From: Elusimicrobia bacterium GWB2_63_16
GTDB taxonomy: Bacteria; Elusimicrobiota; Elusimicrobia; Elusimicrobiales; UBA9959
DNA: 64,000 nucleotides
Assembly (NCBI GenBank): GCA_001799715.1
Contig: MGTZ01000060.1
Coordinates: 30,120-94,119, forward strand
Direction: 5' to 3'
In this document: positions 1 to 64,000 of the stretch, piece by piece
How positions within the stretch are numbered: the first letter of the stretch is position 1
Layout of the letters: every line of letters starts with the position of its first letter
Position numbers and translations under genes: made by a program
Notes under the pieces: model-generated
Seen by the model: only the letters and a program-made list of their open reading frames with translations
Database searches by the model: none
What the model was told of the DNA's origin: nothing

Positions 1-3000
1 AGCAATAATGCCGTGCCTTCCAAGATGATCTCCTTCCTGTTCCAGGGCAGCACGGTGCCGGTTTTCGCCAACGGCGCGGGCCTGGCCTCCACCGACTACA
101 CGGCCTCCCTGTCCTCCGGCACCTACGAGCTCCAGGCCTCTTTCGCCGGCGACGCCTCGTACAACCCCAGCGTCTCCACCCGGGCAGTGACCGCGCTGCG
201 TTATCCCACGCTCATAACCGGGCCAGCCATCACCGTCACGATGAACGAGGTGCTCACCGCCACCGCCACGCTGACCGACTACCTGGCCAGCACCGTGCCG
301 GCCAAGGCGCTGACGTTCACCTTCCAGTCGCAGCCTTTCGTCGACATGACGGACGTCCTGGGCGTGGCCTATTCCACCTACGCCGCCGCCGTCGCCGCAG
401 GCAACTACCAGCTGCCGGTGGCCTTCGCGGGCGACGCCCTCTACGAGTCCACCAGCACCAGTATCCCCGTGCTGGTGAACAAGCGCGTCCCGCTGCTCAC
501 CGTCAGCACGGCCGCCTCCAGGGCGCTGGACGTCTTCACGGCCTCGGCCACCCTGGCCGATAACCTCTACCCGGTACAGAAGCTGGCCGGGCAGACCGTC
601 GCCTTCGAATTCCTGGTGGGCACCACCACCTATAGCGGCAACGGCGTGACCGACGCGCAGGGCCTGGCCGTCTATAACTTTACCGCCCCGGCCTCCACCG
701 GAGCCTACGAACTGAGGGGGAACTTCGCGGGGAATTCCACCTATTATCCCTCGCTCAAGACCAGCACCGTCACCGTCTCGGCCCGCCCCGCCCTGCTGTC
801 CCTGGCCGACGCTGAGACCGAGATCGACGAGCTGTTCCGGACCACCGCCACGCTGACCGACCAGGCCACCCTGCAGCCCGTGGCCACGCGTTTGATAACC
901 TTCACCTTCGGCTCCAGTTCAGCGGCCTACACGGCGGCCGACGGCCAGGCCTCCGTGCGTTACTCGGCCCCCGGCTCTTCCGGGACTTACCAGGTGGACG
1001 CCGCCTTCTACGGCGACGCCACTTACGGCGCCGTCACTTCCTCTTCGACCCTGACAGTCAAGCGGCGCCCGCTGGCGCTGGCGGCCCCGGATATCGCGGG
1101 CATCATCGACGAGGTCTTCAAAGCCACCGTCACGGTGACGGACACGCTCAACGCCGGCGCTGTAGTCGGCCGCAGCGTCAATTTCGTCTTCGCCAATAGC
1201 ACGTTCACCGTACCGACCGGCGCCGGCGGCGTGGCCGTCTCCACCTTCGCGGCGCCTTCCGCCACCGGCCTCTATTACGCCGCCATCAACTTCCCCGGCG
1301 ACGCGCGCTACCTGCCGGCCGCCACCACGGCCCAGCTCACCGTGGACAAACGGCCCGCGGTCATAGACGCCGAACCCGTTACGGCGCGGGCCGCTCAGGT
1401 CTTCACCGCCACGGCCTCCCTGCGCGACGTGCTGTCCCCGGCCTACAAGCCGGACGGGCGCCCGCTGGTCTTCTACTTCCAGGGCAGCAGTTTCACCGCC
1501 CTTACCGACGCCGAGGGCGTGGCCGTCTCCACGTTCATGGCGCCCGCCTCCAGCGGCGCGGTGCGCCTGGACATCTCTTTCGCCGGCGACGCCCGCTACA
1601 CCGCGGCGTCCTCCTCGGAGGCGGTCACCGTACTGCGCCGCCTCTCCCTGCTGACCCTGGAGCCCCTTACGGCCAACGCGCTGGACATCTTCACGGCCAC
1701 CGCCACGCTGACCGACAAGGCTGACGGCACCTACGCCCCTGGGCGCGACGTGATCTTCCACTTCGCCGGCACCAGCGTCACGGCCGTCACCGACGCCGGC
1801 GGCATAGCGTCGGCCGCCTTCAGCGCCCCTGCCTCCTCGGGCGCCTACCAGGTGGAGGCCACTTTCGAGGGCGACTCGGTCTACGACACCAGCTATTCCA
1901 GCGGCGCCTTAGCCGTGCTGCAGCGCCCCGTGGGCATAGCCATAGCCGACAGCTCGGCCTATCCTTTCGAGCAGTTCACGGCCACCGCCACCCTCACCGA
2001 CGGCGCCACGGCGGCGCCGGTGGACAGCCGGCTGCTGCTGTTCAGCCTGGACGGGACGCAGCTGGCCGGGATCACGGACGGATTGGGCGTGGCCACCGCG
2101 GCCTATACGCCCCCGGGCAGCTTCGGCTACTACGAGATCGGCGCCGAGTTCGCCGGCGACGCCACCTACGCGGCCTACGCCGCCACCGGCACGGTCGAAG
2201 TTAAGCAGAGACCCACCTCGGCAGCCTCGCTGGACGCCGCCGCCACGGCCATGGAAGTGTTCATCGCCAGCGCCTCCCTCTCCGACGTGCGTTTCGGCAC
2301 GCCGGTGGAGGGGAAAGAAATGGTCTTCCTGTTCGAGGGGCAGACGAGCAGCGCCGCCACCGACGCGCAGGGCCTGGCCTGGACGCAGTTCTCCGCGCCG
2401 GTCTCTTCCGGCACTTACTTCTTTACCGCCGAATTCCACGGCGACACGGTCTACGAGGTCTCTTCGGCCACCGGCGCCGTGGCCGTCAGCACCCGCTTTA
2501 CCAGGACCATAGCGCGCGACACCAACGCCAACGTGGGAGAGCCCTTCGTCCTCTCGGCCACGCTTACGGACCCGGCCAGGGAAGGCCAGCCCGGCTATTT
2601 CGTGCCTAACGTGTCGCTGCGCTTCATCTTCAAGGACAGGGACGACTTCACCATCGAGGAGGGCTCGGCCACCACCAACGAGATCGGCGTGGCCACGGTC
2701 ACGTTCAGCGGACCCGGCTCGCCCGACGTCTATTACTACACGGCCGTATTCGAGGGCGACTACACCTACACGCCCAGCAGCGCTACCGCCATGGTCAAGG
2801 TGGGCCTGCTGACGTCGCTGGTGGCCAACGACGTGGAGACCGAGGCCCTAGAGAATTTCAAGGTGAAGGCCAAGCTGACCGACTACCTCTCCACCACGCT
2901 CGACGACAAGACCGTGCGCTTCGCTTTCCTCGGCCTCAACGCGGCCGGCATGACCAACGCCGAAGGCGACTCCGGCGTGGCCGCCTCCACGTTCACGGCC

Positions 3001-6000
3001 CCGCCCTCCTCCGGCACCTATAACTATTACGCCTACTTCGACGGCGACTCCATCTATTCGGCCAGCAACGCCACCGGCACCATAACCGTCAAGCTGCGCA
3101 CGGCCTCCATAGTCACGTTCCCGACCAGCGCCCTGTCCTACAGTTCCTTTACGGCGCTGATCGCCCTCAAGGACCTCAAAACCAACGGCTCCATAGGCGG
3201 CCGGGACGTGGAGATCTACTTCAACGGCAGCACCGTCGCGGTCAATACCGACGCCGACACGGGGGTGGCCGGCGCCTCCTTCTTCGCTCCTTACTCCTCC
3301 GGCACCTACAATTACCACGCCTGGTTCGCGGGCGACGACACCTACGCCCCCTCGGTAGGCACCGGCACTCTCACGGTGGCGCTGCGCCCCACCAACATGC
3401 TGTCCTACAATGTCACGGACCTCACCTCCAACAGCACGTTCACGGCCCGGGTACAGATCAAGGACAACGCCAACCTGCCCATAGAGGGGCTCAGCGTGGA
3501 CTTCAACTTCGAGGGCCAATTCGGCATCGGCGTCACCGACTCGCTGGGCATAGCCGAAGCCGTGCTGACCGCTCCGGCCTCCAGCGGCACGTACACCTAT
3601 TCAGCGGTCTTCTACGGCGATGAGCGCTATGCAGGCAGCAACGCCGACGGCAGCGTGGCCGTCGGCCCCAGGCCCACGCTGATGGTCACCGCCGCGGTCT
3701 CGTCCAAGCTGGGTTCGCCGCTGGGGCTCTCGGCCCGCCTGGTGGACACCGCCACGCAGGCCGGCATCTCCGGCAAGCAGTTGAACTTCTATTTCAACGG
3801 GGCCACCCTCACGGCGGCCACCGACGCCTTCGGCATCTCCAGCGTGGCCTTCGTCTCGCCGGCCTCCACCGGCGCCTACTACTACGAGGCGGAGTACGCC
3901 GGCGACGGCCTGACCTACATGGGCAGCTACTCTTCCTCGCCGGTCACCGTAGCGCTCAACTTCACCCGGCTCGAGGCCGCGGACAACATCTCCGTAAAGA
4001 TCTTCGAGCCGCTGCAGGTGCAGGCCATGCTGCTGGACTCCCTGGGCGTCTGGATGCCCGGCCTGCCGGTGACCTTCGCCTTCGAGGGGACCGAGACCGA
4101 GGATTACACCGACGAGTTCGGCCGGTCCACCGCCTCGTTCCCCACGCTGCTGCTGGCCTCCACCGGCACCTACAACTATACCGCCGAGTTCGCCGGCGAC
4201 ACGCTCTACGTGGCCTCCAGCGACACCTCCAACGTGGTCAACGTAACCAGGCGCGACTCGCTGCTGACGGCCGGCAGCCTGATGACCACGCCCAGCAAGC
4301 CGTTCACGGCCGCCGCGCTGCTCTCCGACAACGTCAACGACAGCGTCTTCAACGGCGCGCCGGTCTCCGGCAGGACCATCCTGTTCGAGTTCTTCGACTC
4401 CACGTTCACGCAGGTCTCCTCCGCGCCCACCTCGGCGCTGGGCGTCTCCAGCGTGGCCTTCACCGCGCCGGCCTCCACCGGCACCTTCCTGCTGACGGCG
4501 CGCTTCGCCGACGACGACCCGATCTACGCCGGCTACTTCTCCTCGGCCGCGGTAGTGGTGATGCTCGACGACGGCACCGGGGCCATCAAGACCAAGCTGG
4601 CGGTCGCGCCCGCGCGGGCCTACCTGAGCCAGGTCTTCACGGCTTCCGCCACGCTGACCGCCACCGACGAGCCGGTGCCGGGCAAGGCAGTGATGTTCGA
4701 ATTCTTCAACGGCGTGGCCACCTACCCGGCGGTCGGCTACACCGACGGCATCGGCCTGGCCACGGCGGCCTTCACCGCGCCGGCCTCCTCGGGCACCTAT
4801 ATAATGACGGCCTACTTCGCCGGCGACGCTCAGTTCTCCGCCGCCACGGGCACGGGCACGCTGACCGCCGAGCGCTACCCGGTGTCCCTCGTGGCGCAGG
4901 ACGTCTCGGCCTACGCCAACGAGGTCTTCAGGGCCAGGGCCGTGCTGCGCGACGACCTCACGCTGGCCTACGTGCCCTCGAAGACGGTCACCTTCAGCTT
5001 CTTCAACGGGGTCTCCACCATAACCAGTACCGCCCTGACCAGTTCCACCGGTTCCGCGGAGGTGGAATTCACCGCGCCCGGCGTACCGGGCGACTATTTC
5101 TACACCGCCAGTTTCGAGGGCGACGCCGTCTATCTGGACGCCGCCGACACGGCGTCGCTGCTGATAGCCTCGCGCGGCTCGAGCACCTTCCTGGTGGGCT
5201 ACGACATCGGCTACGACGTCTCGGTAGGCACCGGCGAGGTGGTCGCCGCCTCGGCCACGCTGACCTCCAAGGGCTACCCCGTGCCCGGCAAGCCCGTCAC
5301 CATCACCTTCCAGGGCGTGGCCAGGGTCTCCACGACCAACGCGCAGGGCCTGGCCTTCTCTACCTTCACGGCCCAGGCCTCCAGCGGCACCTTCGTCTAC
5401 CAGGCGGAGTTCATCGCCGACGCCAACTATAACGCCGCCGTGGCCACCGCCGCCGTGCTGGTGGTGTTCAGGAAGCAGCCCGAGCCCCCGGCCTTCAAGG
5501 CCGAGGTCACCTCCACCACCGTCACCCTGGCCTGGACCCAGGTGACCCAGTACCAGGACGAGGTGAAGGAATACATCATAGAGCAGGCGGTCTCGCTGCG
5601 CGGCAACGCCAGCACCTCCACAGCCGTCAGCGCGAGCAGCACCGCCTTCACCTGCGACGTGAGCGAGGACGAGTCCACCTTCATCAAGATCAAGACCAAG
5701 CTCAACGACGAGCAGATCAGCGCCACCACGCTGATAGTGGAGGTGCCCAGCAAGGCCGCCGACCCGGACCGCGTGCCCAACTACTACTATATGAGCCCCG
5801 GCGAGAACCCCCAGGACTGGGCCGCGTGGGTCAGGATCCCCGGCAAGGTCATGGACAAGGTCTCGGCCAACAACGCCTTCGATATCTCGGTGGAGAAGGA
5901 CGTCAATCCCGACTTCCTGGCCGCCTACACCGTCAAGCCTACCGGCGCGCAGTCCGCGACCCTGGAAAAGGACCTGCGCACCGCCGACAGGAAAGGCGTG

Positions 6001-6489
6001 AAGCTGACCATAGCCTACCCGCAGGGCGGCACCGGCACCTCGGCCGCGGGCCAGGTGGCGCTGTACTGGTATAACGGCGTGGAATGGGTCAAGCTGGGCG
6101 GCGAGATAGACGTGCTGACCGGCGAGATCTACACCTACTCCCGCGTGCTGGGCCAGTTCGCCGTGCGGGCCGACACGCTGGCCTCCGAGTTCACGCTGAC
6201 CAAGGTGGCGCCGCGCATCTTCACCCCCGACGCGCCCGACGCCACCCCCGGCAAGACCATCAGCCGCGCCACCTTCTATTTCGAGAACCCGGCCGGCGGC
6301 GAAGTCACCATCCGCATCTTCGACATCACCGGCGCGCTCGTGCGCAGGAACCTGGAATCCGCCGGCGCCAGCATGATGTTCTGGGACGGCCGCGACCAGG
6401 CCGGCGCGCTGGTGAAGGGCGGCGCCTACATTTACCAGATCGAGGCCGGCGAAGAAGTGATCACCGGCACCGTGGTGGTGGCCAAGTAG
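1..6489 (+). CDS. Giant secreted Ig-repeat protein with FlgD-type C-terminal domain (5' partial)
   Basis: The frame is open from base 1, so the N-terminus lies outside the window; about 2,160 codons are visible. The first ~1,815 codons are about 19 tandem Ig-like repeats of roughly 95 residues. Each starts near 'FTATATLTD' and ends with a block like 'APASSGTY' followed by 'FAGD..Y'. A fibronectin-III-like domain follows (about residue 1826, counted from the GTG at 13), then a linker. The last ~100 residues (from about 2060) are a FlgD-Ig/type 9-like sorting domain with 'VTIRIFDITGALVRR', 'WDGRDQAGALVKGG' and a terminal 'GTVVVAK'. Such architecture is known from surface adhesins and filament-like stalks exported to the outer surface. 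The stand-alone sorting-domain gene and the PorV-like gene just downstream suggest it is cargo of an outer-membrane export system. Function is inferred; the repeats are clear. Confidence 0.85.
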   Translation, partial: SNNAVPSKMISFLFQGSTVPVFANGAGLASTDYTASLSSGTYELQASFAGDASYNPSVSTRAVTALRYPTLITGPAITVTMNEVLTATATLTDYLASTVPAKALTFTFQSQPFVDMTDVLGVAYSTYAAAVAAGNYQLPVAFAGDALYESTSTSIPVLVNKRVPLLTVSTAASRALDVFTASATLADNLYPVQKLAGQTVAFEFLVGTTTYSGNGVTDAQGLAVYNFTAPASTGAYELRGNFAGNSTYYPSLKTSTVTVSARPALLSLADAETEIDELFRTTATLTDQATLQPVATRLITFTFGSSSAAYTAADGQASVRYSAPGSSGTYQVDAAFYGDATYGAVTSSSTLTVKRRPLALAAPDIAGIIDEVFKATVTVTDTLNAGAVVGRSVNFVFANSTFTVPTGAGGVAVSTFAAPSATGLYYAAINFPGDARYLPAATTAQLTVDKRPAVIDAEPVTARAAQVFTATASLRDVLSPAYKPDGRPLVFYFQGSSFTALTDAEGVAVSTFMAPASSGAVRLDISFAGDARYTAASSSEAVTVLRRLSLLTLEPLTANALDIFTATATLTDKADGTYAPGRDVIFHFAGTSVTAVTDAGGIASAAFSAPASSGAYQVEATFEGDSVYDTSYSSGALAVLQRPVGIAIADSSAYPFEQFTATATLTDGATAAPVDSRLLLFSLDGTQLAGITDGLGVATAAYTPPGSFGYYEIGAEFAGDATYAAYAATGTVEVKQRPTSAASLDAAATAMEVFIASASLSDVRFGTPVEGKEMVFLFEGQTSSAATDAQGLAWTQFSAPVSSGTYFFTAEFHGDTVYEVSSATGAVAVSTRFTRTIARDTNANVGEPFVLSATLTDPAREGQPGYFVPNVSLRFIFKDRDDFTIEEGSATTNEIGVATVTFSGPGSPDVYYYTAVFEGDYTYTPSSATAMVKVGLLTSLVANDVETEALENFKVKAKLTDYLSTTLDDKTVRFAFLGLNAAGMTNAEGDSGVAASTFTAPPSSGTYNYYAYFDGDSIYSASNATGTITVKLRTASIVTFPTSALSYSSFTALIALKDLKTNGSIGGRDVEIYFNGSTVAVNTDADTGVAGASFFAPYSSGTYNYHAWFAGDDTYAPSVGTGTLTVALRPTNMLSYNVTDLTSNSTFTARVQIKDNANLPIEGLSVDFNFEGQFGIGVTDSLGIAEAVLTAPASSGTYTYSAVFYGDERYAGSNADGSVAVGPRPTLMVTAAVSSKLGSPLGLSARLVDTATQAGISGKQLNFYFNGATLTAATDAFGISSVAFVSPASTGAYYYEAEYAGDGLTYMGSYSSSPVTVALNFTRLEAADNISVKIFEPLQVQAMLLDSLGVWMPGLPVTFAFEGTETEDYTDEFGRSTASFPTLLLASTGTYNYTAEFAGDTLYVASSDTSNVVNVTRRDSLLTAGSLMTTPSKPFTAAALLSDNVNDSVFNGAPVSGRTILFEFFDSTFTQVSSAPTSALGVSSVAFTAPASTGTFLLTARFADDDPIYAGYFSSAAVVVMLDDGTGAIKTKLAVAPARAYLSQVFTASATLTATDEPVPGKAVMFEFFNGVATYPAVGYTDGIGLATAAFTAPASSGTYIMTAYFAGDAQFSAATGTGTLTAERYPVSLVAQDVSAYANEVFRARAVLRDDLTLAYVPSKTVTFSFFNGVSTITSTALTSSTGSAEVEFTAPGVPGDYFYTASFEGDAVYLDAADTASLLIASRGSSTFLVGYDIGYDVSVGTGEVVAASATLTSKGYPVPGKPVTITFQGVARVSTTNAQGLAFSTFTAQASSGTFVYQAEFIADANYNAAVATAAVLVVFRKQPEPPAFKAEVTSTTVTLAWTQVTQYQDEVKEYIIEQAVSLRGNASTSTAVSASSTAFTCDVSEDESTFIKIKTKLNDEQISATTLIVEVPSKAADPDRVPNYYYMSPGENPQDWAAWVRIPGKVMDKVSANNAFDISVEKDVNPDFLAAYTVKPTGAQSATLEKDLRTADRKGVKLTIAYPQGGTGTSAAGQVALYWYNGVEWVKLGGEIDVLTGEIYTYSRVLGQFAVRADTLASEFTLTKVAPRIFTPDAPDATPGKTISRATFYFENPAGGEVTIRIFDITGALVRRNLESAGASMMFWDGRDQAGALVKGGAYIYQIEAGEEVITGTVVVAK

Positions 6490-6508
6490 CGCCCCGCGTG
6501 AAAATTTT

Positions 6509-6859
6509 ATGAGAAACTTCCTCAACGCCTTACTACTCCTCGCCCTGCTGGCGTCGCCCGCGGCGGCCGCTTTCGCCCTGACCAAGGTGACGGCCCGCGT
6601 CTTCAGCCCCGGCGAGGCCAACCCGGACGTCAACCGCGCCCGCTTCCATTTCACCAACCCCGAGGCGGGGGAGGTCACCATCCGCATCTTCGACATCAAG
6701 GGCGCGCTGGTGCGCAGGAACCTGGACTCGGAGTCGGCCGGCGTGATGTACTGGAACGGCAGGGACCAGGGCGGCTCCGTGGTGAGGGGCGGCATCTATA
6801 TTTACCAGATCGAGGCCGGCGAACAGGTGCTCACCGGCACCGTGGTGGTGGCTAAATGA
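6509..6859 (+). CDS. Stand-alone FlgD-Ig/sorting-domain protein with signal peptide
   Basis: This 116-residue protein is a signal peptide (about residues 1-21, hydrophobic run ending 'SPAAAAFA') followed directly by one FlgD-Ig domain and nothing else. The domain is nearly the same as the last ~95 residues of the giant Ig protein upstream. Both contain 'EVTIRIFDI.GALVRRNL', 'WDGRDQ' or 'WNGRDQ', 'YIYQIEAGE' and end 'GTVVVAK'. It starts 20 bases after the upstream stop and its own stop overlaps the next ATG (ATGA), so the three genes are probably co-transcribed. It looks like a duplication of the sorting domain alone. It might act as a cap, a competitor for the export machine, or a structural subunit; none of this can be told from sequence. 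Confidence 0.75.
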   Translation: MRNFLNALLLLALLASPAAAAFALTKVTARVFSPGEANPDVNRARFHFTNPEAGEVTIRIFDIKGALVRRNLDSESAGVMYWNGRDQGGSVVRGGIYIYQIEAGEQVLTGTVVVAK

Positions 6860-8541
6860 AACGGTCCTATAATATGAAGACTATCTTCGCCATCTTCTCC
6901 CTGCTCTGCCTGGCGGCCCTCGCCGCGGCGCCGGCGCGCGCCGCCTTCGAGGACGTGGAGACCGGCCCCAGGGCCTCGGCCATGGCCGGCGCCTACGCCG
7001 CCCAGTCCGAAGGCATCTCCTCCGTTTTCTACAACCCCGCCGGCATCATCGGCACCACCCGCTACGAGGCCGCCCTCGCCCAGCAGAAGCTCTACCTCGG
7101 CCTGACCGACGGCAGCGCCATCTCGCGCAACGCCATAGCCTTCGGCCTGCCGCTGGCCTTCGGCGGCTCCTACTGGGGCACCGCCGCCGTGGGCCTGGAT
7201 ACGCTCAGCCTAGACAGCCTCTACAGCGAGTCCCGCCTGCGCATAGCCTGGGCCTACCCGCTTAAAGAGCGGCTGTGGGCCGGCCTGGCCATAGCCCGCA
7301 TGGGGGTGACCTACGGCAGCGACGCCTATACCGCCGTGAACCCGGTGCTCAGCAGCGCCAAGGAAATGTCCGCCATGGGCCTCGACCTCGGCGCCGTCTA
7401 CAGCGCGGAGCTGGCCGACTTCGGCCTCTCCATCCAGAACGCCAACGAGCCGGACCTGGGCATCAAGTACGCCAACAAGGTCTCCCGCAAGATCAGCCTG
7501 GGCATGGCCCTCAAGCGGCAGGCTTTCACCTGGAACACCGACCTGTCCCTGTCCGGGCAGGATATCAAGATCAAGACCGGCGCCGAGGTGCCGGTAATGA
7601 AAGAGACTTACGGCGACCGGCTGCAGGCCCGCGGCGGCTTCAGCGTGGGCTCGCGCGACTACCGCTCGCTCGCCGCCGGCTTCGGCTACCGCCGCGCCTC
7701 CTACCGCGTGGACTATTCCTTCGTCTACCCGCTCAGCGGCCTGGCCGACACCATGGGCTCCCACCAGCTCGGGCTGTTCGTCGCCTGGGGCGAGGCCCGC
7801 GGCCCGCTGGCCGACCGGGAGAACCAGTATTCCGACGAGGCCGGGGAGAAAGGCCGCGGCGGCGGCAAGGGGGACGGCGCCGGCGAGGGCGAAGGCCTGC
7901 CGCAGAAGACCGAACCGAGCAAGCAGGACCTGCAGAAGGCCGGCAAGCTGCTGCGCGAGGCCAGGCTCAGCCTGCGCTCCGGCGCCTACGCGAAGGCCGA
8001 GGCCGCTTACAAGAAGGCCGACGAGCTGCTGATGAACACCGACCCGTCCATCAAGGAAACCACGCTCAAGATGAACGCGGTGAGCGAGATCCTGCCCGAG
8101 GCTACCGCCCAGGCCGGCCGCGACGACCTGCTGCGCAAGTCCGTCAACCGCTACGCCGACAAGAACACCGACGCGGTGCTCTACATCACCTACGCCCGCC
8201 AGAAGTGGCCGAGGGACATAGCGGTCGCAAGGTTGTATAATCTCATCAGCCGGGAATTCCCGGAGACGGCCTCGGAACTGCGCATCCTGCCCGGCATCAC
8301 GATCATAGACCAGCTGCTGCAGGACGCCCTGGACTTCATCCGCAACGGCCGCTTCATCCAGGCCATTTCCACCCTGCAGCGGGTGCTGCAGCTGGAGCCC
8401 GACAATATACCGGCCCTGACCCGCATGGGCTCGGCCTACTGGGCGATGGAAAAGAAGGATATCGCGAGGAAAAACTGGCGGAGGGTTTTGGAACTTGATC
8501 CCGGTAATACGGAAGTTAACCAGTTCATGAAGATGAATTAA
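6856..8541 (+). CDS. PorV/UPF0164-like outer-membrane barrel fused to a C-terminal TPR domain
   Basis: The 561-residue product has a signal peptide, then a PorV/PorQ-like (UPF0164) section. This carries the family's start motif 'GPRASAMAGAYAAQSEG' followed by 'VFYNPAGI', then many short amphipathic strands to about residue 310. A Gly/Glu/Lys-rich linker (about 320-355) leads to TPR-like helices (about 356-561), including 'ALTRMGSAYWAMEKKDIA'. PorV proteins of the type 9 system are outer-membrane shuttles for sorting-domain cargo. The position after two sorting-domain genes fits that role by analogy. The ATG at 6856 overlaps the previous stop; a second in-frame ATG at 6874 gives an equally good signal peptide and neither has a clear ribosome site. 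The fused TPR is unusual and may serve as a periplasmic docking arm. Confidence 0.75.
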   Translation: MKRSYNMKTIFAIFSLLCLAALAAAPARAAFEDVETGPRASAMAGAYAAQSEGISSVFYNPAGIIGTTRYEAALAQQKLYLGLTDGSAISRNAIAFGLPLAFGGSYWGTAAVGLDTLSLDSLYSESRLRIAWAYPLKERLWAGLAIARMGVTYGSDAYTAVNPVLSSAKEMSAMGLDLGAVYSAELADFGLSIQNANEPDLGIKYANKVSRKISLGMALKRQAFTWNTDLSLSGQDIKIKTGAEVPVMKETYGDRLQARGGFSVGSRDYRSLAAGFGYRRASYRVDYSFVYPLSGLADTMGSHQLGLFVAWGEARGPLADRENQYSDEAGEKGRGGGKGDGAGEGEGLPQKTEPSKQDLQKAGKLLREARLSLRSGAYAKAEAAYKKADELLMNTDPSIKETTLKMNAVSEILPEATAQAGRDDLLRKSVNRYADKNTDAVLYITYARQKWPRDIAVARLYNLISREFPETASELRILPGITIIDQLLQDALDFIRNGRFIQAISTLQRVLQLEPDNIPALTRMGSAYWAMEKKDIARKNWRRVLELDPGNTEVNQFMKMN

Positions 8542-8543
8542 AG

Positions 8544-8587
8544 GCGGGCAGCGCCGGAGTCCCCCAGGGCCGGCGCCCCGCTTTTTT
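8544..8587 (+). terminator. Rho-independent terminator before the motor operon
   Basis: The arms GCGGG-CA-GCGCCGG (8544-8557) and CCGGCGC-CCCGC (8570-8581) pair around a 12-base loop and are followed by six T. It separates the sorting-domain/PorV genes from the FliF-FliG/Mot operon. Confidence 0.85.
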
Positions 8588-8611
8588 GCGTTATAGAAGG
8601 AGCAGGTAAAA

Positions 8612-10060
8612 ATGAAAAGCAAGAACCTCTTAACTTTCGCGCTGCTGGCCGCGGCCCTTCTGGCCCCGGCGGCGGCGCAAGCCCAGTCGCTGGAAGCGCT
8701 GCGCAGCAAGACGGCCCTGGAGGCGCAGATAGAAGAGCGCCTCCGGTCCATGATCTCTTCCTACCTCAACACCAAGGAAGTCGCCGTGGCCGCCAAGGTC
8801 AACGTGCTGGTCAGCCGCAAGAACGACGATCCCAAGAGCGGCGTGCGCAAGTGGGACGACAAGGACGAACTGATCCTGCCCGGCGTGCCCGCGGCTACCT
8901 CGATGACCAAGGATTCCGGCGCGGCCAAGGCCGCCGAGGCCGCCAAGCGGCAGGTGCGCCTGGGAGTGGACAGCGTGAACATCTGGATCATCGTGGGCAA
9001 GCCGGTGGCCAAGGACCAGGAGACCAAGATCAAGAAGCTGGTCGGCGACGCGCTGGGCCTGGACACCGCCGTTGGCGACACCATTTCCGTGGAGAGCACG
9101 CTGCCGGAGAAGCCTTCGCGCGCGCTGGATATCGGCGCCATCGTGGCCCTGGTCTGCCTGGCCGTGCTGGCCGCCTTCCTGTACGGCCCTTTCCGCGGCT
9201 TCCTGGCCCGCCTCAACGAGAACCTGGCCGCCCTGGCGGCGGCGAAGAAAGGCCCGGCCGAGCACAAGTCCGGCGGCGGCGGGGACATCACCCTGGCCGG
9301 GGGGGACGACATGCCCGCCGAGACCACGATGTCGGGCGCGCTGGCCATAGCCGGCGGCGGCGGCGGGGCGTCGGTGCTCTCTTTCGATTCCGGCGACAAC
9401 ATCCCGCTGGAAAAGTACGTCACCAAGGACAACGTGGACGACCTGATGCTCATCCTGCACGACGAGCCCGCCGAAGTGATAGCCAAGGTGGTGCAGCGCA
9501 TCCCGCAGAAGCTGGCCTTCACGGCCATCCCCAAATACAAGATGAAGGAAGTGCTCGAGCAGTTCCTCAAGCGCGAGTTCGACGAGCCGGAGAAGATCAA
9601 GACGCTGCTGGACCGCATCAAGGACAAGATGGCCGGCAGCTTCGGCGGCGAGCAGCGCCTGGGCAACCTGATGCAGATCATGGACAAGAAATCCCAGGAG
9701 CGCACGCTGGCCTTCCTGCGCGAGAAGGACGCGGCCTTCGCCGCGGCCGTGGAGACCCGCTACTTCAAGTTCGAGGACCTGATGCGCTACGACGAGATGG
9801 CGCTGCGCAGGATCTTCCGCAAGGCCGGCGCCGAGCCTTTCGCCCGCTGCCTGAAGAACTGCGACGCCCCCACGCTGGAGGCCTTCCACGAGATGCTGGG
9901 CCCCGCCATCAGGGACCTCGTGAACGCGCGCATGCAGAACATGCTGCTGACCGGCGACACCAACGATTCGGAGCTGACCATCCTGGCCGCCGTGCAGGCG
10001 CTGGCCGCCAAGGGGCTGATCCTGCCGCTGGCCGACGTCAAGCAGGCCGGCAAGGTCTGA
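8612..10060 (+). CDS. Chimeric flagellar-type rotor protein: FliF RBM3-like domain, membrane helix, FliG M/C domains
   Basis: The start has a good ribosome site (AGAAGGAGCAGGTAAAAATG). The 482-residue chain has a signal peptide or N-terminal helix (1-25). A periplasmic section (about 26-165) resembles the C-terminal ring-building region of FliF: 'IEERLRSMISSYL', then 'VNIWIIVGKPV', 'KKLVGDALGLD' and 'GDTISVESTLPEKP'. A membrane helix follows (about 172-194), then a Gly-rich cytoplasmic linker, a FliG-middle-like segment (about 268-340) and a FliG C-terminal-like domain (about 345-475) with the family's 'FKFEDLMRYDEMALRRIF'. The two upstream ring domains, the first periplasmic part of FliF and the FliF-binding FliG N-domain are missing, as expected if the two proteins were joined. 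The torque helix (about 426-445) reads 'AIRDLVNARM' and lacks the adjacent acidic pair of E. coli FliG. In family terms this is a rotor that couples to MotA; a filament-less use is inference. Confidence 0.8.
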   Translation: MKSKNLLTFALLAAALLAPAAAQAQSLEALRSKTALEAQIEERLRSMISSYLNTKEVAVAAKVNVLVSRKNDDPKSGVRKWDDKDELILPGVPAATSMTKDSGAAKAAEAAKRQVRLGVDSVNIWIIVGKPVAKDQETKIKKLVGDALGLDTAVGDTISVESTLPEKPSRALDIGAIVALVCLAVLAAFLYGPFRGFLARLNENLAALAAAKKGPAEHKSGGGGDITLAGGDDMPAETTMSGALAIAGGGGGASVLSFDSGDNIPLEKYVTKDNVDDLMLILHDEPAEVIAKVVQRIPQKLAFTAIPKYKMKEVLEQFLKREFDEPEKIKTLLDRIKDKMAGSFGGEQRLGNLMQIMDKKSQERTLAFLREKDAAFAAAVETRYFKFEDLMRYDEMALRRIFRKAGAEPFARCLKNCDAPTLEAFHEMLGPAIRDLVNARMQNMLLTGDTNDSELTILAAVQALAAKGLILPLADVKQAGKV

Positions 10061-10085
10061 GCCGCTATTTTAAGGAGGAGTTAAC

Positions 10086-10847
10086 GTGGACTTTTCAACC
10101 GTTATAGGATTGGCCCTGGGCGTGGGCTGCGTTTATTACGCCATGGCGGCCGGCGACATCATGGGCCTGCTGTGGGACCTGCCTTCCTTCATCCTGGTGG
10201 TCGGCGGCACCATAGCCTCCACCATGATGACCTTCCCGATGGAAGTCATAAAACACGTGCCGCGCTCGCTGCTGCTGACCTTCTTCCCGCAGAAGGTAGG
10301 CAAGCCGCAGGTTATCATCAACCGGCTCTGCGCGCTGGCCGACGTGGTCAAGGAGAAGGGCGTGGACTCGCTCGCCGAACACACCGTCAAGGACGACAAG
10401 TTCCTGAAGTCCGGGGTAAAAATGATACTCAGCGAATGGGACGAGGACGCCATCAAGGAAAGTCTCGAGAAGGACATGGAATTCACGCTGGAGCGACACC
10501 AGCAGGTGCAGAAGGCCTTCGCGGCGGCCGGCGGCTACGGACCGGTGTTCGGCCTGCTCGGTACGCTCATCGGCATCCTGGGCGTGCTGCGCTACCTCGA
10601 CAGCCCCAAGGCCATGGGCGCCGCCATGACGGTGGCCATCGTTACCACTTTCTACGGCATCTTCATGGCCAATTTCATAGCGCTGCCCACCGCCGGCAAG
10701 CTGGAGAACTACAGCAACAAGGAACTCCTGGCCAAGCAGCTGATGCTGATGGGCGTGCTCTCCTTCAAGAAAGAGGAGTCTTCCCTGAACCTGCGCCGCA
10801 AGCTGGAGAAGCACCTGGGCGCGCAGCACCGCAAAGAGGAAAAATAG
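10086..10847 (+). CDS. motA: MotA-family stator protein
   Basis: The GTG start follows a strong ribosome site (AAGGAGGAGTTAACGTG). The 253-residue product has four predicted membrane helices in MotA order: two near the N-terminus (about 3-22 and 30-50), a long cytoplasmic loop, then two more (about 150-205). The MotA signature is intact: 'YGPVFGLLGTLIGILGVL' with the conserved Pro, then 'AMTVAIVTTFYGIFMAN' and 'ALPTAGKLE' with the second conserved Pro. MotA forms the pentamer that surrounds a MotB dimer and pushes on FliG as ions flow. The FliG-like protein sits immediately upstream and two MotB-like genes immediately downstream, so stator and rotor are encoded together. The family assignment is firm; what the motor drives is unknown. 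Confidence 0.92.
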   Translation: MDFSTVIGLALGVGCVYYAMAAGDIMGLLWDLPSFILVVGGTIASTMMTFPMEVIKHVPRSLLLTFFPQKVGKPQVIINRLCALADVVKEKGVDSLAEHTVKDDKFLKSGVKMILSEWDEDAIKESLEKDMEFTLERHQQVQKAFAAAGGYGPVFGLLGTLIGILGVLRYLDSPKAMGAAMTVAIVTTFYGIFMANFIALPTAGKLENYSNKELLAKQLMLMGVLSFKKEESSLNLRRKLEKHLGAQHRKEEK

Positions 10848-10862
10848 CCGTACCCCGAACCG

Positions 10863-11627
10863 ATGGCCCTGAAGAAGAAAAGCCTTAAAACGCCCGTAGT
10901 CTGGATGACGGTCTACAGCGACCTCATAACCAACGAGGCTCTGTTCTTCATGATGCTTTTCGCCAGCGTGCTCATAGCCTACCAGAAAGGCTTCACGGAG
11001 CAGGAATTCAGGGATTACATGCGCGGCATCTCCACCTCGATCTACAAGAAGGAAGCCGCGGCCAAGACCATGACGGAGACCGGCAAAAAGCTGGCCAGGA
11101 TAGAAGGCATAGCCTCGGTGAAGCTCGGCGACAAGGACCTGCGCATCGTGCTGCCGGAGCCGGTGCTGTTCGAATCCGGCCAGGCCAAACTTAAGGAAGA
11201 GGGGAAACTGGTGCTGACCGAAGTGGGCAAGGTGCTGGCCGCCAGCCGCTACGACCTGGAGATAGAAGGCCACACGGACGACGTGCCCATAACCCAGGCG
11301 GCGCCGGCCGGCATGAAGCGCTGGCAGCTGGCCATGGCGCGCTCCACGGGGCTCGGGCCCTACTATTCCAACCGCGAGCTGTCGGCGGCGCGCTCGCTGC
11401 AGGTGCTGCAGTATTTTACGAGGGAGAGGCTGCTGGCCCCGGAGCGCGTAGCGGCGGCGGCCTACGGCGAGTACATGCCGGCTGGCCCCAACGACAGCTA
11501 CGAGAACCGGGCCAGGAACCGCCGCATAGAGATCAAGCTGGTGCTGCGCGACAGGGCGGCCCTGGTGCGGATGGCGGCCCTGCAGCAGGCCCCGGAGGCC
11601 GCGGCGGCGCCGGGGACGGTCCAATGA
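10863..11627 (+). CDS. motB: MotB-like stator protein with OmpA peptidoglycan-binding domain (ion-conducting type)
   Basis: The 254-residue product has a short basic N-terminus and one membrane helix (about 12-37). It keeps the MotB pattern 'VVWMTVYSDLITN': Asp20 sits where MotB carries the ion-binding Asp (consensus Y-A-D-x-M-T). A linker leads to an OmpA-type peptidoglycan-binding domain (about 100-245) with 'LEIEGHTDDVPI', a variable insertion and 'NRRIEIKLVL'. It should anchor the stator to the cell wall and carry the ion. It starts 15 bases after motA and overlaps the next gene by 4 bases (ATGA). Confidence 0.9.
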   Translation: MALKKKSLKTPVVWMTVYSDLITNEALFFMMLFASVLIAYQKGFTEQEFRDYMRGISTSIYKKEAAAKTMTETGKKLARIEGIASVKLGDKDLRIVLPEPVLFESGQAKLKEEGKLVLTEVGKVLAASRYDLEIEGHTDDVPITQAAPAGMKRWQLAMARSTGLGPYYSNRELSAARSLQVLQYFTRERLLAPERVAAAAYGEYMPAGPNDSYENRARNRRIEIKLVLRDRAALVRMAALQQAPEAAAAPGTVQ

Positions 11628-12265
11628 AGAAGAAGAAACTGGACTTCTCCGAGGCGATGAACGCCTACCTGATGCCCTACATCGGCGTCATGACCATCTT
11701 GTGCATCTTCTTCCTGATCCAGTACGCCGACTACTCGGAGCGCCTGAAGAAAAAGAACGCCGAGCGCACCGAGATCCTGGCACAGGAGGTCAAAGAGGAC
11801 CTCAAGGACCTGCAGGACGCCAAGGTGGAGACGGTGGAGGACGGGATCAAGGTAACGCTGCCCTCTTCCGTGGTTTTCGACCTGAGCATAGCCAGACTCA
11901 AGGACGCGGCCCTGCCCACCCTGGGCAACCTGGCCGCGAGCATCAAGAACCTCGACGAGCGCTACGTGGTGGTGGTGGACGGTCACACGGACGACGAGCC
12001 GGTCTTCTACGGCGGCGACTTCTCGTCCAACTGGGAACTTTCGCTCTACCGGGCCATCAGCGTGATAGATTTCCTCGTGAAAGAGGGGAACAACCCGGAA
12101 CTTTTCGCGGCCGCGGGGCACGGGCAGTACAGCCCGCTGTACCCCAACGATACGCCGGAGCACAAGGCGGCCAACCGCAGGGTGGAGATACTGATACGCA
12201 GGAGGACCGCCCCGTCGGCGCCTCTGGCGGAAGTGGTGAGCGCGGAGCGGCAAACCGCAAATTAA
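11624..12265 (+). CDS. Second MotB-like protein with OmpA domain, lacking the ion-binding Asp
   Basis: This 213-residue protein repeats the MotB layout: a basic N-terminus, one membrane helix (about 14-36) and an OmpA domain with 'VVVVDGHTDDEPVF' and 'NRRVEILIRRR'. The helix reads 'AYLMPYIGVMTILCIFFL' and contains no Asp, so the position used by MotB to bind the ion is not acidic. The nearest acid is Glu10, before the helix. It is translationally coupled to the first motB by ATGA. One MotA with two MotB-like partners recalls AglR with AglQ and AglS of Myxococcus gliding, although those lack the OmpA domain. A heterodimeric stator or a wall anchor without ion flow are both possible. Confidence 0.85.
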   Translation: MKKKKLDFSEAMNAYLMPYIGVMTILCIFFLIQYADYSERLKKKNAERTEILAQEVKEDLKDLQDAKVETVEDGIKVTLPSSVVFDLSIARLKDAALPTLGNLAASIKNLDERYVVVVDGHTDDEPVFYGGDFSSNWELSLYRAISVIDFLVKEGNNPELFAAAGHGQYSPLYPNDTPEHKAANRRVEILIRRRTAPSAPLAEVVSAERQTAN

Positions 12266-12296
12266 GGCAACAGGTAAGGCAGGCTAAGGAGAATCA

Positions 12297-12677
<381 letters not shown>

Positions 12678-12683
12678 CGCCGC

Positions 12684-14810
12684 ATGCGCCACGCAACGCT
12701 CAAGCCCCTGCTGACGGCCCTGCTGGCCGCCTGCTGCGCGGCCGCGGCCCAGGCCGCGCCGGAGATGATCGTACTGGCCTCCGCCACGTACGACTCCGGC
12801 GCGCTGTCCGACGTGGCCACCGCGCTGGCCGTGGACGCGGCCGGCAACATCTTCGTCACCGGCAACAGCGGCAACGACTTCCTCTCCGTCAAATACAGCA
12901 AGACCCTGGCGCTCACCGTGGGCGCGGCCAGCCTTTACGCCAACGGCGGCAGCGGCAATATCCCGGGCGGCATAGCCGTGGACGGCCTCGGGAACATCGT
13001 GGTGGCGGGTTCCGAGAACAGCGCGGCCAACTACGTCACGCTGAAATACAGCGCCAATTTCGGCGCTCTGCTCTCTTCCGCCGCCTATTCCGGCGGGGTC
13101 GAGGATAAAGCCAACGCCGTGATCACCGACGACCAGAACAATATCTACGTCACCGGCTACAGCAACAACGGCACCGACGATTTCTACACCATCAAGTACA
13201 GCCCCGCCCTGAACCAGGTCTCCAGCGCGGCCTACGACAGCGGCGACCTGGACCAGGCCAACGCCCTGACCTTCAACGGCGACTACCTGATAGTGGCGGG
13301 CCTGACCAAGACGGACGGCGGGACCAACGACAACGTGCGTCTGGTGCGCTACGACAAGAACCTCAATTACCTGCCGCCGGCGGTTTCTTTCGACAGCGGC
13401 GGCGGCGACGTGGCGTACGGCGTAGCCTCCGACGCGCAGGGCAACATCATCGTGGCCGCCCGCCGGGCGGGAGCCACGCCGGACTTCCTCACCCTTAAAT
13501 ACGACAGCACGCTGACCACGCTGATCTCATCGGCGGTCTACGACAGCGGGGGGGTGGACTGGCCCAAGGGCGTGGCGGTGGATTCCAGCGGCAACATCAT
13601 CGTAACCGGGCACACCAATTTCCCCGCGGCCGGTAATTTTTTAACCATCAAGTACGACAGTTCGCTCAACGTACTGTCCACGGCGGCCTATGACGGCGGC
13701 CAGGCCGACATCTCCAACGCCGTCATCGTGGACGCCGAAGACAATGTGATCGTGGCCGGCCAGAGCTACACGGCGACCGACAACTATTTCGTGGTCAAAT
13801 ACAACGCCTCGCCGAAGCTCACCGCCGTGGACGAGCTCTATATCGGCGAGACTTCGAACGTCAACATCATCGGCCGCGGCCTGCTGCCGGACACGGCCGT
13901 CTCTTTCTCCGACACGCTGATCTCCACCGGCGCGGCCTCGTATAATTCAGGCCAGATCACTCTGCAGGTAGCCCCGGCGCCCTCGGTCATACTGGGCTTC
14001 ACCACCATCACCGTCACCAACTCCAACGGCGAGTATTACACTTCCGCCTCGCTGGCCAGGACCCGCCTGCGCCAGTCCATCCCAGCCGCCCAGGCGGCCA
14101 CGATAAGCGCCATGATGAAGCTGGGCCAGGTCACGGTCTCCGTGCCGGCCAACTCCTTCGCGCTGCAGGAGACCATCACGCTCTCTCCGGAAACCGCCGC
14201 TGCCGGCGACATACAGCAGGCCGGCGAGGGCCTTTTCATAGCGGGCAACCCTTCCACCACCTCCCTGCAGAACCTGACGGTCACCCTGCGCTACAGCGTC
14301 GCGGACCTGGGCGACTACCCCGAGGCCGCCCTGTCGCTGGGCTACTACGACACCGCCTCCGGCTGGGTAGCGCTGCCCTCCACGGTCAACACCGCAGCCA
14401 AAACGGTGACCGCCCCGGCCAAGGCGGCCAACAATAAGTACGCCGTCATTAAAGCCGTTTCCAGCGGCGGCGGGGGAGGCATAGGCGGCCCCGGCGGCGG
14501 CAGCGGCATACCGGCCAAGGTCTACCCCAACCCCTACCGTCCCGGCAGCGGCGGCAACTTCGACGATTCAACGCTGGGCGCGGGCATAGTGTTCGCCGGC
14601 CTCGGCGCCGGCGGGTCCTTCAACCTGACCATAGTGGACCTGTCCGGCCAGCTGATACACCAGAAGTCGGGCACGGCCGACAGCGAAGGCCGCTACCTCT
14701 GGGACACCAAGAGCGACTCCGGGGCCGAGACGGCCACCGGCGTCTACATCTATTTCGTCAAAGGAGGGAGCGGGGAACCGCGGAAAGGCAAGTTCTCCAT
14801 CATCCGCTAG
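12684..14810 (+). CDS. Secreted SBBP-repeat (beta-propeller-like) protein with C-terminal sorting domain
   Basis: The 708-residue product has a signal peptide (1-24, ending 'AAAAQAA'). About eight SBBP-type repeats follow (25-380) with the pattern 'A.AVD..GNI.VTG.S', 'DF...KY...L' and 'YDSGG.D'; these are often propeller blades. An IPT/TIG-like Ig domain (about 383-455) and a beta-rich domain come next. The C-terminal domain from about residue 612 starts 'KVYPNPYRPG' and contains 'LTIVDLSGQLIHQ' and 'YLWDTKSDSG', which is type 9/FlgD-like. It begins 6 bases after the receiver gene and has no obvious ribosome site. The next gene is PorV-like, repeating the cargo-shuttle pairing seen twice elsewhere in the window. 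Surface location is inferred. Confidence 0.8.
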   Translation: MRHATLKPLLTALLAACCAAAAQAAPEMIVLASATYDSGALSDVATALAVDAAGNIFVTGNSGNDFLSVKYSKTLALTVGAASLYANGGSGNIPGGIAVDGLGNIVVAGSENSAANYVTLKYSANFGALLSSAAYSGGVEDKANAVITDDQNNIYVTGYSNNGTDDFYTIKYSPALNQVSSAAYDSGDLDQANALTFNGDYLIVAGLTKTDGGTNDNVRLVRYDKNLNYLPPAVSFDSGGGDVAYGVASDAQGNIIVAARRAGATPDFLTLKYDSTLTTLISSAVYDSGGVDWPKGVAVDSSGNIIVTGHTNFPAAGNFLTIKYDSSLNVLSTAAYDGGQADISNAVIVDAEDNVIVAGQSYTATDNYFVVKYNASPKLTAVDELYIGETSNVNIIGRGLLPDTAVSFSDTLISTGAASYNSGQITLQVAPAPSVILGFTTITVTNSNGEYYTSASLARTRLRQSIPAAQAATISAMMKLGQVTVSVPANSFALQETITLSPETAAAGDIQQAGEGLFIAGNPSTTSLQNLTVTLRYSVADLGDYPEAALSLGYYDTASGWVALPSTVNTAAKTVTAPAKAANNKYAVIKAVSSGGGGGIGGPGGGSGIPAKVYPNPYRPGSGGNFDDSTLGAGIVFAGLGAGGSFNLTIVDLSGQLIHQKSGTADSEGRYLWDTKSDSGAETATGVYIYFVKGGSGEPRKGKFSIIR

Positions 14811-14816
14811 AACGCC

Positions 14817-15983
14817 ATGAAAAGCTCACGCCTCCTCGCCCTCACCGCCCTCGCCGCCCTGTGCTGCGCCGGTGAAGCCCGCGCCGCCGGGGCCTCCTCG
14901 GCCGCCTTCCTGCGGGTGGGCTGGGGCGCCAGGCCCGCGGCCATGGGCGAGGCCTTCACGGCCGCCGCCGACGACGTGGACGCCCTCTACTGGAACCCGG
15001 CCGGGCTTAATTACGTCAAGCGCATGCAGCAGACCTTCGGCCACAACGTCTGGCTGGCCGATACCAGCCTGCAGCACGCGGCCTTCGCCCTGCGCCGCAC
15101 GCCCGACGACGTGATAGGCGCCGGCCTCGGCGGCCTGTCCACCGGCGACATAGAGCGCGGCAACAAGTACGGCTACACCGAAGGCTACTACAGCGCCGGC
15201 GACCTGGTGCTGATAGGCTCCTACGCCCGCACGCTCAAGAACAAGCTCCGGGCCGGCGCCAGCTTTAAGATCATCCGCGAGCGCATAGAGAGCGAGAGCG
15301 GCCAGGCTTTCGCGCTGGACGCCGGCGCCGTTTACGAACGCTCCCCGCGCCTCAAGTTCGGCGCCACGCTGCGCAACCTGGGCACGGGCCTCGCGCTGGG
15401 CGAAGCCGGCACCCCGGGCGGGCTGCCCATGGGCCTGCGCGCCGGCGCCGCCCTGCAGTACAATAAGGACCTGCTGCTCACCTCCGATATAAGTCTGCCT
15501 TTCGACGATTCGCTGGGGCTGCATTTCGGCGCGGAGTACATCTACCCGGCGCCGGTGAAAGGCGCGCGCCTGGCCCTGCGCGGCGGCTTCAAGACCGCGG
15601 CGATGGGCTACCTCGGCGCCATGGCGGCCATCAGCCTGGGCTTCGGCGTGGAGACCGGCGCGCTGGGAGTGGATTACGCGCTGAGCCCCTACGGCGACCT
15701 GGGCATGACGCACCGCCTCAGTCTGAAGATAAAGTTCGATTCGCTCACCGCGAAGCAGGACCAGATCACCCTGGAAAAGAACGGGAAGAAAGTGACCCGC
15801 GCCGCCGCCGACGTCTACGCCGAGACCATGCAGTGGTTCAGGGCCAAGACCGAGGCCGAGAAGCTGGGCAGGGCCGAGCAGGAGACGCTGCTGAAGCGCA
15901 TCATAGAGAAGTTCTCTCCGCTGGGCGTGGACGTCAGCGAAGCTAAAAAGCAACTGGGAGGCCCCGATGCGCCTCCCCGCTAA
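14817..15983 (+). CDS. PorV/PorQ-like (UPF0164) outer-membrane protein
   Basis: The 388-residue product has a signal peptide ending near Ala24. The PorV-family entry motif follows: 'GWGARPAAMGEAFTAAADD' then 'ALYWNPAGL'. Repeated amphipathic strands to about residue 305 fit a 14-stranded barrel of the FadL/PorV kind, and it ends in a soluble, charged helical tail (about 305-388). It follows the SBBP sorting-domain gene by 6 bases and overlaps the next ORF by 17. In type 9 systems PorV collects cargo at the translocon; here the role is by homology and neighbourhood only. Confidence 0.8.
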   Translation: MKSSRLLALTALAALCCAGEARAAGASSAAFLRVGWGARPAAMGEAFTAAADDVDALYWNPAGLNYVKRMQQTFGHNVWLADTSLQHAAFALRRTPDDVIGAGLGGLSTGDIERGNKYGYTEGYYSAGDLVLIGSYARTLKNKLRAGASFKIIRERIESESGQAFALDAGAVYERSPRLKFGATLRNLGTGLALGEAGTPGGLPMGLRAGAALQYNKDLLLTSDISLPFDDSLGLHFGAEYIYPAPVKGARLALRGGFKTAAMGYLGAMAAISLGFGVETGALGVDYALSPYGDLGMTHRLSLKIKFDSLTAKQDQITLEKNGKKVTRAAADVYAETMQWFRAKTEAEKLGRAEQETLLKRIIEKFSPLGVDVSEAKKQLGGPDAPPR

Positions 15984-16578
15984 GCTGGCCTGCGCCCTGG
16001 CCGCGCTGGCCGCCGCCCTGCTGCCGGCCGGCGCGCAGGACGCGCTGGACCGCGGGGCCGGCCTCTTCCTCTCCGGCCGCCTGGACAGCGCCATCGCCTT
16101 CTTTTCCGGCGCGCTGAAAGAGAACCCCAAAGATACCCGCGCCAAAGAGATCCTCGGCCATTGCCTGGCCATAAAGGGCAAGGACGCGCTGAGGGAGGGG
16201 GACTATGCCGGCGCCCGCGACTCGCTGCGGCGCGCCGCGGAGATCTTCCCCAGGAACGATTCGCTCAGGACGCTGGCCCTGCTGGCCGAGCTGGACCGGG
16301 ACGCGCCCACCCCCGCGGTGCCGCTGTCCACGGCGGCGCTGACCACCTCGGCCGAGACCGGCGCGGTGTTCGACTGCCTGTTCGGGGACGGGGACTGCGC
16401 CAAGGGCGGCCGCTACGTCATCCACGTGGTCAGGGCCGGCGAGACCATGGCAGAGATCGCCATCAGATACTACGGCGACCTCAAGCTCTGGGAGAAGATC
16501 TGGGGCGCTAACCCGCAGCTGACCAACCCCCACCGGCTAGAAAAGGGCGTCAAACTGCTCATCCCGCTGGATAAGTAG
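15967..16578 (+). CDS. TPR and LysM periplasmic protein
   Basis: The 203-residue product has a signal peptide (about 1-20), TPR-like helices (about 22-95, including 'AIAFFSGALKENPKDTRAKE') and a C-terminal LysM domain (about 152-203: 'YVIHVVRAGETMAEIAIRYY', 'IWGANPQL', 'LLIPL'). LysM binds glycan of the cell wall, so the protein probably anchors a TPR scaffold to peptidoglycan. The start overlaps the end of the PorV-like gene by 17 bases, so the two are translated together. It may tether the PorV complex, or the Mot-type machine just upstream, to the wall; that is inference. Confidence 0.8.
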   Translation: MRLPAKLACALAALAAALLPAGAQDALDRGAGLFLSGRLDSAIAFFSGALKENPKDTRAKEILGHCLAIKGKDALREGDYAGARDSLRRAAEIFPRNDSLRTLALLAELDRDAPTPAVPLSTAALTTSAETGAVFDCLFGDGDCAKGGRYVIHVVRAGETMAEIAIRYYGDLKLWEKIWGANPQLTNPHRLEKGVKLLIPLDK

Positions 16579-16614
16579 GCCGCGCCAGCGGCCCGTTACT
16601 TCTGCTACGCGCGC

Positions 16615-16644
16615 TTTCATAACCCCCCGATAATTATCTACAAT
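16615..16644 (+). promoter_or_regulatory. Putative promoter for the acyl-CoA ligase gene
   Basis: A -10-like TACAAT (16639-16644) lies in an AT-rich patch 20 bases before the start codon. A weak -35 (TTTCAT, 16615-16620) is 18 bases upstream. It fits the break between the motor/PorV region and the following genes. Confidence 0.4.
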
Positions 16645-16664
16645 TTAGGCTTACCGGAGGCCCA

Positions 16665-18278
16665 ATGACCGAACCCAAAGACCTTTACTCCTGCCTTGCC
16701 AAGACAGCCGAACGGCATCCCGAAGAGACCGCCTACGTCACCGGCGACAAGCACATGTCCTGGCACGAGGTGCTCTATTCCGTGGACCGCGCGGCCGACA
16801 TGTTCTGGCAGCACGGCCTGCGCAAGGGGGACAGGGCGGCCATAGCTCTGCGCAACTCTCCGGAATTCATCATCGCCTACTTCGCCCTCTCCAAGATCGG
16901 AGCGGTGGCGGTGCCGATCAACTACCTGGTCTCCAAGGCCGAAGAACTCTCCTACATCCTCGAGAACTCCTCCTGCAAGGGCGTGGTGACCGAGAAGGAG
17001 TTCATAAAGAACTATCTTAACGTCAAGAAGAACCTGCCGGGCCTGAAGTTCCTGATCTCGGCCGATTTCACCGGCGTGGACGGCGTCCACGACTTCTGGC
17101 ACTCCGTGAAGCACGCCCATTACCATCCGCAGACCCAGAAAGCCGCGGCCGACGAGCACGACCTGGCCACCATCCTTTACACCTCCGGCACCACCGGCCA
17201 CCCCAAAGGCGTGCTGCTGACGCACCACAACATGATAGAGAACTCCAAGGCGGCCATCGCCACCCTGGAGCCCACCAAGAAGGACGTGTTCATGGCGCTG
17301 CTGCCCATGTTCCACACCTTCTCGTGGACCGGCAACGTGATCACCCCGATCCTGCTCGGCTCCAAGACCATGATAGTCAAGAGCATCACCCCGCCCAAGC
17401 CCTGGCTGCAGGCCATGGGCCGCGAGGGCGTGACCATCATGATAGCCGTGCCCCAGATCTACGGCGTGCTGGCCAAGGAGGCCCGCGGCCTCAAGAAGTT
17501 CTTCCTCAAGTTCTGGAGCCTGCGCAAGGTGCGCCTGTGCCTGTCCGGCGCGGCCCCGCTCAACCGCACCATCACGGACCACTTCCACAAGGCCTTCGGC
17601 CTGCACATCCTCGAGGGCTACGGCCTGACGGAAACCAGCCCGGTGGTGACCATAGTGCCGCCCAGGTCGCGCAAGCACGGCTCGGTGGGCAAGGCCATCC
17701 CCGGCGTCAAGATCCGCATCGTCGACGAGCAGGGCAACCACCTCAAGCACGGCGAGGAAGGCGAGATCTGCGTGATGGGTCCCAACATCACCCGCGGCTA
17801 CCACGGCAACGAGACCGCCACCCGCGAGCTGTTCACGCAGGACGGCTGGCTCAAGACCGGCGACATCGGCGTGCTCGACACCGACGGCTTCCTGTTCATC
17901 CGCGACCGCAAGAAGGACATGGTCATCGTGAAGGGCCTCAAGGTGTTCCCGGCCCAGATCGAGCACTCCATCAACACCCATCCCAAGGTGCTGGAGAACG
18001 CCGTGATCGGCATCCCCGACGGCAGCGGCAACGAGACGATGAAATGCTTCGTCGTGGCCCGCTCCGACGTGGATCTGGAAAAGTCCGAGATCATGAAGTT
18101 CATCAAGGAGAACTTCGACGCGTACAAGCGCCCGCGCGAGGTGGAAGTGGTCAGCGCCCTGCCCAAGAACGCCCTGCAGAAGGTGCTTAAGCGCGAGCTG
18201 CTCCGCAAAGAGCTCGAGAAGCGGGCCAAGGCCTCGGCCGACGCCATAGTGGAAAAAGCGCAGCAGGCCGCCCGCTGA
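16665..18278 (+). CDS. fadD: Long-chain fatty-acid--CoA ligase (AMP-binding family)
   Basis: The 537-residue product has the full adenylate-forming fold. The P-loop is 'ILYTSGTTGHPKG' (about residue 170), the adenine motif is 'GYGLTETSP' (about 320), 'GWLKTGDIG' is in the hinge-proximal region, and the C-terminal domain carries the catalytic Lys in 'LPKNALQKVLKR'. It activates a carboxylic acid with ATP and transfers it to CoA; length and motifs match bacterial long-chain ligases, but substrate chain length cannot be read. A good ribosome site (CCGGAGG) precedes the ATG. It is followed after 25 bases by the CCA-type nucleotidyltransferase, an unrelated function. Confidence 0.88.
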   Translation: MTEPKDLYSCLAKTAERHPEETAYVTGDKHMSWHEVLYSVDRAADMFWQHGLRKGDRAAIALRNSPEFIIAYFALSKIGAVAVPINYLVSKAEELSYILENSSCKGVVTEKEFIKNYLNVKKNLPGLKFLISADFTGVDGVHDFWHSVKHAHYHPQTQKAAADEHDLATILYTSGTTGHPKGVLLTHHNMIENSKAAIATLEPTKKDVFMALLPMFHTFSWTGNVITPILLGSKTMIVKSITPPKPWLQAMGREGVTIMIAVPQIYGVLAKEARGLKKFFLKFWSLRKVRLCLSGAAPLNRTITDHFHKAFGLHILEGYGLTETSPVVTIVPPRSRKHGSVGKAIPGVKIRIVDEQGNHLKHGEEGEICVMGPNITRGYHGNETATRELFTQDGWLKTGDIGVLDTDGFLFIRDRKKDMVIVKGLKVFPAQIEHSINTHPKVLENAVIGIPDGSGNETMKCFVVARSDVDLEKSEIMKFIKENFDAYKRPREVEVVSALPKNALQKVLKRELLRKELEKRAKASADAIVEKAQQAAR

Positions 18279-18303
18279 CGGCGGCCGCGGCGGTAAGGCA
18301 ACG

Positions 18304-19785
18304 ATGGACTTAACAGCCGCGGTAACCGGCGTTTTCAAGGAAGCCTACCTGGTGGGCGGCGCCCTGCGCGACGCCCTCCTCAACCGTCCCTTCAAAGACA
18401 TAGACGTGGCCGTGCCGCCCTCGCCCGACTTCGAGGCCCGGTTGCGGCGCCTCGCCGCGCGCCTGGGCGCGGCGGCTTTCCCGCTCGACGAGGAGAACCA
18501 GGTCTGGCGCCTGACGCAGCGCGCCGCTCCCCGCGCCCAGGTGGACATCATGCCCTTCGTGGGCGGCACGCTGGCCTCCGATCTGCGCCGCCGCGACTTC
18601 ACCGTGAACGCCCTGGCCCTGCGCCTGGCCCCCGGCGTTAAGATCCTCGCCCGCGCCAAAACCGGCGACTTCGTTTTCAAGCCCGCCAAAGCCGCCGTGA
18701 TAGACCACGCGGGCGGGCTCAAGGACCTCGCCGCCAAAAAGCTGCGCCCCGTCACCCCCGCTATTTTCACCGAAGACCCGGTGCGCCTGATGCGCGCCTA
18801 CCGCCTGGCCGCGGGCCTCGGCTTCGAGCTGACCCCCGACGCGGTGAAGGGCGTCAAAAAGCACGCCGCCCTGATCGCCAAGCCGGCGCAGGAACGCGTG
18901 CGCGAAGAGCTGATGCGGCTCCTGGAAAGCCCCGAGTCCCATAAATGGCTGGCCCTCATGCACAAGCACGGCCTGCTGACCGCCCTGTTCCCCGAACTGG
19001 CGGCGCAGGAACGCTGCGCCACAGGCTACTACGGCAAGGGCGGCGTGCTCACGCACACGCTGCGCGTGGTGGAGCGCGCCGACGAACTTTACCGGGACCT
19101 GCCGGCCTGGCTGCCGGCCTGGAAGAAGGCGGGGGACCTGCTGCCGCCGGCGCGGCTGCTGCGCTTCGCGGCCCTGCTGCACGACATCGCCAAGCCCCCG
19201 AAAGCGGCCATGGTCAACGGCCGGCTGCGCTTTTTCGGCCACGAGGAATTCGGCGCCGTGATGGCGGAGAAAGAGATGGAGCGCCTGCGCTTCTCGCGCG
19301 ACGAGATCCGCCTGGTCTGCGCCGTCATCGGCGCCCACCTGCGCCCCGGCAATCTGGCCGCCAACGATTCCATTTCAGACAGGGCCATGTTCCGCTTCTT
19401 CAGGGCCATGGGCCAGTACACCGTGCCGCTGCTCGCCCTCTCCTGGGCCGACCATGCCAGCTATGTCACGGCCGAACAGTTGGGCCGCATGCGCAAGCGG
19501 CTGCAGCAGCCGCCGGCCCCGCTGCCGCCCGGCCTGCCCTACAATTCACCTAAAAAGACGCTGCGCTACATGCAGGTGCTCAACCAGCTCTTCAACGTCT
19601 ACGTAAAGAAAAGCCTCAAGCTGGGCGCCGCCCGCCTGCTGGACGGCAACGACGTCATCAAGACGCTGAAGATCAAAGAGGGCCCCCGCATAGGCGAGCT
19701 GCTGGAGAAGGTGCAGCTGCTGCAGTTCGAGGGCAAGGTGAAGACCCGCGACCAGGCCCTCAAAGCGCTGAAGGGAATGAAGTAG
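18304..19785 (+). CDS. CCA-adding/poly(A) polymerase-type tRNA nucleotidyltransferase with HD domain
   Basis: The 493-residue product begins with the class II nucleotidyltransferase core: 'YLVGGALRDALLNRP' then 'DIDVAV' supplies the metal-binding acids, and 'RRRDFTVNALAL' is the next family motif. A neck domain follows with 'EDPVRLMRAYRLAA'. A C-terminal HD phosphohydrolase domain (about 240-400) has 'GGVLTHTLRVVE' and 'LLHDIAKPPK'. The family adds CCA to tRNA 3' ends. The only tRNA in the window (Gly, 21271) does not encode CCA, so such an enzyme is needed. Poly(A) polymerase cannot be excluded from sequence alone. A strong terminator follows. Confidence 0.85.
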   Translation: MDLTAAVTGVFKEAYLVGGALRDALLNRPFKDIDVAVPPSPDFEARLRRLAARLGAAAFPLDEENQVWRLTQRAAPRAQVDIMPFVGGTLASDLRRRDFTVNALALRLAPGVKILARAKTGDFVFKPAKAAVIDHAGGLKDLAAKKLRPVTPAIFTEDPVRLMRAYRLAAGLGFELTPDAVKGVKKHAALIAKPAQERVREELMRLLESPESHKWLALMHKHGLLTALFPELAAQERCATGYYGKGGVLTHTLRVVERADELYRDLPAWLPAWKKAGDLLPPARLLRFAALLHDIAKPPKAAMVNGRLRFFGHEEFGAVMAEKEMERLRFSRDEIRLVCAVIGAHLRPGNLAANDSISDRAMFRFFRAMGQYTVPLLALSWADHASYVTAEQLGRMRKRLQQPPAPLPPGLPYNSPKKTLRYMQVLNQLFNVYVKKSLKLGAARLLDGNDVIKTLKIKEGPRIGELLEKVQLLQFEGKVKTRDQALKALKGMK

Positions 19786-19812
19786 CGTACCGGCCCCCCT
19801 GCGCCCCGGCCC

Positions 19813-19844
19813 AAAGGTCCTACGGCAGCGTAGGACCTTTTCTT
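19813..19844 (+). terminator. Rho-independent terminator
   Basis: A perfect 12-base stem, AAAGGTCCTACG / CGTAGGACCTTT (19813-19824 with 19829-19840), has a GCAG loop and continues into TTTTCTT. It ends the ligase/nucleotidyltransferase unit. Confidence 0.88.
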
Positions 19845-19925
19845 ATTTATATGGGCCCCCATGGCCCGTGCCGCGCACGGTTCTTAAAGCTAGACTATAG
19901 GTGTAAGGGACGAGGAGATAAAACC

Positions 19926-20543
19926 ATGAAATTCAAATTCGCGCTTTCCGCAGGCCTGGTGTTCATAACCGGAATGGGTTTGGCTTTCGCCGGCACCGCC
20001 GTCCCCGCGCAGCCCTCGCAGGCCTCGGTACAGGAAGACGCGAAAACCAGGGAATTCAAGGATATCCTGGTCAAGCTCGTCCGCCAGGACGAGTATCTCG
20101 ACGAGGCCATCGAGATCCTCGACACCGCCTCCGGCCGCCCCTCGCAGGAGGACCTCGCCGCCGTCGGCGTCAGCCTGAAAGCCATCGCCAAGAACCTCCG
20201 CCACGTCTCCGCCCTCAACAAGGCCGAGTTCGCCGCCATACAGCCCGGCTCCGATCTTTCCCGGTACACCAACACCATACTCAGCTACAGCCGCAAAGTG
20301 GACCGCAAGTCCGTGCAGGTAGGCACGCTGATAGCGCAGCTGGCCGCCAAGAACAAGAAAGCCGCCATGCGCGACGCCGTCACCTCCAGGAAGGGCGGCA
20401 AGAAAGCGCGCGGCCGGCAGCTCACCGAAGTGCTGGCGGAACAGCGCTCCATGGCCCGCCTCGCCGCCGACGCCCGGGCCCTGCGCGGCGCCTCGCGCGA
20501 CCTCAGCGCCACCAGCAAGTGGCTGTACATCGCTTCCAAGTAA
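19926..20543 (+). CDS. Secreted helical protein of unknown function
   Basis: I chose the ATG at 19926 because it follows a ribosome site (GAGGAGATAAAACC) and starts a clean signal peptide ('MKFKFALSAGLVFITGMG', cleavage near 'AFAG'). The open frame extends further upstream, but without such signals. The mature part (~180 residues) is predicted mostly helical, with many Arg/Lys, Asp and Ala, and ends in a basic tail ('KGGKKARGRQL'). No domain is recognised. It stands alone between two terminators. A TAGACTAT sequence about 30 bases upstream may be its -10 region; the same 8-mer lies before the Kelch gene at 22185. Confidence 0.65.
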   Translation: MKFKFALSAGLVFITGMGLAFAGTAVPAQPSQASVQEDAKTREFKDILVKLVRQDEYLDEAIEILDTASGRPSQEDLAAVGVSLKAIAKNLRHVSALNKAEFAAIQPGSDLSRYTNTILSYSRKVDRKSVQVGTLIAQLAAKNKKAAMRDAVTSRKGGKKARGRQLTEVLAEQRSMARLAADARALRGASRDLSATSKWLYIASK

Positions 20544-20561
20544 ACCGGGCTTGCGCCCGCG

Positions 20562-20595
20562 AAGATCCTCCGCCCCGGCGGGGGATCTTTTTTTT
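20562..20595 (+). terminator. Rho-independent terminator
   Basis: AAGATCC (20562-20568) pairs with GGATCTT (20583-20589) around a GC-rich inner region, followed by a run of eight T in all. It closes the unit of the helical secreted protein. Confidence 0.85.
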
Positions 20596-20643
20596 GGCGG
20601 CCTAATGCGCCCCCGGGGAATAAAATTGTAAAATTACCGTATC

Positions 20644-21198
20644 ATGAAAGACCCGATCGAATCGGCGGCGCTGCAGATCCTCAAAGCCCTGGGCGAAAAC
20701 CCAGCCAGGGAAGGCCTGAAAAAAACCCCGCTGCGCGTGGCCCGCGCTTTCCGGGAGATCACCGCCGGCTACGGCGCGGACATGGACAAGGTTTTCAACG
20801 GCGCCTTCTTTAAGGCCGACTACCGCGAGATGGTGATAGTAAAGGACATCGCTTTCTATTCGCTCTGCGAGCATCATATGCTGCCCTTCTTCGGCAAGGC
20901 CCACGTCGCCTACATCCCCAACGGCCGCATAGTAGGCCTGTCCAAGATCCCGCGCCTGGTAGAGGCTTTCGCCCGCCGGCTGCAGGTGCAGGAGCGCCTG
21001 ACCGAGGAGGTCGCCCGCACGCTGTTCAAGCATCTCAAGCCCCGCGGGGTGGGGGTGGTCATGGAGGCCGAACACCTCTGCGTGAGCATGCGGGGGGTGA
21101 AGAACGAAACCTCTTTCGCCACCACCAGCGCCATGCTGGGCAGCTTCCAGACCGACAGCCGCGTGCGGCAGGAATTCCTGGACCTCATAAAGAGATAA
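20644..21198 (+). CDS. folE: GTP cyclohydrolase I
   Basis: The 184-residue product matches FolE in length and motifs. It catalyses GTP to 7,8-dihydroneopterin triphosphate, the first step of folate/pterin synthesis. Zinc ligands are visible: Cys75 and His78 in 'SLCEHHMLPFFGKAHVAYIP', and Cys146 in 'EHLCVSMRGV'. 'GLSKIPRLVEAFARRLQVQE' and 'TTSAMLGSF' are further family signatures. The ATG has no ribosome site; an AT-rich TAAAAT (20629-20634) lies 10 bases upstream, so the mRNA may be nearly leaderless. No other folate gene is adjacent. Confidence 0.95.
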   Translation: MKDPIESAALQILKALGENPAREGLKKTPLRVARAFREITAGYGADMDKVFNGAFFKADYREMVIVKDIAFYSLCEHHMLPFFGKAHVAYIPNGRIVGLSKIPRLVEAFARRLQVQERLTEEVARTLFKHLKPRGVGVVMEAEHLCVSMRGVKNETSFATTSAMLGSFQTDSRVRQEFLDLIKR

Positions 21199-21206
21199 TA
21201 ATAATA

Positions 21207-21245
21207 TTGAAAACGATACCCGTTTTAAGTAGAATTTACGGGTAT
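21207..21245 (+). promoter_or_regulatory. Promoter of tRNA-Gly with an inverted repeat around the -10
   Basis: TTGAAA (21207-21212), a 17-base spacer and TAGAAT (21230-21235) form a good sigma-70-type promoter about 36 bases before the tRNA. ATACCCGT (21216-21223) and its complement ACGGGTAT (21238-21245) flank the -10, suggesting an operator. The GATACCCGTTT part recurs in the promoter at 42306. Confidence 0.7.
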
Positions 21246-21270
21246 TCGCAGGGCGGTTCTTTATATATAC

Positions 21271-21341
21271 GCGGGTGTAGTTCAATGGTAGAACGAGTGC
21301 TTCCCAAGCATTAGACGTGGGTTCGATTCCCATCACCCGCT
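21271..21341 (+). tRNA. tRNA-Gly (anticodon CCC)
   Basis: The cloverleaf is complete. The acceptor stem is GCGGGTG/CACCCGC with U as discriminator base, the D arm contains TTCAATGGTAGAA, the anticodon stem is AGTGC/GCATT with loop TTCCCAA (anticodon CCC), and the T arm contains GTGGGTTCGATTCCCAT. CCA is not encoded. It reads GGG codons. Confidence 0.95.
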
Positions 21342-21624
21342 TTTGAATTTGCTCAAGGCAACAGACTGTTCGCTGAGGTTGGCCGTTATCGATTAGCGTC
21401 CCAAAAGCGGGTGATGGGAATTTCCTTATGGGGAAGCTCGCTGACGCTCGCAGGTCACCCGCTATAGTCTCAGAGAGTTCCGGTGTGGCTGGTTGTTGCC
21501 GGTTAGCGCCCCAAAAGCGGGGGATGGGGGGAGTTAAGAGGAGAGTGCTGTTACCCGGTTTGATTTTGCGGGTGTTTGGTTGAAGCTTTAGCGACTAACT
21601 TTCAGCACCGTTCCGGAATTACCT
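21342..21624. repeat. Gene-free stretch after tRNA-Gly with two direct repeats carrying an inverted tRNA 3' end
   Basis: No convincing gene is present. Two related blocks lie exactly 110 bases apart: 21391-21420 and 21501-21530. Both contain TTAGCG.CCCAAAAGCGGG followed by TGATGGG or GGATGGG. AAAGCGGGTGATGGGAA (21404-21420) is the exact reverse complement of the tRNA-Gly 3' end (T arm and acceptor). A further TCACCCGCT (21455-21463) can pair with AGCGGGTGA (21406-21414). This resembles the scar of repeated integration or rearrangement at a tRNA 3' end; no integrase is present. Confidence 0.6.
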
Positions 21625-22125
21625 ATGACAAAATCCAAGAACTTCTGGGCGGCCTCGGCGCTAGTCAGCCTGGCCGTCATGGTTTTCGCCGCGTATTCCA
21701 TATACGGGCGCGTCTCGGCGCATCTCCCCGGGGAAACTCTCGAAGTGCACCCGGTGCCCATGCCCCCGCCGCAGGAAGAAGCCGGCGAGGAAGAGACCGT
21801 GGAAAGCGCCGGAACCGCGGCCGCGGCCAAGCCCGAAGAACCCGCCCAGCAGCCCGCCGCCGGTGACAAGGACGAAGCCGGCAAGGTAAAGGCGGTCAAG
21901 ACCGTCTTCGAGTACAAGGACGCCAAGGCCAAGTCCGTAAAGCTGGCCGGCAGCTTCACCTCCTGGAAGGCCAAGCCGATGACCAAGAAGAACGGCGTCT
22001 GGAAGGCAGAGGTCTATATACTGCCCGGCAACTACCCGTACCACTTCACCGTGGACGGCAAGAAGAAACTGGACCCGGGCAAACCCAAGGCGCCCACCGG
22101 GGACTCCCTGGTGATGGTGGAATAG
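21625..22125 (+). CDS. Membrane-anchored protein with C-terminal AMPK-type glycogen-binding (CBM48-like) domain
   Basis: The 166-residue product has one N-terminal membrane helix (about 8-28), a Pro/Glu/Ala-rich linker (about 40-90) and an AMPK1_CBM-like domain (about 92-166). The family pattern is visible: 'VKLAGSFTSWKAKPM', 'NGVWKAEVYILPGNYPYHF', 'VDGKKKLDP'. These domains bind alpha-glucans such as glycogen or serve as Ig-like interaction modules. The topology would place the domain outside the cytoplasm, which is odd for glycogen binding. It stands alone between the tRNA scar and the Kelch gene, and the start lacks a strong ribosome site. Confidence 0.7.
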   Translation: MTKSKNFWAASALVSLAVMVFAAYSIYGRVSAHLPGETLEVHPVPMPPPQEEAGEEETVESAGTAAAAKPEEPAQQPAAGDKDEAGKVKAVKTVFEYKDAKAKSVKLAGSFTSWKAKPMTKKNGVWKAEVYILPGNYPYHFTVDGKKKLDPGKPKAPTGDSLVMVE

Positions 22126-22132
22126 CCGTTTT

Positions 22133-22158
22133 TTTGTTAACAAACCTGTAACAGGTTT
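22133..22158. promoter_or_regulatory. Two overlapping dyads upstream of the Kelch gene
   Basis: TTTGTTAACAAA (22133-22144) is a perfect palindrome. It overlaps AAACCTGT-A-ACAGGTTT (22142-22158), a perfect 8-base dyad. They lie 27-52 bases before the ATG at 22185 and just upstream of a possible -10 (TAGACTAT, 22163-22170). The second could also act as a weak hairpin. An operator role is inference. Confidence 0.4.
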
Positions 22159-22184
22159 CTGATAGACTATCCCCGGACGCTTTT

Positions 22185-25100
22185 ATGGATTTCAGAAAAG
22201 TCCTCTTCCTCTCTCTGCTGGCTCCCGCGCTTTTAGCGCCGGGCGCCTCCGCCGTTCCACTGGTGACCCGCCACTCCCATACCACCACGCTGCTGGCCGA
22301 CGGCAATATCCTGGTGACGGGGGGAGGCACCACCGCCGGAGCTTTCACCGGCAGCGCCCAGTCCTACGACATGGCCGCCAATACTTTCGTGGACTGGAAC
22401 GCCCTGGACACGGCCAGGTCCTCCCACACCGCCACGCTGCTCTCCGACGGCCGCGTGCTGATAGCCGGCGGCTTTACCGGCGCCGCCGCCTTCACCGCCT
22501 CGCTCGAGATCTGCAACCCGATCACGCGGATCTGCTCCGCCACAGGCATGCCTTCTCTTTCCGTAGCCAGGGCCAACCACACGGCCACCCTGCTCTCCAA
22601 CGGTCCCAATGCCGGTAAAGTGCTGATCTGCGGCGGCCAGACCGCCACTAACGCCGGCACGGCCAGTTGCGACTTTTTCAATCCCGCCGACAATACCATA
22701 GACACCAGCGCCGGCGACTTGGTCAACGATCCCGTCATGCCCAACCTCGCCGGCCATGCCGCGACATTGCTGCGCGGCGGCCGCGTTTTCGTCACCGGCG
22801 GCAAGCGCTGGACCGGCGCCGCCTGGGAGTATGCGTCGGAGAACATGATGTACGACCCCCAGACCAATGTCTGGACCCCGGTCGAGGGCCTGAACCAGGG
22901 CCGCACCGGCCATACGGCCACCGTGCTCAATAACGGCAAGATCATGATAGCCGGCGGCTACAACGGCAGCAACTGGCTCTATTGCCAGGCCTCGGACCCC
23001 GCCAGTCTCGAAGACGAGTGCTGGCATATCAGATACAGCGGCGACCCGGCGGTGCTGGCGCAGGACGCCGGCACTCACGGTTTCGTGGACGGCGCCGAGT
23101 TCTTCGACCAGAACGGCGGCCGCACCGTAATACAGGAAGAGACCTACGGCGAAATGCCCTACCGCGCTGGCTGGCATGCCGCCACGCTCAACACCAGCGG
23201 CAGGGTCGCGCTGTCAGGCGGCATGGGCAATATCGTGCCCACCTTTATCAACGTCACTCCCACGCTGGAGGACACCTCCGACATCAGAGTGGCGCGCACG
23301 GGCAATAACACCGGCACCATAGTGAGCGGCTCCAGCATCATAGATTTCCGGCTCAAATTCGACCTCTCGCGCCCGGTCAGCGGCCGCCTTACCGACGCCG
23401 ATTTCTTCATCTCCCCGGCCGCGGATCCTGACCAGCCTTCTTTCGTAGTGGAAAGCGCCAAGTTCTTCCTGGGATCGGCCAACGCCATCCTGGACGGCAA
23501 ACCCGTGGGCCTGATGCTCGGCAGCTCCAACGACGGCTACAAGCCCGGGGACTTTGACAGCATAGTGAGACTGAACAACCCCGCCGGTTTCGTCGAGTTC
23601 GAAACCGAGACCGCGGAGGAGGAAGGCAGCGCCGCCTCCGTCTCCAACGTCACGTTCAGCAATAGTCCGCTGGGGGCGGGCGCGGAGTCCAACGTTACCG
23701 CCGGCACGCTGACCCTCCCTCTCAGCATAGATTTCCCTAATACCTACAGGTCGGCCGTGATCACCGCCGTAGCCACGCTCGAGTCCGGCGCCATGGAGGA
23801 CGGCTTGGGCCAATACAGCATCACCCTCAATGAGGGCGCCACCTCAGGCCAGTTCGCGCTGAACCAGGTGGGCGCCTGCGACGACCTGGTAGAGAAGACC
23901 TGCCCTTTCACCGGCACGGTGGTCTTTACCGGCCTCACCGGTTCCATAGTCAACCTGACCACGCTGGAAGAGGCCAACACTTTTTACAGCGTCCTCAGCA
24001 CTACCGGCGACGTCACCAGCGTTTCGATGGAGATCTCGTTTACGGCCGACCGGGTCACCGTGGAGGACAGGGAGCCCTCCTATTCCTTCTCGCAGTCCAC
24101 CGTGGTGGTACGTTCCATGCTCTTCAGCAACAGGCTGGAGTACACGCCCGCCAAGAACGAGTGGGAAGCACTGGCCGACGACAAGGACTCCGACACGCTG
24201 TCGCAGCCCGTCTTCAACCATACCGCCCTGCTCACGCCCGCCGCCGACACCCTGCTGCTGGGCGGCCAGAACTGCGAAGATTCACCCGCCGCCGACTGCC
24301 TCCGGGACGTCATGAACTTCAGCCCCGCCACGGCGACCACCGCCATCATCCCGGTCTACGCCGGGGGGACCGGCGGCGAGCCGGCCGATCTGCAGACCGG
24401 CAAGAACCTGGCCACCAAGCGCGCCTTCCATACCAGCACGCTGCTGCCCACGGGCCATATCCTCACCTGCGGCGGTTCCGACGGCGCCAAGCCGCTGTCG
24501 AGCTGCGAACTTATGGACCCGGTCAGCAAGGCCTGGACCGCCACAGGCGCCATGACCCTGCCCCGCGCCAAGCACACCGCCACACTGCTGCCCAACGGCC
24601 TCGTGCTGGTGACCGGCGGTATAACACCCTGGGGCGTGGCCATAAGCTCGGCCGAGATCTTCTACCCCGACACCCAGCGCTGGGTGCCCACCTCCTCCAT
24701 GGCTTCGGCCAGGCAGCTGCATACGGCCACGCTGATGCCGGACGGCAACGTGCTGGTGGCCGGCGGCGCCGTTCCCGGAAATTATTCCAATTCGGCTGAA
24801 ATATTCATAGCCTCCACCTCCTACTGGGTGGCGGGCGGCAACATGGCCGAGCGCAGGTCGGAGCATACGGCCACGCTGCTCAAGAACGGCAACGTGCTGC
24901 TGGCCGGCGGCAGAAACGCCACCGGGCCCCTGAATTCCGCGGAGATCTATAACTATACCGCCCGCACCTCCGCGGCCACCGGGAACATGTCCTCGGCACG
25001 CGTCGCCCACACCGCGGTGCAGCTGCGCGACGGCAACGTGCTGGCCATAGGCGGCAGCAACGGCGCCGACAGCCTCAAGTCTTCGGACCTCTTCAACGGG

Positions 25101-27950
25101 GCCTCCTGGGCGGATAGCGGCGTGGAGCTGAACTATAACCGTGCCAACCACCGCACCGTGCTGATGCCCAACGGCAAGATCATGCTCAGCGGCGGCGAAA
25201 TGCGCGGCACGGCCCAGCCCTACTCCGAGAGTTTCGACCCCGACTTCCGCAGCTGGTCCGTACAGGCCAAAGGCTCTGGCCGGACGCACCACACCTCGCT
25301 GATGACCAAGGATAATTTAGTGGTCAACATCGGCGGCTGGGACGGTGGGGAATACCTCAACACGGTAGAGTTCTCCCACTTCAACCACAGCCCCGACAGC
25401 GACGGCCTGGAGGCCGAAACCACGCGCCAGGCCATCATCTCCACCGGCACGGTCTACTTCGACCGCGGCGGGCTCGCCACGCTGCTCAGCGACACCTCCA
25501 ATTTCCACGGCATCACCGAAGCCTCCGGCGGCGGCGCGGCCTCGCTCAACTCCTCTTTCAGCGGCCCGCGCCTCTACATGCAGCAGATCGACAATCCCAG
25601 CGGCTTCATGATAGACCTCTCCACCCGCCTCTACTCCCATTACGGCGGCACCTACGGCGCGACCAACTGGGACAGGACGGTCAGCTCCCTTACCATAGTG
25701 GCGCCGGGCGAGATCGGGGCGCTGCCGCACGGCTGGTACCACATGCGCGTGGCCGCCAACGGCGTCTTCTCCGACGGCCACACGGTGCAGGTTACCATGC
25801 CCCGCCCCTCGGGCCTGCCCTCCGAGCCCGTAGGCCAGGTGCTGGGCACCAGCTCTATCACCTGGACCTGGACCCGCAACACCATCCCCGTAGACGGCGC
25901 GCAGGGCTACGCCATCTACTCGGCCTCCGACAGCGTCTTCATCGCCACCACGGCCTTCGTCGACAGCGTCTCCTACACGCAGACGGGCATGCCGCCCAAC
26001 ACCGAAGCCGCCATCAAGGTCTCCGCCTTCAACATGGGCGGCTACGGCGGCCTGAGCCAGTCCTCCACCTACTATACGCTGGCGGCCGCGCCCTCGGCCC
26101 TGGCGGTAAAAACGGCCAGTTTCGAGACCGCGGAACTGGAATGGAGCGGCAGCGGCAACTCCAACATCACCGCCTACGAGATCTCGATGTCGCCCGTGAA
26201 GACCCCCAAGTTCTCGGACCCGCTGGCCATCTCCACGCCGGTGCCTTTCACCGTGAACTACCTCAGCACCTCCACCGTCCTGCAGACGCTGACCGCGAAC
26301 CAGATGTACGATTTCCGCGTCAGGGCCATGAACGGCGCCGGCCTCACCACGGCCTTCAGCAACTACGCCTCCACGATAACCGTCAGCGGCGTCAACAACT
26401 TCTCCGGCCAGGCGCTCAGCAGTTCCACGATCAACTGGTCCTGGGACGAGGCCATAGGCGCCACCTACTACGAAGTCTACGACATCACCAACGGCACCAG
26501 CTCCGCCGTGATGGTCGGCTCCACCACGCTGATGGCCTATTCCCAGACCGGCCTCTCCGCCAACCGCCGCTATTACGCCGTGGTCGGCGCGGTCAAGACC
26601 ACCGTGGACGGCCCCATACGCGGCCCGTGGTCCCAGGCGCAGGGCGTCTATACGCTTACCGTGCCGCCCGCGCTGCCCGCCAACATCTTCACCGCGGTCA
26701 GCACCGGCACGCTGACCGTTAACTGGATCACCAACGGCAACTCCACCTGGACGGCCTATAACGTGCAGCTCACCACCGGCACCGTGCTGGTCAGCAGCGT
26801 CACCACGGTGCAGGCCGCCGTGACCTTCAACGCCCTCTCGCCCAACATCGCCTACGGCCTGACCCTCACGCCCTACAACGGCGACGGGACCCCCGGGGAC
26901 ACCGTCGACCTGGGCACCAAGTACACCCTGGCCAAGGTGCCTGGCAGCCTCACGGCCGACGAGATCACCATGTCCGGCATCTCCCTGTCCTGGGACACCG
27001 CCGGCAACTCGCCCGAGACCACTTACGAACTGCGCAGCTCCACCAGCGACGTGTTCGCTGACCCCATCGTCACCCACGTGCCGTTCGCTTACCTCAGCAC
27101 GGAGAGCTCGGCCTTCGTCAACGGCCTGCTCACGGCCACTACCTATTACTTCGACGTGGCGGCCCGCAACGGGGAAGGCCTGATCACGGCCCGCAAGCGC
27201 GCCCTGGCCGCCTACACGGTGCCGGGCCCTTCGGGCGCGCCGTCCGGCTCCGTCGGAGGCACCAGCAGCGCCACCGAAGACGTGACCATCTCCGGCACGC
27301 TCCCGAACAACCGCGAAGTGGCGCTGTTCGTCCCGGAAGACTCGTTCCCCGGCTCCACCGCCATAGCGGTCTCCTCCTCCAATCTCAACCCGTGCGGCTA
27401 CCTGGCCGGCGGCCTGATCCCGATAGAGGTGGCCATCTATTCGGAGAACGGCGCCCAGCCCCAGGTCCCGGTCACCCTCACGATCAAGTTCGACCAGGAC
27501 CCTACGCTGGCCAAGAACGACATCATCAACAAGGCCTCCCAGGTGGTGATGGCCCGCTACAACCCGGTCTCGGGCCAGTGCCTGCCGCTGGAGACGCGGG
27601 TTAACATAGGCGAGCGCACGATCACGGCCACGCTCAACCACTTCAGCCTGTTCCAGCTGATGGTGCGCACCGCCGCCACCAGCCTGGCCGCCGTCAGCGT
27701 CTACCCCAACCCGTTCTACGCGAACCGCGGCCAGGGCTTCGTCACCATCGACCGCCTGCCCGCGAACGCCAAGGTGCGCATCTACACCCTGTCGGGCGAT
27801 AAGGTCTGGGAAGGCGCGGCCGGCAGCACCGGCGTGATAATCTGGAAGGGCGTCAACAAGTCCGGCAACCTGGTGGCCAGCGGCATCTACCTGGCCGTCA
27901 TCGATTCCAGCGCCGGCAAGAAAGTCCTGAAACTGGCGGTGGAAAGGTAA
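22185..27950 (+). CDS. Giant secreted Kelch/fibronectin-III protein with type 9-like C-terminal domain
   Basis: The 1,921-residue product has a signal peptide (1-23). A first set of Kelch-type repeats follows (about 25-390: 'HTATLLSDGRVLIAGG', 'HTATVLNNGKIMIAGG'), then a beta-rich insertion, and a second Kelch set (about 670-1070: 'HTATLMPDGNVLVAGG'). Several FN3-like domains start at about 1208 ('SITWTWTRN', 'VNWITNGNSTWTAYN'). A ZU5-like segment (about 1700-1830) comes next, and a sorting domain from 1835: 'VSVYPNPFYANRG', 'VRIYTLSGDKVW' and 'GVNKSGNLVASGIYLAV'. The YPNPF start is typical of type 9 sorting domains. The next gene, 4 bases away, is PorV-like. The protein is probably displayed on the surface as a multi-propeller adhesin or binding platform; ligand unknown. 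Confidence 0.85.
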   Translation: MDFRKVLFLSLLAPALLAPGASAVPLVTRHSHTTTLLADGNILVTGGGTTAGAFTGSAQSYDMAANTFVDWNALDTARSSHTATLLSDGRVLIAGGFTGAAAFTASLEICNPITRICSATGMPSLSVARANHTATLLSNGPNAGKVLICGGQTATNAGTASCDFFNPADNTIDTSAGDLVNDPVMPNLAGHAATLLRGGRVFVTGGKRWTGAAWEYASENMMYDPQTNVWTPVEGLNQGRTGHTATVLNNGKIMIAGGYNGSNWLYCQASDPASLEDECWHIRYSGDPAVLAQDAGTHGFVDGAEFFDQNGGRTVIQEETYGEMPYRAGWHAATLNTSGRVALSGGMGNIVPTFINVTPTLEDTSDIRVARTGNNTGTIVSGSSIIDFRLKFDLSRPVSGRLTDADFFISPAADPDQPSFVVESAKFFLGSANAILDGKPVGLMLGSSNDGYKPGDFDSIVRLNNPAGFVEFETETAEEEGSAASVSNVTFSNSPLGAGAESNVTAGTLTLPLSIDFPNTYRSAVITAVATLESGAMEDGLGQYSITLNEGATSGQFALNQVGACDDLVEKTCPFTGTVVFTGLTGSIVNLTTLEEANTFYSVLSTTGDVTSVSMEISFTADRVTVEDREPSYSFSQSTVVVRSMLFSNRLEYTPAKNEWEALADDKDSDTLSQPVFNHTALLTPAADTLLLGGQNCEDSPAADCLRDVMNFSPATATTAIIPVYAGGTGGEPADLQTGKNLATKRAFHTSTLLPTGHILTCGGSDGAKPLSSCELMDPVSKAWTATGAMTLPRAKHTATLLPNGLVLVTGGITPWGVAISSAEIFYPDTQRWVPTSSMASARQLHTATLMPDGNVLVAGGAVPGNYSNSAEIFIASTSYWVAGGNMAERRSEHTATLLKNGNVLLAGGRNATGPLNSAEIYNYTARTSAATGNMSSARVAHTAVQLRDGNVLAIGGSNGADSLKSSDLFNGASWADSGVELNYNRANHRTVLMPNGKIMLSGGEMRGTAQPYSESFDPDFRSWSVQAKGSGRTHHTSLMTKDNLVVNIGGWDGGEYLNTVEFSHFNHSPDSDGLEAETTRQAIISTGTVYFDRGGLATLLSDTSNFHGITEASGGGAASLNSSFSGPRLYMQQIDNPSGFMIDLSTRLYSHYGGTYGATNWDRTVSSLTIVAPGEIGALPHGWYHMRVAANGVFSDGHTVQVTMPRPSGLPSEPVGQVLGTSSITWTWTRNTIPVDGAQGYAIYSASDSVFIATTAFVDSVSYTQTGMPPNTEAAIKVSAFNMGGYGGLSQSSTYYTLAAAPSALAVKTASFETAELEWSGSGNSNITAYEISMSPVKTPKFSDPLAISTPVPFTVNYLSTSTVLQTLTANQMYDFRVRAMNGAGLTTAFSNYASTITVSGVNNFSGQALSSSTINWSWDEAIGATYYEVYDITNGTSSAVMVGSTTLMAYSQTGLSANRRYYAVVGAVKTTVDGPIRGPWSQAQGVYTLTVPPALPANIFTAVSTGTLTVNWITNGNSTWTAYNVQLTTGTVLVSSVTTVQAAVTFNALSPNIAYGLTLTPYNGDGTPGDTVDLGTKYTLAKVPGSLTADEITMSGISLSWDTAGNSPETTYELRSSTSDVFADPIVTHVPFAYLSTESSAFVNGLLTATTYYFDVAARNGEGLITARKRALAAYTVPGPSGAPSGSVGGTSSATEDVTISGTLPNNREVALFVPEDSFPGSTAIAVSSSNLNPCGYLAGGLIPIEVAIYSENGAQPQVPVTLTIKFDQDPTLAKNDIINKASQVVMARYNPVSGQCLPLETRVNIGERTITATLNHFSLFQLMVRTAATSLAAVSVYPNPFYANRGQGFVTIDRLPANAKVRIYTLSGDKVWEGAAGSTGVIIWKGVNKSGNLVASGIYLAVIDSSAGKKVLKLAVER

Positions 27951-27953
27951 GTT

Positions 27954-28991
27954 ATGAAGGCTGACAACAAAACAGCCCTGGCCGCGGCACTGCTGGCCCT
28001 GACCCTCGCCTCGCCCCTCGCGGCGCTCGAGGACCCCCGCTATTTCTCCGCCAAGTCGGCCGGCACCACCACGGCCGACTTCCTGAACCTGCCCATCGGC
28101 GCCCGCGCGGCCGGCATGGGCGGCGCCTATACCGCCGTCAGCGAAGAGGCCTCCGCCATCTACTGGAATCCGGCCGGCCTGGTCCAGATCCCCAAGCTGT
28201 CCGCTATCTTCATGCGGGCCCAGTACCTCGAGGAGATCAGCTACCAGTACGCCGCCTACGCGCACCGCCTCTCGTACGACTCCGTCATCGCCGGCTCGGT
28301 GATGCTCACCGACATCGGCTCGATAACCGAGACCGACATCTCGGGCAACACGCTGGGCAGCTTCACGCCGCGCGACCAGGTGTTCACGCTGTCCTACAGC
28401 AAGGCCATCCTGGAGTTCTCCGACAAGGACATCGACGTCTCCGTCGGCGTCTCCGCCAAGTACATCAAGTCGCAGATCGTTGACTCGGCCAAGGCCTACG
28501 CCGGCGACATCGGCGTGATGACCTACAATTTCTCCGACATCCCGTACCGCCTGTCCGTAGTCGCCACCAACATGGGCGGCGGCCTGACCTACGACACCGA
28601 GTCCAACCCCATCCCGCTGACGTTCAAGCTGGGCGCGGCGGTCAACCCCTTCCGCAACCTGCTGGTGGCCACGGACGTGGTGCTGCCCAAGCACAACAAG
28701 CCCAGCGTGCGCCTGGGCGCGGAGCTGGCGGCCACCCCGAACGAGCTTACCCGCCTCTGCGTGCGCGCCGGCCTGGACACGCAGAAAATGAGCGACGGCA
28801 TCAGCGGCTTCTCCATGGGCGTGGGCGCCACGCTGCACTTCTTCAGCCTCGACTACGCTTTCGTCCCGATGGGGGAGCTCGGCACCACCCACCGCATCTC
28901 GCTGACCTTCGACTTCCCTTTCCGCAGCCCCATCTTCCAGCGGCGCGACCGCACGATCTTCACCAAGATGAAGGGGATCTCGTTCAAGTAA
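27954..28991 (+). CDS. PorV/PorQ-like (UPF0164) outer-membrane protein
   Basis: The 345-residue product has a signal peptide, then the PorV start signature 'LPIGARAAGMGGAYTAVSEE' and 'AIYWNPAGL'. Strands run to the C-terminus, with 'LDYAFVPMGELGTTHRISL' near the end as in other family members. There is no extra TPR or soluble tail, so this is the shortest of the three PorV-like proteins here. It starts 4 bases after the Kelch gene and is almost certainly co-translated with it. It probably takes part in export or surface attachment of that protein, by analogy with PorV. A terminator follows. Confidence 0.82.
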   Translation: MKADNKTALAAALLALTLASPLAALEDPRYFSAKSAGTTTADFLNLPIGARAAGMGGAYTAVSEEASAIYWNPAGLVQIPKLSAIFMRAQYLEEISYQYAAYAHRLSYDSVIAGSVMLTDIGSITETDISGNTLGSFTPRDQVFTLSYSKAILEFSDKDIDVSVGVSAKYIKSQIVDSAKAYAGDIGVMTYNFSDIPYRLSVVATNMGGGLTYDTESNPIPLTFKLGAAVNPFRNLLVATDVVLPKHNKPSVRLGAELAATPNELTRLCVRAGLDTQKMSDGISGFSMGVGATLHFFSLDYAFVPMGELGTTHRISLTFDFPFRSPIFQRRDRTIFTKMKGISFK

Positions 28992-29016
28992 CCGGAGCCC
29001 GCCCAGGCGGTCCGAC

Positions 29017-29050
29017 CGGAGCCGGGATACCCCCGGCTCCGTTACTTTTA
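29017..29050 (+). terminator. Rho-independent terminator
   Basis: CGGAGCCGGG (29017-29026) pairs with CCCGGCTCCG (29032-29041) around ATACC, followed by TTACTTTTA. It ends the Kelch/PorV unit. Confidence 0.8.
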
Positions 29051-29056
29051 GCCCGG

Positions 29057-29085
29057 TTGACACATAGGGGCAAATAATATAAATT
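29057..29085 (+). promoter_or_regulatory. Promoter of speD-speE
   Basis: A consensus TTGACA (29057-29062) is followed after 17 bases by TAAATT (29080-29085), or after 15 by TATAAA. This leaves a leader of about 10 bases with a purine-rich ribosome site before the ATG. Confidence 0.7.
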
Positions 29086-29100
29086 GGTTAACTGGAAAAA

Positions 29101-29457
29101 ATGATGAAAGCCCTCGGACAGCACCTTATCCTCGAACTTTACGGCTGCGACGAAGCCACCCTGTCTTCCGTGTCTGACGTGCAGGACGCCATGCTCAAGG
29201 CCGCCCGCGCGGCCAACGCCACGATCATAGACTCGATCTTCCACCACTTCAAGCCGTACGGGGTCTCCGGCGTCATAGTGATAGCCGAGTCCCATTTCGC
29301 CATCCATACCTGGCCCGAGCATAAGTACGCCTCGCTCGACCTCTACACCTGCGGCGACAAGACCCGCCCGTGGGAGGCCTTCAAGAAGGTGAAGGCGCTC
29401 TTCAAGGCCACCCATTTCAGCGTGATGAAGATGGAGCGCGGCCTGCTCCCCAAATAA
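29101..29457 (+). CDS. speD: S-adenosylmethionine decarboxylase proenzyme (class 1, bacterial SpeH type)
   Basis: The 118-residue product matches the short bacterial AdoMetDC. It supplies decarboxylated SAM, the aminopropyl donor for spermidine. Self-cleavage should occur before Ser64 in 'AESHFAIHTWPEHKYASLD', making the pyruvoyl group; His69 and Cys84 ('LYTCG') are the usual catalytic partners. The start could be Met1 or Met2, since there are two adjacent ATGs. The stop directly abuts the ATG of the spermidine synthase gene, so the two form one pathway operon. Confidence 0.94.
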   Translation: MMKALGQHLILELYGCDEATLSSVSDVQDAMLKAARAANATIIDSIFHHFKPYGVSGVIVIAESHFAIHTWPEHKYASLDLYTCGDKTRPWEAFKKVKALFKATHFSVMKMERGLLPK

Positions 29458-30435
29458 ATGACCGCCAAGAAAAGAAAATTCGACTGGATCAAGTCCTCGG
29501 GCGGCCTGCTGCCGGGAGGGGACTGGTTCGTGGAGTTCTTCACGCCCGGCGAGCTGCACGCCCACCGCGCGCTCAAGGTGCTCGAGACCTCCTCCACCGC
29601 CTTCCAGGAAGCCGCGCTGATCAAGACCCACACCTTCGGCAAGGTGCTGGTGCTCGACGGCGAGACGCAGTCCAGCCAGTACGACGAGGCCTTCTACCAC
29701 GAGTCGCTGGTCTACCCGGCGCTGCTGGCCCACCGCGCCCCCCGGACGGCGCTGATCCTGGGCGGGGGGGAAGGCGCCACCGCGCGCGACATCCTCAACG
29801 ACCGCGGCATCGAGCGCGTGGTGATGGCGGACATCGACTACAATATCCTGCGCTTCGCCGAGAAGCACCTGGACACCTGGCACCGCGGCTCCTTCTCCGA
29901 CCCGCGCCTGCGCCTGCTGGCCCAGGACGCCAAAAAGTTCGTCTTCAACACCGCGCGGAAGTTCGACCTGGTCTACTCCGACCTGCCGAGCCCGGTGGAG
30001 GGCGGCCCGGCCTACTCCCTCTATACCCTGGAATTCTACCGCCGCATGAAGAAACTCATGGGCCCCGGCTCCGTCTTCACCGTGCAGGCCGGCCCCGGCA
30101 CGCCGCTGCAGTTCGAGCTGCACCCGGCCATCTACAACACCCTGCGCAAGGTCTTCCGCTTCGTGGGCAGCTACTCGGCCTTCATTCCCTCTTACGACAT
30201 GCCGTGGACCTTCCTCTACTGCACCGACGACCCGGCCAAAGCCCCCGCGCGGCTCGACGCCGCGGCGCTGGACCGCGCCGCGGGGCGGCGCCTCAGGCGC
30301 CCGCTGAAATTTTCGGACGGAAGCACCATTACCGGGGCCTTCAGCCTCCCGAAGTATTACCGGGACCGGATCAAGGCCTCGCGCGCCGTCATCACGGAGG
30401 CGCGCCCGATGTTTTTCAGCACTTCGCAGCACTAG
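29458..30435 (+). CDS. speE: Spermidine synthase (polyamine aminopropyltransferase)
   Basis: The 325-residue product has the family's N-terminal strands and a Rossmann methyltransferase-like fold. Visible motifs are 'VLVLDGETQSSQYDEAFYHE', 'ALILGGGEGATARDIL', 'VVMADID' and 'LVYSDLPSPVEGGPAYSLYT'. It transfers the aminopropyl group from decarboxylated SAM to putrescine. The canonical catalytic 'DSTDP' segment reads 'SDLPSP' here, which resembles the thermospermine or branched subset and leaves the exact acceptor uncertain. The gene directly abuts speD. The C-terminal ~50 residues extend beyond the core. Confidence 0.9.
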   Translation: MTAKKRKFDWIKSSGGLLPGGDWFVEFFTPGELHAHRALKVLETSSTAFQEAALIKTHTFGKVLVLDGETQSSQYDEAFYHESLVYPALLAHRAPRTALILGGGEGATARDILNDRGIERVVMADIDYNILRFAEKHLDTWHRGSFSDPRLRLLAQDAKKFVFNTARKFDLVYSDLPSPVEGGPAYSLYTLEFYRRMKKLMGPGSVFTVQAGPGTPLQFELHPAIYNTLRKVFRFVGSYSAFIPSYDMPWTFLYCTDDPAKAPARLDAAALDRAAGRRLRRPLKFSDGSTITGAFSLPKYYRDRIKASRAVITEARPMFFSTSQH

Positions 30436-30467
30436 CAAAGGCCGGGAACGGCCCGGACGGAGACACA

Positions 30468-30968
30468 ATGAAAAAAACGACTAAAGCGGTAAAGAAGACT
30501 GCGCCCCAAAAAGCGGCGCCCAAAAAGGCCGCGGCGAAAAAAGCCCCGGTCAAGGCCGCCCCCAGGAAGCCGGCGCCCGCCCCGGCCCCGGTCAAGAAAG
30601 CGGCCCGGGCCGAAGAGTCCCTGACCAAGACCGAGCTGGCCGAGATCGCGGCCAATCTCAGCGAGATGCGCGTGGACATCGCAAAGAACGTCGAGGACAA
30701 GAAGAACTTCGACATCCTCGAGCCCGAGGTCGGCGATTCCATCGACCAGGCCTCCCAGAGCCTCGACAAGGAGATCCTCTTCGAACTCTCCGACAACGAG
30801 CGCAAGATCCTGCGCGACGTGGACGCCGCGCTGCGCAAGATGGAAAAAGGCACCTACGGCCTCTGCGAACACTGCAAGAAGGCCATAGAGAAGAAGCGCA
30901 TAAAGGCGCTGCCCAGCGCCCGCTACTGCATGGTCTGCCAGAGCGGCTCGGAGCGCAGCGGGTTCTGA
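30468..30968 (+). CDS. DksA/TraR-type zinc-finger protein with Lys/Ala/Pro-rich N-terminal tail
   Basis: I start at the ATG at 30468, after AGACACA, giving 166 residues. Residues 1-45 are a histone-H1-like tail made of Lys, Ala and Pro ('KAAPKKAAAKKAPVKAAP'). The rest matches the DksA/TraR family: a helical hairpin with an acidic turn ('LSDNERKILRDVDAALRKME') and a C-terminal C4 zinc finger, 'YGLCEHCKKAIE' to 'ARYCMVCQ' (CxxC, 17 residues, CxxC). Family members bind the RNA polymerase secondary channel, often with ppGpp. The tail could bind DNA or RNA. It lies 32 bases after speE and before a terminator. Confidence 0.85.
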   Translation: MKKTTKAVKKTAPQKAAPKKAAAKKAPVKAAPRKPAPAPAPVKKAARAEESLTKTELAEIAANLSEMRVDIAKNVEDKKNFDILEPEVGDSIDQASQSLDKEILFELSDNERKILRDVDAALRKMEKGTYGLCEHCKKAIEKKRIKALPSARYCMVCQSGSERSGF

Positions 30969-30989
30969 ACCCCCTCAGGCGCAAAAAGA

Positions 30990-31020
30990 AAAGCCCCGCG
31001 GCTCGCCGCGGGGCTTTCTT
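30990..31020. terminator. Bidirectional terminator between convergent genes
   Basis: AAAGCCCCGCGG (30990-31001) and CCGCGGGGCTTT (31006-31017) form a perfect stem with a CTCG loop. T-rich (CTTCTTTC) on the + side and A-rich (AAAAAGAA) on the other, it can serve both the DksA-like gene and the RDD gene. Confidence 0.85.
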
Positions 31021-31037
31021 CTTTCAGGCGCCCGGCG

Positions 31038-31925
31038 TCACTCCAGCATGGACGGCGCCGGGGCGTCCACGGCGGAAGAGACCTCCACCTCGGTATGGCG
31101 CCAGTTCCGGGCCTTGGCCGTTATGCGGAAGCGGCGCCCGTTGGAAGCTATCACCAGCGTCTCCGGCTGGAGATTCTTGAAGAGTTCGGCGCGCACAGCG
31201 TTCACGTTGCCGGTCAGGTCGGCCAGCTTGCGCAGGTCGTTGGTATAGCGGCCTTCCCGGCGCATGTAGATCAGCTCGAGCGTGGCCAGCTTGGAAATGG
31301 TACGGTGGGCGGCCACGATCTGCCGCTTCTCGGAAGGGGTGATCTTGAGCACGGTGTTGTTGAGCCAGGTACCGGCGAGGATCACCATCAGCCCCCAGGA
31401 CAGGGCCAGCACCAGGCCGTCGCCCCAGTCGCTGCGCTCCTTTATGCTCACCACCCGGCTGCCGGCCACGTAGTCGTGCAGCGCGCGCTTGTTGCCGGTG
31501 AACAGCGCCATCAGGTAGCCGATATTGAAGGTGGCCGAGCTGAGGAAGTAGGCCAGCGCGCGGACGAAGGCCCGGCCGAAGGACAGGTCTCCGCCGTCGG
31601 CGGCCCTGACGCGGATATTCAGCAGCCACTTGCCCACCGTGGCGCGGCCGCCGCTGGAGAAGACGGCCTCGTAGATTATGTAGAGGCCCATCCAGAGAAA
31701 TTTCCACACCCACTCGTTGCCGGTGGTGTAGGGGAAGAGCCCGGCTTTTACGGCCAGCTTCAGCGTGGCGTAGGTCAGCAGCACGAACGGCAGCGCGTCT
31801 ATGACATAGGCCACGAAGCGCTCGTTGAAGCCGGCCGGTACCAGCCCCTCGTCAGCGGGAGCGGCGGCGTCTTCCAGGCCGGGGATCCCCGGCAGCGGCT
31901 TGAATTCCAGATCGTTGTTTTCCAT
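31038..31925 (-). CDS. RDD-family membrane protein
   Basis: This is the only convincing minus-strand gene. The 295-residue product has a soluble N-terminus (about 1-32), then an RDD domain. Conserved Arg and Asp lie in the first helix region ('GFNERFVAYVIDALPFVLL'), and 'GGRATVGKWLLNIRVR' and 'RALHDYVAGSRVV' are typical family blocks. A further membrane helix (about 181-197) and a soluble C-terminal part (about 200-295) with mixed strands and helices follow. RDD proteins are poorly understood; some are implicated in ion transport. A -10-like TATAAT on the minus strand (31956-31951) precedes it. It is divergent from the glutamine amidotransferase gene. Confidence 0.82.
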   Translation of the reverse strand: MENNDLEFKPLPGIPGLEDAAAPADEGLVPAGFNERFVAYVIDALPFVLLTYATLKLAVKAGLFPYTTGNEWVWKFLWMGLYIIYEAVFSSGGRATVGKWLLNIRVRAADGGDLSFGRAFVRALAYFLSSATFNIGYLMALFTGNKRALHDYVAGSRVVSIKERSDWGDGLVLALSWGLMVILAGTWLNNTVLKITPSEKRQIVAAHRTISKLATLELIYMRREGRYTNDLRKLADLTGNVNAVRAELFKNLQPETLVIASNGRRFRITAKARNWRHTEVEVSSAVDAPAPSMLE

Positions 31926-31950
31926 AAGCGTTGTTTACCCCGTTTGAACA

Positions 31951-31973
31951 ATTATATATAAACTTCGCGAAGT
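31951..31973. promoter_or_regulatory. Divergent promoter region with a 12-base palindrome
   Basis: ACTTCGCGAAGT (31962-31973) is a perfect palindrome in the 89-base divergent region. Next to it is the minus-strand -10 of the RDD gene (TATAAT, complement of 31951-31956). It lies where a regulator could act on both genes. Confidence 0.5.
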
Positions 31974-31975
31974 AT

Positions 31976-32005
31976 TTGAACCCCGGCCTCAAAATTGTTT
32001 AAATA
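31976..32005 (+). promoter_or_regulatory. Putative promoter for the glutamine amidotransferase gene
   Basis: TTGAAC (31976-31981), an 18-base spacer and TAAATA (32000-32005) place transcription start only about 2-3 bases before the ATG at 32015, so the mRNA would be nearly leaderless. Confidence 0.45.
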
Positions 32006-32014
32006 TCACATACT

Positions 32015-32851
32015 ATGTGCAGGATAACCGCCATTCTCTCAGTCAGCCCGGCCGCTAACGAAGACGTGCTCTGCGCCGGCCCGAAATCGCTGCTCGCGCA
32101 GGCCGGCGCCGTGGAGGGCCGGTTCCAGGACGACGGCTGGGGCGTGGGCTGCTTCCGCGGCGGCAAGCCCGTCGTGAAAAAGAGCCCCGGCCCCGCGCGT
32201 CTCGAAACCGGCGCTTTCAAGGCCGCCGCCCGGAGCGCGGTCTCCCGCGTGACGCTGGCGCACCTGCGCGAAGCGTCCAACCCGTCGGGCCTGCCCCGGG
32301 CCAGCCTGATCGGCCCGGCCAACACGCAGCCCTTCTCCGCCGGCGGCTTTCTCTTCGCCCACAACGGCACGCTCTTCATCAAGGACGAGATCCGCTCGCT
32401 GCTCGGCGCCTACGCCGGCAAGGTTAAGGGCGCCAACGATTCCGAAGTCCTCTTCTGGCAGGCGGTAAAGATGCTGGACGCCTACGGCGATCCCGCCGTG
32501 GCCCTGCGCATGGCGCTCGACGAGATCCTCACGGTCTGGGTCTCGTGCCGGGACAAGTACCCCGGCAGGAAGGAACCCTATCAGGGCCTTAACCTGTTCC
32601 TGGCCTCCGCGGATTCGCTTACCGTGCTCTGCCACGGCCGGCGGCGGAAAGGGGGGGGCAAGCCCGCGCTGCTCACCCCCGGCTGGGAGGCGGGCAGGAT
32701 AGCCTGGCGGCAGGAGAAGGGGCGCGCGGTGTTCTCCAGCGAGCCGGCCGACGGCCGCCCCGGCTGGAAAAAGATGGACGACCCGTCGGTGGCCTCGGCC
32801 CGCCTGGCCGGCGGCAGGATAAAAATCGGCTTCGAGAGGATAACCTTATGA
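32015..32851 (+). CDS. Class II glutamine amidotransferase-like protein
   Basis: The 278-residue product starts 'MCRITAI', giving Cys2 as the N-terminal nucleophile of the Ntn glutaminase fold. Family motifs follow: 'DDGWGVGCF', 'THL'-like 'LAHLREAS', 'ANTQPFSAGGFLFAHNGTL' and 'NDSEVLFW'. This matches the stand-alone YafJ-type group rather than GlmS or PurF, because no synthetase domain follows. It probably hydrolyses glutamine or a related amide; the true substrate is unknown. The stop overlaps the start of the HEAT-repeat gene (ATGA), so they are co-translated. The start is chosen because Cys must be residue 2. Confidence 0.88.
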   Translation: MCRITAILSVSPAANEDVLCAGPKSLLAQAGAVEGRFQDDGWGVGCFRGGKPVVKKSPGPARLETGAFKAAARSAVSRVTLAHLREASNPSGLPRASLIGPANTQPFSAGGFLFAHNGTLFIKDEIRSLLGAYAGKVKGANDSEVLFWQAVKMLDAYGDPAVALRMALDEILTVWVSCRDKYPGRKEPYQGLNLFLASADSLTVLCHGRRRKGGGKPALLTPGWEAGRIAWRQEKGRAVFSSEPADGRPGWKKMDDPSVASARLAGGRIKIGFERITL

Positions 32852-33474
32852 AATGGTTTTTGATGCTCCTGATCTTCATCGCCGGCGTGTACTACCTCGT
32901 AAACCAGAACAAGGAAGAGGCCAGGAAAAAGGAGCTGGTGCAGCTCTCCAAGAAGGACCAGATCGCCGTGCTGCCCGAGCCGCCGCTGCCCGTGAAGCCC
33001 GAGAAGACCTACGTTATCAAGTTCTCCATGGCGACGCTCAAGACCCTGCGCTCTCTCACCGAGGACGCCAACGAGAAGGTGCGCTTCGCCTCCGCCGAGC
33101 TGCTCTGGCAGCTGCAGGACGAGAGCGCCCCGGCCGTCATCAAGAACATGCTCGAGAACGAGACGGAGCCCGCCGTCAAGAAGCAGATCATCGACATGCT
33201 GGCCAAGGACAAGAGCAAGCTCAGCCTGGCGCTGATGACGGAGGCGCTCAAGGACTATGAGCGCGAGATACGCCTGCACGCCGTCACGGCGATAGGCACC
33301 TTTTCCAATAAAGAAGCGATCCCGGCCCTGGACCGGGCCCTCTCGGATTACGACGAGGAAGTGCGCCTCAAGGCCCTGCAGGCCGTCAACACGATCCGCA
33401 AGGATATAGAGGCGCACAAGGAACAGCAGCTGCGCGAGCTGGAAACGAAGCAGCCCCTGTTCCGCATCGAATAG
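32848..33474 (+). CDS. Membrane-anchored HEAT-repeat protein
   Basis: The 208-residue product has an N-terminal membrane helix (about 3-20, 'WFLMLLIFIAGVYYLVNQ'), a charged linker and four HEAT/PBS-lyase-like helical repeats (about 60-195). An example is 'EVRLKALQAVNTI'; others contain 'VRFASAELLWQL' and 'EIRLHAVTAIG'. Such repeats usually bind other proteins. It is coupled by ATGA to the amidotransferase gene and precedes the Bat operon by 105 bases. No enzymatic motif is present. Confidence 0.78.
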   Translation: MKWFLMLLIFIAGVYYLVNQNKEEARKKELVQLSKKDQIAVLPEPPLPVKPEKTYVIKFSMATLKTLRSLTEDANEKVRFASAELLWQLQDESAPAVIKNMLENETEPAVKKQIIDMLAKDKSKLSLALMTEALKDYEREIRLHAVTAIGTFSNKEAIPALDRALSDYDEEVRLKALQAVNTIRKDIEAHKEQQLRELETKQPLFRIE

Positions 33475-33579
33475 GCCGGGCCCGCGGCCCGGTGGCGCTT
33501 GATTTTTTTGAGAAGATTTTTTTAAAATTTTCCTGAAAATTCATTTCATTCACTCCAGAACATAACTTAAGGAGCAACC
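33475..33579. promoter_or_regulatory. Intergenic region before the Bat operon: GC hairpin, T-rich tract and AT-rich dyad
   Basis: CCGGGCC/GGCCCGG (33476-33482 with 33486-33492) forms a hairpin, but the T run begins about 10 bases later, so it is a weak terminator. AATTTTC-CT-GAAAATT (33526-33541) is a perfect dyad inside an AT-rich stretch that probably contains the promoter. TAAGGAGCAACC is the ribosome site of moxR. Confidence 0.45.
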
Positions 33580-34569
33580 ATGGACTCGGAGATATCCAAA
33601 CTGAACCAGAAAATTCAGCAGGACGCCCTATTCATCCAGGACCTGCGCAAGGAGATGGCCAAGGTGGTCATCGGCCAGGAGGACCTGATCAACAGCCTGC
33701 TCACGGGCCTCATCGCCAACGGCCACGTGCTGGTGGAAGGCCTGCCCGGCCTGGCCAAGACGCTGACCGTCAAGACGCTGGCGTCGTGCATGTCGGCCGG
33801 CTTCCAGCGCATCCAGTTCACGCCGGACCTGCTGCCCGCCGACATCGTCGGCACGCTGGTGTTCAACCCCAAGGAGAACACCTTCGCCGTGCGCAAGGGC
33901 CCGATCTTCTCCAACATCATCCTCGCCGACGAGATCAACCGCGCCCCGGCCAAGGTGCAGAGCGCGCTGCTGGAAGGCATGCAGGAGCGCCAGGTCACCA
34001 TCTCCGACACCACCTACAAGCTGCCGGACCTGTTCATGGTGCTCGCTACGCAGAACCCGATAGAGCAGGAAGGCACCTACCCGCTGCCCGAGGCGCAGGT
34101 GGACCGCTTCATGCTCAAGGTCAACATCACCTACCCGTCCAAGGCCGAGGAGGCCAAGGTGCTGGAGCTGATGGCGCGGCAGACGCTGCCCTCGGCCGGC
34201 AAGGTGGTCGGCGTCGACGCGGTGCTCAAGGCCCGCCAGACGGCCGACCTGATCTACGTCGACGACAAGATCAAGAATTACGTGCTCGACCTGGTGATCG
34301 CCACGCGCGAGCCCTCCAAGCACGGCCTCGACAAGATCAAGCCCTGGATCAACTACGGCGCCAGCCCGCGCGCCACTATCTTCATGATCCAGGCCGCCAA
34401 GGCCTACGCCTTCATCAACGGCCGCGGCTACGTCACGCCCGAGGACATCAAAGCCGTCGGCTTCGACGTGCTGCGCCACCGCGTGATGCTCACCTACGAG
34501 GCCGAGGCCGAGAACATCACCTCGGAGGACATCGTCAAGAGCCTCTTCGAGGCCGTCGAGGTCCCGTAA
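33580..34569 (+). CDS. moxR: MoxR-family AAA+ ATPase
   Basis: The 329-residue product has the MoxR signature. Walker A is 'VEGLPGLAKT', Walker B is 'IILADEINRAPAK', 'LEGMQERQVTI' and the sensor segment 'VLATQNPIEQEGTYPLPEAQ' follow, and a C-terminal lid domain is present. MoxR ATPases act as chaperones that mature or remodel partners carrying VWA domains. Here the following genes encode DUF58 and two VWA-domain proteins, the normal Bat arrangement. The start has a strong ribosome site. It is the first gene of a seven-gene run with very short gaps or overlaps. Confidence 0.95.
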   Translation: MDSEISKLNQKIQQDALFIQDLRKEMAKVVIGQEDLINSLLTGLIANGHVLVEGLPGLAKTLTVKTLASCMSAGFQRIQFTPDLLPADIVGTLVFNPKENTFAVRKGPIFSNIILADEINRAPAKVQSALLEGMQERQVTISDTTYKLPDLFMVLATQNPIEQEGTYPLPEAQVDRFMLKVNITYPSKAEEAKVLELMARQTLPSAGKVVGVDAVLKARQTADLIYVDDKIKNYVLDLVIATREPSKHGLDKIKPWINYGASPRATIFMIQAAKAYAFINGRGYVTPEDIKAVGFDVLRHRVMLTYEAEAENITSEDIVKSLFEAVEVP

Positions 34570-34593
34570 AAGCGCCAGCCGCCGCCAAGCCAT

Positions 34594-35478
34594 ATGAATA
34601 CGGCAGAACTGCTTAAAAAGGTCCGCGAGATCGAGATCAAGACCGGCCGCCTGGTCAGCGAGACGTTCTCCGGCCAGTACCAGAGCGTGTTCAAGGGCCG
34701 CGGCATAGAATTCTCCGAGGTGCGCGAGTACGTGCCCGGCGACGACGTGCGCGCCATAGACTGGAACGTCACCGCCCGCGCGCAGAAGCCCTTCATCAAG
34801 CAGTACATCGAGGAGCGCGAGCTGACGCTGATGATCCTCTGCGACGTCTCGGCCTCGCAGGGCTTCGGCTCCTCGGCCAGGCCCAAGAGCGAGGCCGCCG
34901 CCGAGCTGGCCGCGATGTTCGCCTTCTCCGCGCTCAAGAACAGCGACAAGAGCGGCCTGCTGCTCTTCTCCGACAAGCCCGAGCTCTACATCCCGCCGCG
35001 CAAGGGCAAGAACCACAACCTGCGCATCATCCGCGAACTGCTGGGCTTCGCGCCGAAGAGCCGCGGCACCGACATCGCCATGGCGCTGCGCACCGCCAAC
35101 AGCGTGATGAAGCGGCGCGGCATAGTGATCCTGATCTCCGACTTCAACGCCCCCGATTATTCCAGGGAGGCGCGCCTGACCGCCCGCCGCCACGACCTGA
35201 TCCCGGTGGTCATCACCGACCGCTTCGAACGCGTGCTGCCGGCGTCGAACGCGCTGCTGGTGTCCGAGGAGCTCGAGAGCGGCGAGGACCGCACGGCGGA
35301 CCTCGCCAGCCCCGGCTACCGCGAGGCCTACGAGCGCGAGGCCGCGGGCCGCAGGGCCGCGCTGGAGAGCGTCATGCGCTCGGCCGGCGCGGACTTTATA
35401 GACATCGATCCCGCGCTGCCGGTGCACGGCCCGGTGGAGAAATTTTTCCGCCAGCGCCGGAGGTTCAAGCTGATATGA
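34594..35478 (+). CDS. DUF58-family protein of the Bat operon
   Basis: The 294-residue product carries the DUF58 hallmark 'EFSEVREYVPGDDVRAIDWN' followed by 'TARAQKPFIKQY'. A VWA-like fold follows, with 'LMILCDVSASQGFG' (a DxSxS-like metal site) and 'GIVILISDFNAP'. DUF58 proteins always travel with MoxR ATPases and are thought to be their substrates or adaptors. It starts 24 bases after moxR and overlaps the next gene by 4 bases. No membrane helix is predicted. Confidence 0.92.
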   Translation: MNTAELLKKVREIEIKTGRLVSETFSGQYQSVFKGRGIEFSEVREYVPGDDVRAIDWNVTARAQKPFIKQYIEERELTLMILCDVSASQGFGSSARPKSEAAAELAAMFAFSALKNSDKSGLLLFSDKPELYIPPRKGKNHNLRIIRELLGFAPKSRGTDIAMALRTANSVMKRRGIVILISDFNAPDYSREARLTARRHDLIPVVITDRFERVLPASNALLVSEELESGEDRTADLASPGYREAYEREAAGRRAALESVMRSAGADFIDIDPALPVHGPVEKFFRQRRRFKLI

Positions 35479-36464
35479 GGACCGCCGCCCTGCTGCTGCT
35501 CCTGCTGTCGGCCCCCGCGGCCGCTCCGGCCCAGCCCGCCCCCGCTGGCGGCCCGGTGACGCTGGCGCTGACCCCGCCCGACGGCAAGGTGGGCCTGGCC
35601 GAAACTTTCGACTTCAGGGTGGAGGCCGTCATGCCGGAGGGCTACACGCTCCGGCCAGATACCGCCGCCGCCTCCAATTCCGAATTCCAGGTGACGCGCT
35701 TCGCCTCCAAAGGCGCGAAATCTGCGGCCGGGCGCAGGACCGAGACCTTCGAGGTGGAGGCCAAGGCCTTCACGCTGGGCGTCAGCACCTTCCCGGCCCT
35801 GGCCTGGCAGGTCGCCGGCCCGGGCGCGGCGGCCGGCTCCGTAGTCAGATCCGAGCCTTTCAACCTCGAAGTGCTGCCGGCCTTCGAGATAAAGGAAGGC
35901 GAGGACATAAAGGATATCTACGGCCCTTACGGCTACTTCCCGTGGCGGCTGGCGCTGCTCCTGGCCGCGCTGGCGGCCCTGGCCTTCTACCTCTACCGCC
36001 GCTTCTCCGGCGGCAAAACGCCGCTCTTCTCGCGCGCCCCCTGGACCGACACCCGCACCCCTTACCAGCGCGCGCGCGAGCGTCTGGACCGGCTGGCCGG
36101 CTGCCCGCTGGCCCAGAACGGCAAGATGAAGGAATACTACACCGGCCTCACGGCGGTGCTGCGCTTCTACCTCGACGAGGAATTCGCGATGGAAGCCTCG
36201 CAGATGACCACCGCCGACCTGGGCCGCGAGCTCAAGCGCACCGGGGCCGAGCTGAAGACGCTGCTCAAGGCCAGGGACCTCCTGCACAAGGCCGACCTGG
36301 TGAAGTTCGCCAGGCTTAAACCGGCGGACCCCGCCGCCGACGCCGGCGCGCTGCGCGAGCTGCTTGCCGAATTCAACGCCGCGGCCGAGCAGGCCCGCGC
36401 GCTCAAGGCCGCCGCCGAGGCCGCCGCCGCCGAGCAGGCCAGGCGCCGGGGGGGCAGGCCGTGA
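35475..36464 (+). CDS. BatD-like membrane protein with periplasmic beta domain and cytoplasmic helical domain
   Basis: The 329-residue product has a signal peptide (about 1-19), an extracytoplasmic beta-rich domain (about 25-135), one membrane helix (about 156-175, 'LALLLAALAALAFYLYRRF') and a helical cytoplasmic part. The latter contains 'MKEYYTGLTAVLRFYLDEEF' and ends in an Ala/Glu/Arg-rich tail. The layout matches the short BatD-like or DUF4381-type proteins found between DUF58 and BatA in other Bat operons. Overlaps of 4 bases on both sides (ATGA at the start, GTGA at the end) show tight coupling. Confidence 0.75.
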   Translation: MRTAALLLLLLSAPAAAPAQPAPAGGPVTLALTPPDGKVGLAETFDFRVEAVMPEGYTLRPDTAAASNSEFQVTRFASKGAKSAAGRRTETFEVEAKAFTLGVSTFPALAWQVAGPGAAAGSVVRSEPFNLEVLPAFEIKEGEDIKDIYGPYGYFPWRLALLLAALAALAFYLYRRFSGGKTPLFSRAPWTDTRTPYQRARERLDRLAGCPLAQNGKMKEYYTGLTAVLRFYLDEEFAMEASQMTTADLGRELKRTGAELKTLLKARDLLHKADLVKFARLKPADPAADAGALRELLAEFNAAAEQARALKAAAEAAAAEQARRRGGRP

Positions 36465-37447
36465 ACATGTTCAAGCACCCCTGGGTGCTGCTGCTCATGC
36501 CGGTCATCGGCATCCTCGCCGGGCTGGCCTGGAGCCAGCGCTACCGCCGCAACGTCACGGCCGGGGTCCCGGCCACGCTGCCGGCCCTGCGCACCACGCG
36601 CACGCGGCTTTTCCGGATAATCCCGTTCTGGGGCCGGGTACTGGCCCTGACGCTGCTGGTCTTCGCGCTGGCGCGCCCGCAGCAGGCCACCCGCGGCGAG
36701 GTGCCGCCGTCGGAGGGCATCGACATCATGCTGACGGTGGACACCTCCTACAGCATGGCGGCCGAGGACTTCCACCCGTACAACCGCCTGGAGGCGGCCA
36801 AGAAAGCCGCGGCCGACTTCGTGAAACAGCGCAAGAACGACCGCATAGGCGTGATCATGTTCGGCGGCGCGGCCATGCTCACCTGCCCGCTCACGCTGGA
36901 CTACCAGTCCGTGCTGGAGATGCTGGACTCCGCCTACCTCAACATGACGCGCGCCGAGGGCACCGCCGTCGGGGACGCCATAGTGACGGGCGTGAACCAC
37001 CTTAAGGAGAGCAAGGCCAAGAGCAAGGTGATCGTGCTGCTCACCGACGGCAGGTCCAACACCGGCCTCGTCACGGACCTGAACCTGGCCGCCAAGACCG
37101 CGGCGGCGTTCGACATCAAGGTCTACACCATCGGCACCGCCGGCAAGGGCAAGGCGGCCATCAGCACCGGCGACCCGATGCAGCCGGTGGTCTACATCGA
37201 GGAGGACCTGGACGAGCCCACGCTGCGCGAGATCGCGGCGCTGACCGGGGGGGAGTTCTACCGCGCCAAGAATTACGCCGAGCTGGACCGCATCTACGGC
37301 CGGATAGACTCCCTGGAGAAGACCGAGTTCGAGGTGAAGACCTATACCGAGTATTCGGATAAATACATGAATTTCCTGGCGCCGGCGCTGCTGCTGCTGG
37401 CGCTGATGTTCGTGCTGGAGCGCACGTACTTCAGGACCATACCTTAA
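36461..37447 (+). CDS. batA: BatA: membrane-anchored VWA-domain protein
   Basis: The 328-residue product starts at a GTG that overlaps the previous stop. It has two N-terminal membrane helices (about 8-24 and 54-71), a VWA domain (about 85-280) with the metal-binding 'LTVDTSYSM' (DxSxS), 'TDGRSNTGLV' as the second loop, and a C-terminal helix (about 304-320). BatA is thought to form complexes in the cytoplasmic membrane with its VWA domain outside. It lies 2 bases before batB/C. Function in stress or envelope integrity is from the family, not from this sequence. Confidence 0.9.
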   Translation: MNMFKHPWVLLLMPVIGILAGLAWSQRYRRNVTAGVPATLPALRTTRTRLFRIIPFWGRVLALTLLVFALARPQQATRGEVPPSEGIDIMLTVDTSYSMAAEDFHPYNRLEAAKKAAADFVKQRKNDRIGVIMFGGAAMLTCPLTLDYQSVLEMLDSAYLNMTRAEGTAVGDAIVTGVNHLKESKAKSKVIVLLTDGRSNTGLVTDLNLAAKTAAAFDIKVYTIGTAGKGKAAISTGDPMQPVVYIEEDLDEPTLREIAALTGGEFYRAKNYAELDRIYGRIDSLEKTEFEVKTYTEYSDKYMNFLAPALLLLALMFVLERTYFRTIP

Positions 37448-37449
37448 CC

Positions 37450-39210
37450 ATGGAACTTTTCAGATACCCGCTATTGCTCGCCGGTCTGGCCGGAGCCTTC
37501 GCCGCGCTGGTCTTCTTCCGCTTCAGGGCGGAAGCCTCCAGGCTGGCCGCGGCGCGCGCCGTGCTGGGCCCGGCCTTCGAGCGCCTGGCCGCCGGGCCGG
37601 AGGCCGCCCGCCGCCGCCTGCGCGGGCTGCTCTATTTCATAGCGCTGGCCCTGCTCGCCTTCGCCGCCGCCGGGCCGCAGTGGGGCGCGGAACTGGCCCC
37701 CGTGACGGACCTCAAGGGCAATATCGTCATCGCCGTCGACGCCTCCCTCTCCATGGCGGCGCGCGACCTCAAGCCGGACCGCCTCTCCAACGCGCGCCTG
37801 CTGCTGGGCGCGATCTCCGAGAAATTCGCCGACTACCGCATAGGCGTGGTGGCCTTCGCCGGGCAGGCCTACGTGCAGTGCCCGCTGACCACCGACCAGG
37901 ACGCCATCACCTATTTCGCCTCGGCGCTGCGGCCGGGCATGATGCCGGAGCAGGGCACGGATTTCTCCGAGGCGGTCGAGACCGTGCTGACCATGCTGTC
38001 GCGCTACGGCGGCCAGAAGGTGATGGTCCTCATCACCGACGGCGAGGACCACTCCTCCGGTCTGGACACCGCGCTGAAGGCGGCGGTCGAGCAGAACCTG
38101 AAGATCTACACCATAGGCATCGGCAACCCCGACGGGGACCTGGTCCCGATGACGGATTCGGCCGGCAACACGATGGAGTACAAGAAGGACAAGCAGGGCA
38201 AGACCGTAGTCAGCCGGCTCGACGAGCCCACGCTGATGAAGATCGCCAGCCGCACCGGCGCCGCCTACCAGCGCTATACCGACCCCGACTCCGCGGCCGA
38301 GGCGGTGCGCTCCGCGGTGGCCGCGCTGGACCTGGAAAAAAGCAAGGGCAAAGGACGCTCCGCCTACAAGAACCGCTACCAGTGGCCGCTGGCTGCGGCC
38401 CTGCTGCTGCTTTTGATAGAATTACTGATAATGGAGAAGGGGTTCAGCTTTAACAAGCCTTCGTTCCGGTTCCCGAAGTTCTTTAAGGGCGCCGCCGCCC
38501 TGCTGCTGGCGCTGGCCGCGGCCGCGCAGGCGGCCGGACCCTCCAAGGACGCCCGCCGCGGCAACGCCGCCTACGAGGGCAAGGACTGGCAATCCGCCGT
38601 GGAGCATTACTCGCGCGCGGCGGCCAGGAACCCGGCCGACAAGCGCCTCACGTTCAACGTCGGCGACGCCTACTACCGGCTGGAGGATTACGAGAAGGCC
38701 GCCGAGTCCTTCGAGCAGGCCTCGGCGGGGCCCAAGGTGGCCGCCCGCGCGCACTATAACCGCGGCAACGCGCTGTTCAGGAAGGGGGACCTGGCCGGCG
38801 CCATAGCCGCCTACCGGCAGACCCTCGACCTCGAGCCCGGAGACAGCAACGCCAAGTTCAACCTGCAGAAGGCCCTGGAGCAGAAGCAGAAGAACTCCTG
38901 CGACAAGAACAAGGACAACAAAGAGAACAAGGACAACAAGAAGGACCAGGACAAGAAAGACCAGGGCGACAAGGACAAGGAAAAGAAAGAAGACGGCGGC
39001 GGCGAGGCCAAGCAGGACGAGAAGGGCAAGGAAAAAGAAAAGCAGAAGGAGCAGGAAAAAAAGAAGGCCGAGGCGCAGGCGCGCAGCCGGCAGATACTGG
39101 AAATGATGAAGGAAAAAGAGAAAGCGGCCGCCCGCGACCCCGAGAACATGCGCCAGGCCGCCCGGCAGGCCGGCAAGCCCGAGCCGCAGAACCGGCTGGA
39201 GGACTGGTGA
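37450..39210 (+). CDS. batB: BatB-BatC fusion: VWA domain followed by TPR domain
   Basis: The 586-residue product joins two proteins that are often separate. Residues 1-~320 are BatB: two membrane helices, a VWA domain with 'IAVDASLSMAARDLKPDRL' (DxSxS), 'LITDGEDHSSG', and a third membrane helix at about 315-330. After a second hydrophobic segment (about 345-365, 'AAALLLALAAAAQAAGPS') come TPRs ('GNAAYEGKDWQSAVEHYSRA', 'ARAHYNRGNALFRKGD') as in BatC, and a very charged Lys/Glu/Asp tail (about 480-560). Fusion keeps the VWA and TPR parts in fixed ratio. The stop overlaps the GTG of batD. Confidence 0.9.
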   Translation: MELFRYPLLLAGLAGAFAALVFFRFRAEASRLAAARAVLGPAFERLAAGPEAARRRLRGLLYFIALALLAFAAAGPQWGAELAPVTDLKGNIVIAVDASLSMAARDLKPDRLSNARLLLGAISEKFADYRIGVVAFAGQAYVQCPLTTDQDAITYFASALRPGMMPEQGTDFSEAVETVLTMLSRYGGQKVMVLITDGEDHSSGLDTALKAAVEQNLKIYTIGIGNPDGDLVPMTDSAGNTMEYKKDKQGKTVVSRLDEPTLMKIASRTGAAYQRYTDPDSAAEAVRSAVAALDLEKSKGKGRSAYKNRYQWPLAAALLLLLIELLIMEKGFSFNKPSFRFPKFFKGAAALLLALAAAAQAAGPSKDARRGNAAYEGKDWQSAVEHYSRAAARNPADKRLTFNVGDAYYRLEDYEKAAESFEQASAGPKVAARAHYNRGNALFRKGDLAGAIAAYRQTLDLEPGDSNAKFNLQKALEQKQKNSCDKNKDNKENKDNKKDQDKKDQGDKDKEKKEDGGGEAKQDEKGKEKEKQKEQEKKKAEAQARSRQILEMMKEKEKAAARDPENMRQAARQAGKPEPQNRLEDW

Positions 39211-41060
39211 GAAAGAACCTCCCCGTCCTGCTGGCGCTGGCGGCGCTGCTCTGCGCCGCCCCGGCGCGGGCGCTGCTCACCGTCACGGCCGGGACCGACC
39301 GCGACACGGTGCAGATAGACGACAACCTTTACCTGACCGTCACGGTCTCGGGCGACTCGGCCAGCGTGCCCGAGCCCAAGCTCCCGAACATGCAGAATTT
39401 CAACGTCTACTCCTCGGGCCGCAGCCAGAGCATCTCCATCATCAACGGCAAGATCACCACCTCCGTCTCGTTCACCTACATGCTGACCCCGCGCTTCCTC
39501 GGCGCGCAGACCATCCCGTCCATCTCGGTCTTCAACGGCCGGGAAAAGGCCGTCACCAGCGAGCTCACCGTCACCGTAGTCAAGGCCGCCCAGCAGCCCA
39601 AGCCGCAGCAGCCGGCCGCGCCCCGCCAGCCCGCCGCCAGGCCGCAGCGCCCGTCGCCGGCGGCCAGGACCGCCGCGGTAAAGGGCGAGCGGATCTTCCT
39701 AAAGGCCGAGACCGACCGCAAGTCGGCCTACCCCGGCGAGCAGATCAACATCAGCATAAAGTTCTACACCTCGGTGCCGCTCAGCTCCAACCCGCAGTAC
39801 ATGCCGCCCTCGTTCAAGAACCTGATCTCAGAGGACCTGCCGCCGGTGCGCAACGGCGAGACCGAGATCAACGGCACCCGCTACGCCTACAGCGAGATCA
39901 AGGCCGCGCTCTTCGCGCTGGCCCCGGGCCCGGCGCAGGTCGGCCCGGCCACCGTCATAGCGCAGGTCCCGGCGCAGGACCAGATCGACCCGTTCGACCC
40001 CAACTTCTTCCAGAAATTCATGGCTATGAGCGGCGCGCAGGGCCGCAGCATGGAGTTCACCACCGACCTGGTCAAACTCGACATCAAGCCGCTGCCGGCG
40101 GGGGCGCCCGCCTCGTTCGGCGGCGCCGTGGGCGACTACACCGTCACCGCCGCGGCCGACCGGCCCGACGCGCGCGCCGGCGAGGCCGTGAATTTTTCGG
40201 TCACGGTTTCCGGCAGCGGCAACCTGAAAGCCGTCATCGCCCCCAAGTTCCCCGACCTGCCCGACTTCAAGGTCTTCGACACCATGAGCTCGCTCGACGT
40301 GCGCAAGGATAACGACGTCATCACCGGCAAGAAGACCTTCACCTACATCCTGGTGCCCCGCAGCGAGGGCCGCAAGACCGTGCCTCCGGTCAGGTTCTCC
40401 TATTTCGACCCGCGCGCCGGAGAATACCGCGAACTGCAGACCGAGCCGGTCACCCTGACGGTGGAGAAGGGCGGCCAGGCGGCGAAGAGCGTGAATTTCA
40501 ACCCCGGCAACTCCGGGGCCCCGGTGCGGGCCTCCGGCTCGGACATCGCCTATGTCAGCGACCGGACCGGCCGTGACAGCCTGCCGCTGCTGTCGGGCGC
40601 GGTGCTGTCGCTGCCGTGGTGGGTGCACACGGGGCCGCTGGCGCTGCTCACGCTCTCCTTCTGGCTGGCCCGCTTCAACCGCTTCAAGCTGGCCAACCCG
40701 CTGCTGTTCCGCTTCCGCCAGGCGCGCAGCGAAGCCTCGCGCGACATCGACGAGGCCGAGGCCCTGATCAAGGCCGGCAAGACCAACGAGGCCGTGGCCC
40801 TGCTCTACGATTCCTTCCTCGATTACCTTTCGGACAAATGCGGCCTCAAGGTCAGCGCGCTGACCATGAAGAAGGCGGGGGAACTGATCAAGAGCCGCTT
40901 CCCCAAGGCCACCGAGCGCTCGCTCGGCGAGATCAGGGAACTGTGGGAAGCCCTGGAGCTGCGGCACTATTCTCCCGGCACCGCCGGCAGGGAAGGGGCG
41001 GGCGACCTGGCCAAGAAATATTCGCTGCTGCTCGAGTTCCTCGAGAAGGAGCTGAGATGA
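39207..41060 (+). CDS. batD: BatD: large extracytoplasmic membrane protein
   Basis: The 617-residue product starts at a GTG overlapping the batB/C stop. It has a signal peptide (about 1-22), then BatD-type beta-sandwich repeats: 'DNLYLTVTVSGDSASVPEP', a Pro/Gln/Ala-rich linker near 130-155, 'YPGEQINISIKFYTSVPL' and 'GEAVNFSVTVSGSGNLKAV'. One membrane helix lies near residues 471-487, and a helical cytoplasmic end contains 'IDEAEALIKAGKTNEAVALL'. The length fits BatD. It sits between batB/C and batE as in other genomes; the ATG of batE overlaps its stop. Confidence 0.92.
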   Translation: MRKNLPVLLALAALLCAAPARALLTVTAGTDRDTVQIDDNLYLTVTVSGDSASVPEPKLPNMQNFNVYSSGRSQSISIINGKITTSVSFTYMLTPRFLGAQTIPSISVFNGREKAVTSELTVTVVKAAQQPKPQQPAAPRQPAARPQRPSPAARTAAVKGERIFLKAETDRKSAYPGEQINISIKFYTSVPLSSNPQYMPPSFKNLISEDLPPVRNGETEINGTRYAYSEIKAALFALAPGPAQVGPATVIAQVPAQDQIDPFDPNFFQKFMAMSGAQGRSMEFTTDLVKLDIKPLPAGAPASFGGAVGDYTVTAAADRPDARAGEAVNFSVTVSGSGNLKAVIAPKFPDLPDFKVFDTMSSLDVRKDNDVITGKKTFTYILVPRSEGRKTVPPVRFSYFDPRAGEYRELQTEPVTLTVEKGGQAAKSVNFNPGNSGAPVRASGSDIAYVSDRTGRDSLPLLSGAVLSLPWWVHTGPLALLTLSFWLARFNRFKLANPLLFRFRQARSEASRDIDEAEALIKAGKTNEAVALLYDSFLDYLSDKCGLKVSALTMKKAGELIKSRFPKATERSLGEIRELWEALELRHYSPGTAGREGAGDLAKKYSLLLEFLEKELR

Positions 41061-41803
41061 GACGCCTGCTGCTCGCCCTCCTGCTCGCCCTGCCCGCCGC
41101 CGCCGCGGCCTACGACCGCGGCGAACTGGCCGAATTCAACGACCTCTACCGCGCCGGCCAGTACGAGGAGGCGCTGGAAGGCTACAGGCAACTGATAGCC
41201 AAGGAACCCTCCAACCAGTGGGGCTGGTACAACGCCGCCAACGCGCTGTTCCGGCTCAACCGCATGGGCCCGGCCATCTACCATTATTCCAGGGCCTTCA
41301 CGCTGGACCCGCGCTCGCAGGACATACGGGGCAACCTGGATTTCGCCCTGCGCCATACCGGTCAGCGGCTGGTGCCGGAAGGGGCGCCGGCGGCGCTGCA
41401 TTACTTCTACTACATAGTCTCGGAACGCGAGCTGAAGGCGCTGTCGCTGCTGCTGTTCTGGCTCGGCTGCCTGGCCTGGGCGGCGGGCTTCCTGCTCGAC
41501 GGCAATAAGTGGAGCGGCCCCGCCTGCCGCACCGCCGCCGCCGCCGGCCTGCTGCTCTTGTGCTCGCTGGCCTGGCTGGGCGCGCGCCAGACCTCCGCCT
41601 TCAGTTCCGCCGGCGTGGTGACCAAGGCCGGCGGCACGCGCATGCTCAGCGGCCCGGGCGACAATTTCAAGACCTACGCCTCGGCGCCCGAAGGGCGCAT
41701 CGTCAAGATCCTCGACACCGACGACGAGGCCTATTACGAAATCGGCCTGCCCAAAGAGGGGATAAAGGGCTGGGCCCTCAAGACGGACATAGACAAGATA
41801 TAG
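41057..41803 (+). CDS. batE: BatE: TPR, two membrane helices and SH3-like domain
   Basis: The ATG at 41057 overlaps the batD stop (ATGA), giving 248 residues. A signal peptide (about 1-16) is followed by TPRs (about 20-90, 'YEEALEGYRQLIAKEP', 'AIYHYSRAFTLDPRSQD'), two membrane helices (about 130-150 and 158-175) and a bacterial SH3-like C-terminus ('TRMLSGPGDNF', 'YYEIGLPKEGIKGWAL'). This is the usual last gene of Bat operons. The open frame extends further upstream inside batD, but that part is out-of-frame coding sequence. Confidence 0.9.
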   Translation: MRRLLLALLLALPAAAAAYDRGELAEFNDLYRAGQYEEALEGYRQLIAKEPSNQWGWYNAANALFRLNRMGPAIYHYSRAFTLDPRSQDIRGNLDFALRHTGQRLVPEGAPAALHYFYYIVSERELKALSLLLFWLGCLAWAAGFLLDGNKWSGPACRTAAAAGLLLLCSLAWLGARQTSAFSSAGVVTKAGGTRMLSGPGDNFKTYASAPEGRIVKILDTDDEAYYEIGLPKEGIKGWALKTDIDKI

Positions 41804-41821
41804 CGGCAGAACAAGGACACT

Positions 41822-42271
41822 ATGAAAATCGCCATTGCCGGCGACCACGCCGGCTACCCGTTGAAAGCGGCCCTGCTGCCGCACCTCAGAGCCCTGGGCC
41901 ACGAGCCCGCCGACCTGGGCACCGACTCGCCCGACAAGTCCGTGGATTATCCCGATTTCGCCGCCGCCGTGGCCCGCGAGGTGCTCTCCGGCCGGGCCGA
42001 GCGCGGCATAGTGGTCTGCGGCTCAGGGGTGGGGGCCTGCGTGGCCGCCAACAAGTTCAAGGGCATCCGCGCCGGCCTCTGCCACGACACCTACTCCGCC
42101 CACCAGGGCGTGGAGCACGACGACATGAACGTGCTCTGCCTGGGCGCCCGCATCATCGGGCTGTCGCTCGCTTTCGAGATAGTCGCCGCCTTCGCCTCGG
42201 CCCGTTTCTCCGACGAAGACCGCCACAAGCGCCGCCTGAAAAAAGTAGAAGACCTGGAACGGGGAGCCTGA
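41822..42271 (+). CDS. rpiB: Ribose 5-phosphate isomerase B
   Basis: The 149-residue product matches RpiB/LacAB. The phosphate-binding start is '[13 protein letters not shown]'. Cys66 in '[15 protein letters not shown]' is the catalytic base, and '[20 protein letters not shown]' and 'LCLGARIIG' are family blocks. It interconverts ribose 5-phosphate and ribulose 5-phosphate. It follows batE by 18 bases and may be read from the Bat operon, although its function is unrelated. Confidence 0.94.
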
Positions 42272-42305
42272 CTCTCCGTCGTAAAATCCAAAATCGCCAT
42301 GTCGC

Positions 42306-42380
42306 TTGACACTAATGATACCCGTTTGGTATCATTATGCCTCAAAACGCTTGACCCCGCCCCCACGGAAGGTATATAAT
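42306..42380 (+). promoter_or_regulatory. Two tandem promoters with a 10-base dyad operator
   Basis: P1: TTGACA (42306-42311), 18 bases, TATCAT (42330-42335). P2: TTGACC (42351-42356), 18 bases, TATAAT (42375-42380). P1 is covered by a perfect dyad, TAATGATACC-CGTTT-GGTATCATTA (42313-42322 with 42328-42337). From P2 the leader to the next ATG (42554) is about 165 bases and contains no recognised riboswitch. Confidence 0.65.
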
Positions 42381-42553
42381 AGGCCTTGAGGGGAAAACAC
42401 TTACTACAGGCAGCAGCGGCCGGAACGGCGCGCACAACGCGACTTCCTTACAATAACCGCCAAGCCAACCTTAGGTCCGCGAAGGCGCAAGCCTGCCGCC
42501 GGACACGCAGCCGGACGCAACCCGCTGCCCAAGACCAGACGGAGGAAAGCGAA

Positions 42554-42895
42554 ATGCTTAAGTTAGCCGTGAAAAAGAACAACAAAACGACCGCAGCCAA
42601 GCCCGCCAAGCCGGCGAAGATCCTCAACACCGAGGAATACGTGGTTATCGACTACCCGAAGAACCTGGAAACCATCACCGCCCGCACCTACTGCGTGCGC
42701 ATGGGCGCCAGCGACTGCACCGGGATGGACATCTCCATCAACGACCAGCCCTGGCAGCCTTGCCGCCACGCCGTGGGGTACTGGTGGTTCGACTGGGCCA
42801 ACTTCCAGCCCGGCACCCACCAGCTGGTGGCCCGCATGCACAAGCGCAACGGGGAGTACCTGATCTCCAAGCGCCGCCGCTGCAAAGTCAACTAA
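42554..42895 (+). CDS. Small conserved-looking protein of unknown function
   Basis: The ATG at 42554 follows GGAGGAAAGCGAA, so it is preferred over the longer frame that begins just after the promoter. The 113-residue product has a Lys/Ala/Pro-rich start (about 1-24, 'KKNNKTTAAKPAKPAK') and a compact domain with many aromatic residues: 'YVVIDYPKNLETITA', 'MDISINDQPWQPCRHAVGYW', 'FDWANFQPGTHQLVAR'. No signal peptide or membrane helix is present. The domain looks like a small beta sandwich. A related block ('VEFSVNGGAW') appears in the truncated gene at 63847. It has its own promoters and terminator. Confidence 0.6.
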   Translation: MLKLAVKKNNKTTAAKPAKPAKILNTEEYVVIDYPKNLETITARTYCVRMGASDCTGMDISINDQPWQPCRHAVGYWWFDWANFQPGTHQLVARMHKRNGEYLISKRRRCKVN

Positions 42896-42912
42896 GACCG
42901 CAGCCGGACAAG

Positions 42913-42963
42913 AACAGCCGTCTCAAGGAGCCCCCCGGGGCCCCATCGAGGCGGCTGTTTTCT
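42913..42963 (+). terminator. Rho-independent terminator
   Basis: ACAGCCGTCTC and GAGGCGGCTGT pair (one G-U) around a GC-rich loop and run into TTTTCTTT. The -10 of the pyruvate kinase gene overlaps its 3' side. Confidence 0.78.
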
Positions 42964-42967
42964 TTGG

Positions 42968-42973
42968 TAGAAT
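42968..42973 (+). promoter_or_regulatory. -10 element of the pyruvate kinase gene
   Basis: TAGAAT (42968-42973) ends 6 bases before the ATG at 42980, placing transcription start at or next to the start codon. No ribosome site is visible and no good -35 is seen. Confidence 0.45.
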
Positions 42974-42979
42974 AAAACC

Positions 42980-44014
<1,035 letters not shown>

Positions 44015-44066
44015 GGCCCAGAAAATAAGGGGTCCTTAGCCCCTGCCGCCGCGCTCCCCGCGCGGC

Positions 44067-44072
44067 TATAAT
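44067..44072 (+). promoter_or_regulatory. -10 element upstream of the S41 peptidase gene
   Basis: A consensus TATAAT (44067-44072) lies 40 bases before the chosen ATG at 44113. No clear -35 is seen. Confidence 0.45.
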
Positions 44073-44112
44073 AGTAATAGTGAAATCATTCCCTAATTCG
44101 CCAGGAGCTGTC

Positions 44113-45912
44113 ATGAAATATCCTCTTGTGGGCCTGTTCGCCGCCCTCTGCGGACTCTCGTTTTTTACCGGCGCCGCCGCCGCACCGCTCGCGGAACTGG
44201 AGGCCGCCGCGGCCGCCTCACCCGAAGACTTCGGCAAGGTCTTCGACAACGCCGACCGCGCCCCGGGCTCTCCCGACGCGCGCGCCATGACCCAGGAGCA
44301 GCTGCGCCAGACCATGCTGGCCGACCTGGATTCCATCAAGAACATCTTCGAGGCGCGCTACGCCCCGGCCGGCTGGAAAGGGGAGCTCAACGGCTGGGAC
44401 CTGGACGCCGAGATGCAGAAAGCCCGGGAGGCGGTGAACGCCATGCCCGAGCCCAGCGTCAAAGAATACCAGAAGATCGTAAAGCGCCTGTTCGCCTCCA
44501 CGCAGGACTACCATGTCTCCGTCTCCTTCCATTCCACGGAGATGGCCTCGCTGCCGATAGGGATCACCGAGTCCGGCGGCAGGTATTACATCTCAGGCAT
44601 CAACCGCAAGCTGCTCCCCGAGAGCTCTTTCCCGTACAAGGTGGGCGACGAGATCACCGTTTTCGACGGCAAGCCGGCCGCCGAGGCCGTGGCCGAGCGC
44701 ATGGCCGCCGCCGGCATGAACAACGTGCCCGGAGCCGACAGGGCGATGGCGGCCAGCCTGCTGCGCTTCCGCGGCGGCATGCTGGGCGACACCGTGCCCA
44801 CCGGCCCGGTTAAGCTCGAGATAAAACCCGCCGGAGCCGCGCTGGCCGTACCGGTGGAGCTCAACTGGTCCTACGTGCCCGAACTGATAGCCCCGCAGCC
44901 TTTCCTCAATAAGGGCGCCAGGCGCGCCCTGCCGCTGGACTGGCTCTCGGTGATGTACGCCGACCCGCTGGCCGCCGCCGCCGGGCCCGTGGCCGCCGGC
45001 CACGGCATGGGCGACAGGGAAGGCCCGCTGCCCGACCTCGGCGAGAAGGTCTGGCAGGCCCCGGCAGATTCGCTCTTCCGCGCCTACGTCTACCGCAACC
45101 CGGCCGACGGCAGGAACACCGGCTACGTGCGCATAGCCTCCTACATGGTGGAGGACCCCGACGCGATGGTGCGGGACTTCTCCCGCCTGGTCGCCGAACT
45201 GGAGCGCCGCTCCGACAGGCTGGTGATAGACCAGCTCAACAACCCCGGCGGCATAGTCTTTTACCTCTACGCGCTGGCCTCCATGCTCACCGACGCGCCG
45301 CTGGCCGTACCTGCGCACAGCATCACGCTGACGCCGGCCGACGTGGCTTCCGCGATAAGTTTCGTGACCGAGACCGCCCAGATGAAGACCGAGGCCCAGG
45401 CCAGGGAAGCCCTGGGCGAGACGCTGGCCGGCTACCCGGTGTCGCTGGAACTGCTCACCGGCATGCGCGCCCAGTCGGCCGCCGTGATCGGGCAGTGGAA
45501 CGAAGGCAAGGTCCTCACCGACCCGCTGCCGCTGTTCGGCCTGGCGGCGGTCAAGCCCGCCTACGGGGCCCGCTACACCAAGCCCATCATGATCCTCACC
45601 AACGAGCGCGACATGTCCGGCGGCGACTTCTTCCCGGCGATAATGCAGGACAACCGCCGGGCCGTCACCTTCGGCGCGCGCACCGGCGGCGCCGGCGGCG
45701 TGGTGAAGAAGTACAAGTACCAGAACAGCCTGCTGGGCATGGACGAATTCAACCTCACGGAGACCATCGCCTACCGCCCGGGCGGCCAGCCGATAGAGAG
45801 CCTCGGCGTCACGCCCGACATCCCTTACGCGGTGCAGCCCGGCGACCTGCAGGCGGGGTTCAGGGCCTACGCGGCCGCCGTCAACGCCGCGGCCGCCGGC
45901 CTTACCAGGTAA
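44113..45912 (+). CDS. Secreted S41-family (C-terminal-processing-like) peptidase
   Basis: The ATG at 44113 follows CCAGGAGCTGTC and begins a signal peptide ('MKYPLVGLFAALCGLSFF', cleavage near 'GAAAAP'); an upstream GTG at 44080 would put residues before it. The 599-residue product has an N-terminal helical region, a PDZ-like segment ('KVGDEITVFDGKPAAEAVAE') and the S41 core: 'DRLVIDQLNNPGGIVFYL', 'PIMILTNERDMSGGDFFPAI' with the likely nucleophile Ser in 'DMSGGD', and 'GARTGGAGG'. It is longer than CtpA because of an insertion of about 120 residues in the core. A protein-degrading role in the periplasm or outside is likely. It is a single-gene unit. Confidence 0.85.
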   Translation: MKYPLVGLFAALCGLSFFTGAAAAPLAELEAAAAASPEDFGKVFDNADRAPGSPDARAMTQEQLRQTMLADLDSIKNIFEARYAPAGWKGELNGWDLDAEMQKAREAVNAMPEPSVKEYQKIVKRLFASTQDYHVSVSFHSTEMASLPIGITESGGRYYISGINRKLLPESSFPYKVGDEITVFDGKPAAEAVAERMAAAGMNNVPGADRAMAASLLRFRGGMLGDTVPTGPVKLEIKPAGAALAVPVELNWSYVPELIAPQPFLNKGARRALPLDWLSVMYADPLAAAAGPVAAGHGMGDREGPLPDLGEKVWQAPADSLFRAYVYRNPADGRNTGYVRIASYMVEDPDAMVRDFSRLVAELERRSDRLVIDQLNNPGGIVFYLYALASMLTDAPLAVPAHSITLTPADVASAISFVTETAQMKTEAQAREALGETLAGYPVSLELLTGMRAQSAAVIGQWNEGKVLTDPLPLFGLAAVKPAYGARYTKPIMILTNERDMSGGDFFPAIMQDNRRAVTFGARTGGAGGVVKKYKYQNSLLGMDEFNLTETIAYRPGGQPIESLGVTPDIPYAVQPGDLQAGFRAYAAAVNAAAAGLTR

Positions 45913-45931
45913 AAGCCGCCGCGCATGGCAG

Positions 45932-45966
45932 GGCCCCCCGCGGGTTGCGGGGGGCCTTTCTTTTTT
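45932..45966 (+). terminator. Rho-independent terminator
   Basis: GGCCCCCCGC (45932-45941) pairs with GCGGGGGGCC (45947-45956) around GGGTT, followed by TTTCTTTTTT. Confidence 0.88.
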
Positions 45967-46135
45967 CCGTACGGCCGCCGCCGCCCGCGGCCTTGACTGG
46001 CCGCACCCTTATATTGTGTCATTAGGGCTAGAGGGGTTGGGAGAATTCAAGTAAAACCGCGCGAACGCAGCTTCCGGAGAACGGAGGCCGACGTTCGCCC
46101 CTAAGCACAATAGAAACAAGTTAAGGAGACACAAA

Positions 46136-46690
46136 ATGAAAAGATCAGCATTCATGCTAGCCGGGCTTTTCCTGCTCGCGGCGGCCATACCGGCCCTCGC
46201 CCAGGAAACCCCCGAGGACAAGCAGGCGGACAAAGCCGTAATGGAGATGGAAAAGAACGCCGCCACTCCGGAAGGCCAGGAGCGCGTGGCCAACAAAATA
46301 AAGACCCAGTTCGGAGTGGACGACGCCCGGGTGCAGGCCATGAAGGACTCGGGCCTGAGCAACGGCGAGATCCAGATAGCCCTCGCCCTCGCCCAGGGCA
46401 TGCCCGGCGGCATCAACGACGAGAACGTGCAGAAGCTTACCGCCCTGCGCCAGGGCCCGCCGAAGGCCGGCTGGGGCAAGATAGCCAAGGACCTGGGCCT
46501 CAAGGTCGGCCCGGCCATCAGCAAGGCCAAGAAGGCCGCCGCCGAACTCCGCAAGGAAGAGGCCAAGGCCAAGAGAGAAAAGGCCATGAAAGAGGCCAAG
46601 GAAAGGAAAGGCGGCAAGAATATGAAGGGTGACAGGCCCGAAAAGCCCACCAAGATGGACAGGCCCGAGAAGGGCGGCGGCAAGAAATAA
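46136..46690 (+). CDS. Secreted lysine-rich helical protein of unknown function
   Basis: The ATG follows TTAAGGAGACACAAA. The 184-residue product has a signal peptide (1-22, ending 'IPALAQ'), an acidic helical part, a middle region with 'GLSNGEIQIALALAQGMPGG', and a long Lys/Ala/Glu helix ('AKKAAAELRKEEAKAKREKA') ending in a Lys/Gly/Pro-rich tail ('KGGKNMKGDRPEKPTKMDRP'). No domain is recognised. The basic tail could bind lipopolysaccharide, nucleic acid or peptidoglycan. The gene has its own terminator. The 220 bases before it contain no other gene. Confidence 0.65.
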   Translation: MKRSAFMLAGLFLLAAAIPALAQETPEDKQADKAVMEMEKNAATPEGQERVANKIKTQFGVDDARVQAMKDSGLSNGEIQIALALAQGMPGGINDENVQKLTALRQGPPKAGWGKIAKDLGLKVGPAISKAKKAAAELRKEEAKAKREKAMKEAKERKGGKNMKGDRPEKPTKMDRPEKGGGKK

Positions 46691-46705
46691 CCAACCGCGC
46701 TGTAG

Positions 46706-46734
46706 ACCGGCCCCGCGGGGGGCCGGTTTATAAT
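46706..46734 (+). terminator. Terminator hairpin overlapping the -10 of the next gene
   Basis: ACCGGCCCC (46706-46714) pairs with GGGGCCGGT (46719-46727), followed by TTTATAATTT. The same stretch contains TATAAT (46729-46734), a good -10 for the DUF481 gene 40 bases downstream. Confidence 0.7.
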
Positions 46735-46773
46735 TTCAGAGATAAAAACACCAGCGACTTACAAGGAGACTAC

Positions 46774-47493
46774 ATGAAAACCGCAATACTGCTTATCCCC
46801 GTACTGGCCCTCGCGGCCGCGGCCCAGGCGCAGGAAGCCCCAAAAAAATGGAAGGACGCCGCCGAGCTGTCATACGTGCAGACCTCCGGCAACTCCAAGA
46901 CCACCACCCTTTCAGCCAAGAACCTCTTCAACTACGACTGGCAGAAAGCCGCGCTGGAACTGGCCGCAGGCGGCCTGGGCACCAAGAGCGGCACCTCCGT
47001 GACGGGGGAGCAATACAACGCCTCGGAGAAAGTAAGCTGGAAACTGACCGGAAAGAATTACACCTTTGAAAAGATAGCCTGGGACAAGAACCGCTTCGCC
47101 GGCATCAAGGACCGCTGGGACCTGGGCGTCGGCGTCGGCCGCCACATCCTGGAGTCCGCAGACGACCAACTGTTCGCCGAAGTCGGCGGCGGCTACATGT
47201 TCGAGGACAGGATGCCCGGCTCGGAGAACAAGTCCTTCGGCACCTACCGCGGCTACGCCAAGTACATCCGCACGCTGTCGGCCACGGCCAACGCCAGCCA
47301 GGACTTCGAGTACCTGGGCAACCTCAAGGAGTCCGACGGCTACCGCATGAACGCCGAGACCGCCCTGGCGGCCTCCATCAGCAGCCACTTCTCCCTGAAG
47401 GCTTCCCACGTCTGGAAATACGTCAACTCTCCGTCGGCCGGGTTCAGAAAGACCGACACTATCAACATGCTGTCGCTCATCGTTAACTACTGA
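46774..47493 (+). CDS. DUF481-family outer-membrane protein (YdiY-like)
   Basis: The 239-residue product has a signal peptide (1-19) and the DUF481 pattern. It opens with 'AELSYVQTSGNSKTTTLSAK', has alternating amphipathic strands and a conserved 'WDLGVGVGRHIL' segment, and ends 'DTINMLSLIVNY', a C-terminal aromatic as in barrels inserted by BamA. The family is a small barrel of unknown function, often induced by salt or acid. The ATG has a ribosome site (AAGGAGACTAC). It lies 28 bases upstream of mscL, so the two may be co-transcribed; both fit osmotic stress. Confidence 0.85.
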   Translation: MKTAILLIPVLALAAAAQAQEAPKKWKDAAELSYVQTSGNSKTTTLSAKNLFNYDWQKAALELAAGGLGTKSGTSVTGEQYNASEKVSWKLTGKNYTFEKIAWDKNRFAGIKDRWDLGVGVGRHILESADDQLFAEVGGGYMFEDRMPGSENKSFGTYRGYAKYIRTLSATANASQDFEYLGNLKESDGYRMNAETALAASISSHFSLKASHVWKYVNSPSAGFRKTDTINMLSLIVNY

Positions 47494-47521
47494 TCCCGCG
47501 GGTAATAATAAGGAGACTTAA

Positions 47522-47965
47522 ATGCTCAAAGACTTCAAAGAATTCATCATGCGCGGCAACGTGGTGGACATGGCCGTGGGCGTCATCATCGGCGGCGCCT
47601 TCGGCAAGATCGTCACCTCGCTGGTCGGCGACGTCATCATGCCGCCCATCGGCCGGCTGACCGGCGGCGTGGACTTCTCCAGCCTCTACATCAACCTCTC
47701 CGGGGTCGCCTACGCGAGCCTCGCCGAGGCGCAGAAGGCCGGGGCCGCCACCATCAACTATGGCCTGTTCCTCAACACCGTCATCAACTTCCTGATCGTG
47801 GCCGGCGCCATCTTCCTGATGATCAGCCAGATGAACCGGCTGAAGGCGAAGTTCGACAAGCCGGCCCCCGCGGCCGCGCCCGGCACCAGGGAATGCCCCC
47901 TGTGCCTGTCGGTGATCCCGCTCAAAGCGGTGAAGTGCGCCCACTGCGCCTCGGACCTGAAGTAA
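47522..47965 (+). CDS. mscL: Large-conductance mechanosensitive channel
   Basis: The 147-residue product matches MscL: the N-terminal helix '[20 protein letters not shown]', TM1 '[20 protein letters not shown]', the loop, and TM2 '[20 protein letters not shown]'. The C-terminal end has two CxxC pairs, '[20 protein letters not shown]', which occur in many MscL proteins as a zinc-ribbon-like tail. The channel opens under membrane tension to release solutes on osmotic downshock. Ribosome site AAGGAGACTTAA. It follows the DUF481 gene and ends before a strong terminator. Confidence 0.96.
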
Positions 47966-47986
47966 GCCCGCTGCAAGGCGATAAAG

Positions 47987-48012
47987 GGCTCCCCTCGAGG
48001 GGAGCCTTTTTT
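47987..48012 (+). terminator. Rho-independent terminator
   Basis: GGCTCCCCTCGAGGGGAGCC (47987-48006) is a perfect palindrome followed by six T. Confidence 0.92.
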
Positions 48013-48032
48013 GCTTCCCTCCGCGGCCGCCA

Positions 48033-48061
48033 TTGGCGATACGTACAGCATTTGATACTAT
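48033..48061 (+). promoter_or_regulatory. Putative promoter of the two-component operon
   Basis: TTGGCG (48033-48038), 17 bases, TACTAT (48056-48061). The expected transcription start falls at the ATG (48068), so the mRNA would be leaderless; no ribosome site is seen. Confidence 0.45.
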
Positions 48062-48067
48062 TCTCGA

Positions 48068-49372
48068 ATGCCGTCAAAGAGCACCCGCCAGCGCATACTG
48101 CCTCCCGAGCAGGCCATACACGCGCTGCACCCGCAGGTCCCCAAGAACGAGGTCATCCACGCACTGCGCGAGCGCGTCAAGGAATTGACCGCGCTGCATT
48201 CCACCGTCTGCATACTGCAGAACTACGATCTTTCCACGGTCGAGATCCTGGACCGGGTGGTAAAACTGATCCCGCCCGCGTGGCAGTATCCGGAAAACAC
48301 CGCCGGCCGCATACTGGTAGGAAAGCACGAAAGCCGTACTAAAGGCTTCAGGCGCACCCCCTGGCTGCAGGCCTGCGATTTCCAGGTCAGCCCGGAGCTG
48401 GCGGGGCGTATAGAAGTGTATTACCTCAGGAAATCCCCGCCGGAAGCCGAAGGCCCGTTCCTGGCGGAAGAGCGCAACCTGATAAACTCCCTCGCGGACA
48501 TGCTGCGCGTCTACTTCGAGCGCAAGCTCGCGTCCAAAGCCCTGCTGGACGCGCACAAAGACCTCGAAAAGCGCGTGAAGCAGCGCACCGCCGAGCTTCA
48601 GAAACTCAATACAGCGCTGAAGGCGGAAGTCCGCGAGCGGGAACTGCGCCAGAAAGAGATACTCTCCTACCAGGAGAAACTGCGCGGCCTCTCCGCCGAG
48701 CTCATCCTCACCGAAGAGCGCGAGCGCCGCGAGATTGCCACCGACCTGCACGACGTGATAGGCCAGACGCTGGCCATGGCCAAAATGAAGACGGGCGCGC
48801 TGCGCGGCTTCTGCTCCGCGCCCGAGGCGGCCGGCGGCCTGAAGGACCTTTCCTCTTTTATCGACGAGGCCATCCTCGCCACCCGCAGCCTCACCTTCCA
48901 GCTGGCCTCGCCGATACTCTACGAGCTGGGGCTGGAGAGCGCCCTGGAACGCCTGGCCGAGGATATGCGCAAGCGCCACGGCCTGCGCGTGGATTTCAGC
49001 GGCGACGGCAGGAACAAGCCGCTGCCTACCGAGACCAGCGTGATGATCTTCAAGGCCGTGCGCGAACTTCTGATGAACGCTGTGAAACACGCCAAGGCGT
49101 CAAGCGTGAAAGTGCGGGTCCGCAGAGCCGCCGGCAAAATTGCGGTGACCGTGCGCGACAACGGCCGCGGTTTCGCCGCCGGCGCGGCTTCGGGCTACGG
49201 CACGGACCGGCGCGGCTTCGGGCTGTTCTCCATCCGCGAAAAAGTATCCCACCTGGGCGGGGCGTTCCGTCTGAGCACCAGGCCCGGCGCCGGTACGCTC
49301 GCCGTGATAACGGCCCCTCTGGGCAAAGGCAAAAACCATGGAAAAGAAAATCCTCATCTGCGACGACCATAA
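48068..49372 (+). CDS. Soluble sensor histidine kinase (HisKA_3/NarX type)
   Basis: The 434-residue product has no membrane helix. A GAF-like sensor domain (about 30-160, with 'LIPPAWQYPENTAGRILVGK' and 'GPFLAEERNLINSLADML') is followed by a coiled coil (about 165-220) and the HisKA_3 dimerisation helix with His228 in 'REIATDLHDVIGQTLA'. The HATPase domain has 'RELLMNAVKHAKA', 'VRDNGRGF' and 'GFGLFSIREKV'. It should phosphorylate the LuxR-type regulator whose gene overlaps its 3' end by 35 bases. The signal is cytoplasmic and unknown. Confidence 0.9.
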   Translation: MPSKSTRQRILPPEQAIHALHPQVPKNEVIHALRERVKELTALHSTVCILQNYDLSTVEILDRVVKLIPPAWQYPENTAGRILVGKHESRTKGFRRTPWLQACDFQVSPELAGRIEVYYLRKSPPEAEGPFLAEERNLINSLADMLRVYFERKLASKALLDAHKDLEKRVKQRTAELQKLNTALKAEVRERELRQKEILSYQEKLRGLSAELILTEERERREIATDLHDVIGQTLAMAKMKTGALRGFCSAPEAAGGLKDLSSFIDEAILATRSLTFQLASPILYELGLESALERLAEDMRKRHGLRVDFSGDGRNKPLPTETSVMIFKAVRELLMNAVKHAKASSVKVRVRRAAGKIAVTVRDNGRGFAAGAASGYGTDRRGFGLFSIREKVSHLGGAFRLSTRPGAGTLAVITAPLGKGKNHGKENPHLRRP

Positions 49373-49985
49373 GATCTTCCGCGAAGGCCTGCGCGCGCTG
49401 CTCGAGGGCCAGCCCGGCGTGAAAGTGGTGGGGGGGGCCCGCGACGGACTGGAAGCCGTAAAACTGGCGCGCGAACTTTCCCCGGACATAGTTATAATGG
49501 ACATCTCCATGCCGGGCCTCAACGGCATAGAGGCCGCGCGCAAGCTGGCCAAGGTCAGAAAGTCGGCGCGGGTCATAGCGCTTTCCATGCACAACGACCG
49601 CAAATACGTAACCGAGATCTTCAAGGCCGGCGCGCGCGCCTACCTGCTTAAAGACTCGGCGTTCGAGGAGCTCCTGGACGCCATCAAGGCCGTCAGCTGC
49701 GGCCGCTACTTCCTGAGCGCCGGGATAACCAGCATAGTGCTGAGCGACTATATCAAAGGCCCCGCCGGGGACCCGCGCAGCCCGTTCTCCATCCTTTCCG
49801 CCCGCGAGCGCGAGGTGCTGCAATTGCTCGCCGAGGGCCTGCGCACAAAAGAGATCTCCCATAAACTGGCCCTCAGCGTAAAGACCGTGGAGACCCACCG
49901 CAAGAAGATCATGGAAAAACTGGGCATTGCCAGCATAGCCGGGCTCACCCGCTACGCCGTCAAGGAAGGCCTGGTCAGCCTGTAG
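49338..49985 (+). CDS. NarL/LuxR-type response regulator
   Basis: The 215-residue product has a receiver domain (1-120) with the acidic pair 'ICDDHKIF', Asp55 in 'IVIMDISMPGLNG', and Lys in 'AYLLKDSA'. A LuxR-type DNA-binding domain follows (about 150-215) with 'LSAREREVLQLLAEGLRTKE' and 'LSVKTVETHRKKIMEKL'. It overlaps the kinase gene, so they form a two-component pair. Targets are unknown; no adjacent gene is an obvious one, although amtB follows after a REP-like element. Confidence 0.94.
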   Translation: MEKKILICDDHKIFREGLRALLEGQPGVKVVGGARDGLEAVKLARELSPDIVIMDISMPGLNGIEAARKLAKVRKSARVIALSMHNDRKYVTEIFKAGARAYLLKDSAFEELLDAIKAVSCGRYFLSAGITSIVLSDYIKGPAGDPRSPFSILSAREREVLQLLAEGLRTKEISHKLALSVKTVETHRKKIMEKLGIASIAGLTRYAVKEGLVSL

Positions 49986-49996
49986 CGCCGCCCCTC

Positions 49997-50066
49997 GTCA
50001 TTCCGGCGAAAGCCGGAATCCGGGATTTCATCTTCGCCGCTGGCCCACGGCTTTCGCCGGGGTGAC
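49997..50066. repeat. REP-like palindromic element
   Basis: GTCATTCCGGCGAAAGCCG (49997-50015) and CGGCTTTCGCCGGGGTGAC (50048-50066) are imperfect inverted copies 32 bases apart. The inner ATTCCGGC-GAAA-GCCGGAAT is itself a hairpin. This matches the widespread 'CATTCCGGCGAAAGCCGGAAT' kind of extragenic palindrome. It lies between the response regulator and amtB and could also act as a terminator or mRNA stabiliser. Confidence 0.75.
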
Positions 50067-50136
50067 TGACGGCAGCTAGGGTTTTTCTACCGTCCTGCTA
50101 GGGGAATCCCCGATACCTCTTCTTTCCTCCAATCCA

Positions 50137-50142
50137 TATAAT
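50137..50142 (+). promoter_or_regulatory. -10 element of amtB
   Basis: TATAAT (50137-50142) lies 47 bases before the ATG of amtB. No convincing -35 (and no clear sigma-54 GG-GC element) is seen. Confidence 0.4.
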
Positions 50143-50189
50143 TGGGTATAGCGCGGCCGTCAGCGCGCGTACCCAAACGGAGGAATACT

Positions 50190-51398
50190 ATGTTCGATAC
50201 CGGAAATACCGGGTTCATGCTCGTGTCGACCAGCCTCGTCATGCTCATGACCCCCGGCCTCGCCTTCTTCTACGGCGGGCTCGTAGGCCGCAAGAGCGTG
50301 CTGGGCATCATGATGCAGAGTTTCGTTTCTCTCGGCGTTACCACGGTGCTGTGGTACGCCTTCGGCTACTCGCTGTGCTTCTCTGGCGGGGAGGGGGCCA
50401 TCATAGGCAACCTCGACATGGCCTTCCTGCGCGGCGTGGACCTGAATACGCCTTTCGCGGGCTCCAACAGCATCCCGCTCCTGGTGTTCTTCGCCTACCA
50501 GATGATGTTCGCCCAGATCACCCCGGCGCTCATCACCGGGGCGTTCACCAACCGCATCAACTTCAAAGCCTACCTGGTGTTCCTGGTGGCCTGGCTGATC
50601 TTCGTGTACTTCCCGCTCGTCCACATGGTGTGGGGCGGCGGCCTGCTGGCCAAGTGGGGCGTGCTCGACTTCGCCGGCGGCATAGTGGTGCACGCCACGG
50701 CGGGTTTCGCGGCGCTGGCCTCGGTATTCTTCGTGGGCAAGCGCAAGGTGGCCGACGCGGCGCACAGCATACCGCTGGTGGCGCTGGGCACGGGCCTCCT
50801 CTGGTTCGGCTGGTACGGCTTTAACGCCGGCTCCGAGCTCAAGGTGGACGCCGTCACGGCGCTGGCCTTCGTCAACACCGACATAGCGGCCTCCTTCGCG
50901 GCCGTCACCTGGCTGTTCCTGGCCTGGCACTTCGAGAAGAAGCCCAAGTTCCTGGGCCTGCTGACCGGCTCCATCGCCGGGCTGGCCACCATCACCCCGG
51001 GCGCGGGCTACGTCACCACCAAGGCGGCGGTCTTCATCGGGATACTCGCCAGCGTGGTCTGCTACCTGGCCGTCAACCTGAAGAACAAGCTGGGCTGGGA
51101 CGACGCGCTGGACGTGTGGGGCGTGCACGGCGTGGGCGGCGTGCTGGGCGTGATCCTGCTCGGCGTGTTCGGCACCACGGCGGTCAACGCCGCCGGCGCC
51201 AACGGCATCTACCACGGCGGCGCGGCCTTCTTCGGCAAGCAGGTGGCGGCCGTGTTCGGCACCGCGCTGTACGCCTTCGCCTTCTCCTACGCGGCCCTTC
51301 ACGTGATCAACCTGTTCACGCCCGTGAAGACCACCGAGAAAGAAGAAGAGATCGGCATGGACGAAGCGCTGCACGGCGAAACCGCCTACCTGCATTAA
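50190..51398 (+). CDS. amtB: Ammonium transporter (Amt/MEP family)
   Basis: I start at the ATG at 50190, after ACGGAGGAATACT; the frame extends to a TTG at 50142 but inside the promoter. The 402-residue product has about 11 membrane helices, starting 'NTGFMLVSTSLVMLMTPGLA'. The family's pore histidines lie in 'GGIVVHATAGFAALA' and 'VWGVHGVGGVLG', and 'FAQITPALITGAFTNRINF' is a signature block. It conducts ammonium/ammonia into the cell. GlnK, the usual partner gene, is not adjacent. The gene is monocistronic, ending at a strong terminator. Confidence 0.96.
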   Translation: MFDTGNTGFMLVSTSLVMLMTPGLAFFYGGLVGRKSVLGIMMQSFVSLGVTTVLWYAFGYSLCFSGGEGAIIGNLDMAFLRGVDLNTPFAGSNSIPLLVFFAYQMMFAQITPALITGAFTNRINFKAYLVFLVAWLIFVYFPLVHMVWGGGLLAKWGVLDFAGGIVVHATAGFAALASVFFVGKRKVADAAHSIPLVALGTGLLWFGWYGFNAGSELKVDAVTALAFVNTDIAASFAAVTWLFLAWHFEKKPKFLGLLTGSIAGLATITPGAGYVTTKAAVFIGILASVVCYLAVNLKNKLGWDDALDVWGVHGVGGVLGVILLGVFGTTAVNAAGANGIYHGGAAFFGKQVAAVFGTALYAFAFSYAALHVINLFTPVKTTEKEEEIGMDEALHGETAYLH

Positions 51399-51410
51399 AC
51401 AGCGCCTTTG

Positions 51411-51443
51411 AGCCCGCCCGGACAACCCCGGGCGGGCTTTTTA
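51411..51443 (+). terminator. Rho-independent terminator
   Basis: AGCCCGCCCG (51411-51420) pairs with CGGGCGGGCT (51429-51438) and is followed by TTTTT. Confidence 0.88.
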
Positions 51444-51461
51444 CTAACTTAAGGAGATACA

Positions 51462-52202
51462 ATGAAAATCGCTAAACTTACCGCCGTCCTCGCCCTCAGC
51501 CTGGCCCCGCTGGCCGCCTACGCCACGCCGTCCACGCAGGTCTGGATCCCGTCCACCGACGTGCAGAAGTACAAGAGCGTCCACCTCAACGTCGACAACT
51601 ACGTTTCCTCCGAGCAAGAAACCGCCGGCAACTGGAAAGCCCCGCTGCTGGTCATCGGGCCCACCGTGGGCGTGCTGCCCTACGAGAAGGTGCAGGCCGA
51701 GATCGGCTTCGACCTGATGCGCGCCGGCCTGGCGGCCGACAGCGACCCGCTGTACCTGCACGCCAAGCTCGGCACCCCCGAAGGCAGCGCCTTCTCCGGC
51801 AGCCCGGCCCTGGCGCTGGGAGGCTACAACTTCGGCACCAAGAAGGACGTGACCGACCAGAACATCATCTACGGCCTGGCCGCGAAGAACGTGGGCAAAC
51901 TGGGCCGCTTCTCCGCCGGCTACTTCTCCGGCAACGACAAGGTGCTGGTGGACGAGAACGGCGACAAGGCCAATACCGGCGTGCTGCTGTCCTGGGACCG
52001 CACCATCTCCGAGGTTTCGGACAAGCTGTGGGCGGCGGTGGACTACCAGGGCGGCGACTCCGCTCTGGGCGCGCTCAGCTTCGGCCTGGCCTGGGCCTTC
52101 TCGCCCAACACCAGCGTCATCTTCGGCTACGACGTCTACAACAACGACAAGATAGCCGGCGCGAACACCTACACCGTGCAGCTCGACATCAACCTCTGGT
52201 AA
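51462..52202 (+). CDS. Putative outer-membrane beta-barrel protein
   Basis: The ATG follows TAAGGAGATACA. The 246-residue product has a signal peptide (1-21, 'LAAYATPS') and alternating amphipathic strands ('PLYLHAKLGTPEG', 'GRFSAGYFSG', 'NTSVIFGYDVYN'). It ends 'YTVQLDINLW', the aromatic C-terminus typical of BamA substrates. No specific family is recognised. It stands between two terminators as a single unit. A porin-like or structural role is possible. Confidence 0.65.
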   Translation: MKIAKLTAVLALSLAPLAAYATPSTQVWIPSTDVQKYKSVHLNVDNYVSSEQETAGNWKAPLLVIGPTVGVLPYEKVQAEIGFDLMRAGLAADSDPLYLHAKLGTPEGSAFSGSPALALGGYNFGTKKDVTDQNIIYGLAAKNVGKLGRFSAGYFSGNDKVLVDENGDKANTGVLLSWDRTISEVSDKLWAAVDYQGGDSALGALSFGLAWAFSPNTSVIFGYDVYNNDKIAGANTYTVQLDINLW

Positions 52203-52222
52203 ACGTCTGGTTGAAGCCGACG

Positions 52223-52257
52223 GAAGCCCCGCCTCCCGGCGGGGCTTCTGCATTTTC
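52223..52257 (+). terminator. Rho-independent terminator
   Basis: GAAGCCCCGCC (52223-52233) and GGCGGGGCTTC (52238-52248) form a perfect stem with a four-base loop; a short T-rich tail follows. Confidence 0.8.
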
Positions 52258-52314
52258 TCCGTACGCGTTTGCGTAGGTGGGCTATCCGGGTTTGTAATAC
52301 TGCAGCTAACGGCC

Positions 52315-52370
52315 TTGACAAACAGCCAGACCTCTGGTATACTTCAAGTATTGAATAGTTTATTCTTCAA
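52315..52370 (+). promoter_or_regulatory. Promoter of the marR gene with overlapping TTCAA/TTGAA operator repeats
   Basis: TTGACA (52315-52320), exactly 17 bases, TATACT (52338-52343): a near-consensus promoter. Overlapping its -10 and the start site is TTCAA-GTA-TTGAA (52343-52355), with a third TTCAA at 52366-52370. This is the expected place for autorepression by the MarR protein encoded 5 bases further on. Confidence 0.8.
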
Positions 52371-52374
52371 ACAT

Positions 52375-52815
52375 ATGAGCCTTGAATCCAAAGCACGCGA
52401 ACTCTCCGACTGCATGCACGCCATTATGGCGGAGACCCAGCTTAACGACAAGAAATTGATGAGCTTTCTTTCGGCCTTCGGTCCCCAGGAGTTTCATGTG
52501 CTGATGACGGTCGGGCACCAGGGAAACTGCATCATGAGCGATATCGCCGCCAAGATGCAGCTTTCTTTGAGCAGCATTACCGGCATCGTCGATAAACTTG
52601 AAGCCAAGCAGGTCGTGCGGCGTGTCCGCTCGGGCGAGGATCGCCGCATTGTGCAGGTCGTTCTCACGGATGAGGGGAACAAGGTTTATCAGACGGCGCT
52701 GGAAGGGCATCTCGAACTGATGCGTACGCACCTTAAGGCGCTCGATCCGCAGGAGCAGGACACGTTCGTGGCATTGTTCAGGAAAATAGCTACTACGATA
52801 AAGGAGCGAAAATAG
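52375..52815 (+). CDS. MarR-family transcriptional regulator
   Basis: I start at ATG 52375 because the longer frame begins inside the promoter's own -35. The 146-residue product is a MarR-type winged helix: an N-terminal dimerisation helix, the DNA-binding helices 'MSDIAAKMQLSLSSITGIVD' and 'LEAKQVVRRVRSGEDRRIVQ' with the wing residues 'GEDRR', and the C-terminal dimer helices. MarR regulators often repress neighbouring efflux genes and are released by the transported compound; the next genes here are TolC-like and RND. Operator-like repeats lie at its own promoter. The region is more AT-rich than the rest of the window. Confidence 0.92.
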   Translation: MSLESKARELSDCMHAIMAETQLNDKKLMSFLSAFGPQEFHVLMTVGHQGNCIMSDIAAKMQLSLSSITGIVDKLEAKQVVRRVRSGEDRRIVQVVLTDEGNKVYQTALEGHLELMRTHLKALDPQEQDTFVALFRKIATTIKERK

Positions 52816-52932
52816 CCGGCATTTTTTTTGCCCAGAATACTTCGATTTATAAATATTTCCATATCAGAAGCACATAAATAATGAACAGATAGTGCAGGCA
52901 CAGAATACGCAAAGCTCTTGGCAGATAAATAT

Positions 52933-54414
52933 ATGAGACACATCACACACCAGGCACTGTTAAAACGTTTTTCATCCATTGCGGCCCTGCTGCTCATCTC
53001 CTGGCTGTCCGCCGCAAGCGCAGCCGAGACGCTGACGCTTACGGATTATCTCGGGCAGGTGAGCGCCAACAACTGGAGTTACCAGGGCTCCCAACGCCAG
53101 AAAGCCGGCTCGGACGCCCGCAAGCGGGAAGCCGACCTGGTCTTCAGTCCGTCCTTTTTCACGGAAGCGCAGATAGCCTCGGATAAGAAGGAACCCGACA
53201 TGGGCATGGCCGGGGCGGCCAACTATAAGGAACTTAAAAGCGAGACGTATACCGCGGGGGTAAGCCAGACCTACCCTACCGGCACCAGGGCGAAACTTTA
53301 TTATTCACTGAACCATTACAGCTACCTGTACGACGGCTCTCCGGACACCCGGTATTATACCGCCAGCCCCGTGGTGGAACTGACCCAGCCGCTGTGGCAG
53401 AACTACGGCGGCAGAGCGGACAAAGACAACGAGGAAGCCACCCGCGCGCAGGCTGAAGCCGACGCCTGGAACGCCGAGAGCGACCTGCGGACCCTGCTGG
53501 TCAACGCGGAGAAGTCATATTGGGACCTGGCCACGTCCAGGGAATTGGTACAGGTGCGCGGCAAGGCTATGGAGGAGGCCCAGGCCATATACGATTATGT
53601 CAGCAAGCGGGCCAGCATGAACCTGACCGACAGGTCCGACGCGCTGCAGGCGCGCGCCTCGCTGGAGACCGCGCGGCTTAACCTCAAGAGCGCCACGCAT
53701 AACGAAGCCGCGGCGCTGCGCGCGTTTAAAGCGTACGCCAACATGGGAGAGGCCGTACAGGTGCCGGAACTTATGCAGATAAATTGGGACAAGGTGCGGG
53801 CGCTGCCGGACCCTGTCTGGGTGAAAGGCAACCGGGCGGACGTAAAAGCGGCCGAAGCCGCCGCCAATGCGACCGCGGCGAATGCCCGCATACTGGCCGA
53901 AAAAGATAAACCGGCGCTGGACCTTAAATTGAGCTACGCGCTAAACGGCCGCGACGCGGACCTCTCTTCCAGGGTATCCGATTCGCTGAACTGGGACAAA
54001 CCTACCGCAAAGGCCGGGCTGACCTTCTCGATCCCCTTCAATTATTCCGCCTCTAAAGAAGCGCGGGCCGGCGCGCTGCTCAAAGAGAAGGCCGCGCAAC
54101 TTTCCTATAAACAGAAATTGCTGGCCCAGGCGAGCGACTGGCGCGACCTTACGGCGAAGCTGAGCGACGCAAGGGAGCGGCTTGAGCTTTCCTACACCAT
54201 AGAGGAAGCGCAGCGGGCGAAGCTGGAATACGAGAAGCAGCGCCTGAAGGAAGGCCGTACTACGACCTACCAGGTTCTCACCTTCGAGCAGGATTATACC
54301 AACGCCCAGTACACGCGCGTCAGCGCCGCGGCGCAGGTGCTCTCCACCCTGGCCAATCTCAAGCTTTACGTGCAGGCCGGCAGCAACCCCGCCATCGCCG
54401 GGTCAAAGGAATAA
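52933..54414 (+). CDS. TolC-family outer-membrane efflux protein
   Basis: The ATG at 52933 begins a signal peptide ('MRHITHQALLKRFSSIAALL', cleavage near 'ASAAE'); a TTG 15 bases upstream is also in frame. The 493-residue product has the TolC layout. Two repeats contain long helices ('ESDLRTLLVNAEKSYWDLAT', 'LTAKLSDARERLELSYTIEE'), with strands between ('ASPVVELTQPLWQNYGG' and 'KAGLTFSIPFNYSASKEARA'). It forms the outer-membrane exit duct for efflux or secretion. It stands between marR and the RND gene and starts 118 bases after marR, in an AT-rich gap that could hold its own promoter. Confidence 0.88.
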   Translation: MRHITHQALLKRFSSIAALLLISWLSAASAAETLTLTDYLGQVSANNWSYQGSQRQKAGSDARKREADLVFSPSFFTEAQIASDKKEPDMGMAGAANYKELKSETYTAGVSQTYPTGTRAKLYYSLNHYSYLYDGSPDTRYYTASPVVELTQPLWQNYGGRADKDNEEATRAQAEADAWNAESDLRTLLVNAEKSYWDLATSRELVQVRGKAMEEAQAIYDYVSKRASMNLTDRSDALQARASLETARLNLKSATHNEAAALRAFKAYANMGEAVQVPELMQINWDKVRALPDPVWVKGNRADVKAAEAAANATAANARILAEKDKPALDLKLSYALNGRDADLSSRVSDSLNWDKPTAKAGLTFSIPFNYSASKEARAGALLKEKAAQLSYKQKLLAQASDWRDLTAKLSDARERLELSYTIEEAQRAKLEYEKQRLKEGRTTTYQVLTFEQDYTNAQYTRVSAAAQVLSTLANLKLYVQAGSNPAIAGSKE

Positions 54415-54417
54415 CTT

Positions 54418-57400
54418 ATGTCTCTCGCCGAATTATCCATAAAACGTCCCATCTTTATAACCTGCCTGGTCCTCCTGATGCTCGTGGTGGGCTGGACCTG
54501 CTTCAAGCGCCTGCCCGTGGAGAAAATGCCTGACACCAGCTTCCCCACCATAACGGTTACCACGCGCTACACCGGCGCCGGCCCTTCGGAAATCGAGACA
54601 CTGGTAACCAAGCCGCTTGAAGACGAGCTCAGCACCATCTCGGGGCTCAAGCGCGTGACCTCCAAAAGCATGGAGGGCGTAAGCCAGATCACGGTCGAGT
54701 TCAACTTCGGCTCGGATGTCAACCTGATGTCCGAGAAGATGCGCGACAAGATAACCACGGTAAAGGCCACCCTGCCCGCCGACGTCAAGGACCCCACGCT
54801 CTCGCTGATGGACCCGGCCAACATGCCGATACTCAAGCTGGTGGTGTCGGCCGACCTGCCGGAGAGCAAGCTTTACGACGTGGCCGAATATACCATAAAG
54901 CCCGCGCTGGAACAGGTGAACAACGTGGGCTCGGTGAAACTGACCGGCGGCCGCAAGCGCGAGATCCAGGTGGTGCTGGACCGCGCCGCGCTTAAGAAGC
55001 GCGAACTCTCGGTCTCGGGCGTGGCGTCGAGCCTGTCCGCCTCCGGCGAGAACGTGCCCGGCGGCAAGGTGAACAGGGGCGGCCAGGAGATCACCTACCG
55101 CAGCATGGGCGAGTTCGCCAGCGTGAAGGAGATAGCCAACACCGTGCTGGGCCTTTACGGCAACGAGGTGGCCACGCGCGTCTCCGACATAGGCAAGGTG
55201 TACGACACCGTGCAGGACGAGACCACCCGCGTGTTCGTGGACGGCAAGAAGTCGCTGTTCATCCAGATCTACCGCCAGTCGGGCGCCAACACCATAGGCG
55301 TGGCCGACGACGTGAAGAAAAAACTGGAGGCCCTCAAACCCGCGCTGGAGGCCCTGGACGGCAAGCCGCGCATCAGCGTGCTCCAGGACTCCAGCACCGA
55401 CATCAAGGACAACATCACCGACGTGGAGGAGACCATCTTCATCGGCATCCTGCTGACCATCGTGGTGGTATACTTCTTCCTCGCCAACGGCCGCTCTACG
55501 ATAATAACCGCGCTGGCGCTGCCCAACTCGCTCATCGGCGCGTTCATCCTGATGGCCGTGGCCGGCTTCTCGCTCAACATAATTTCACTCCTGGCGCTGA
55601 GTCTGGCGGTGGGCTTGCTGATAGACGACGCCATCGTGGTGCGCGAGAACATCTTCCGCAAGATGGAGCAGGGCGAAACGCCCGAGGAGGCCGCGGTGAA
55701 CGGCACCAAAGAGGTGCAGCTCGCCGTCATAGCCACCACGCTGGTGGTGCTCTCCGTGTTCGCGCCGATAGCGCTGGTCAGCGGCATGGTGGGCATGCTG
55801 ATGAAGCAGTTCGGTCTCACCATCTGCTTTGCCATGCTCATCTCGCTCTTCGACGCGCTCACCATAGCGCCCATGCTGTCCGCCTACCTCGGCAAGTCCG
55901 GCCGCGCGGGCGGAGAGGACAAACCCTCGCTCTGGGCGCGCGTTATGGCTAAGCCGCTCGGCTGGTTCGAGAGCTTGAACACCGCGCTCGCCAACGGCTA
56001 CGAGCGCCTGTTGCGCTGGGTGGTGGTCCATCCGCTTAAGACCCTGGCCGTCAGCGGCGCAGTCTTCCTGCTGTGCATGAGTTCCTTCACGAAAGTGGCC
56101 ATAAACTTCATGCCCGACAGCGACACCGGCCAGTTCGGCGTGGACATGGAACTCTCCCCGGGCGCCAGCCTGGACGCCATGCAGGCCGTGGCCGACAAGG
56201 CGGTGGCCATAGTAAGGGCCAGCCCCGAGGTGAAGCTGACCGCGCTCACCGTGGGCGGCACCAACGACGAGGCCTATAAGGCGAGCCTCTACATCCAGCT
56301 CAAGGACCCCTCCGAGCGCAAAGCCACCACCAAGGAGATGAAGTCCCGCCTGCGCGCGCAGCTGGAGCCGGCCATACCCGAGGCGAGTCCGCTGGTGAGC
56401 GATTACGACCCTACCGGTTCCTCTAAGAGCCAGCCGCTGCAGTTGAACCTGATAGGCACCGACCAGGCCGCGCTCAACGCCTACGCCGAAAAAGTGATTA
56501 TTAAGTTGAAACAGGATAAGCGCCTGCGCGACATAGACACCAACTACCGCCCCGGCAAGCCCGAGCTGCAGATAAAGGCCGACCTGGAGAAGGCCAAGAT
56601 CTACGGCGTGAACACCCGCACTATCGGCGAGGAGATCCGCGCGCAGGTGGAGGGCGTGACGCCGGTGAAGTTCCGCGAGAACGGCCAGGAATACGACGTG
56701 CGCGTGCGCCTGCAGCCGGAGCAGCGCGACCTCGCCTCCAACTACCAGGCCATCTACGTGCCCAACGTGAACGGCCGCCTGGTGCGCCTGACCGACGTGG
56801 CCGCGGCTACCTCCGAGAAAGGCCTGGCCACCGTGGAGCGCGTGGACAAGGGCCGCTACATCCAGATAAAGGCCAACCTGGCGCCCAAGGTGGGCCTGAA
56901 CGACGTGGTGAGCAGCGTAAAACAGCTGTTCGCCGGCGAGCTGCAGCCGCCCAAGGGCATACGCTGGGTTTTCGTGGGCGAGTCGGAGAACATGCAGGAC
57001 ATGATAAGCTCCATGGTGATGGCCGTAGGCTTCGGCATCCTGTTCATCTTCTTCGTGCTGGCGAGCCTGTACGAATCGTTCGTGACGCCGTTCACCATCA
57101 TGCTGGCGCTGCCGCTGGCCATGTGCGGCGCGTTCGTGGCGCTGCTGGTGACCGGCGCGTCTTTCAGCATCTTCACGGCGATGGGCCTGATCATGCTGCT
57201 CGGCATAGCCTGCAAGAATTCCATCCTGCTGGTGGACTACACGGCCCGCCTGATAGCGGAGGGAAAAGACCGGACGGAAGCCATAATAGAGGCCGGCAAG
57301 ATAAGGCTGCGCCCTATCCTTATGACCTCGATTGCGCTGATAGCCGGCATGATCCCCGTCGCCATCGGGCTGAACGAAGCCTCCAAGCAGCGCACCAGCA

Positions 57401-57552
57401 TGGGCGTGGCCGTGATAGGCGGCCTGATAAGCTCCACGCTGCTCACGCTGATAGTGGTGCCGGCGGTGTTCGCGTACGTGGACCGCTTCCGCATCTGGAG
57501 CGGCGGTGTTCTGGCCCGGCTGGCCGGCTACCGGTCGGGGCCGGAGGCATAA
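54418..57552 (+). CDS. RND-family efflux transporter (HAE1-like inner-membrane pump)
   Basis: The 1,044-residue product has the full RND architecture. It has an N-terminal helix ('LSIKRPIFITCLVLLMLVVG'), a first periplasmic loop, helices 2-6 with the proton-relay Asp pair in 'LAVGLLIDDAIVVRENIF', a second large loop (about 560-860) and helices 8-12 ('LIMLLGIACKNSILLVDYTA'). The Asp-Asp pair and overall sequence fit the HAE1 (drug) group rather than metal pumps. It starts 3 bases after the TolC-like gene. A membrane-fusion protein gene, normally next to such pumps, is missing here. Confidence 0.93.
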   Translation: MSLAELSIKRPIFITCLVLLMLVVGWTCFKRLPVEKMPDTSFPTITVTTRYTGAGPSEIETLVTKPLEDELSTISGLKRVTSKSMEGVSQITVEFNFGSDVNLMSEKMRDKITTVKATLPADVKDPTLSLMDPANMPILKLVVSADLPESKLYDVAEYTIKPALEQVNNVGSVKLTGGRKREIQVVLDRAALKKRELSVSGVASSLSASGENVPGGKVNRGGQEITYRSMGEFASVKEIANTVLGLYGNEVATRVSDIGKVYDTVQDETTRVFVDGKKSLFIQIYRQSGANTIGVADDVKKKLEALKPALEALDGKPRISVLQDSSTDIKDNITDVEETIFIGILLTIVVVYFFLANGRSTIITALALPNSLIGAFILMAVAGFSLNIISLLALSLAVGLLIDDAIVVRENIFRKMEQGETPEEAAVNGTKEVQLAVIATTLVVLSVFAPIALVSGMVGMLMKQFGLTICFAMLISLFDALTIAPMLSAYLGKSGRAGGEDKPSLWARVMAKPLGWFESLNTALANGYERLLRWVVVHPLKTLAVSGAVFLLCMSSFTKVAINFMPDSDTGQFGVDMELSPGASLDAMQAVADKAVAIVRASPEVKLTALTVGGTNDEAYKASLYIQLKDPSERKATTKEMKSRLRAQLEPAIPEASPLVSDYDPTGSSKSQPLQLNLIGTDQAALNAYAEKVIIKLKQDKRLRDIDTNYRPGKPELQIKADLEKAKIYGVNTRTIGEEIRAQVEGVTPVKFRENGQEYDVRVRLQPEQRDLASNYQAIYVPNVNGRLVRLTDVAAATSEKGLATVERVDKGRYIQIKANLAPKVGLNDVVSSVKQLFAGELQPPKGIRWVFVGESENMQDMISSMVMAVGFGILFIFFVLASLYESFVTPFTIMLALPLAMCGAFVALLVTGASFSIFTAMGLIMLLGIACKNSILLVDYTARLIAEGKDRTEAIIEAGKIRLRPILMTSIALIAGMIPVAIGLNEASKQRTSMGVAVIGGLISSTLLTLIVVPAVFAYVDRFRIWSGGVLARLAGYRSGPEA

Positions 57553-57635
57553 CACGGATATGAGGCGGGACGGTACCGCGACACTTTTTCTCGCGCGGAT
57601 TGTCCTAATTAATAGCGAAGCAGGCCGGAGTTCAC

Positions 57636-58220
57636 TTGACCTATTCGGAGTCGGATGATGAGGAGTTAACAAAAGCCGTCCTGGACGGCGATCATGAGGC
57701 TTTTGCCGGCCTCGTGGCGCGCCATCAGCGAAAAGTGCTCGGCTTCTGCCTTTCCATGCTGGTCAACCCGCAGACCGCGGAAGACGCCGCCCAGGAGATC
57801 TTCACAAAGGCTTTCACAGCCCTGCCGCAATTCCGCGGCGGGGCGGCTTTTTCCACCTGGCTTTACCGCATAGCTTACAATCACTGCTGCAATATCCGCG
57901 CCAAAGACACCAGGACCAGACAGGAAAGCCTGGATTCCATGGCGGAATCGGAAAGGGATAAAGTACTGAGCGCGCAGGTGCCAGGAGCGGAACCCGCCGA
58001 AACGGATCTAAGCGCCATGGCTCTTGGCGAACTTCCGGCCGAGTACCGGGCCGTCCTGGCGCTGCGCCTGGAGGGGGAATCTTACGCCGCCATAGCCGCC
58101 GCCCTGGGCACTTCCGTGGATTCGGTCAAGGCCAGGCTGCGTCGGGCGCGCGCCATCCTGCGCATAAGGCTGCGACACCTTCTGCCCGAAGACTTGTCTA
58201 AACCTACGGAGCATAAATGA
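57636..58220 (+). CDS. ECF-type RNA polymerase sigma factor
   Basis: Translation should begin at the TTG at 57636, which has a ribosome site (GCCGGAGTTCAC); no in-frame ATG exists before the region 2 domain. The 194-residue product has sigma region 2 ('GLVARHQRKVLGFCLSMLVN', 'EDAAQEIFTKAF', 'FSTWLYRIAYN') and region 4 ('LPAEYRAVLALRLEGESYAA', 'SVDSVKARLRRARAILR'). It belongs to the RpoE-like group. The next gene, overlapping by 4 bases, encodes a zinc-finger anti-sigma factor. Envelope-protein genes follow, which fits control of cell-envelope stress. Confidence 0.92.
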   Translation: MTYSESDDEELTKAVLDGDHEAFAGLVARHQRKVLGFCLSMLVNPQTAEDAAQEIFTKAFTALPQFRGGAAFSTWLYRIAYNHCCNIRAKDTRTRQESLDSMAESERDKVLSAQVPGAEPAETDLSAMALGELPAEYRAVLALRLEGESYAAIAAALGTSVDSVKARLRRARAILRIRLRHLLPEDLSKPTEHK

Positions 58221-58672
58221 AACAGGGACATTATTGCAGTCAACTGGAGGCCTTCCATGACGGAGAGCTTCCCCAGGCCGAAAGGCCCGCCATGGCGGAG
58301 CACGTTAAGAACTGCCCCGCCTGCCGCGAGGAATTAGCCGGCCTGCGCGCCCTTGAAGGCATACTCAGGCCGCAACTGTCGCAGGCCGACATTATCGAAC
58401 CGGTCATGAGCAGGGTAGCGGAACTGGTCATCGCCAGGCCTCCCAGCGCGCTGACCATACTGGCCGGCTGGTGGAAGGTGCCGGCCCTGGCTCTTGCCTC
58501 CTGCGCCGTTTACGCGCTCTGCGTGGAAACCGGGCTGCTGCCGGGCGCGCGGTCGCAGCTGGTGTCCGTACTAAGCGCCTACAACAGTTCGCAAAAGATT
58601 TCAGCCATGCTCTACGGAGGGCAGAAGGCCGGCGACGAGCAGCTTCTGGCCTTATTGTTCGAAGGAGACTAA
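58217..58672 (+). CDS. Zinc-finger (zf-HC2) anti-sigma factor
   Basis: The 151-residue product begins with the cytoplasmic zinc motif: 'YCSQLEAFHDGEL', then 'HVKNCPACREEL' (HxxxCxxC). A membrane helix follows (about 85-105, 'WWKVPALALASCAVYALCVE'), and a short extracytoplasmic tail (to 151). Such proteins bind the sigma factor until an envelope signal releases it. The overlap with the sigma gene (ATGA) supports the pairing. The outer part is small, so sensing may rely on the next gene product. Confidence 0.88.
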   Translation: MKQGHYCSQLEAFHDGELPQAERPAMAEHVKNCPACREELAGLRALEGILRPQLSQADIIEPVMSRVAELVIARPPSALTILAGWWKVPALALASCAVYALCVETGLLPGARSQLVSVLSAYNSSQKISAMLYGGQKAGDEQLLALLFEGD

Positions 58673-58676
58673 AAAT

Positions 58677-59081
58677 ATGAATATACGTTGGAACCAGGTG
58701 GCCATAGCCGCGGCGATAGGTTTTCTGCTGGGAGCCGTGTTTTCCGATCTTTACCGGATGCACTTCCGGCCGCACTGGCCGCCCCCGCCGCACATGAGCG
58801 GAGGCCCCATGGAGATGTTCAACCGCGAGTTGGAACTCAGCGAAACCCAGAAACAGGAAGTCTCCGCCATTTTCGAGAAGTACAAGCCGGAAATGGACAA
58901 GGCCATGGAGGCCAACAGGACCGAAATGGAGAAAGTAAGGGGCCGCATGAAAGCCGAACTAAAGAACATCCTTAATCAGGACCAGTTGAAAAAACTGGAG
59001 AGTATGGAAAAAGAGTTCGGCAAGCGCGGTCACCGAGGGCCCATGGGAGATCGCCCGCCAATGGGACAGAGGCCCTTCTGA
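58677..59081 (+). CDS. Spy/CpxP/CnrX-like periplasmic sensor or chaperone
   Basis: The 134-residue product has an N-terminal membrane helix (about 8-25), so it is probably membrane-anchored in the periplasm. His, Pro and Met-rich stretches come next ('HFRPHWPPPPHMSGGP'), then a helical hairpin with 'LSETQKQEVSAIFEKYKPEM', a variant of the family's LTxxQ motif, and an acidic/basic coil. The tail is rich in Gly, Pro, Met and Arg ('GPMGDRPPMGQRPF'). CnrX-like relatives sense metals and control a sigma/anti-sigma pair, and Spy/CpxP relatives bind unfolded proteins. The position 4 bases after the anti-sigma gene supports a sensing role. His and Met residues could bind metal. Confidence 0.8.
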   Translation: MNIRWNQVAIAAAIGFLLGAVFSDLYRMHFRPHWPPPPHMSGGPMEMFNRELELSETQKQEVSAIFEKYKPEMDKAMEANRTEMEKVRGRMKAELKNILNQDQLKKLESMEKEFGKRGHRGPMGDRPPMGQRPF

Positions 59082-59115
59082 TGCGGCAAGAACAATGCTT
59101 TAAAAGATCCGCGCG

Positions 59116-61488
59116 ATGAAAACAATTCGAGGACTCCTGCGGGCCGTAAGTACTCCTCATACGCAGGAGTTCTCCATTTTCTCTCCCGGCCGCAACCCGG
59201 CGCTTTCGGCTGTCGTTGCGGCCGTGCTCTTCTTCCTGCCCGCGACTGCGAAGTCCGGAACGATCTCCATCTATAACAACGCCGATTCCGGCACAGGGTC
59301 CCTGCGCTGGGCCATAGACATCTCCAATACCGCCGGCGGGACCAACGCCATAAACTGGATATACGGCGCCGGCGGCACGCTGACGCTGCTTAGCGATCTG
59401 CCCGCCATAAACGGCAATACCACCCTGGACGCCTCCAATTCCATCACCGACGCCGTCATCGCCGACTCCACGAACTCCATGTCGCTGGGGGGTGCGGTCA
59501 CATTCCGCAACGACAGCATCTCCAGCACCTGGACCATACACGAGGATATCGGCGGGTCTGGCTCGTTTATCAAGACCGGCGACGGAACACTGGTGCTAAC
59601 CGGCGACAATAGCTACTCCGGGGGGACATACATTAACGGAGGGATACTCGCGACCGACGAGGACGGGTCCCTGGGGACATCCGGAGCCGGGTTATCACTG
59701 GACGGCGGCAGGCTGAGGCTGCTGGCCGATATTTCATCCGGCAGGGCCATTGTGCTCGGACCGGCCGGGGGCATATTCGATACCAACTCCTGCACGCTCG
59801 CCCTCACCGGCGCGATAAGCGGCCCCGGCGGCCTCCAAAAGACAGGAAGCGGGACACTCGCTCTTTACTCGGCCGGCACCTATCTGGGAACCACCGCCAT
59901 AAACGCCGGCACCCTTGTCCTTGGAACCGACAATGCCATCTCCGCGGTTAGCACGGCCACGCTGGCTTCCGGCGCCGTACTTGACCTTGGCGGCCACACA
60001 CAGGCCCTGGCCGCTATCGCCAGCGCGGGAACCCTGCGCCTTCAACTGCGGACCGGGGCAACGAACCTTGCCGTCGCGGGGACTGCGGATATCGGGGGAA
60101 GTTCGCTGCATGTGAGTTATAGCCCGCAGATAATTACGGAGGGGCAGGCCTTTACGCCCATAACGTCCACGCTCCTTAACGGGGTTTTCGCCAATATCTA
60201 TTCGCCCGCGGCCGTGAGTTTCACCCCGTCGTATTACAGCGACCGGGTGGTGCTTACCGCCTCGCTGGTACCATTCACGGAAATAGGCGCCACCGCCAAC
60301 CAGCGTGCCGTCGGCGCCGCGCTGGAGCCGCTGCGTGCAACCCCCGCCGGGGACATGGCGACGGTGCTGGCCGCGCTTTACACGCTGGAAGCCGAACCTC
60401 TGCGGGCCGCTCTGGATCAGATAGGGCCGGCCTCTCTGTCGTCCCTCCGTGGTCTCGCCCTCGGCTCGGCGGAGTTGCGTTCCTCGGCCTTCAGGGCGCG
60501 GGCCGAAGACCTGTCCGCCGGCACGGCAAGAAAGAGCTTTACTTCATATACCGGCGAAAAGAAGCGGATGCCGGATATCGAATACGAAGAGACCGCCCCG
60601 CGGCGCAGGGCCAGTAACCCGACGCGCCCGGCGGCGGATAACGCACCGCTGGCCTTTTTCGCCGCGGCGAACGGGGTTTCGGCCAGGGAACTTCCGGAAA
60701 AAGACGGAGGGGAGAAAGCAGGTTACGAACTTACCGGCGGCGGGTTGTACGCCGGCGCGGACTACGCTCTGACAAGCCATTTAACTTTAGGGCTGCTCAC
60801 CGGGTTCAACAGGCAGAAAGCGGACGTCTACTACCCTTCCGACGCCGAGGTGTCCGCCGACTCCGCGCATTACGGAGCCTACGCCTCGGCCTCCGCAGGC
60901 GACCTGGTGCTGCGCCTTTACGCCGGGCGCACCAGGGATACTTATAAAACAAAGCGCGATATAACATTTGAAAGCGTTTCGAGGACGGCAAAGGGCGCGC
61001 CGCGCGGCACGGAAGAGAATCTTGAAGCCGGCCTGGAATACCGCTTCCCCGCCTCTACGCCCGCCGGCGGCTTTGTCCCTTACCTTACGCTCAACTCCGA
61101 CAGGCTCAGAACGGACGCGTTCACAGAAACCGGGGCAGGGGACCTGAACCTCACGGTCAGCCCCGCCCGAACACGCTCGCTGCGCTCCACGGCGGGCATA
61201 CGCTATTTCGAGGCAGTAGAGAACTACGGCAGCGTTATCAGGATGAGCCTTTCCGGGGCCTGGGAAAAAGAGCATGAAGATCCGGGAATGGCGCTCACGT
61301 CGTCCCTGGCCGCCGGGGGAGACTCTTTCACAGCAGCGCCCGGAACGACGGCGCGCAACGCGCTGACCACCTCCGCCAGAGTGAGTATGGCGCAAGGCTC
61401 TTTTTCCTATTACCTGGGGTATTCCGGTGAGTTCCGCAAACGCTACTACGCGCACCTGGCCTCACTGGGATTTTCGTTCCGGTTTTGA
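59116..61488 (+). CDS. Type Va autotransporter with beta-helix passenger
   Basis: The 790-residue product has a long signal region (a basic start, then hydrophobic 'LSAVVAAVLFFLPATAKSG'). The passenger (about 50-400) contains autotransporter-associated repeats such as 'GSGSFIKTGDGTLVLTGDNS' and 'LQKTGSGTLALYSAGTYLGT'. A linker helix follows, and a C-terminal 12-strand autotransporter barrel (about 520-790) with 'LTGGGLYAGADYAL' and the terminal 'LASLGFSFRF'. The passenger is short and has no protease motif. It follows the sigma/anti-sigma/Spy-like genes by 34 bases and precedes a BamA-family gene needed to insert such barrels. It may be part of the sigma regulon. Confidence 0.87.
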   Translation: MKTIRGLLRAVSTPHTQEFSIFSPGRNPALSAVVAAVLFFLPATAKSGTISIYNNADSGTGSLRWAIDISNTAGGTNAINWIYGAGGTLTLLSDLPAINGNTTLDASNSITDAVIADSTNSMSLGGAVTFRNDSISSTWTIHEDIGGSGSFIKTGDGTLVLTGDNSYSGGTYINGGILATDEDGSLGTSGAGLSLDGGRLRLLADISSGRAIVLGPAGGIFDTNSCTLALTGAISGPGGLQKTGSGTLALYSAGTYLGTTAINAGTLVLGTDNAISAVSTATLASGAVLDLGGHTQALAAIASAGTLRLQLRTGATNLAVAGTADIGGSSLHVSYSPQIITEGQAFTPITSTLLNGVFANIYSPAAVSFTPSYYSDRVVLTASLVPFTEIGATANQRAVGAALEPLRATPAGDMATVLAALYTLEAEPLRAALDQIGPASLSSLRGLALGSAELRSSAFRARAEDLSAGTARKSFTSYTGEKKRMPDIEYEETAPRRRASNPTRPAADNAPLAFFAAANGVSARELPEKDGGEKAGYELTGGGLYAGADYALTSHLTLGLLTGFNRQKADVYYPSDAEVSADSAHYGAYASASAGDLVLRLYAGRTRDTYKTKRDITFESVSRTAKGAPRGTEENLEAGLEYRFPASTPAGGFVPYLTLNSDRLRTDAFTETGAGDLNLTVSPARTRSLRSTAGIRYFEAVENYGSVIRMSLSGAWEKEHEDPGMALTSSLAAGGDSFTAAPGTTARNALTTSARVSMAQGSFSYYLGYSGEFRKRYYAHLASLGFSFRF

Positions 61489-61500
61489 CCTGTAAGCATC

Positions 61501-63831
61501 ATGAGAACATTAAAGCAACTCGCGTTATTTGTGTTTGCGTTCACTGGCCTTGCGCCGGCCGGCGTCACAGCCGCCGCCTCCGGAGAACTATGGGAAGTCG
61601 GTGAGGTTGTCGTTACAGGCACGAAGAACATAAAGCCAAAGGCCATAGTGAGAACGGTAAAGGCGAAGAAAGGCCGATCTTACCGGAAGTCTTTCGTCAG
61701 TCAGGATATAGAGGCTTTAATGGGACTCGGCAGCGTCGAAAAAGTCTCGGTGGATATAGAGGAACTTCCGGGGCGGGAGGTATCTCCGAAGCTTTCAAAG
61801 GCCGGCGCCGCGGCGGTCGCGCGCGTTACCTATCAGGTAGCGGAGAAACCGGCGGTGAAGACCATAACGGTGGTCGGCGCCAAGGGCATGTCGAAGGGCG
61901 CCGTGAAGGACGAGATGAGGCTCAAGGAGAAGGACTTCTTCGACGAGCTGACTGTGCGCGAGGACATGGGAAAGATAACGGACAAGTATCGCGAGAAAGG
62001 CTTTATAGACGCAAAGGCCGGCTACGAAGTGAGCTACGACACCGCAGCCTCGCTGTGCTTCCTGACGATAACCGTTACCGAAGGGAAAAAGGCCCGGATA
62101 GCAGAAGTTCTCTTTGCTGGCGTTGCCGGCTTCCCCGCGAAGAAACTAAGGAAAAAGCTGAAGAACCGCCCGAAGAAGCTATATTCCCCGCAGGAACTGG
62201 ACTCTGACCTGAAGAGCTTAGAGACCTTTTATAAGAACAACGGCTACGCGGACTTCAAGCTGGCAGGTTCCTCTGTAGTGTTTAACGAGGACCGTTCCAG
62301 CGCAACGCTGCATATCTCCATTTCAGAAGGCAACCGCCAGCGTTTCGGCGCCGTCTACTTCTCCGGCAACACCGTGCTGCTTTCCAGCGAACTGGAAACC
62401 GCGGTGGATTTCAGCCGGGGCAAATATTACGAGCAGGAGAGCTTCGAGACCACACTCCGGGCCATACAGGAGAAATACGCCGACAAGGGCTACCTGAAGG
62501 CGCTTGTGGAGCCGGTAAAGGCGCCGAATGAAAAGACCGGAGAGACCGACATAACTTTCCATATCTCCGAGAACAGCCGCATATACGTGTCACACATCGA
62601 CGTGGAAGGCAATAAGGCCGCCAAGACGCATGTACTGCGGCGGGAGATAACGCAGAAGGAGGGGGAACCGTTCAGTTCCTCCAAGATCAGACGCAGCCAG
62701 GAGAAGTTGTTCAACCTGGGGTTCATCGACGACGTGAACCCGGTCATCAACCCGACGGAGGACCCGGACAAGGTGGACCTGGTCTTCGACGTGACGGAGG
62801 GCAAGCCGGGAATGCTTACCGCGGGCGCGGGCCTCTCCTCCTCCGACGGGCTTGTTGGCACGCTGTCCCTGTCGCACTTGAACCTTTTTGGGCGGGCCCA
62901 TAAACTTTCCCTCTCCACCAATTTCGGCAAGAAGGTGCAGGATTACAACGTGGACTGGTCCATGCCCTGGATAGGGAATTCGCCCACATCGCTCGGGGTC
63001 AACCTCTTCAACGCGCGCCGCGATAAACCATATGAGGACACCACGGCCGCCTATACCGAAAAGCGCACCGGCGGCAGAGTTACCGTGGCCCCCCGCTTCA
63101 GCGACGACAAGTATAAGCTCACGACCTCCTACACCTATGAGAAGGTCAGGATCTACAACGTGGACGAGGAATACACCAGCGAACTGCAGGCAGGAACCAG
63201 CGTGACTTCGTCCATCTTCGTGGAGTTCGCCCGCGATACCCGCGACAGCACCTTCGACCCTACGCGGGGCTGCCGCACCTCGCTGGGACTGGAATACGCA
63301 GGCGGTCCTCTGCGGGGGGATGTGAACTATTACAAGCCTACCCTTTCACACAGCTATAACCTGAAACTGTTCTCCATAGACAGCTACCCCTTCGTGCTGT
63401 CCGTGGCCAACAGGCTGGGCTTCATAGGCCGCTTCGGCAGCACCCGGAGCGTGCCGGTATACGAGCGTTTCTTCCTGGGCGGGGCCGAGACGGTGCGCGG
63501 CTACTCCAATAACGGCCAGATCGGACCGGAGAACGGCGGCAAGGTGTACGACGTGATGAACATAGAGTTCAAGTTCCCGCTGGCGCGGGAACGGCGCCGC
63601 ACCATTGTGCAGTGGGCCTTCTTCTTCGACCTGGGCAACTCCTGGGACAGTTTTGACGACGTCTCTATGCGCTTTGGCACGGGCACCACCAACCTCAAAG
63701 CGGGCGCCGGCTTCGGCATACGCTTCACCACCCCGGCTTTCCCGATACGCCTCGACTGGGGCTACGGCTTTAATCACAAGAGCGGAGAGCAGCGTTCCGA
63801 CATCTATTTTACGCTTGGGAATCTATTCTGA
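61501..63831 (+). CDS. bamA: BamA/Omp85-family outer-membrane assembly protein
   Basis: The 776-residue product has a signal peptide (1-25) and about five POTRA domains (about 30-430). The first begins 'VGEVVVTGTKNIKPKAIVRT'; later ones include 'AVKTITVVGAKGMSKGAVKD' and 'IYVSHIDVEGNKAAKTHVLR'. The surface-antigen barrel follows, with family motifs 'ARDTRDSTFDPTRGCRTSLG' and 'FFLGGAETVRGYSNNGQIGP' (the VRGY/F loop), ending 'SDIYFTLGNLF'. It inserts barrel proteins into the outer membrane. It starts 12 bases after the autotransporter gene. It could be the housekeeping BamA or an extra copy dedicated to the adjacent proteins. Confidence 0.92.
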   Translation: MRTLKQLALFVFAFTGLAPAGVTAAASGELWEVGEVVVTGTKNIKPKAIVRTVKAKKGRSYRKSFVSQDIEALMGLGSVEKVSVDIEELPGREVSPKLSKAGAAAVARVTYQVAEKPAVKTITVVGAKGMSKGAVKDEMRLKEKDFFDELTVREDMGKITDKYREKGFIDAKAGYEVSYDTAASLCFLTITVTEGKKARIAEVLFAGVAGFPAKKLRKKLKNRPKKLYSPQELDSDLKSLETFYKNNGYADFKLAGSSVVFNEDRSSATLHISISEGNRQRFGAVYFSGNTVLLSSELETAVDFSRGKYYEQESFETTLRAIQEKYADKGYLKALVEPVKAPNEKTGETDITFHISENSRIYVSHIDVEGNKAAKTHVLRREITQKEGEPFSSSKIRRSQEKLFNLGFIDDVNPVINPTEDPDKVDLVFDVTEGKPGMLTAGAGLSSSDGLVGTLSLSHLNLFGRAHKLSLSTNFGKKVQDYNVDWSMPWIGNSPTSLGVNLFNARRDKPYEDTTAAYTEKRTGGRVTVAPRFSDDKYKLTTSYTYEKVRIYNVDEEYTSELQAGTSVTSSIFVEFARDTRDSTFDPTRGCRTSLGLEYAGGPLRGDVNYYKPTLSHSYNLKLFSIDSYPFVLSVANRLGFIGRFGSTRSVPVYERFFLGGAETVRGYSNNGQIGPENGGKVYDVMNIEFKFPLARERRRTIVQWAFFFDLGNSWDSFDDVSMRFGTGTTNLKAGAGFGIRFTTPAFPIRLDWGYGFNHKSGEQRSDIYFTLGNLF

Positions 63832-63846
63832 GAATGGAGGCGAGTT

Positions 63847-64000
63847 ATGAGAAAAACAGATCCACTTATGCGGCGCGCGGTGCGGATAATTACCCCCGCG
63901 CAGGATGGCACTATGAGCCCCGCAGACAACTGGTACACGGCCGCGGCCGCTCCCGAAGGGACTCCGGTAGAATTCTCGGTTAACGGCGGAGCCTGGAGAG
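63847..64000 (+). CDS. Truncated gene at the window edge, unknown protein
   Basis: An ATG at 63847 with a good ribosome site (AATGGAGGCGAGTT) opens a frame that runs off the window after 51 residues. There is no signal peptide. The visible part contains 'VEFSVNGGAWR', similar to 'MDISINDQPWQPC' of the small unknown protein at 42554. It starts 15 bases after the BamA-family gene, so it is probably in the same operon. Confidence 0.55.
   Translation, partial: MRKTDPLMRRAVRIITPAQDGTMSPADNWYTAAAAPEGTPVEFSVNGGAWR

Follow-up and report, generated by a model that had tools for sequence, protein, structure and literature searches.

A natural FliF-FliG fusion in Elusimicrobiota: a very likely non-flagellar rotor with its own MotAB-type stator and a probable outer-membrane partner

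The window, that is, the whole stretch of DNA analyzed here, covers 64,000 nucleotides of Elusimicrobia bacterium GWB2_63_16 (GCA_001799715.1, contig MGTZ01000060.1, positions 30,120 to 94,119, forward strand), an Elusimicrobiota draft genome in 62 contigs. It opens within a run of genes, all on the + strand, the first of which codes for a secreted repeat protein of 6,022 amino acids. This gene begins ~11.6 kb upstream of the window, which holds the C-terminal part (1..6489) with a domain resembling those of the type IX secretion system (T9SS), although its score (TIGR04183, 18.8 bits) is under the cut-off of 23. It is followed by a small secreted protein that consists mostly of a type-A-like T9SS sorting domain (6509..6859; TIGR04183, 27.7 bits versus the cut-off of 23), a PorV/FadL-like outer-membrane barrel fused to a TPR domain (6856..8541), the rotor-like fusion protein described below (8612..10060), a PomA-like MotA stator subunit (10086..10847; NCBIfam PomA model, 2e-52), and two MotB-like subunits (10863..11627 and 11624..12265). 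The run continues with a single-domain response regulator (12297..12677; Pfam Response_reg, 9.6e-31), a secreted SBBP beta-propeller protein identified by profile (12684..14810), whose T9SS-like tail falls just below the TIGR04183 cut-off, and a PorV/PorQ-family outer-membrane protein (14817..15983; NF033709, 7.7e-47, 160 bits versus a cut-off of 90), and ends with a secreted TPR and LysM protein (15967..16578), assigned by profile and synteny. This gene order is retained in other genomes (L006-L013).

Two other regions of the window were noted. At 22185-28991, a secreted protein of 1,921 amino acids with a TIGR04183 tail above the cut-off precedes a gene that by eye codes for a PorV-like barrel, a pair with no motor genes adjoining. 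Genes for MoxR-type ATPase, DUF58-type, VWA, and TPR proteins at 33580-41803 resemble, again by eye, the Bat aerotolerance operon.

The protein of 482 amino acids encoded at 8612..10060 joins, in line, the ring-building domain RBM3 of FliF, a membrane helix, and the middle and C-terminal domains of FliG. This architecture had been proposed in an initial annotation made from the sequence alone, and both the AlphaFold model and the profile searches bear it out. An N-terminal signal sequence (approximately residues 1-25, with a hydrophobic stretch at 6-24; 8612..8686) precedes the periplasmic RBM3 domain (residues 25-165; 8684..9106) and a single predicted membrane helix (approximately residues 172-191, modeled as a helix at 174-191; 9125..9184). 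On the cytoplasmic side, a disordered Gly-rich linker (residues 213-263; 9248..9400) leads to an armadillo domain like the FliG middle domain (residues 264-342; 9401..9637) and to the FliG C-terminal domain (residues 345-475; 9644..10036), in which alignment to Escherichia coli FliG places the torque helix at residues 426-443 (9887..9940). The Pfam model FliG_C passes its cut-off at residues 369-470 (E 3.9e-10), and FliG_M was matched in 35 of 43 fused relatives. YscJ_FliF_C is sub-threshold in the window protein (E 1e-3 at residues 119-162) and passes the cut-off across the full model in one relative (L060). A profile built from these 43 relatives, all from Elusimicrobiota, matched two kinds of PDB entry, namely structures of the middle and C-terminal domains of FliG, with 1lkv at E 1.9e-71, and the M-ring of FliF, with 6scn at E 7e-11.

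Prediction of the monomer structure gave a ring-building fold in the periplasmic part and a FliG-like fold in the C-terminal part. The model has a mean pLDDT of 75, being mostly near 90 in both domains and below 50 in the collar (71-101) and the linker (213-263). Residues 22-166, with the RBM3 fold order alpha-beta-beta-alpha-beta, matched FliF RBM3 (8z5v_A, Z 14.6, rmsd 1.8 A over 101 residues), and residues 258-472 matched FliG (8wiw, Z 15.4). The FliG middle-domain part fits 4fq0_C (Z 10.6, rmsd 1.9 over 77 residues) and residues 385-471 fit the MotAB-bound FliG 8ucs_H (rmsd 2.0 over 86 residues). The periplasmic part had been described as keeping only RBM3. RBM1 and RBM2 are indeed missing (YscJ_FliF gave no match in this genome by a profile search in which positive controls matched), as is the first FliF membrane helix, but the collar is shortened rather than wholly gone. 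What is left of it is a short disordered loop with LPGVP at residues 89-93 (an LPGxP motif), which we take to resemble the collar motif of FliF and whose P90 is invariant in 43 of 43 fused relatives. The absence of the FliG N-domain, also stated in the initial annotation, agrees with profile and structure matches that begin at the middle domain. A retained FliG_N was ruled out, as the Pfam FliG_N matches in some relatives overlap FliG_M and are armadillo cross-matches.

Other ring-building proteins, such as SpoIIIAG and the injectisome components PrgK and EscJ, share the fold (Z ~9), but the protein is nearer to FliF RBM3 by both fold and sequence and those proteins have no FliG domain. A generic protein of the SpoIIIAG type was ruled out, since the profile of fused relatives reaches SpoIIIAG at only 4e-4 versus 7e-11 for FliF, and OsmC/Ohr folds among the structure matches (Z ~9, weaker than FliF) were taken as chance likeness. 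The extra matches of a first iterative profile were rejected as rotors because the profile had drifted to barrel-TPR proteins, owing to TPRs and signal peptides in common; rotors were chosen by a FliG_C match plus position.

We found FliG_C in 48 of the 149 Elusimicrobiota genomes surveyed. Two families (f2 and f10) account for 94 genomes, mostly small, with one rotor-bearing genome by the counts in our survey tables; 47 of the remaining 55 genomes carry FliG_C. The genome of the window has five fused rotors, each with a matching MotA (five in all), and in addition one protein of the TolQ/ExbB type. Neither the FliP export gate nor FliM/FliN (FliMN_C) was found in it, and each was found in one of the 149 genomes by searches in which positive controls matched; FliF RBM1/2 was above the cut-off in one genome as well. 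All three occur in the same genome (G032, one of the 47 above), whose FliG is ordinary and separate (355 aa; L050, G032:C2) and which has no fused rotor. The absence of flagellar genes from the genome of the window, which is 91% complete, is repeated in related genomes, and rod, hook, and filament are taken as absent too because the export gate is missing. The rotor of a cryptic flagellum was thus ruled out, given the missing FliP, FliM/FliN, and RBM1/2.

In a tree of the FliG middle and C-terminal domains, a branch with support of 93/99 parts all fused proteins from flagellar FliGs of several phyla, including that of G032, a split that carries no decision on which side is older. The five rotors of the genome represent separate subfamilies; that of the window rotor is fast-evolving, and the other four reach across families or classes. 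No relative was found in the viral contigs scanned, and plasmid matches to the fused query covered at most about one third of it (the FliG part), none holding most of the query. Variants of the architecture were seen as well. One genome (G037) codes for a 346-aa protein that has the FliG middle and C-terminal domains and neither RBM nor membrane helix and is close to a fused protein of that genome (L056 7836-8876). Some fused-rotor ORFs are longer, with long extra regions (L045 5917-9651, 1,244 aa; L046 7920-10442, 840 aa; L047 5289-8123, 944 aa). One rotor subfamily bears a C-terminal TPR domain on the cytoplasmic part (L015 7857-9800, L049, L051-L055, L057-L062, L064, L065, L067), with MotA/MotB genes ~3 kb downstream in several loci.

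The MotA gene and the two MotB-like genes lie directly downstream of the window rotor. By profile and alignment, the first MotB (MotB1) keeps the channel Asp and an OmpA peptidoglycan-binding domain; the second (MotB2) also has an OmpA domain, with Gly at the position of the channel Asp. MotB2-like partners in other lineages carry Asp, Asn, or Gly there. Tandem MotB genes with one copy lacking the Asp (Gly or Asn instead) were seen in the window (11624-12265) and at L033 10232-11011, L034 2440-3195, and L060 12552-13178. Such tandem genes suggest, at the level of sequence, asymmetric stators with a single ion site, and MotB1 and MotB2 may form a heterodimer with one working ion site. The distances among rotors and among MotAs are correlated (Mantel r 0.78, p 2e-4, 30 loci), also between paralogue classes, and the closest paralogue in the genome of the window agrees for rotor and MotA in 19 of 25 cases. 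Such agreement favors cognate pairs, the measure being one of joint inheritance and not of contact. MotA was not found in 14 of the 47 fused loci within the stretch read (mostly ~7-8 kb on each side). The outgroup and E. coli branches of the MotA tree are very long, and hence we make no claim on whether flagellar or non-flagellar stators came first.

The contacts between rotor and stator seem to be altered. In E. coli, MotA R90 contacts FliG D288-D289 and MotA E98 contacts FliG R281 (PMC12505986). In the MotAs aligned to that of E. coli, the channel prolines of TM3 and TM4 are kept in 36 of 36, the R90 position is K or R in 29, and E98 is kept in 6. The window rotor has A, A, R, and L at the positions of E. 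coli FliG R281, D288, D289, and R297, and a one-residue ambiguity in the alignment of the torque helix restores no acids at those sites. Among 49 FliG-like proteins scored against E. coli FliG, the K264 position is basic in 33, R281 is kept in 1, and the D288 and D289 positions are acidic in 31 and 22, respectively. By these counts, both sides of the E98-R281 pair are mostly lost, and R90-D288/D289 is retained in part. The earlier remark that the adjacent acids of the torque helix are missing is thus right for the window protein but does not extend to the family, most members of which keep an acid there; the loss of both is peculiar to the clade of the window. Its corollary, that the contacts between MotA and rotor must differ, fits the near-complete loss of R281 and the rarity of E98.

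The gene immediately preceding the rotor codes for a barrel that resembles the PorV of T9SS in predicted structure (8gl6_F, Z 32.8, rmsd 2.5 over 277 residues) and by profile (E 1.3e-24). In 33 of the 47 fused loci, a barrel-TPR gene directly precedes the rotor gene and shares its strand; in the other 14 none is so placed. Full-length barrel-TPR proteins were found in 45 of the 47 rotor genomes versus 1 of the 102 others (Fisher p 1.6e-34), figures in which the profile leans towards rotor loci because it was built from rotor neighbors and the p-value is overstated because the genomes are related. Distances of the FliG part and of the barrel-TPR protein correlate with r 0.93, which speaks of joint inheritance, not of contact. 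It is therefore probable, from structure, profile, co-occurrence, and co-diversification, that the barrel-TPR protein is the outer-membrane partner of the rotor. In Flavobacterium, the gliding adhesin SprB has a barrel, SprF, as its binding partner (PMC9143113), and in Porphyromonas the TPR-containing PorW connects the ring with the translocon (PMC8754138). By analogy with both, we take the TPR domain as the presumable link between rotor ring and barrel.

The reading we favor, and consider probable, is that of a non-flagellar rotor driven by MotAB and linked to a type-IX-like surface module of the outer membrane. The RBM3 domains would assemble as a periplasmic ring. Each subunit would cross the inner membrane by one helix, below which its FliG part, the middle and C-terminal domains, would contribute to a small track. 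A MotA pentamer, anchored to peptidoglycan by the MotB1/MotB2 pair, would roll on this track as ions flow and so turn the ring, in a motor that would work without export gate, FliM/FliN, or FliG_N. Torque might then cross the periplasm to the PorV-like barrel through its TPR domain, and the barrel would hand it to a type-IX-secreted surface module that includes the adhesin-like protein of 6,022 residues. Movement of surface adhesins (gliding) would be the likeliest output, ahead of powering secretion. The components of this reading differ in strength. The analysis establishes the homology and predicted fold of rotor and barrel, the homology of the stator by sequence, the order of the genes, the lack of key flagellar genes, and co-inheritance, and from these we infer that a ring forms and rotates, that it is tied to the barrel, and what its task is. 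That rotor and stator form a non-flagellar pair is very likely; that the rotor turns is likely; that the barrel and surface module are its load is probable; adhesin movement or gliding as the output is put forward tentatively. Against the reading as a whole stand the torque helix of the window rotor, without the E. coli acids, the near-general loss of the R281-E98 contact, and the loci (14 of 47 in each case) in which no MotA was found nearby or the barrel-TPR gene is not just upstream.

The main alternative is that the same rotary motor powers type-IX-like secretion through an SprA-like channel instead of moving adhesins. PorV-like proteins and T9SS-like tails are encoded in the window, and the genome has an SprA-like ORF of 1,776 aa (G000:C8:5031), whose best stretch (E 4.5e-22) is below the NCBI cut-off. 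The usual T9SS motor may also be missing, GldM having been found in 0 of 149 genomes by a search in which no control genome matched either. However, SprA-like ORFs of ~1,800 aa, again with matches below the NCBI cut-off, occur in 129 of the 149 genomes and fused rotors in 47. The f2 and f10 genomes are nearly all without rotor and most of them have SprA-like genes, and five rotors per genome exceed the need of one secretion system. We therefore regard secretion as an unlikely task of the motor. As an observation in its own right, the nearly phylum-wide SprA-like ORFs look like a divergent type IX translocon without detected GldM.

Slightly less likely still is a non-rotating scaffold or load sensor, in which the ring and the MotA/MotB-like proteins would form an envelope-spanning anchor or an ion-driven clamp. 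The clade of the window, with neither the torque-helix acids nor R281, would suit such a role, as would a MotB2 devoid of the channel Asp and a response regulator within the gene run. The invariant MotA channel prolines, the Asp kept in MotB1, the mostly basic R90 position, and the co-diversification of rotor and stator argue instead for a turning rotor. Functionless, decaying remnants of a lost flagellum, one explanation considered for the single rotor proteins often kept by non-motile genomes (PMC12199754), are very improbable here, given intact ORFs of a fused architecture kept phylum-wide and in five copies, an operon conserved in several MAGs, and a well-supported separation from flagellar FliGs that include one of a flagellated relative. 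An assembly or annotation artefact fusing two genes, conceivable in a fragmented draft, has practically no chance of being right and was refuted by independent assemblies, as four orthologous contigs from other genomes carry the whole fusion and a further four carry part of it, with ORFs of fused length in dozens of other genomes.

The rotor shares with the flagellar one (FliF MS-ring and C-ring FliG) the RBM3 fold, one of the FliF membrane helices, the FliG middle and C-terminal domains, and the partnership with MotA/MotB, but it is one protein instead of two, has a shortened collar, has lost the R281 contact, and does without RBM1/RBM2, the first FliF helix, FliG_N, FliM, FliN, and the export gate. 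FliF has been set in line with FliG in engineered fusions of Salmonella and Vibrio (PDB 8z4d, PMC11481574), which are laboratory constructs in flagellated species, whereas the fusion of Elusimicrobiota is natural, minimal, and found in non-flagellated genomes. With the MotAB/PomAB stators (FIT clade, PMC12505986), its stator has in common the MotA_N segment, the large cytoplasmic part, the channel prolines, and the MotB OmpA domain; it differs in its non-flagellated genome, in having MotBs in tandem, of which one lacks the channel Asp, and in the mostly lost E98. PorV-like barrels, T9SS-like tails, an SprA-like gene, and a giant surface protein beside a barrel gene recall the type IX secretion and gliding machine of Bacteroidota (GldL/GldM, SprA, PorV, SprF-SprB), from which the system differs in its motor, MotAB with a FliG rotor, and in the TPR domain on its barrel; GldM was not found in the 149 genomes by the search without a control match.

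In the published open-access papers searched, FliF-FliG fusions are named in a handful of flagellar studies, as engineered constructs, and no paper on Elusimicrobia was found that describes the fused rotor. The initial annotation, limited to the sequence, had not seen the phylum-wide family in non-flagellated genomes, the barrel-TPR link, the giant surface protein, or the tandem MotB pair. Known rotor and stator parts are found in a machine that, by its missing export gate, FliM/FliN, and RBM1/2, is not a flagellum. According to a 2025 survey, 11% of non-motile species have rotor proteins but no filament proteins, which led its authors to ask what half a motor might be good for (PMC12199754). 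This question becomes testable with a rotor that is conserved, multiplied, and operon-encoded and that has a stator of its own as well as a plausible load in the outer membrane. A stator study of the same year treated the torque-generating part of MotA as specialized for flagellar motility (PMC12505986), and the MotAs of Elusimicrobiota suggest that stators of the flagellar type can also work in a different machine. Possibly, although we hold this loosely, the whole system is a separate class of ion-driven rotary machine. Its stator would be of the flagellar type and its rotor a single minimal protein, and it would turn or drag outer-membrane adhesin complexes with no flagellar-type secretion apparatus. 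The fusion defines a small rotor fit for structural work. If the proposed mechanism is true, rotation could drive a type-IX-like surface in two ways, through GldLM and through this motor, and living cells would show a rotor to be useful where there is no flagellum, whether that rotor predates the flagellum or descends from it.

Follow-up and report, generated by a model that had tools for sequence, protein, structure and literature searches.

A putative motor without a flagellum in Elusimicrobiota with paired MotB proteins, one of which lacks the ion-binding aspartate

The motor operon reported here has its closest described counterparts in the flagellum and in gliding motility. Flagellar MotAB/PomAB stators share with it a MotA-type A subunit and B subunits made of one helix and an OmpA-like domain, and AglR-AglQ-AglS of Myxococcus gliding offers a parallel with one MotA-like and two MotB-like parts in a role outside the flagellum. 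In the accessible part of a 2022 review, both AglQ and AglS are described as carrying the aspartate, and whether they form hetero- or homodimers is given as unknown (PMC9389320). Stators have been split into flagellar and generic clades, with AglRS grouping with the ExbBD/TolQR kind (available part of PMC12505986). Heterologous pairs of B-like helices in a TolQ-like ring feature in the proposed TPH-vWA motors (available sections of PMC12204202), and according to the portion at hand of a 2025 survey, a rotor protein without a filament occurs in 11% of non-motile species (PMC12199754). The accessible text of PMC12505986 makes no mention of heterodimers or of terms beginning with "aspart-", and nothing on a MotB pair was found in the accessible parts of PMC7203096 or PMC8986121. 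Literature searches in one collection, for Elusimicrobia with FliG, MotA, MotB or gliding and for heterodimeric or one-aspartate stators, likewise returned no description of such a motor.

The window (the whole stretch of 64,000 nucleotides that was analysed) belongs to a draft genome of 2.87 Mb, with Elusimicrobia MAGs as its near relatives among named genomes, and contains, all on the plus strand at 8612-12677, a rotor gene followed by MotA, MotB1, MotB2 and a response regulator. MotA (10086-10847, 253 aa, GTG start, PF01618 at 3.7e-24) is of the flagellar MotA/PomA type and not of the TolQ/ExbB kind: the NCBIfam models for PomA and MotA matched at 2e-52 and 1.3e-49, both below their equivalog cut-offs, the TolQ model at 0.001 only, and a profile of the family to which this MotA belongs matched the MotA structure 9lu9 at 6.9e-69 and also PomA 8brd. 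MotB1 (10863-11627, 254 aa) and MotB2 (11624-12265, 213 aa) both possess an OmpA-like domain, peptidoglycan-binding in MotB1 (Pfam OmpA, 1.2e-13 and 6.8e-13, respectively); a Pfam search gave a weak match to MotB_plug in MotB1 (0.006) and none in MotB2. In the structure model of MotB2 (pLDDT 76) the first helix is long and the periplasmic domain resembles that of MotB, and Foldseek matched the model to Helicobacter pylori MotB 3s0h at 2.6e-14. In line with the translational coupling named in the preliminary description, the two genes overlap, the stop of MotB1 and the start of MotB2 sharing four bases (ATGA), and an overlap of this type was present in six of seven orthologues measured, the window included. 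Such an overlap fits equal amounts of MotB1 and MotB2 and does not force them to mix. The response regulator receiver protein encoded next (12297-12677, PF00072 at 9.6e-31) might possibly control the motor; reading by eye, a similar gene lies 3' of MotB2 in nine of ten orthologous loci (window counted), and in locus L050 it is placed after the rotor gene instead.

Compared with flagellar MotAB/PomAB, the window has two different B subunits, one of them without the aspartate. The likeness to the gliding motor drawn in the preliminary description holds for the number of parts and breaks down elsewhere, as both Agl B subunits carry an aspartate (accessible part of PMC9389320), whereas MotB2 has none, and the window MotA is of the MotA/PomA type (PomA 2e-52 vs TolQ 0.001) while the Agl A subunit is of the TolQ/ExbB kind. 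The paired TPH-vWA proteins differ in having an aspartate per monomer and a vWA instead of an OmpA-like domain, with no FliG rotor mentioned in the available sections (PMC12204202).

The rotor gene (8612-10060, plus strand, 482 aa) encodes a signal peptide-like start, a periplasmic domain resembling FliF RBM3, one membrane helix and FliG middle and C-terminal domains. Pfam FliG_C matched its C-terminal half at 3.9e-10, TIGR00207 (fliG) matched at 5.6e-12, below the equivalog cut-off, and the FliG structure 3usy was matched by sequence at 1.4e-7. An AlphaFold model (pLDDT 71.6, weak in the linker) recovered FliG 3usy in Foldseek at 4.3e-8, with the FliF RBM3 structure 8ftf ranking lower at 2.5e-4; of the FliF ring-building domains only RBM3 is represented, by fold, YscJ_FliF_C reaching 0.001, below its cut-off. 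The FliG match and the RBM3 fold match therefore identify the rotor gene as a short natural FliF-FliG fusion. It shares these domains with the flagellar FliF-FliG rotor but, at 482 aa, lacks most of FliF and comes with neither FliM/FliN nor an export apparatus among the genes found. FlhA and FliM/FliN each had no match in 61 genomes (its own and 60 relatives, many of them drafts), in searches whose controls were positive in 4 of 14 named genomes each. Across the phylum FlhA was found in 5 of 340 genomes, one of which (G187) also bears a pair cluster on a separate contig, and outside the phylum in none of the four genomes reached. Since FlhA and FliM/N gave no matches, the operon most likely encodes a non-flagellar motor. 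In total, five FliG_C proteins and six MotA/ExbB proteins are encoded in the genome; the four further FliG_C proteins, the rotor gene upstream of the stator genes and a second helix acid in MotB1 had been left out of the preliminary description.

MotB1 has Asp20 (GAC, 10920-10922) in the motif Y-S-D-L-I-T, in agreement with the Y-x-D-x-x-T context noted before, and the same alignment column in MotB2 is Gly21 (GGC, 11684-11686, plus strand as well) in P-Y-I-G-V-M-T. The previous reading of MotB2 as an OmpA-domain protein without a helix acid is likewise borne out: the core of its helix has no acid at any other position either, the Asp of YADY sitting 15 residues further on at the periplasmic end. 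Where the window has the Gly21 codon, the sister loci L049 and L050 read GAC (Asp). Glycine is fixed in all eight orthologues (GGC in six, GGG in two), with a helix nearly invariant around it, and median dN/dS in this clade is 0.165 for MotB2, 0.184 for MotB1 and 0.145 for MotA (28 sequence pairs each). The Asp-less MotB2 is under normal purifying selection like its partners, and because the glycine is fixed in 8/8 with two codons and purifying dN/dS, it is neither a sequencing artefact nor a product of chance. MotB2 appears to be a functional protein that has lost nothing but its acid.

To place this pair among its relatives, FliG-MotA-MotB-MotB clusters were gathered from 340 genomes belonging to the phylum, with named genomes scanned in addition, and the residue at the Asp column was read from a profile alignment of the helices; pairs and single MotBs came from ranked match lists rather than a random sample. 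Both helices were visible in 91 of the 93 pair loci of the first set (Asp/Asp in 64, the MotB2 Asp lost in 24, the MotB1 Asp lost in 3). The named-genome scan gave 74 pair loci, of which 59 were dropped as already-counted clusters and 15 non-identical ones added, for a total of 108 with 106 visible. Two loci with one helix off the contig were left out: L165, and L092, in which MotB2 has Ser and MotB1 runs off. Both partners keep the aspartate in 72 of the 106 pairs; MotB2 has lost it in 31 (14 Asn, 8 Gly, 5 Thr, 3 Ala, 1 Ser) and MotB1 in three (two Cys, one Gly), the second partner there keeping its own. A strict tie of the loss to the second protein is contradicted by these numbers: relatives with an Asp in MotB2, which the preliminary description had named as its refutation, do occur (72/106 pairs keep both), and three pairs have lost that of MotB1. 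Only the strict form of the link is refuted. What stands is the pair with one acid, a MotA with two different co-translated MotBs, one of them Asp-less and under purifying selection; the design with two MotBs thus extends beyond the pairs that have lost an aspartate. No pair has lost it in both partners (0/106), which we do not count as statistical proof, the margins giving P = 0.35 by chance. The Asp-less helices preserve the rest of the motif: out of 35, 30 retain Tyr at -2, 33 Met at +2, 29 Thr at +3 and all 35 Phe at +9. Among MotA columns around TM4, a comparison for residues marking one-Asp clusters yielded only lineage-typical letters.

Pairs are common in Elusimicrobiota and were also met in four MAGs that their own records label Nitrospirota (L262 with Ala and L271, on a chromosome record, with Thr in MotB2) or Clostridia (L246 with Thr, L249 with Asn at the MotB2 Asp column). 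An apparent MotB1-MotB2 gene fusion in L131 and L244 (a 590 aa frame) was rejected, as it spans a scaffold gap filled with N; each half carries the Asp. A two-MotB cluster with both aspartates also occurs in L267, on the same contig as L171, in a record named Candidatus Obscuribacterium magneticum, a name that we take to point to magnetotaxis.

Single MotBs of the same phylum served as a control. The aspartate is kept in 63 of 64 of them (24/25 in the first set, 39/39 in the second), where unpaired means single within the fetched stretch and L126 (partner off the contig) and L278 (an already-counted pair) are left out. Loss in 34/106 pairs vs 1/64 singles corresponds to a Fisher P of 2.7e-7, with the relatedness of rows ignored.

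We lean towards a stator in which MotB1 and MotB2 form a heterodimer within one MotA ring and a single carboxylate is needed, a reading drawn from the sequences. It would explain the loss of the acid in one partner, the fact that either partner can lose it, its retention in single MotBs and the conservation of the helix. The operon would then encode a small rotary motor rather than a flagellar component, with a ring of the FliF-RBM3/FliG fusion as rotor, its FliG portion being the presumed driven part, and, as stator, a MotA pentamer enclosing a single copy each of MotB1 and MotB2 (a supposed 5:1:1 ratio). Both MotBs would be anchored to peptidoglycan through their OmpA-like domains. As the membrane carboxylate would reside on MotB1 alone, ions would probably take a single path and the ring would turn without two carboxylates alternating; the simplest expectation would be that each turn takes half as many ions as in a two-Asp stator, in longer steps.

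On the other hand, MotB1 homodimers with MotA might do the driving, and MotB2 might sit in separate, non-conducting MotA complexes or dimers as an anchor, spacer or brake. MotB homodimers are the known state, the periplasmic domains of both MotBs are complete and the four-base overlap does not force mixing, but the roles would have to swap in the three clusters with an Asp-less first partner, 72/106 pairs keep both aspartates and the Asp-less helix retains the rest of its motif, so that we regard this arrangement as unlikely. The same retained motif, the gene position next to MotA-MotB1 and the 72 two-Asp pairs speak against an accessory envelope anchor outside the MotA ring, with its helix off the ion path. 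In favour of this improbable role, MotB2 has no acid and OmpA-like anchors of other functions exist (NCBIfam list). Least credible is a MotB2 in decay with a neutral loss of the aspartate: replacement by many residues in many lineages might suggest it, yet a dN/dS of 0.165, a helix nearly invariant in 8/8 and a complete periplasmic domain make it very hard to believe.

A further alternative concerns the single ion path itself. MotB1 has a second helix acid, Glu25 (10935-10937), five residues past Asp20 on another face of the helix and present in seven of the eight orthologues of the clade; it might act as a second acid in place of the one lost by MotB2, leaving two carboxylates. No Asp-bearing partner of any other pair has an acid at this place, and an extra acid within the scanned stretch was found elsewhere only in L114, near the end of that stretch. 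The substitution would thus explain this clade at most, as a comparable MotB1 acid is absent from all 23 other pairs whose MotB2 lacks the Asp, and even within the clade L053 has Leu at this position and Gly in MotB2. We consider it rather improbable, if slightly less so than the accessory anchor, and keep the heterodimer with one carboxylate as the preferred reading.

A tree was built from MotA and FliG, without MotB, for 104 clusters (a quick method, with long branches included). It requires at least 11 switches between the two-Asp and one-Asp states, nine of which well-supported branches make unavoidable, and the residue state changes 17 times, parsimony changes that leave loss and regain undistinguished and carry no direction. 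The window's Gly clade (eight loci) forms one side of a branch (support 99). In L049 and L050 both MotBs carry Asp; the rotors of these two loci share 73-84% identity with the Gly-clade rotors, as much as the latter share among themselves, whereas their MotAs are 44-50% identical to those of the clade vs about 80% within it. Moreover, grouping of the Gly clade as a single unit is rejected by FliG (p-AU 0.014, with the outgroup on a long branch), and in L050 the stator genes lie apart from the rotor gene, after a PorV-like gene. These sequence comparisons suggest that the stator cassette was exchanged as a whole on one rotor lineage, and L049/L050 against the Gly clade comes closest to a swap test performed by nature. 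Whether the whole picture holds, with FliG-ring rotary motors on obligate heterodimer stators in flagellum-less Elusimicrobiota and some other bacteria, a second carboxylate lost about ten times from either partner, and cassettes swapped on the same rotor, we judge to be an even call. If it does, alternation between two carboxylates would not be needed for a 5:2-type motor to turn.

The natural variants bear on whether both B-subunit acids must act in a 5:2 motor, as the same motor design occurs in a two-acid form, in forms with a single acid on either partner and, in one case, apparently with the acid on MotA. With cloned natural stators, the one-path question becomes testable; further, the motor suggests a possible function for rotor genes in filament-less genomes. 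The case on MotA is locus L183 (G217:C17, 2533-3965), whose MotB is the sole Asp-less unpaired one. It has Asn, and helix 4 of its MotA carries an Asp (SSDF) at a place that is presumably at or beside the conserved Thr facing the MotB acid. All 17 other members of its family have Ala at that place and Asp in MotB. Thus, in this one genome, the A subunit seems to have taken over the ion-binding acid from the B subunit.

The neighbourhood of the operon offers hints about its role. A PorV/FadL-like outer-membrane barrel with TPR repeats is encoded directly upstream (6856-8541, plus strand; NF033709 PorV_fam 2.5e-9, below cut-off; TPR_2 1.5e-10) and a PorV/PorQ-family outer-membrane protein downstream (14817-15983, plus strand; PorV_fam 7.7e-47, over cut-off). 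All five rotor clusters of the genome (on C20, C28, C36, C45 and C60; L042-L045 and the window at 6856-15983) have a PorV/FadL-like barrel gene nearby, the whole genome holding 30 matches in 29 such genes; a simple Poisson estimate with 3.5 kb flanks puts this at about 4e-6, although the clusters may be mutual copies. Next to the downstream PorV-family gene lies a beta-propeller-repeat protein (12684-14810), whose C-terminus weakly resembles a type IX sorting domain (T9SS Por_Secre_tail; score 22.4 bits, cut-off 23). SprA of the T9SS had no match in this genome, in a search in which no control matched either. The nearby barrels and the type IX-like tail hint at a link to the outer membrane, and gliding, force across the envelope or secretion driven by the FliG motor are candidate functions, offered as a lead. 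Further upstream, the window encodes a very long repeat protein (13-6489, more than 2100 aa) whose repeats look Ig-like by eye. Elsewhere in the genome, a further rotor cluster, L042 (4857-11386), combines a 647-aa FliG protein with a TPR-like end, a MotA and a single Asp-bearing MotB, together with a 74-aa protein that is FlbD-like by eye, with no NCBIfam match.
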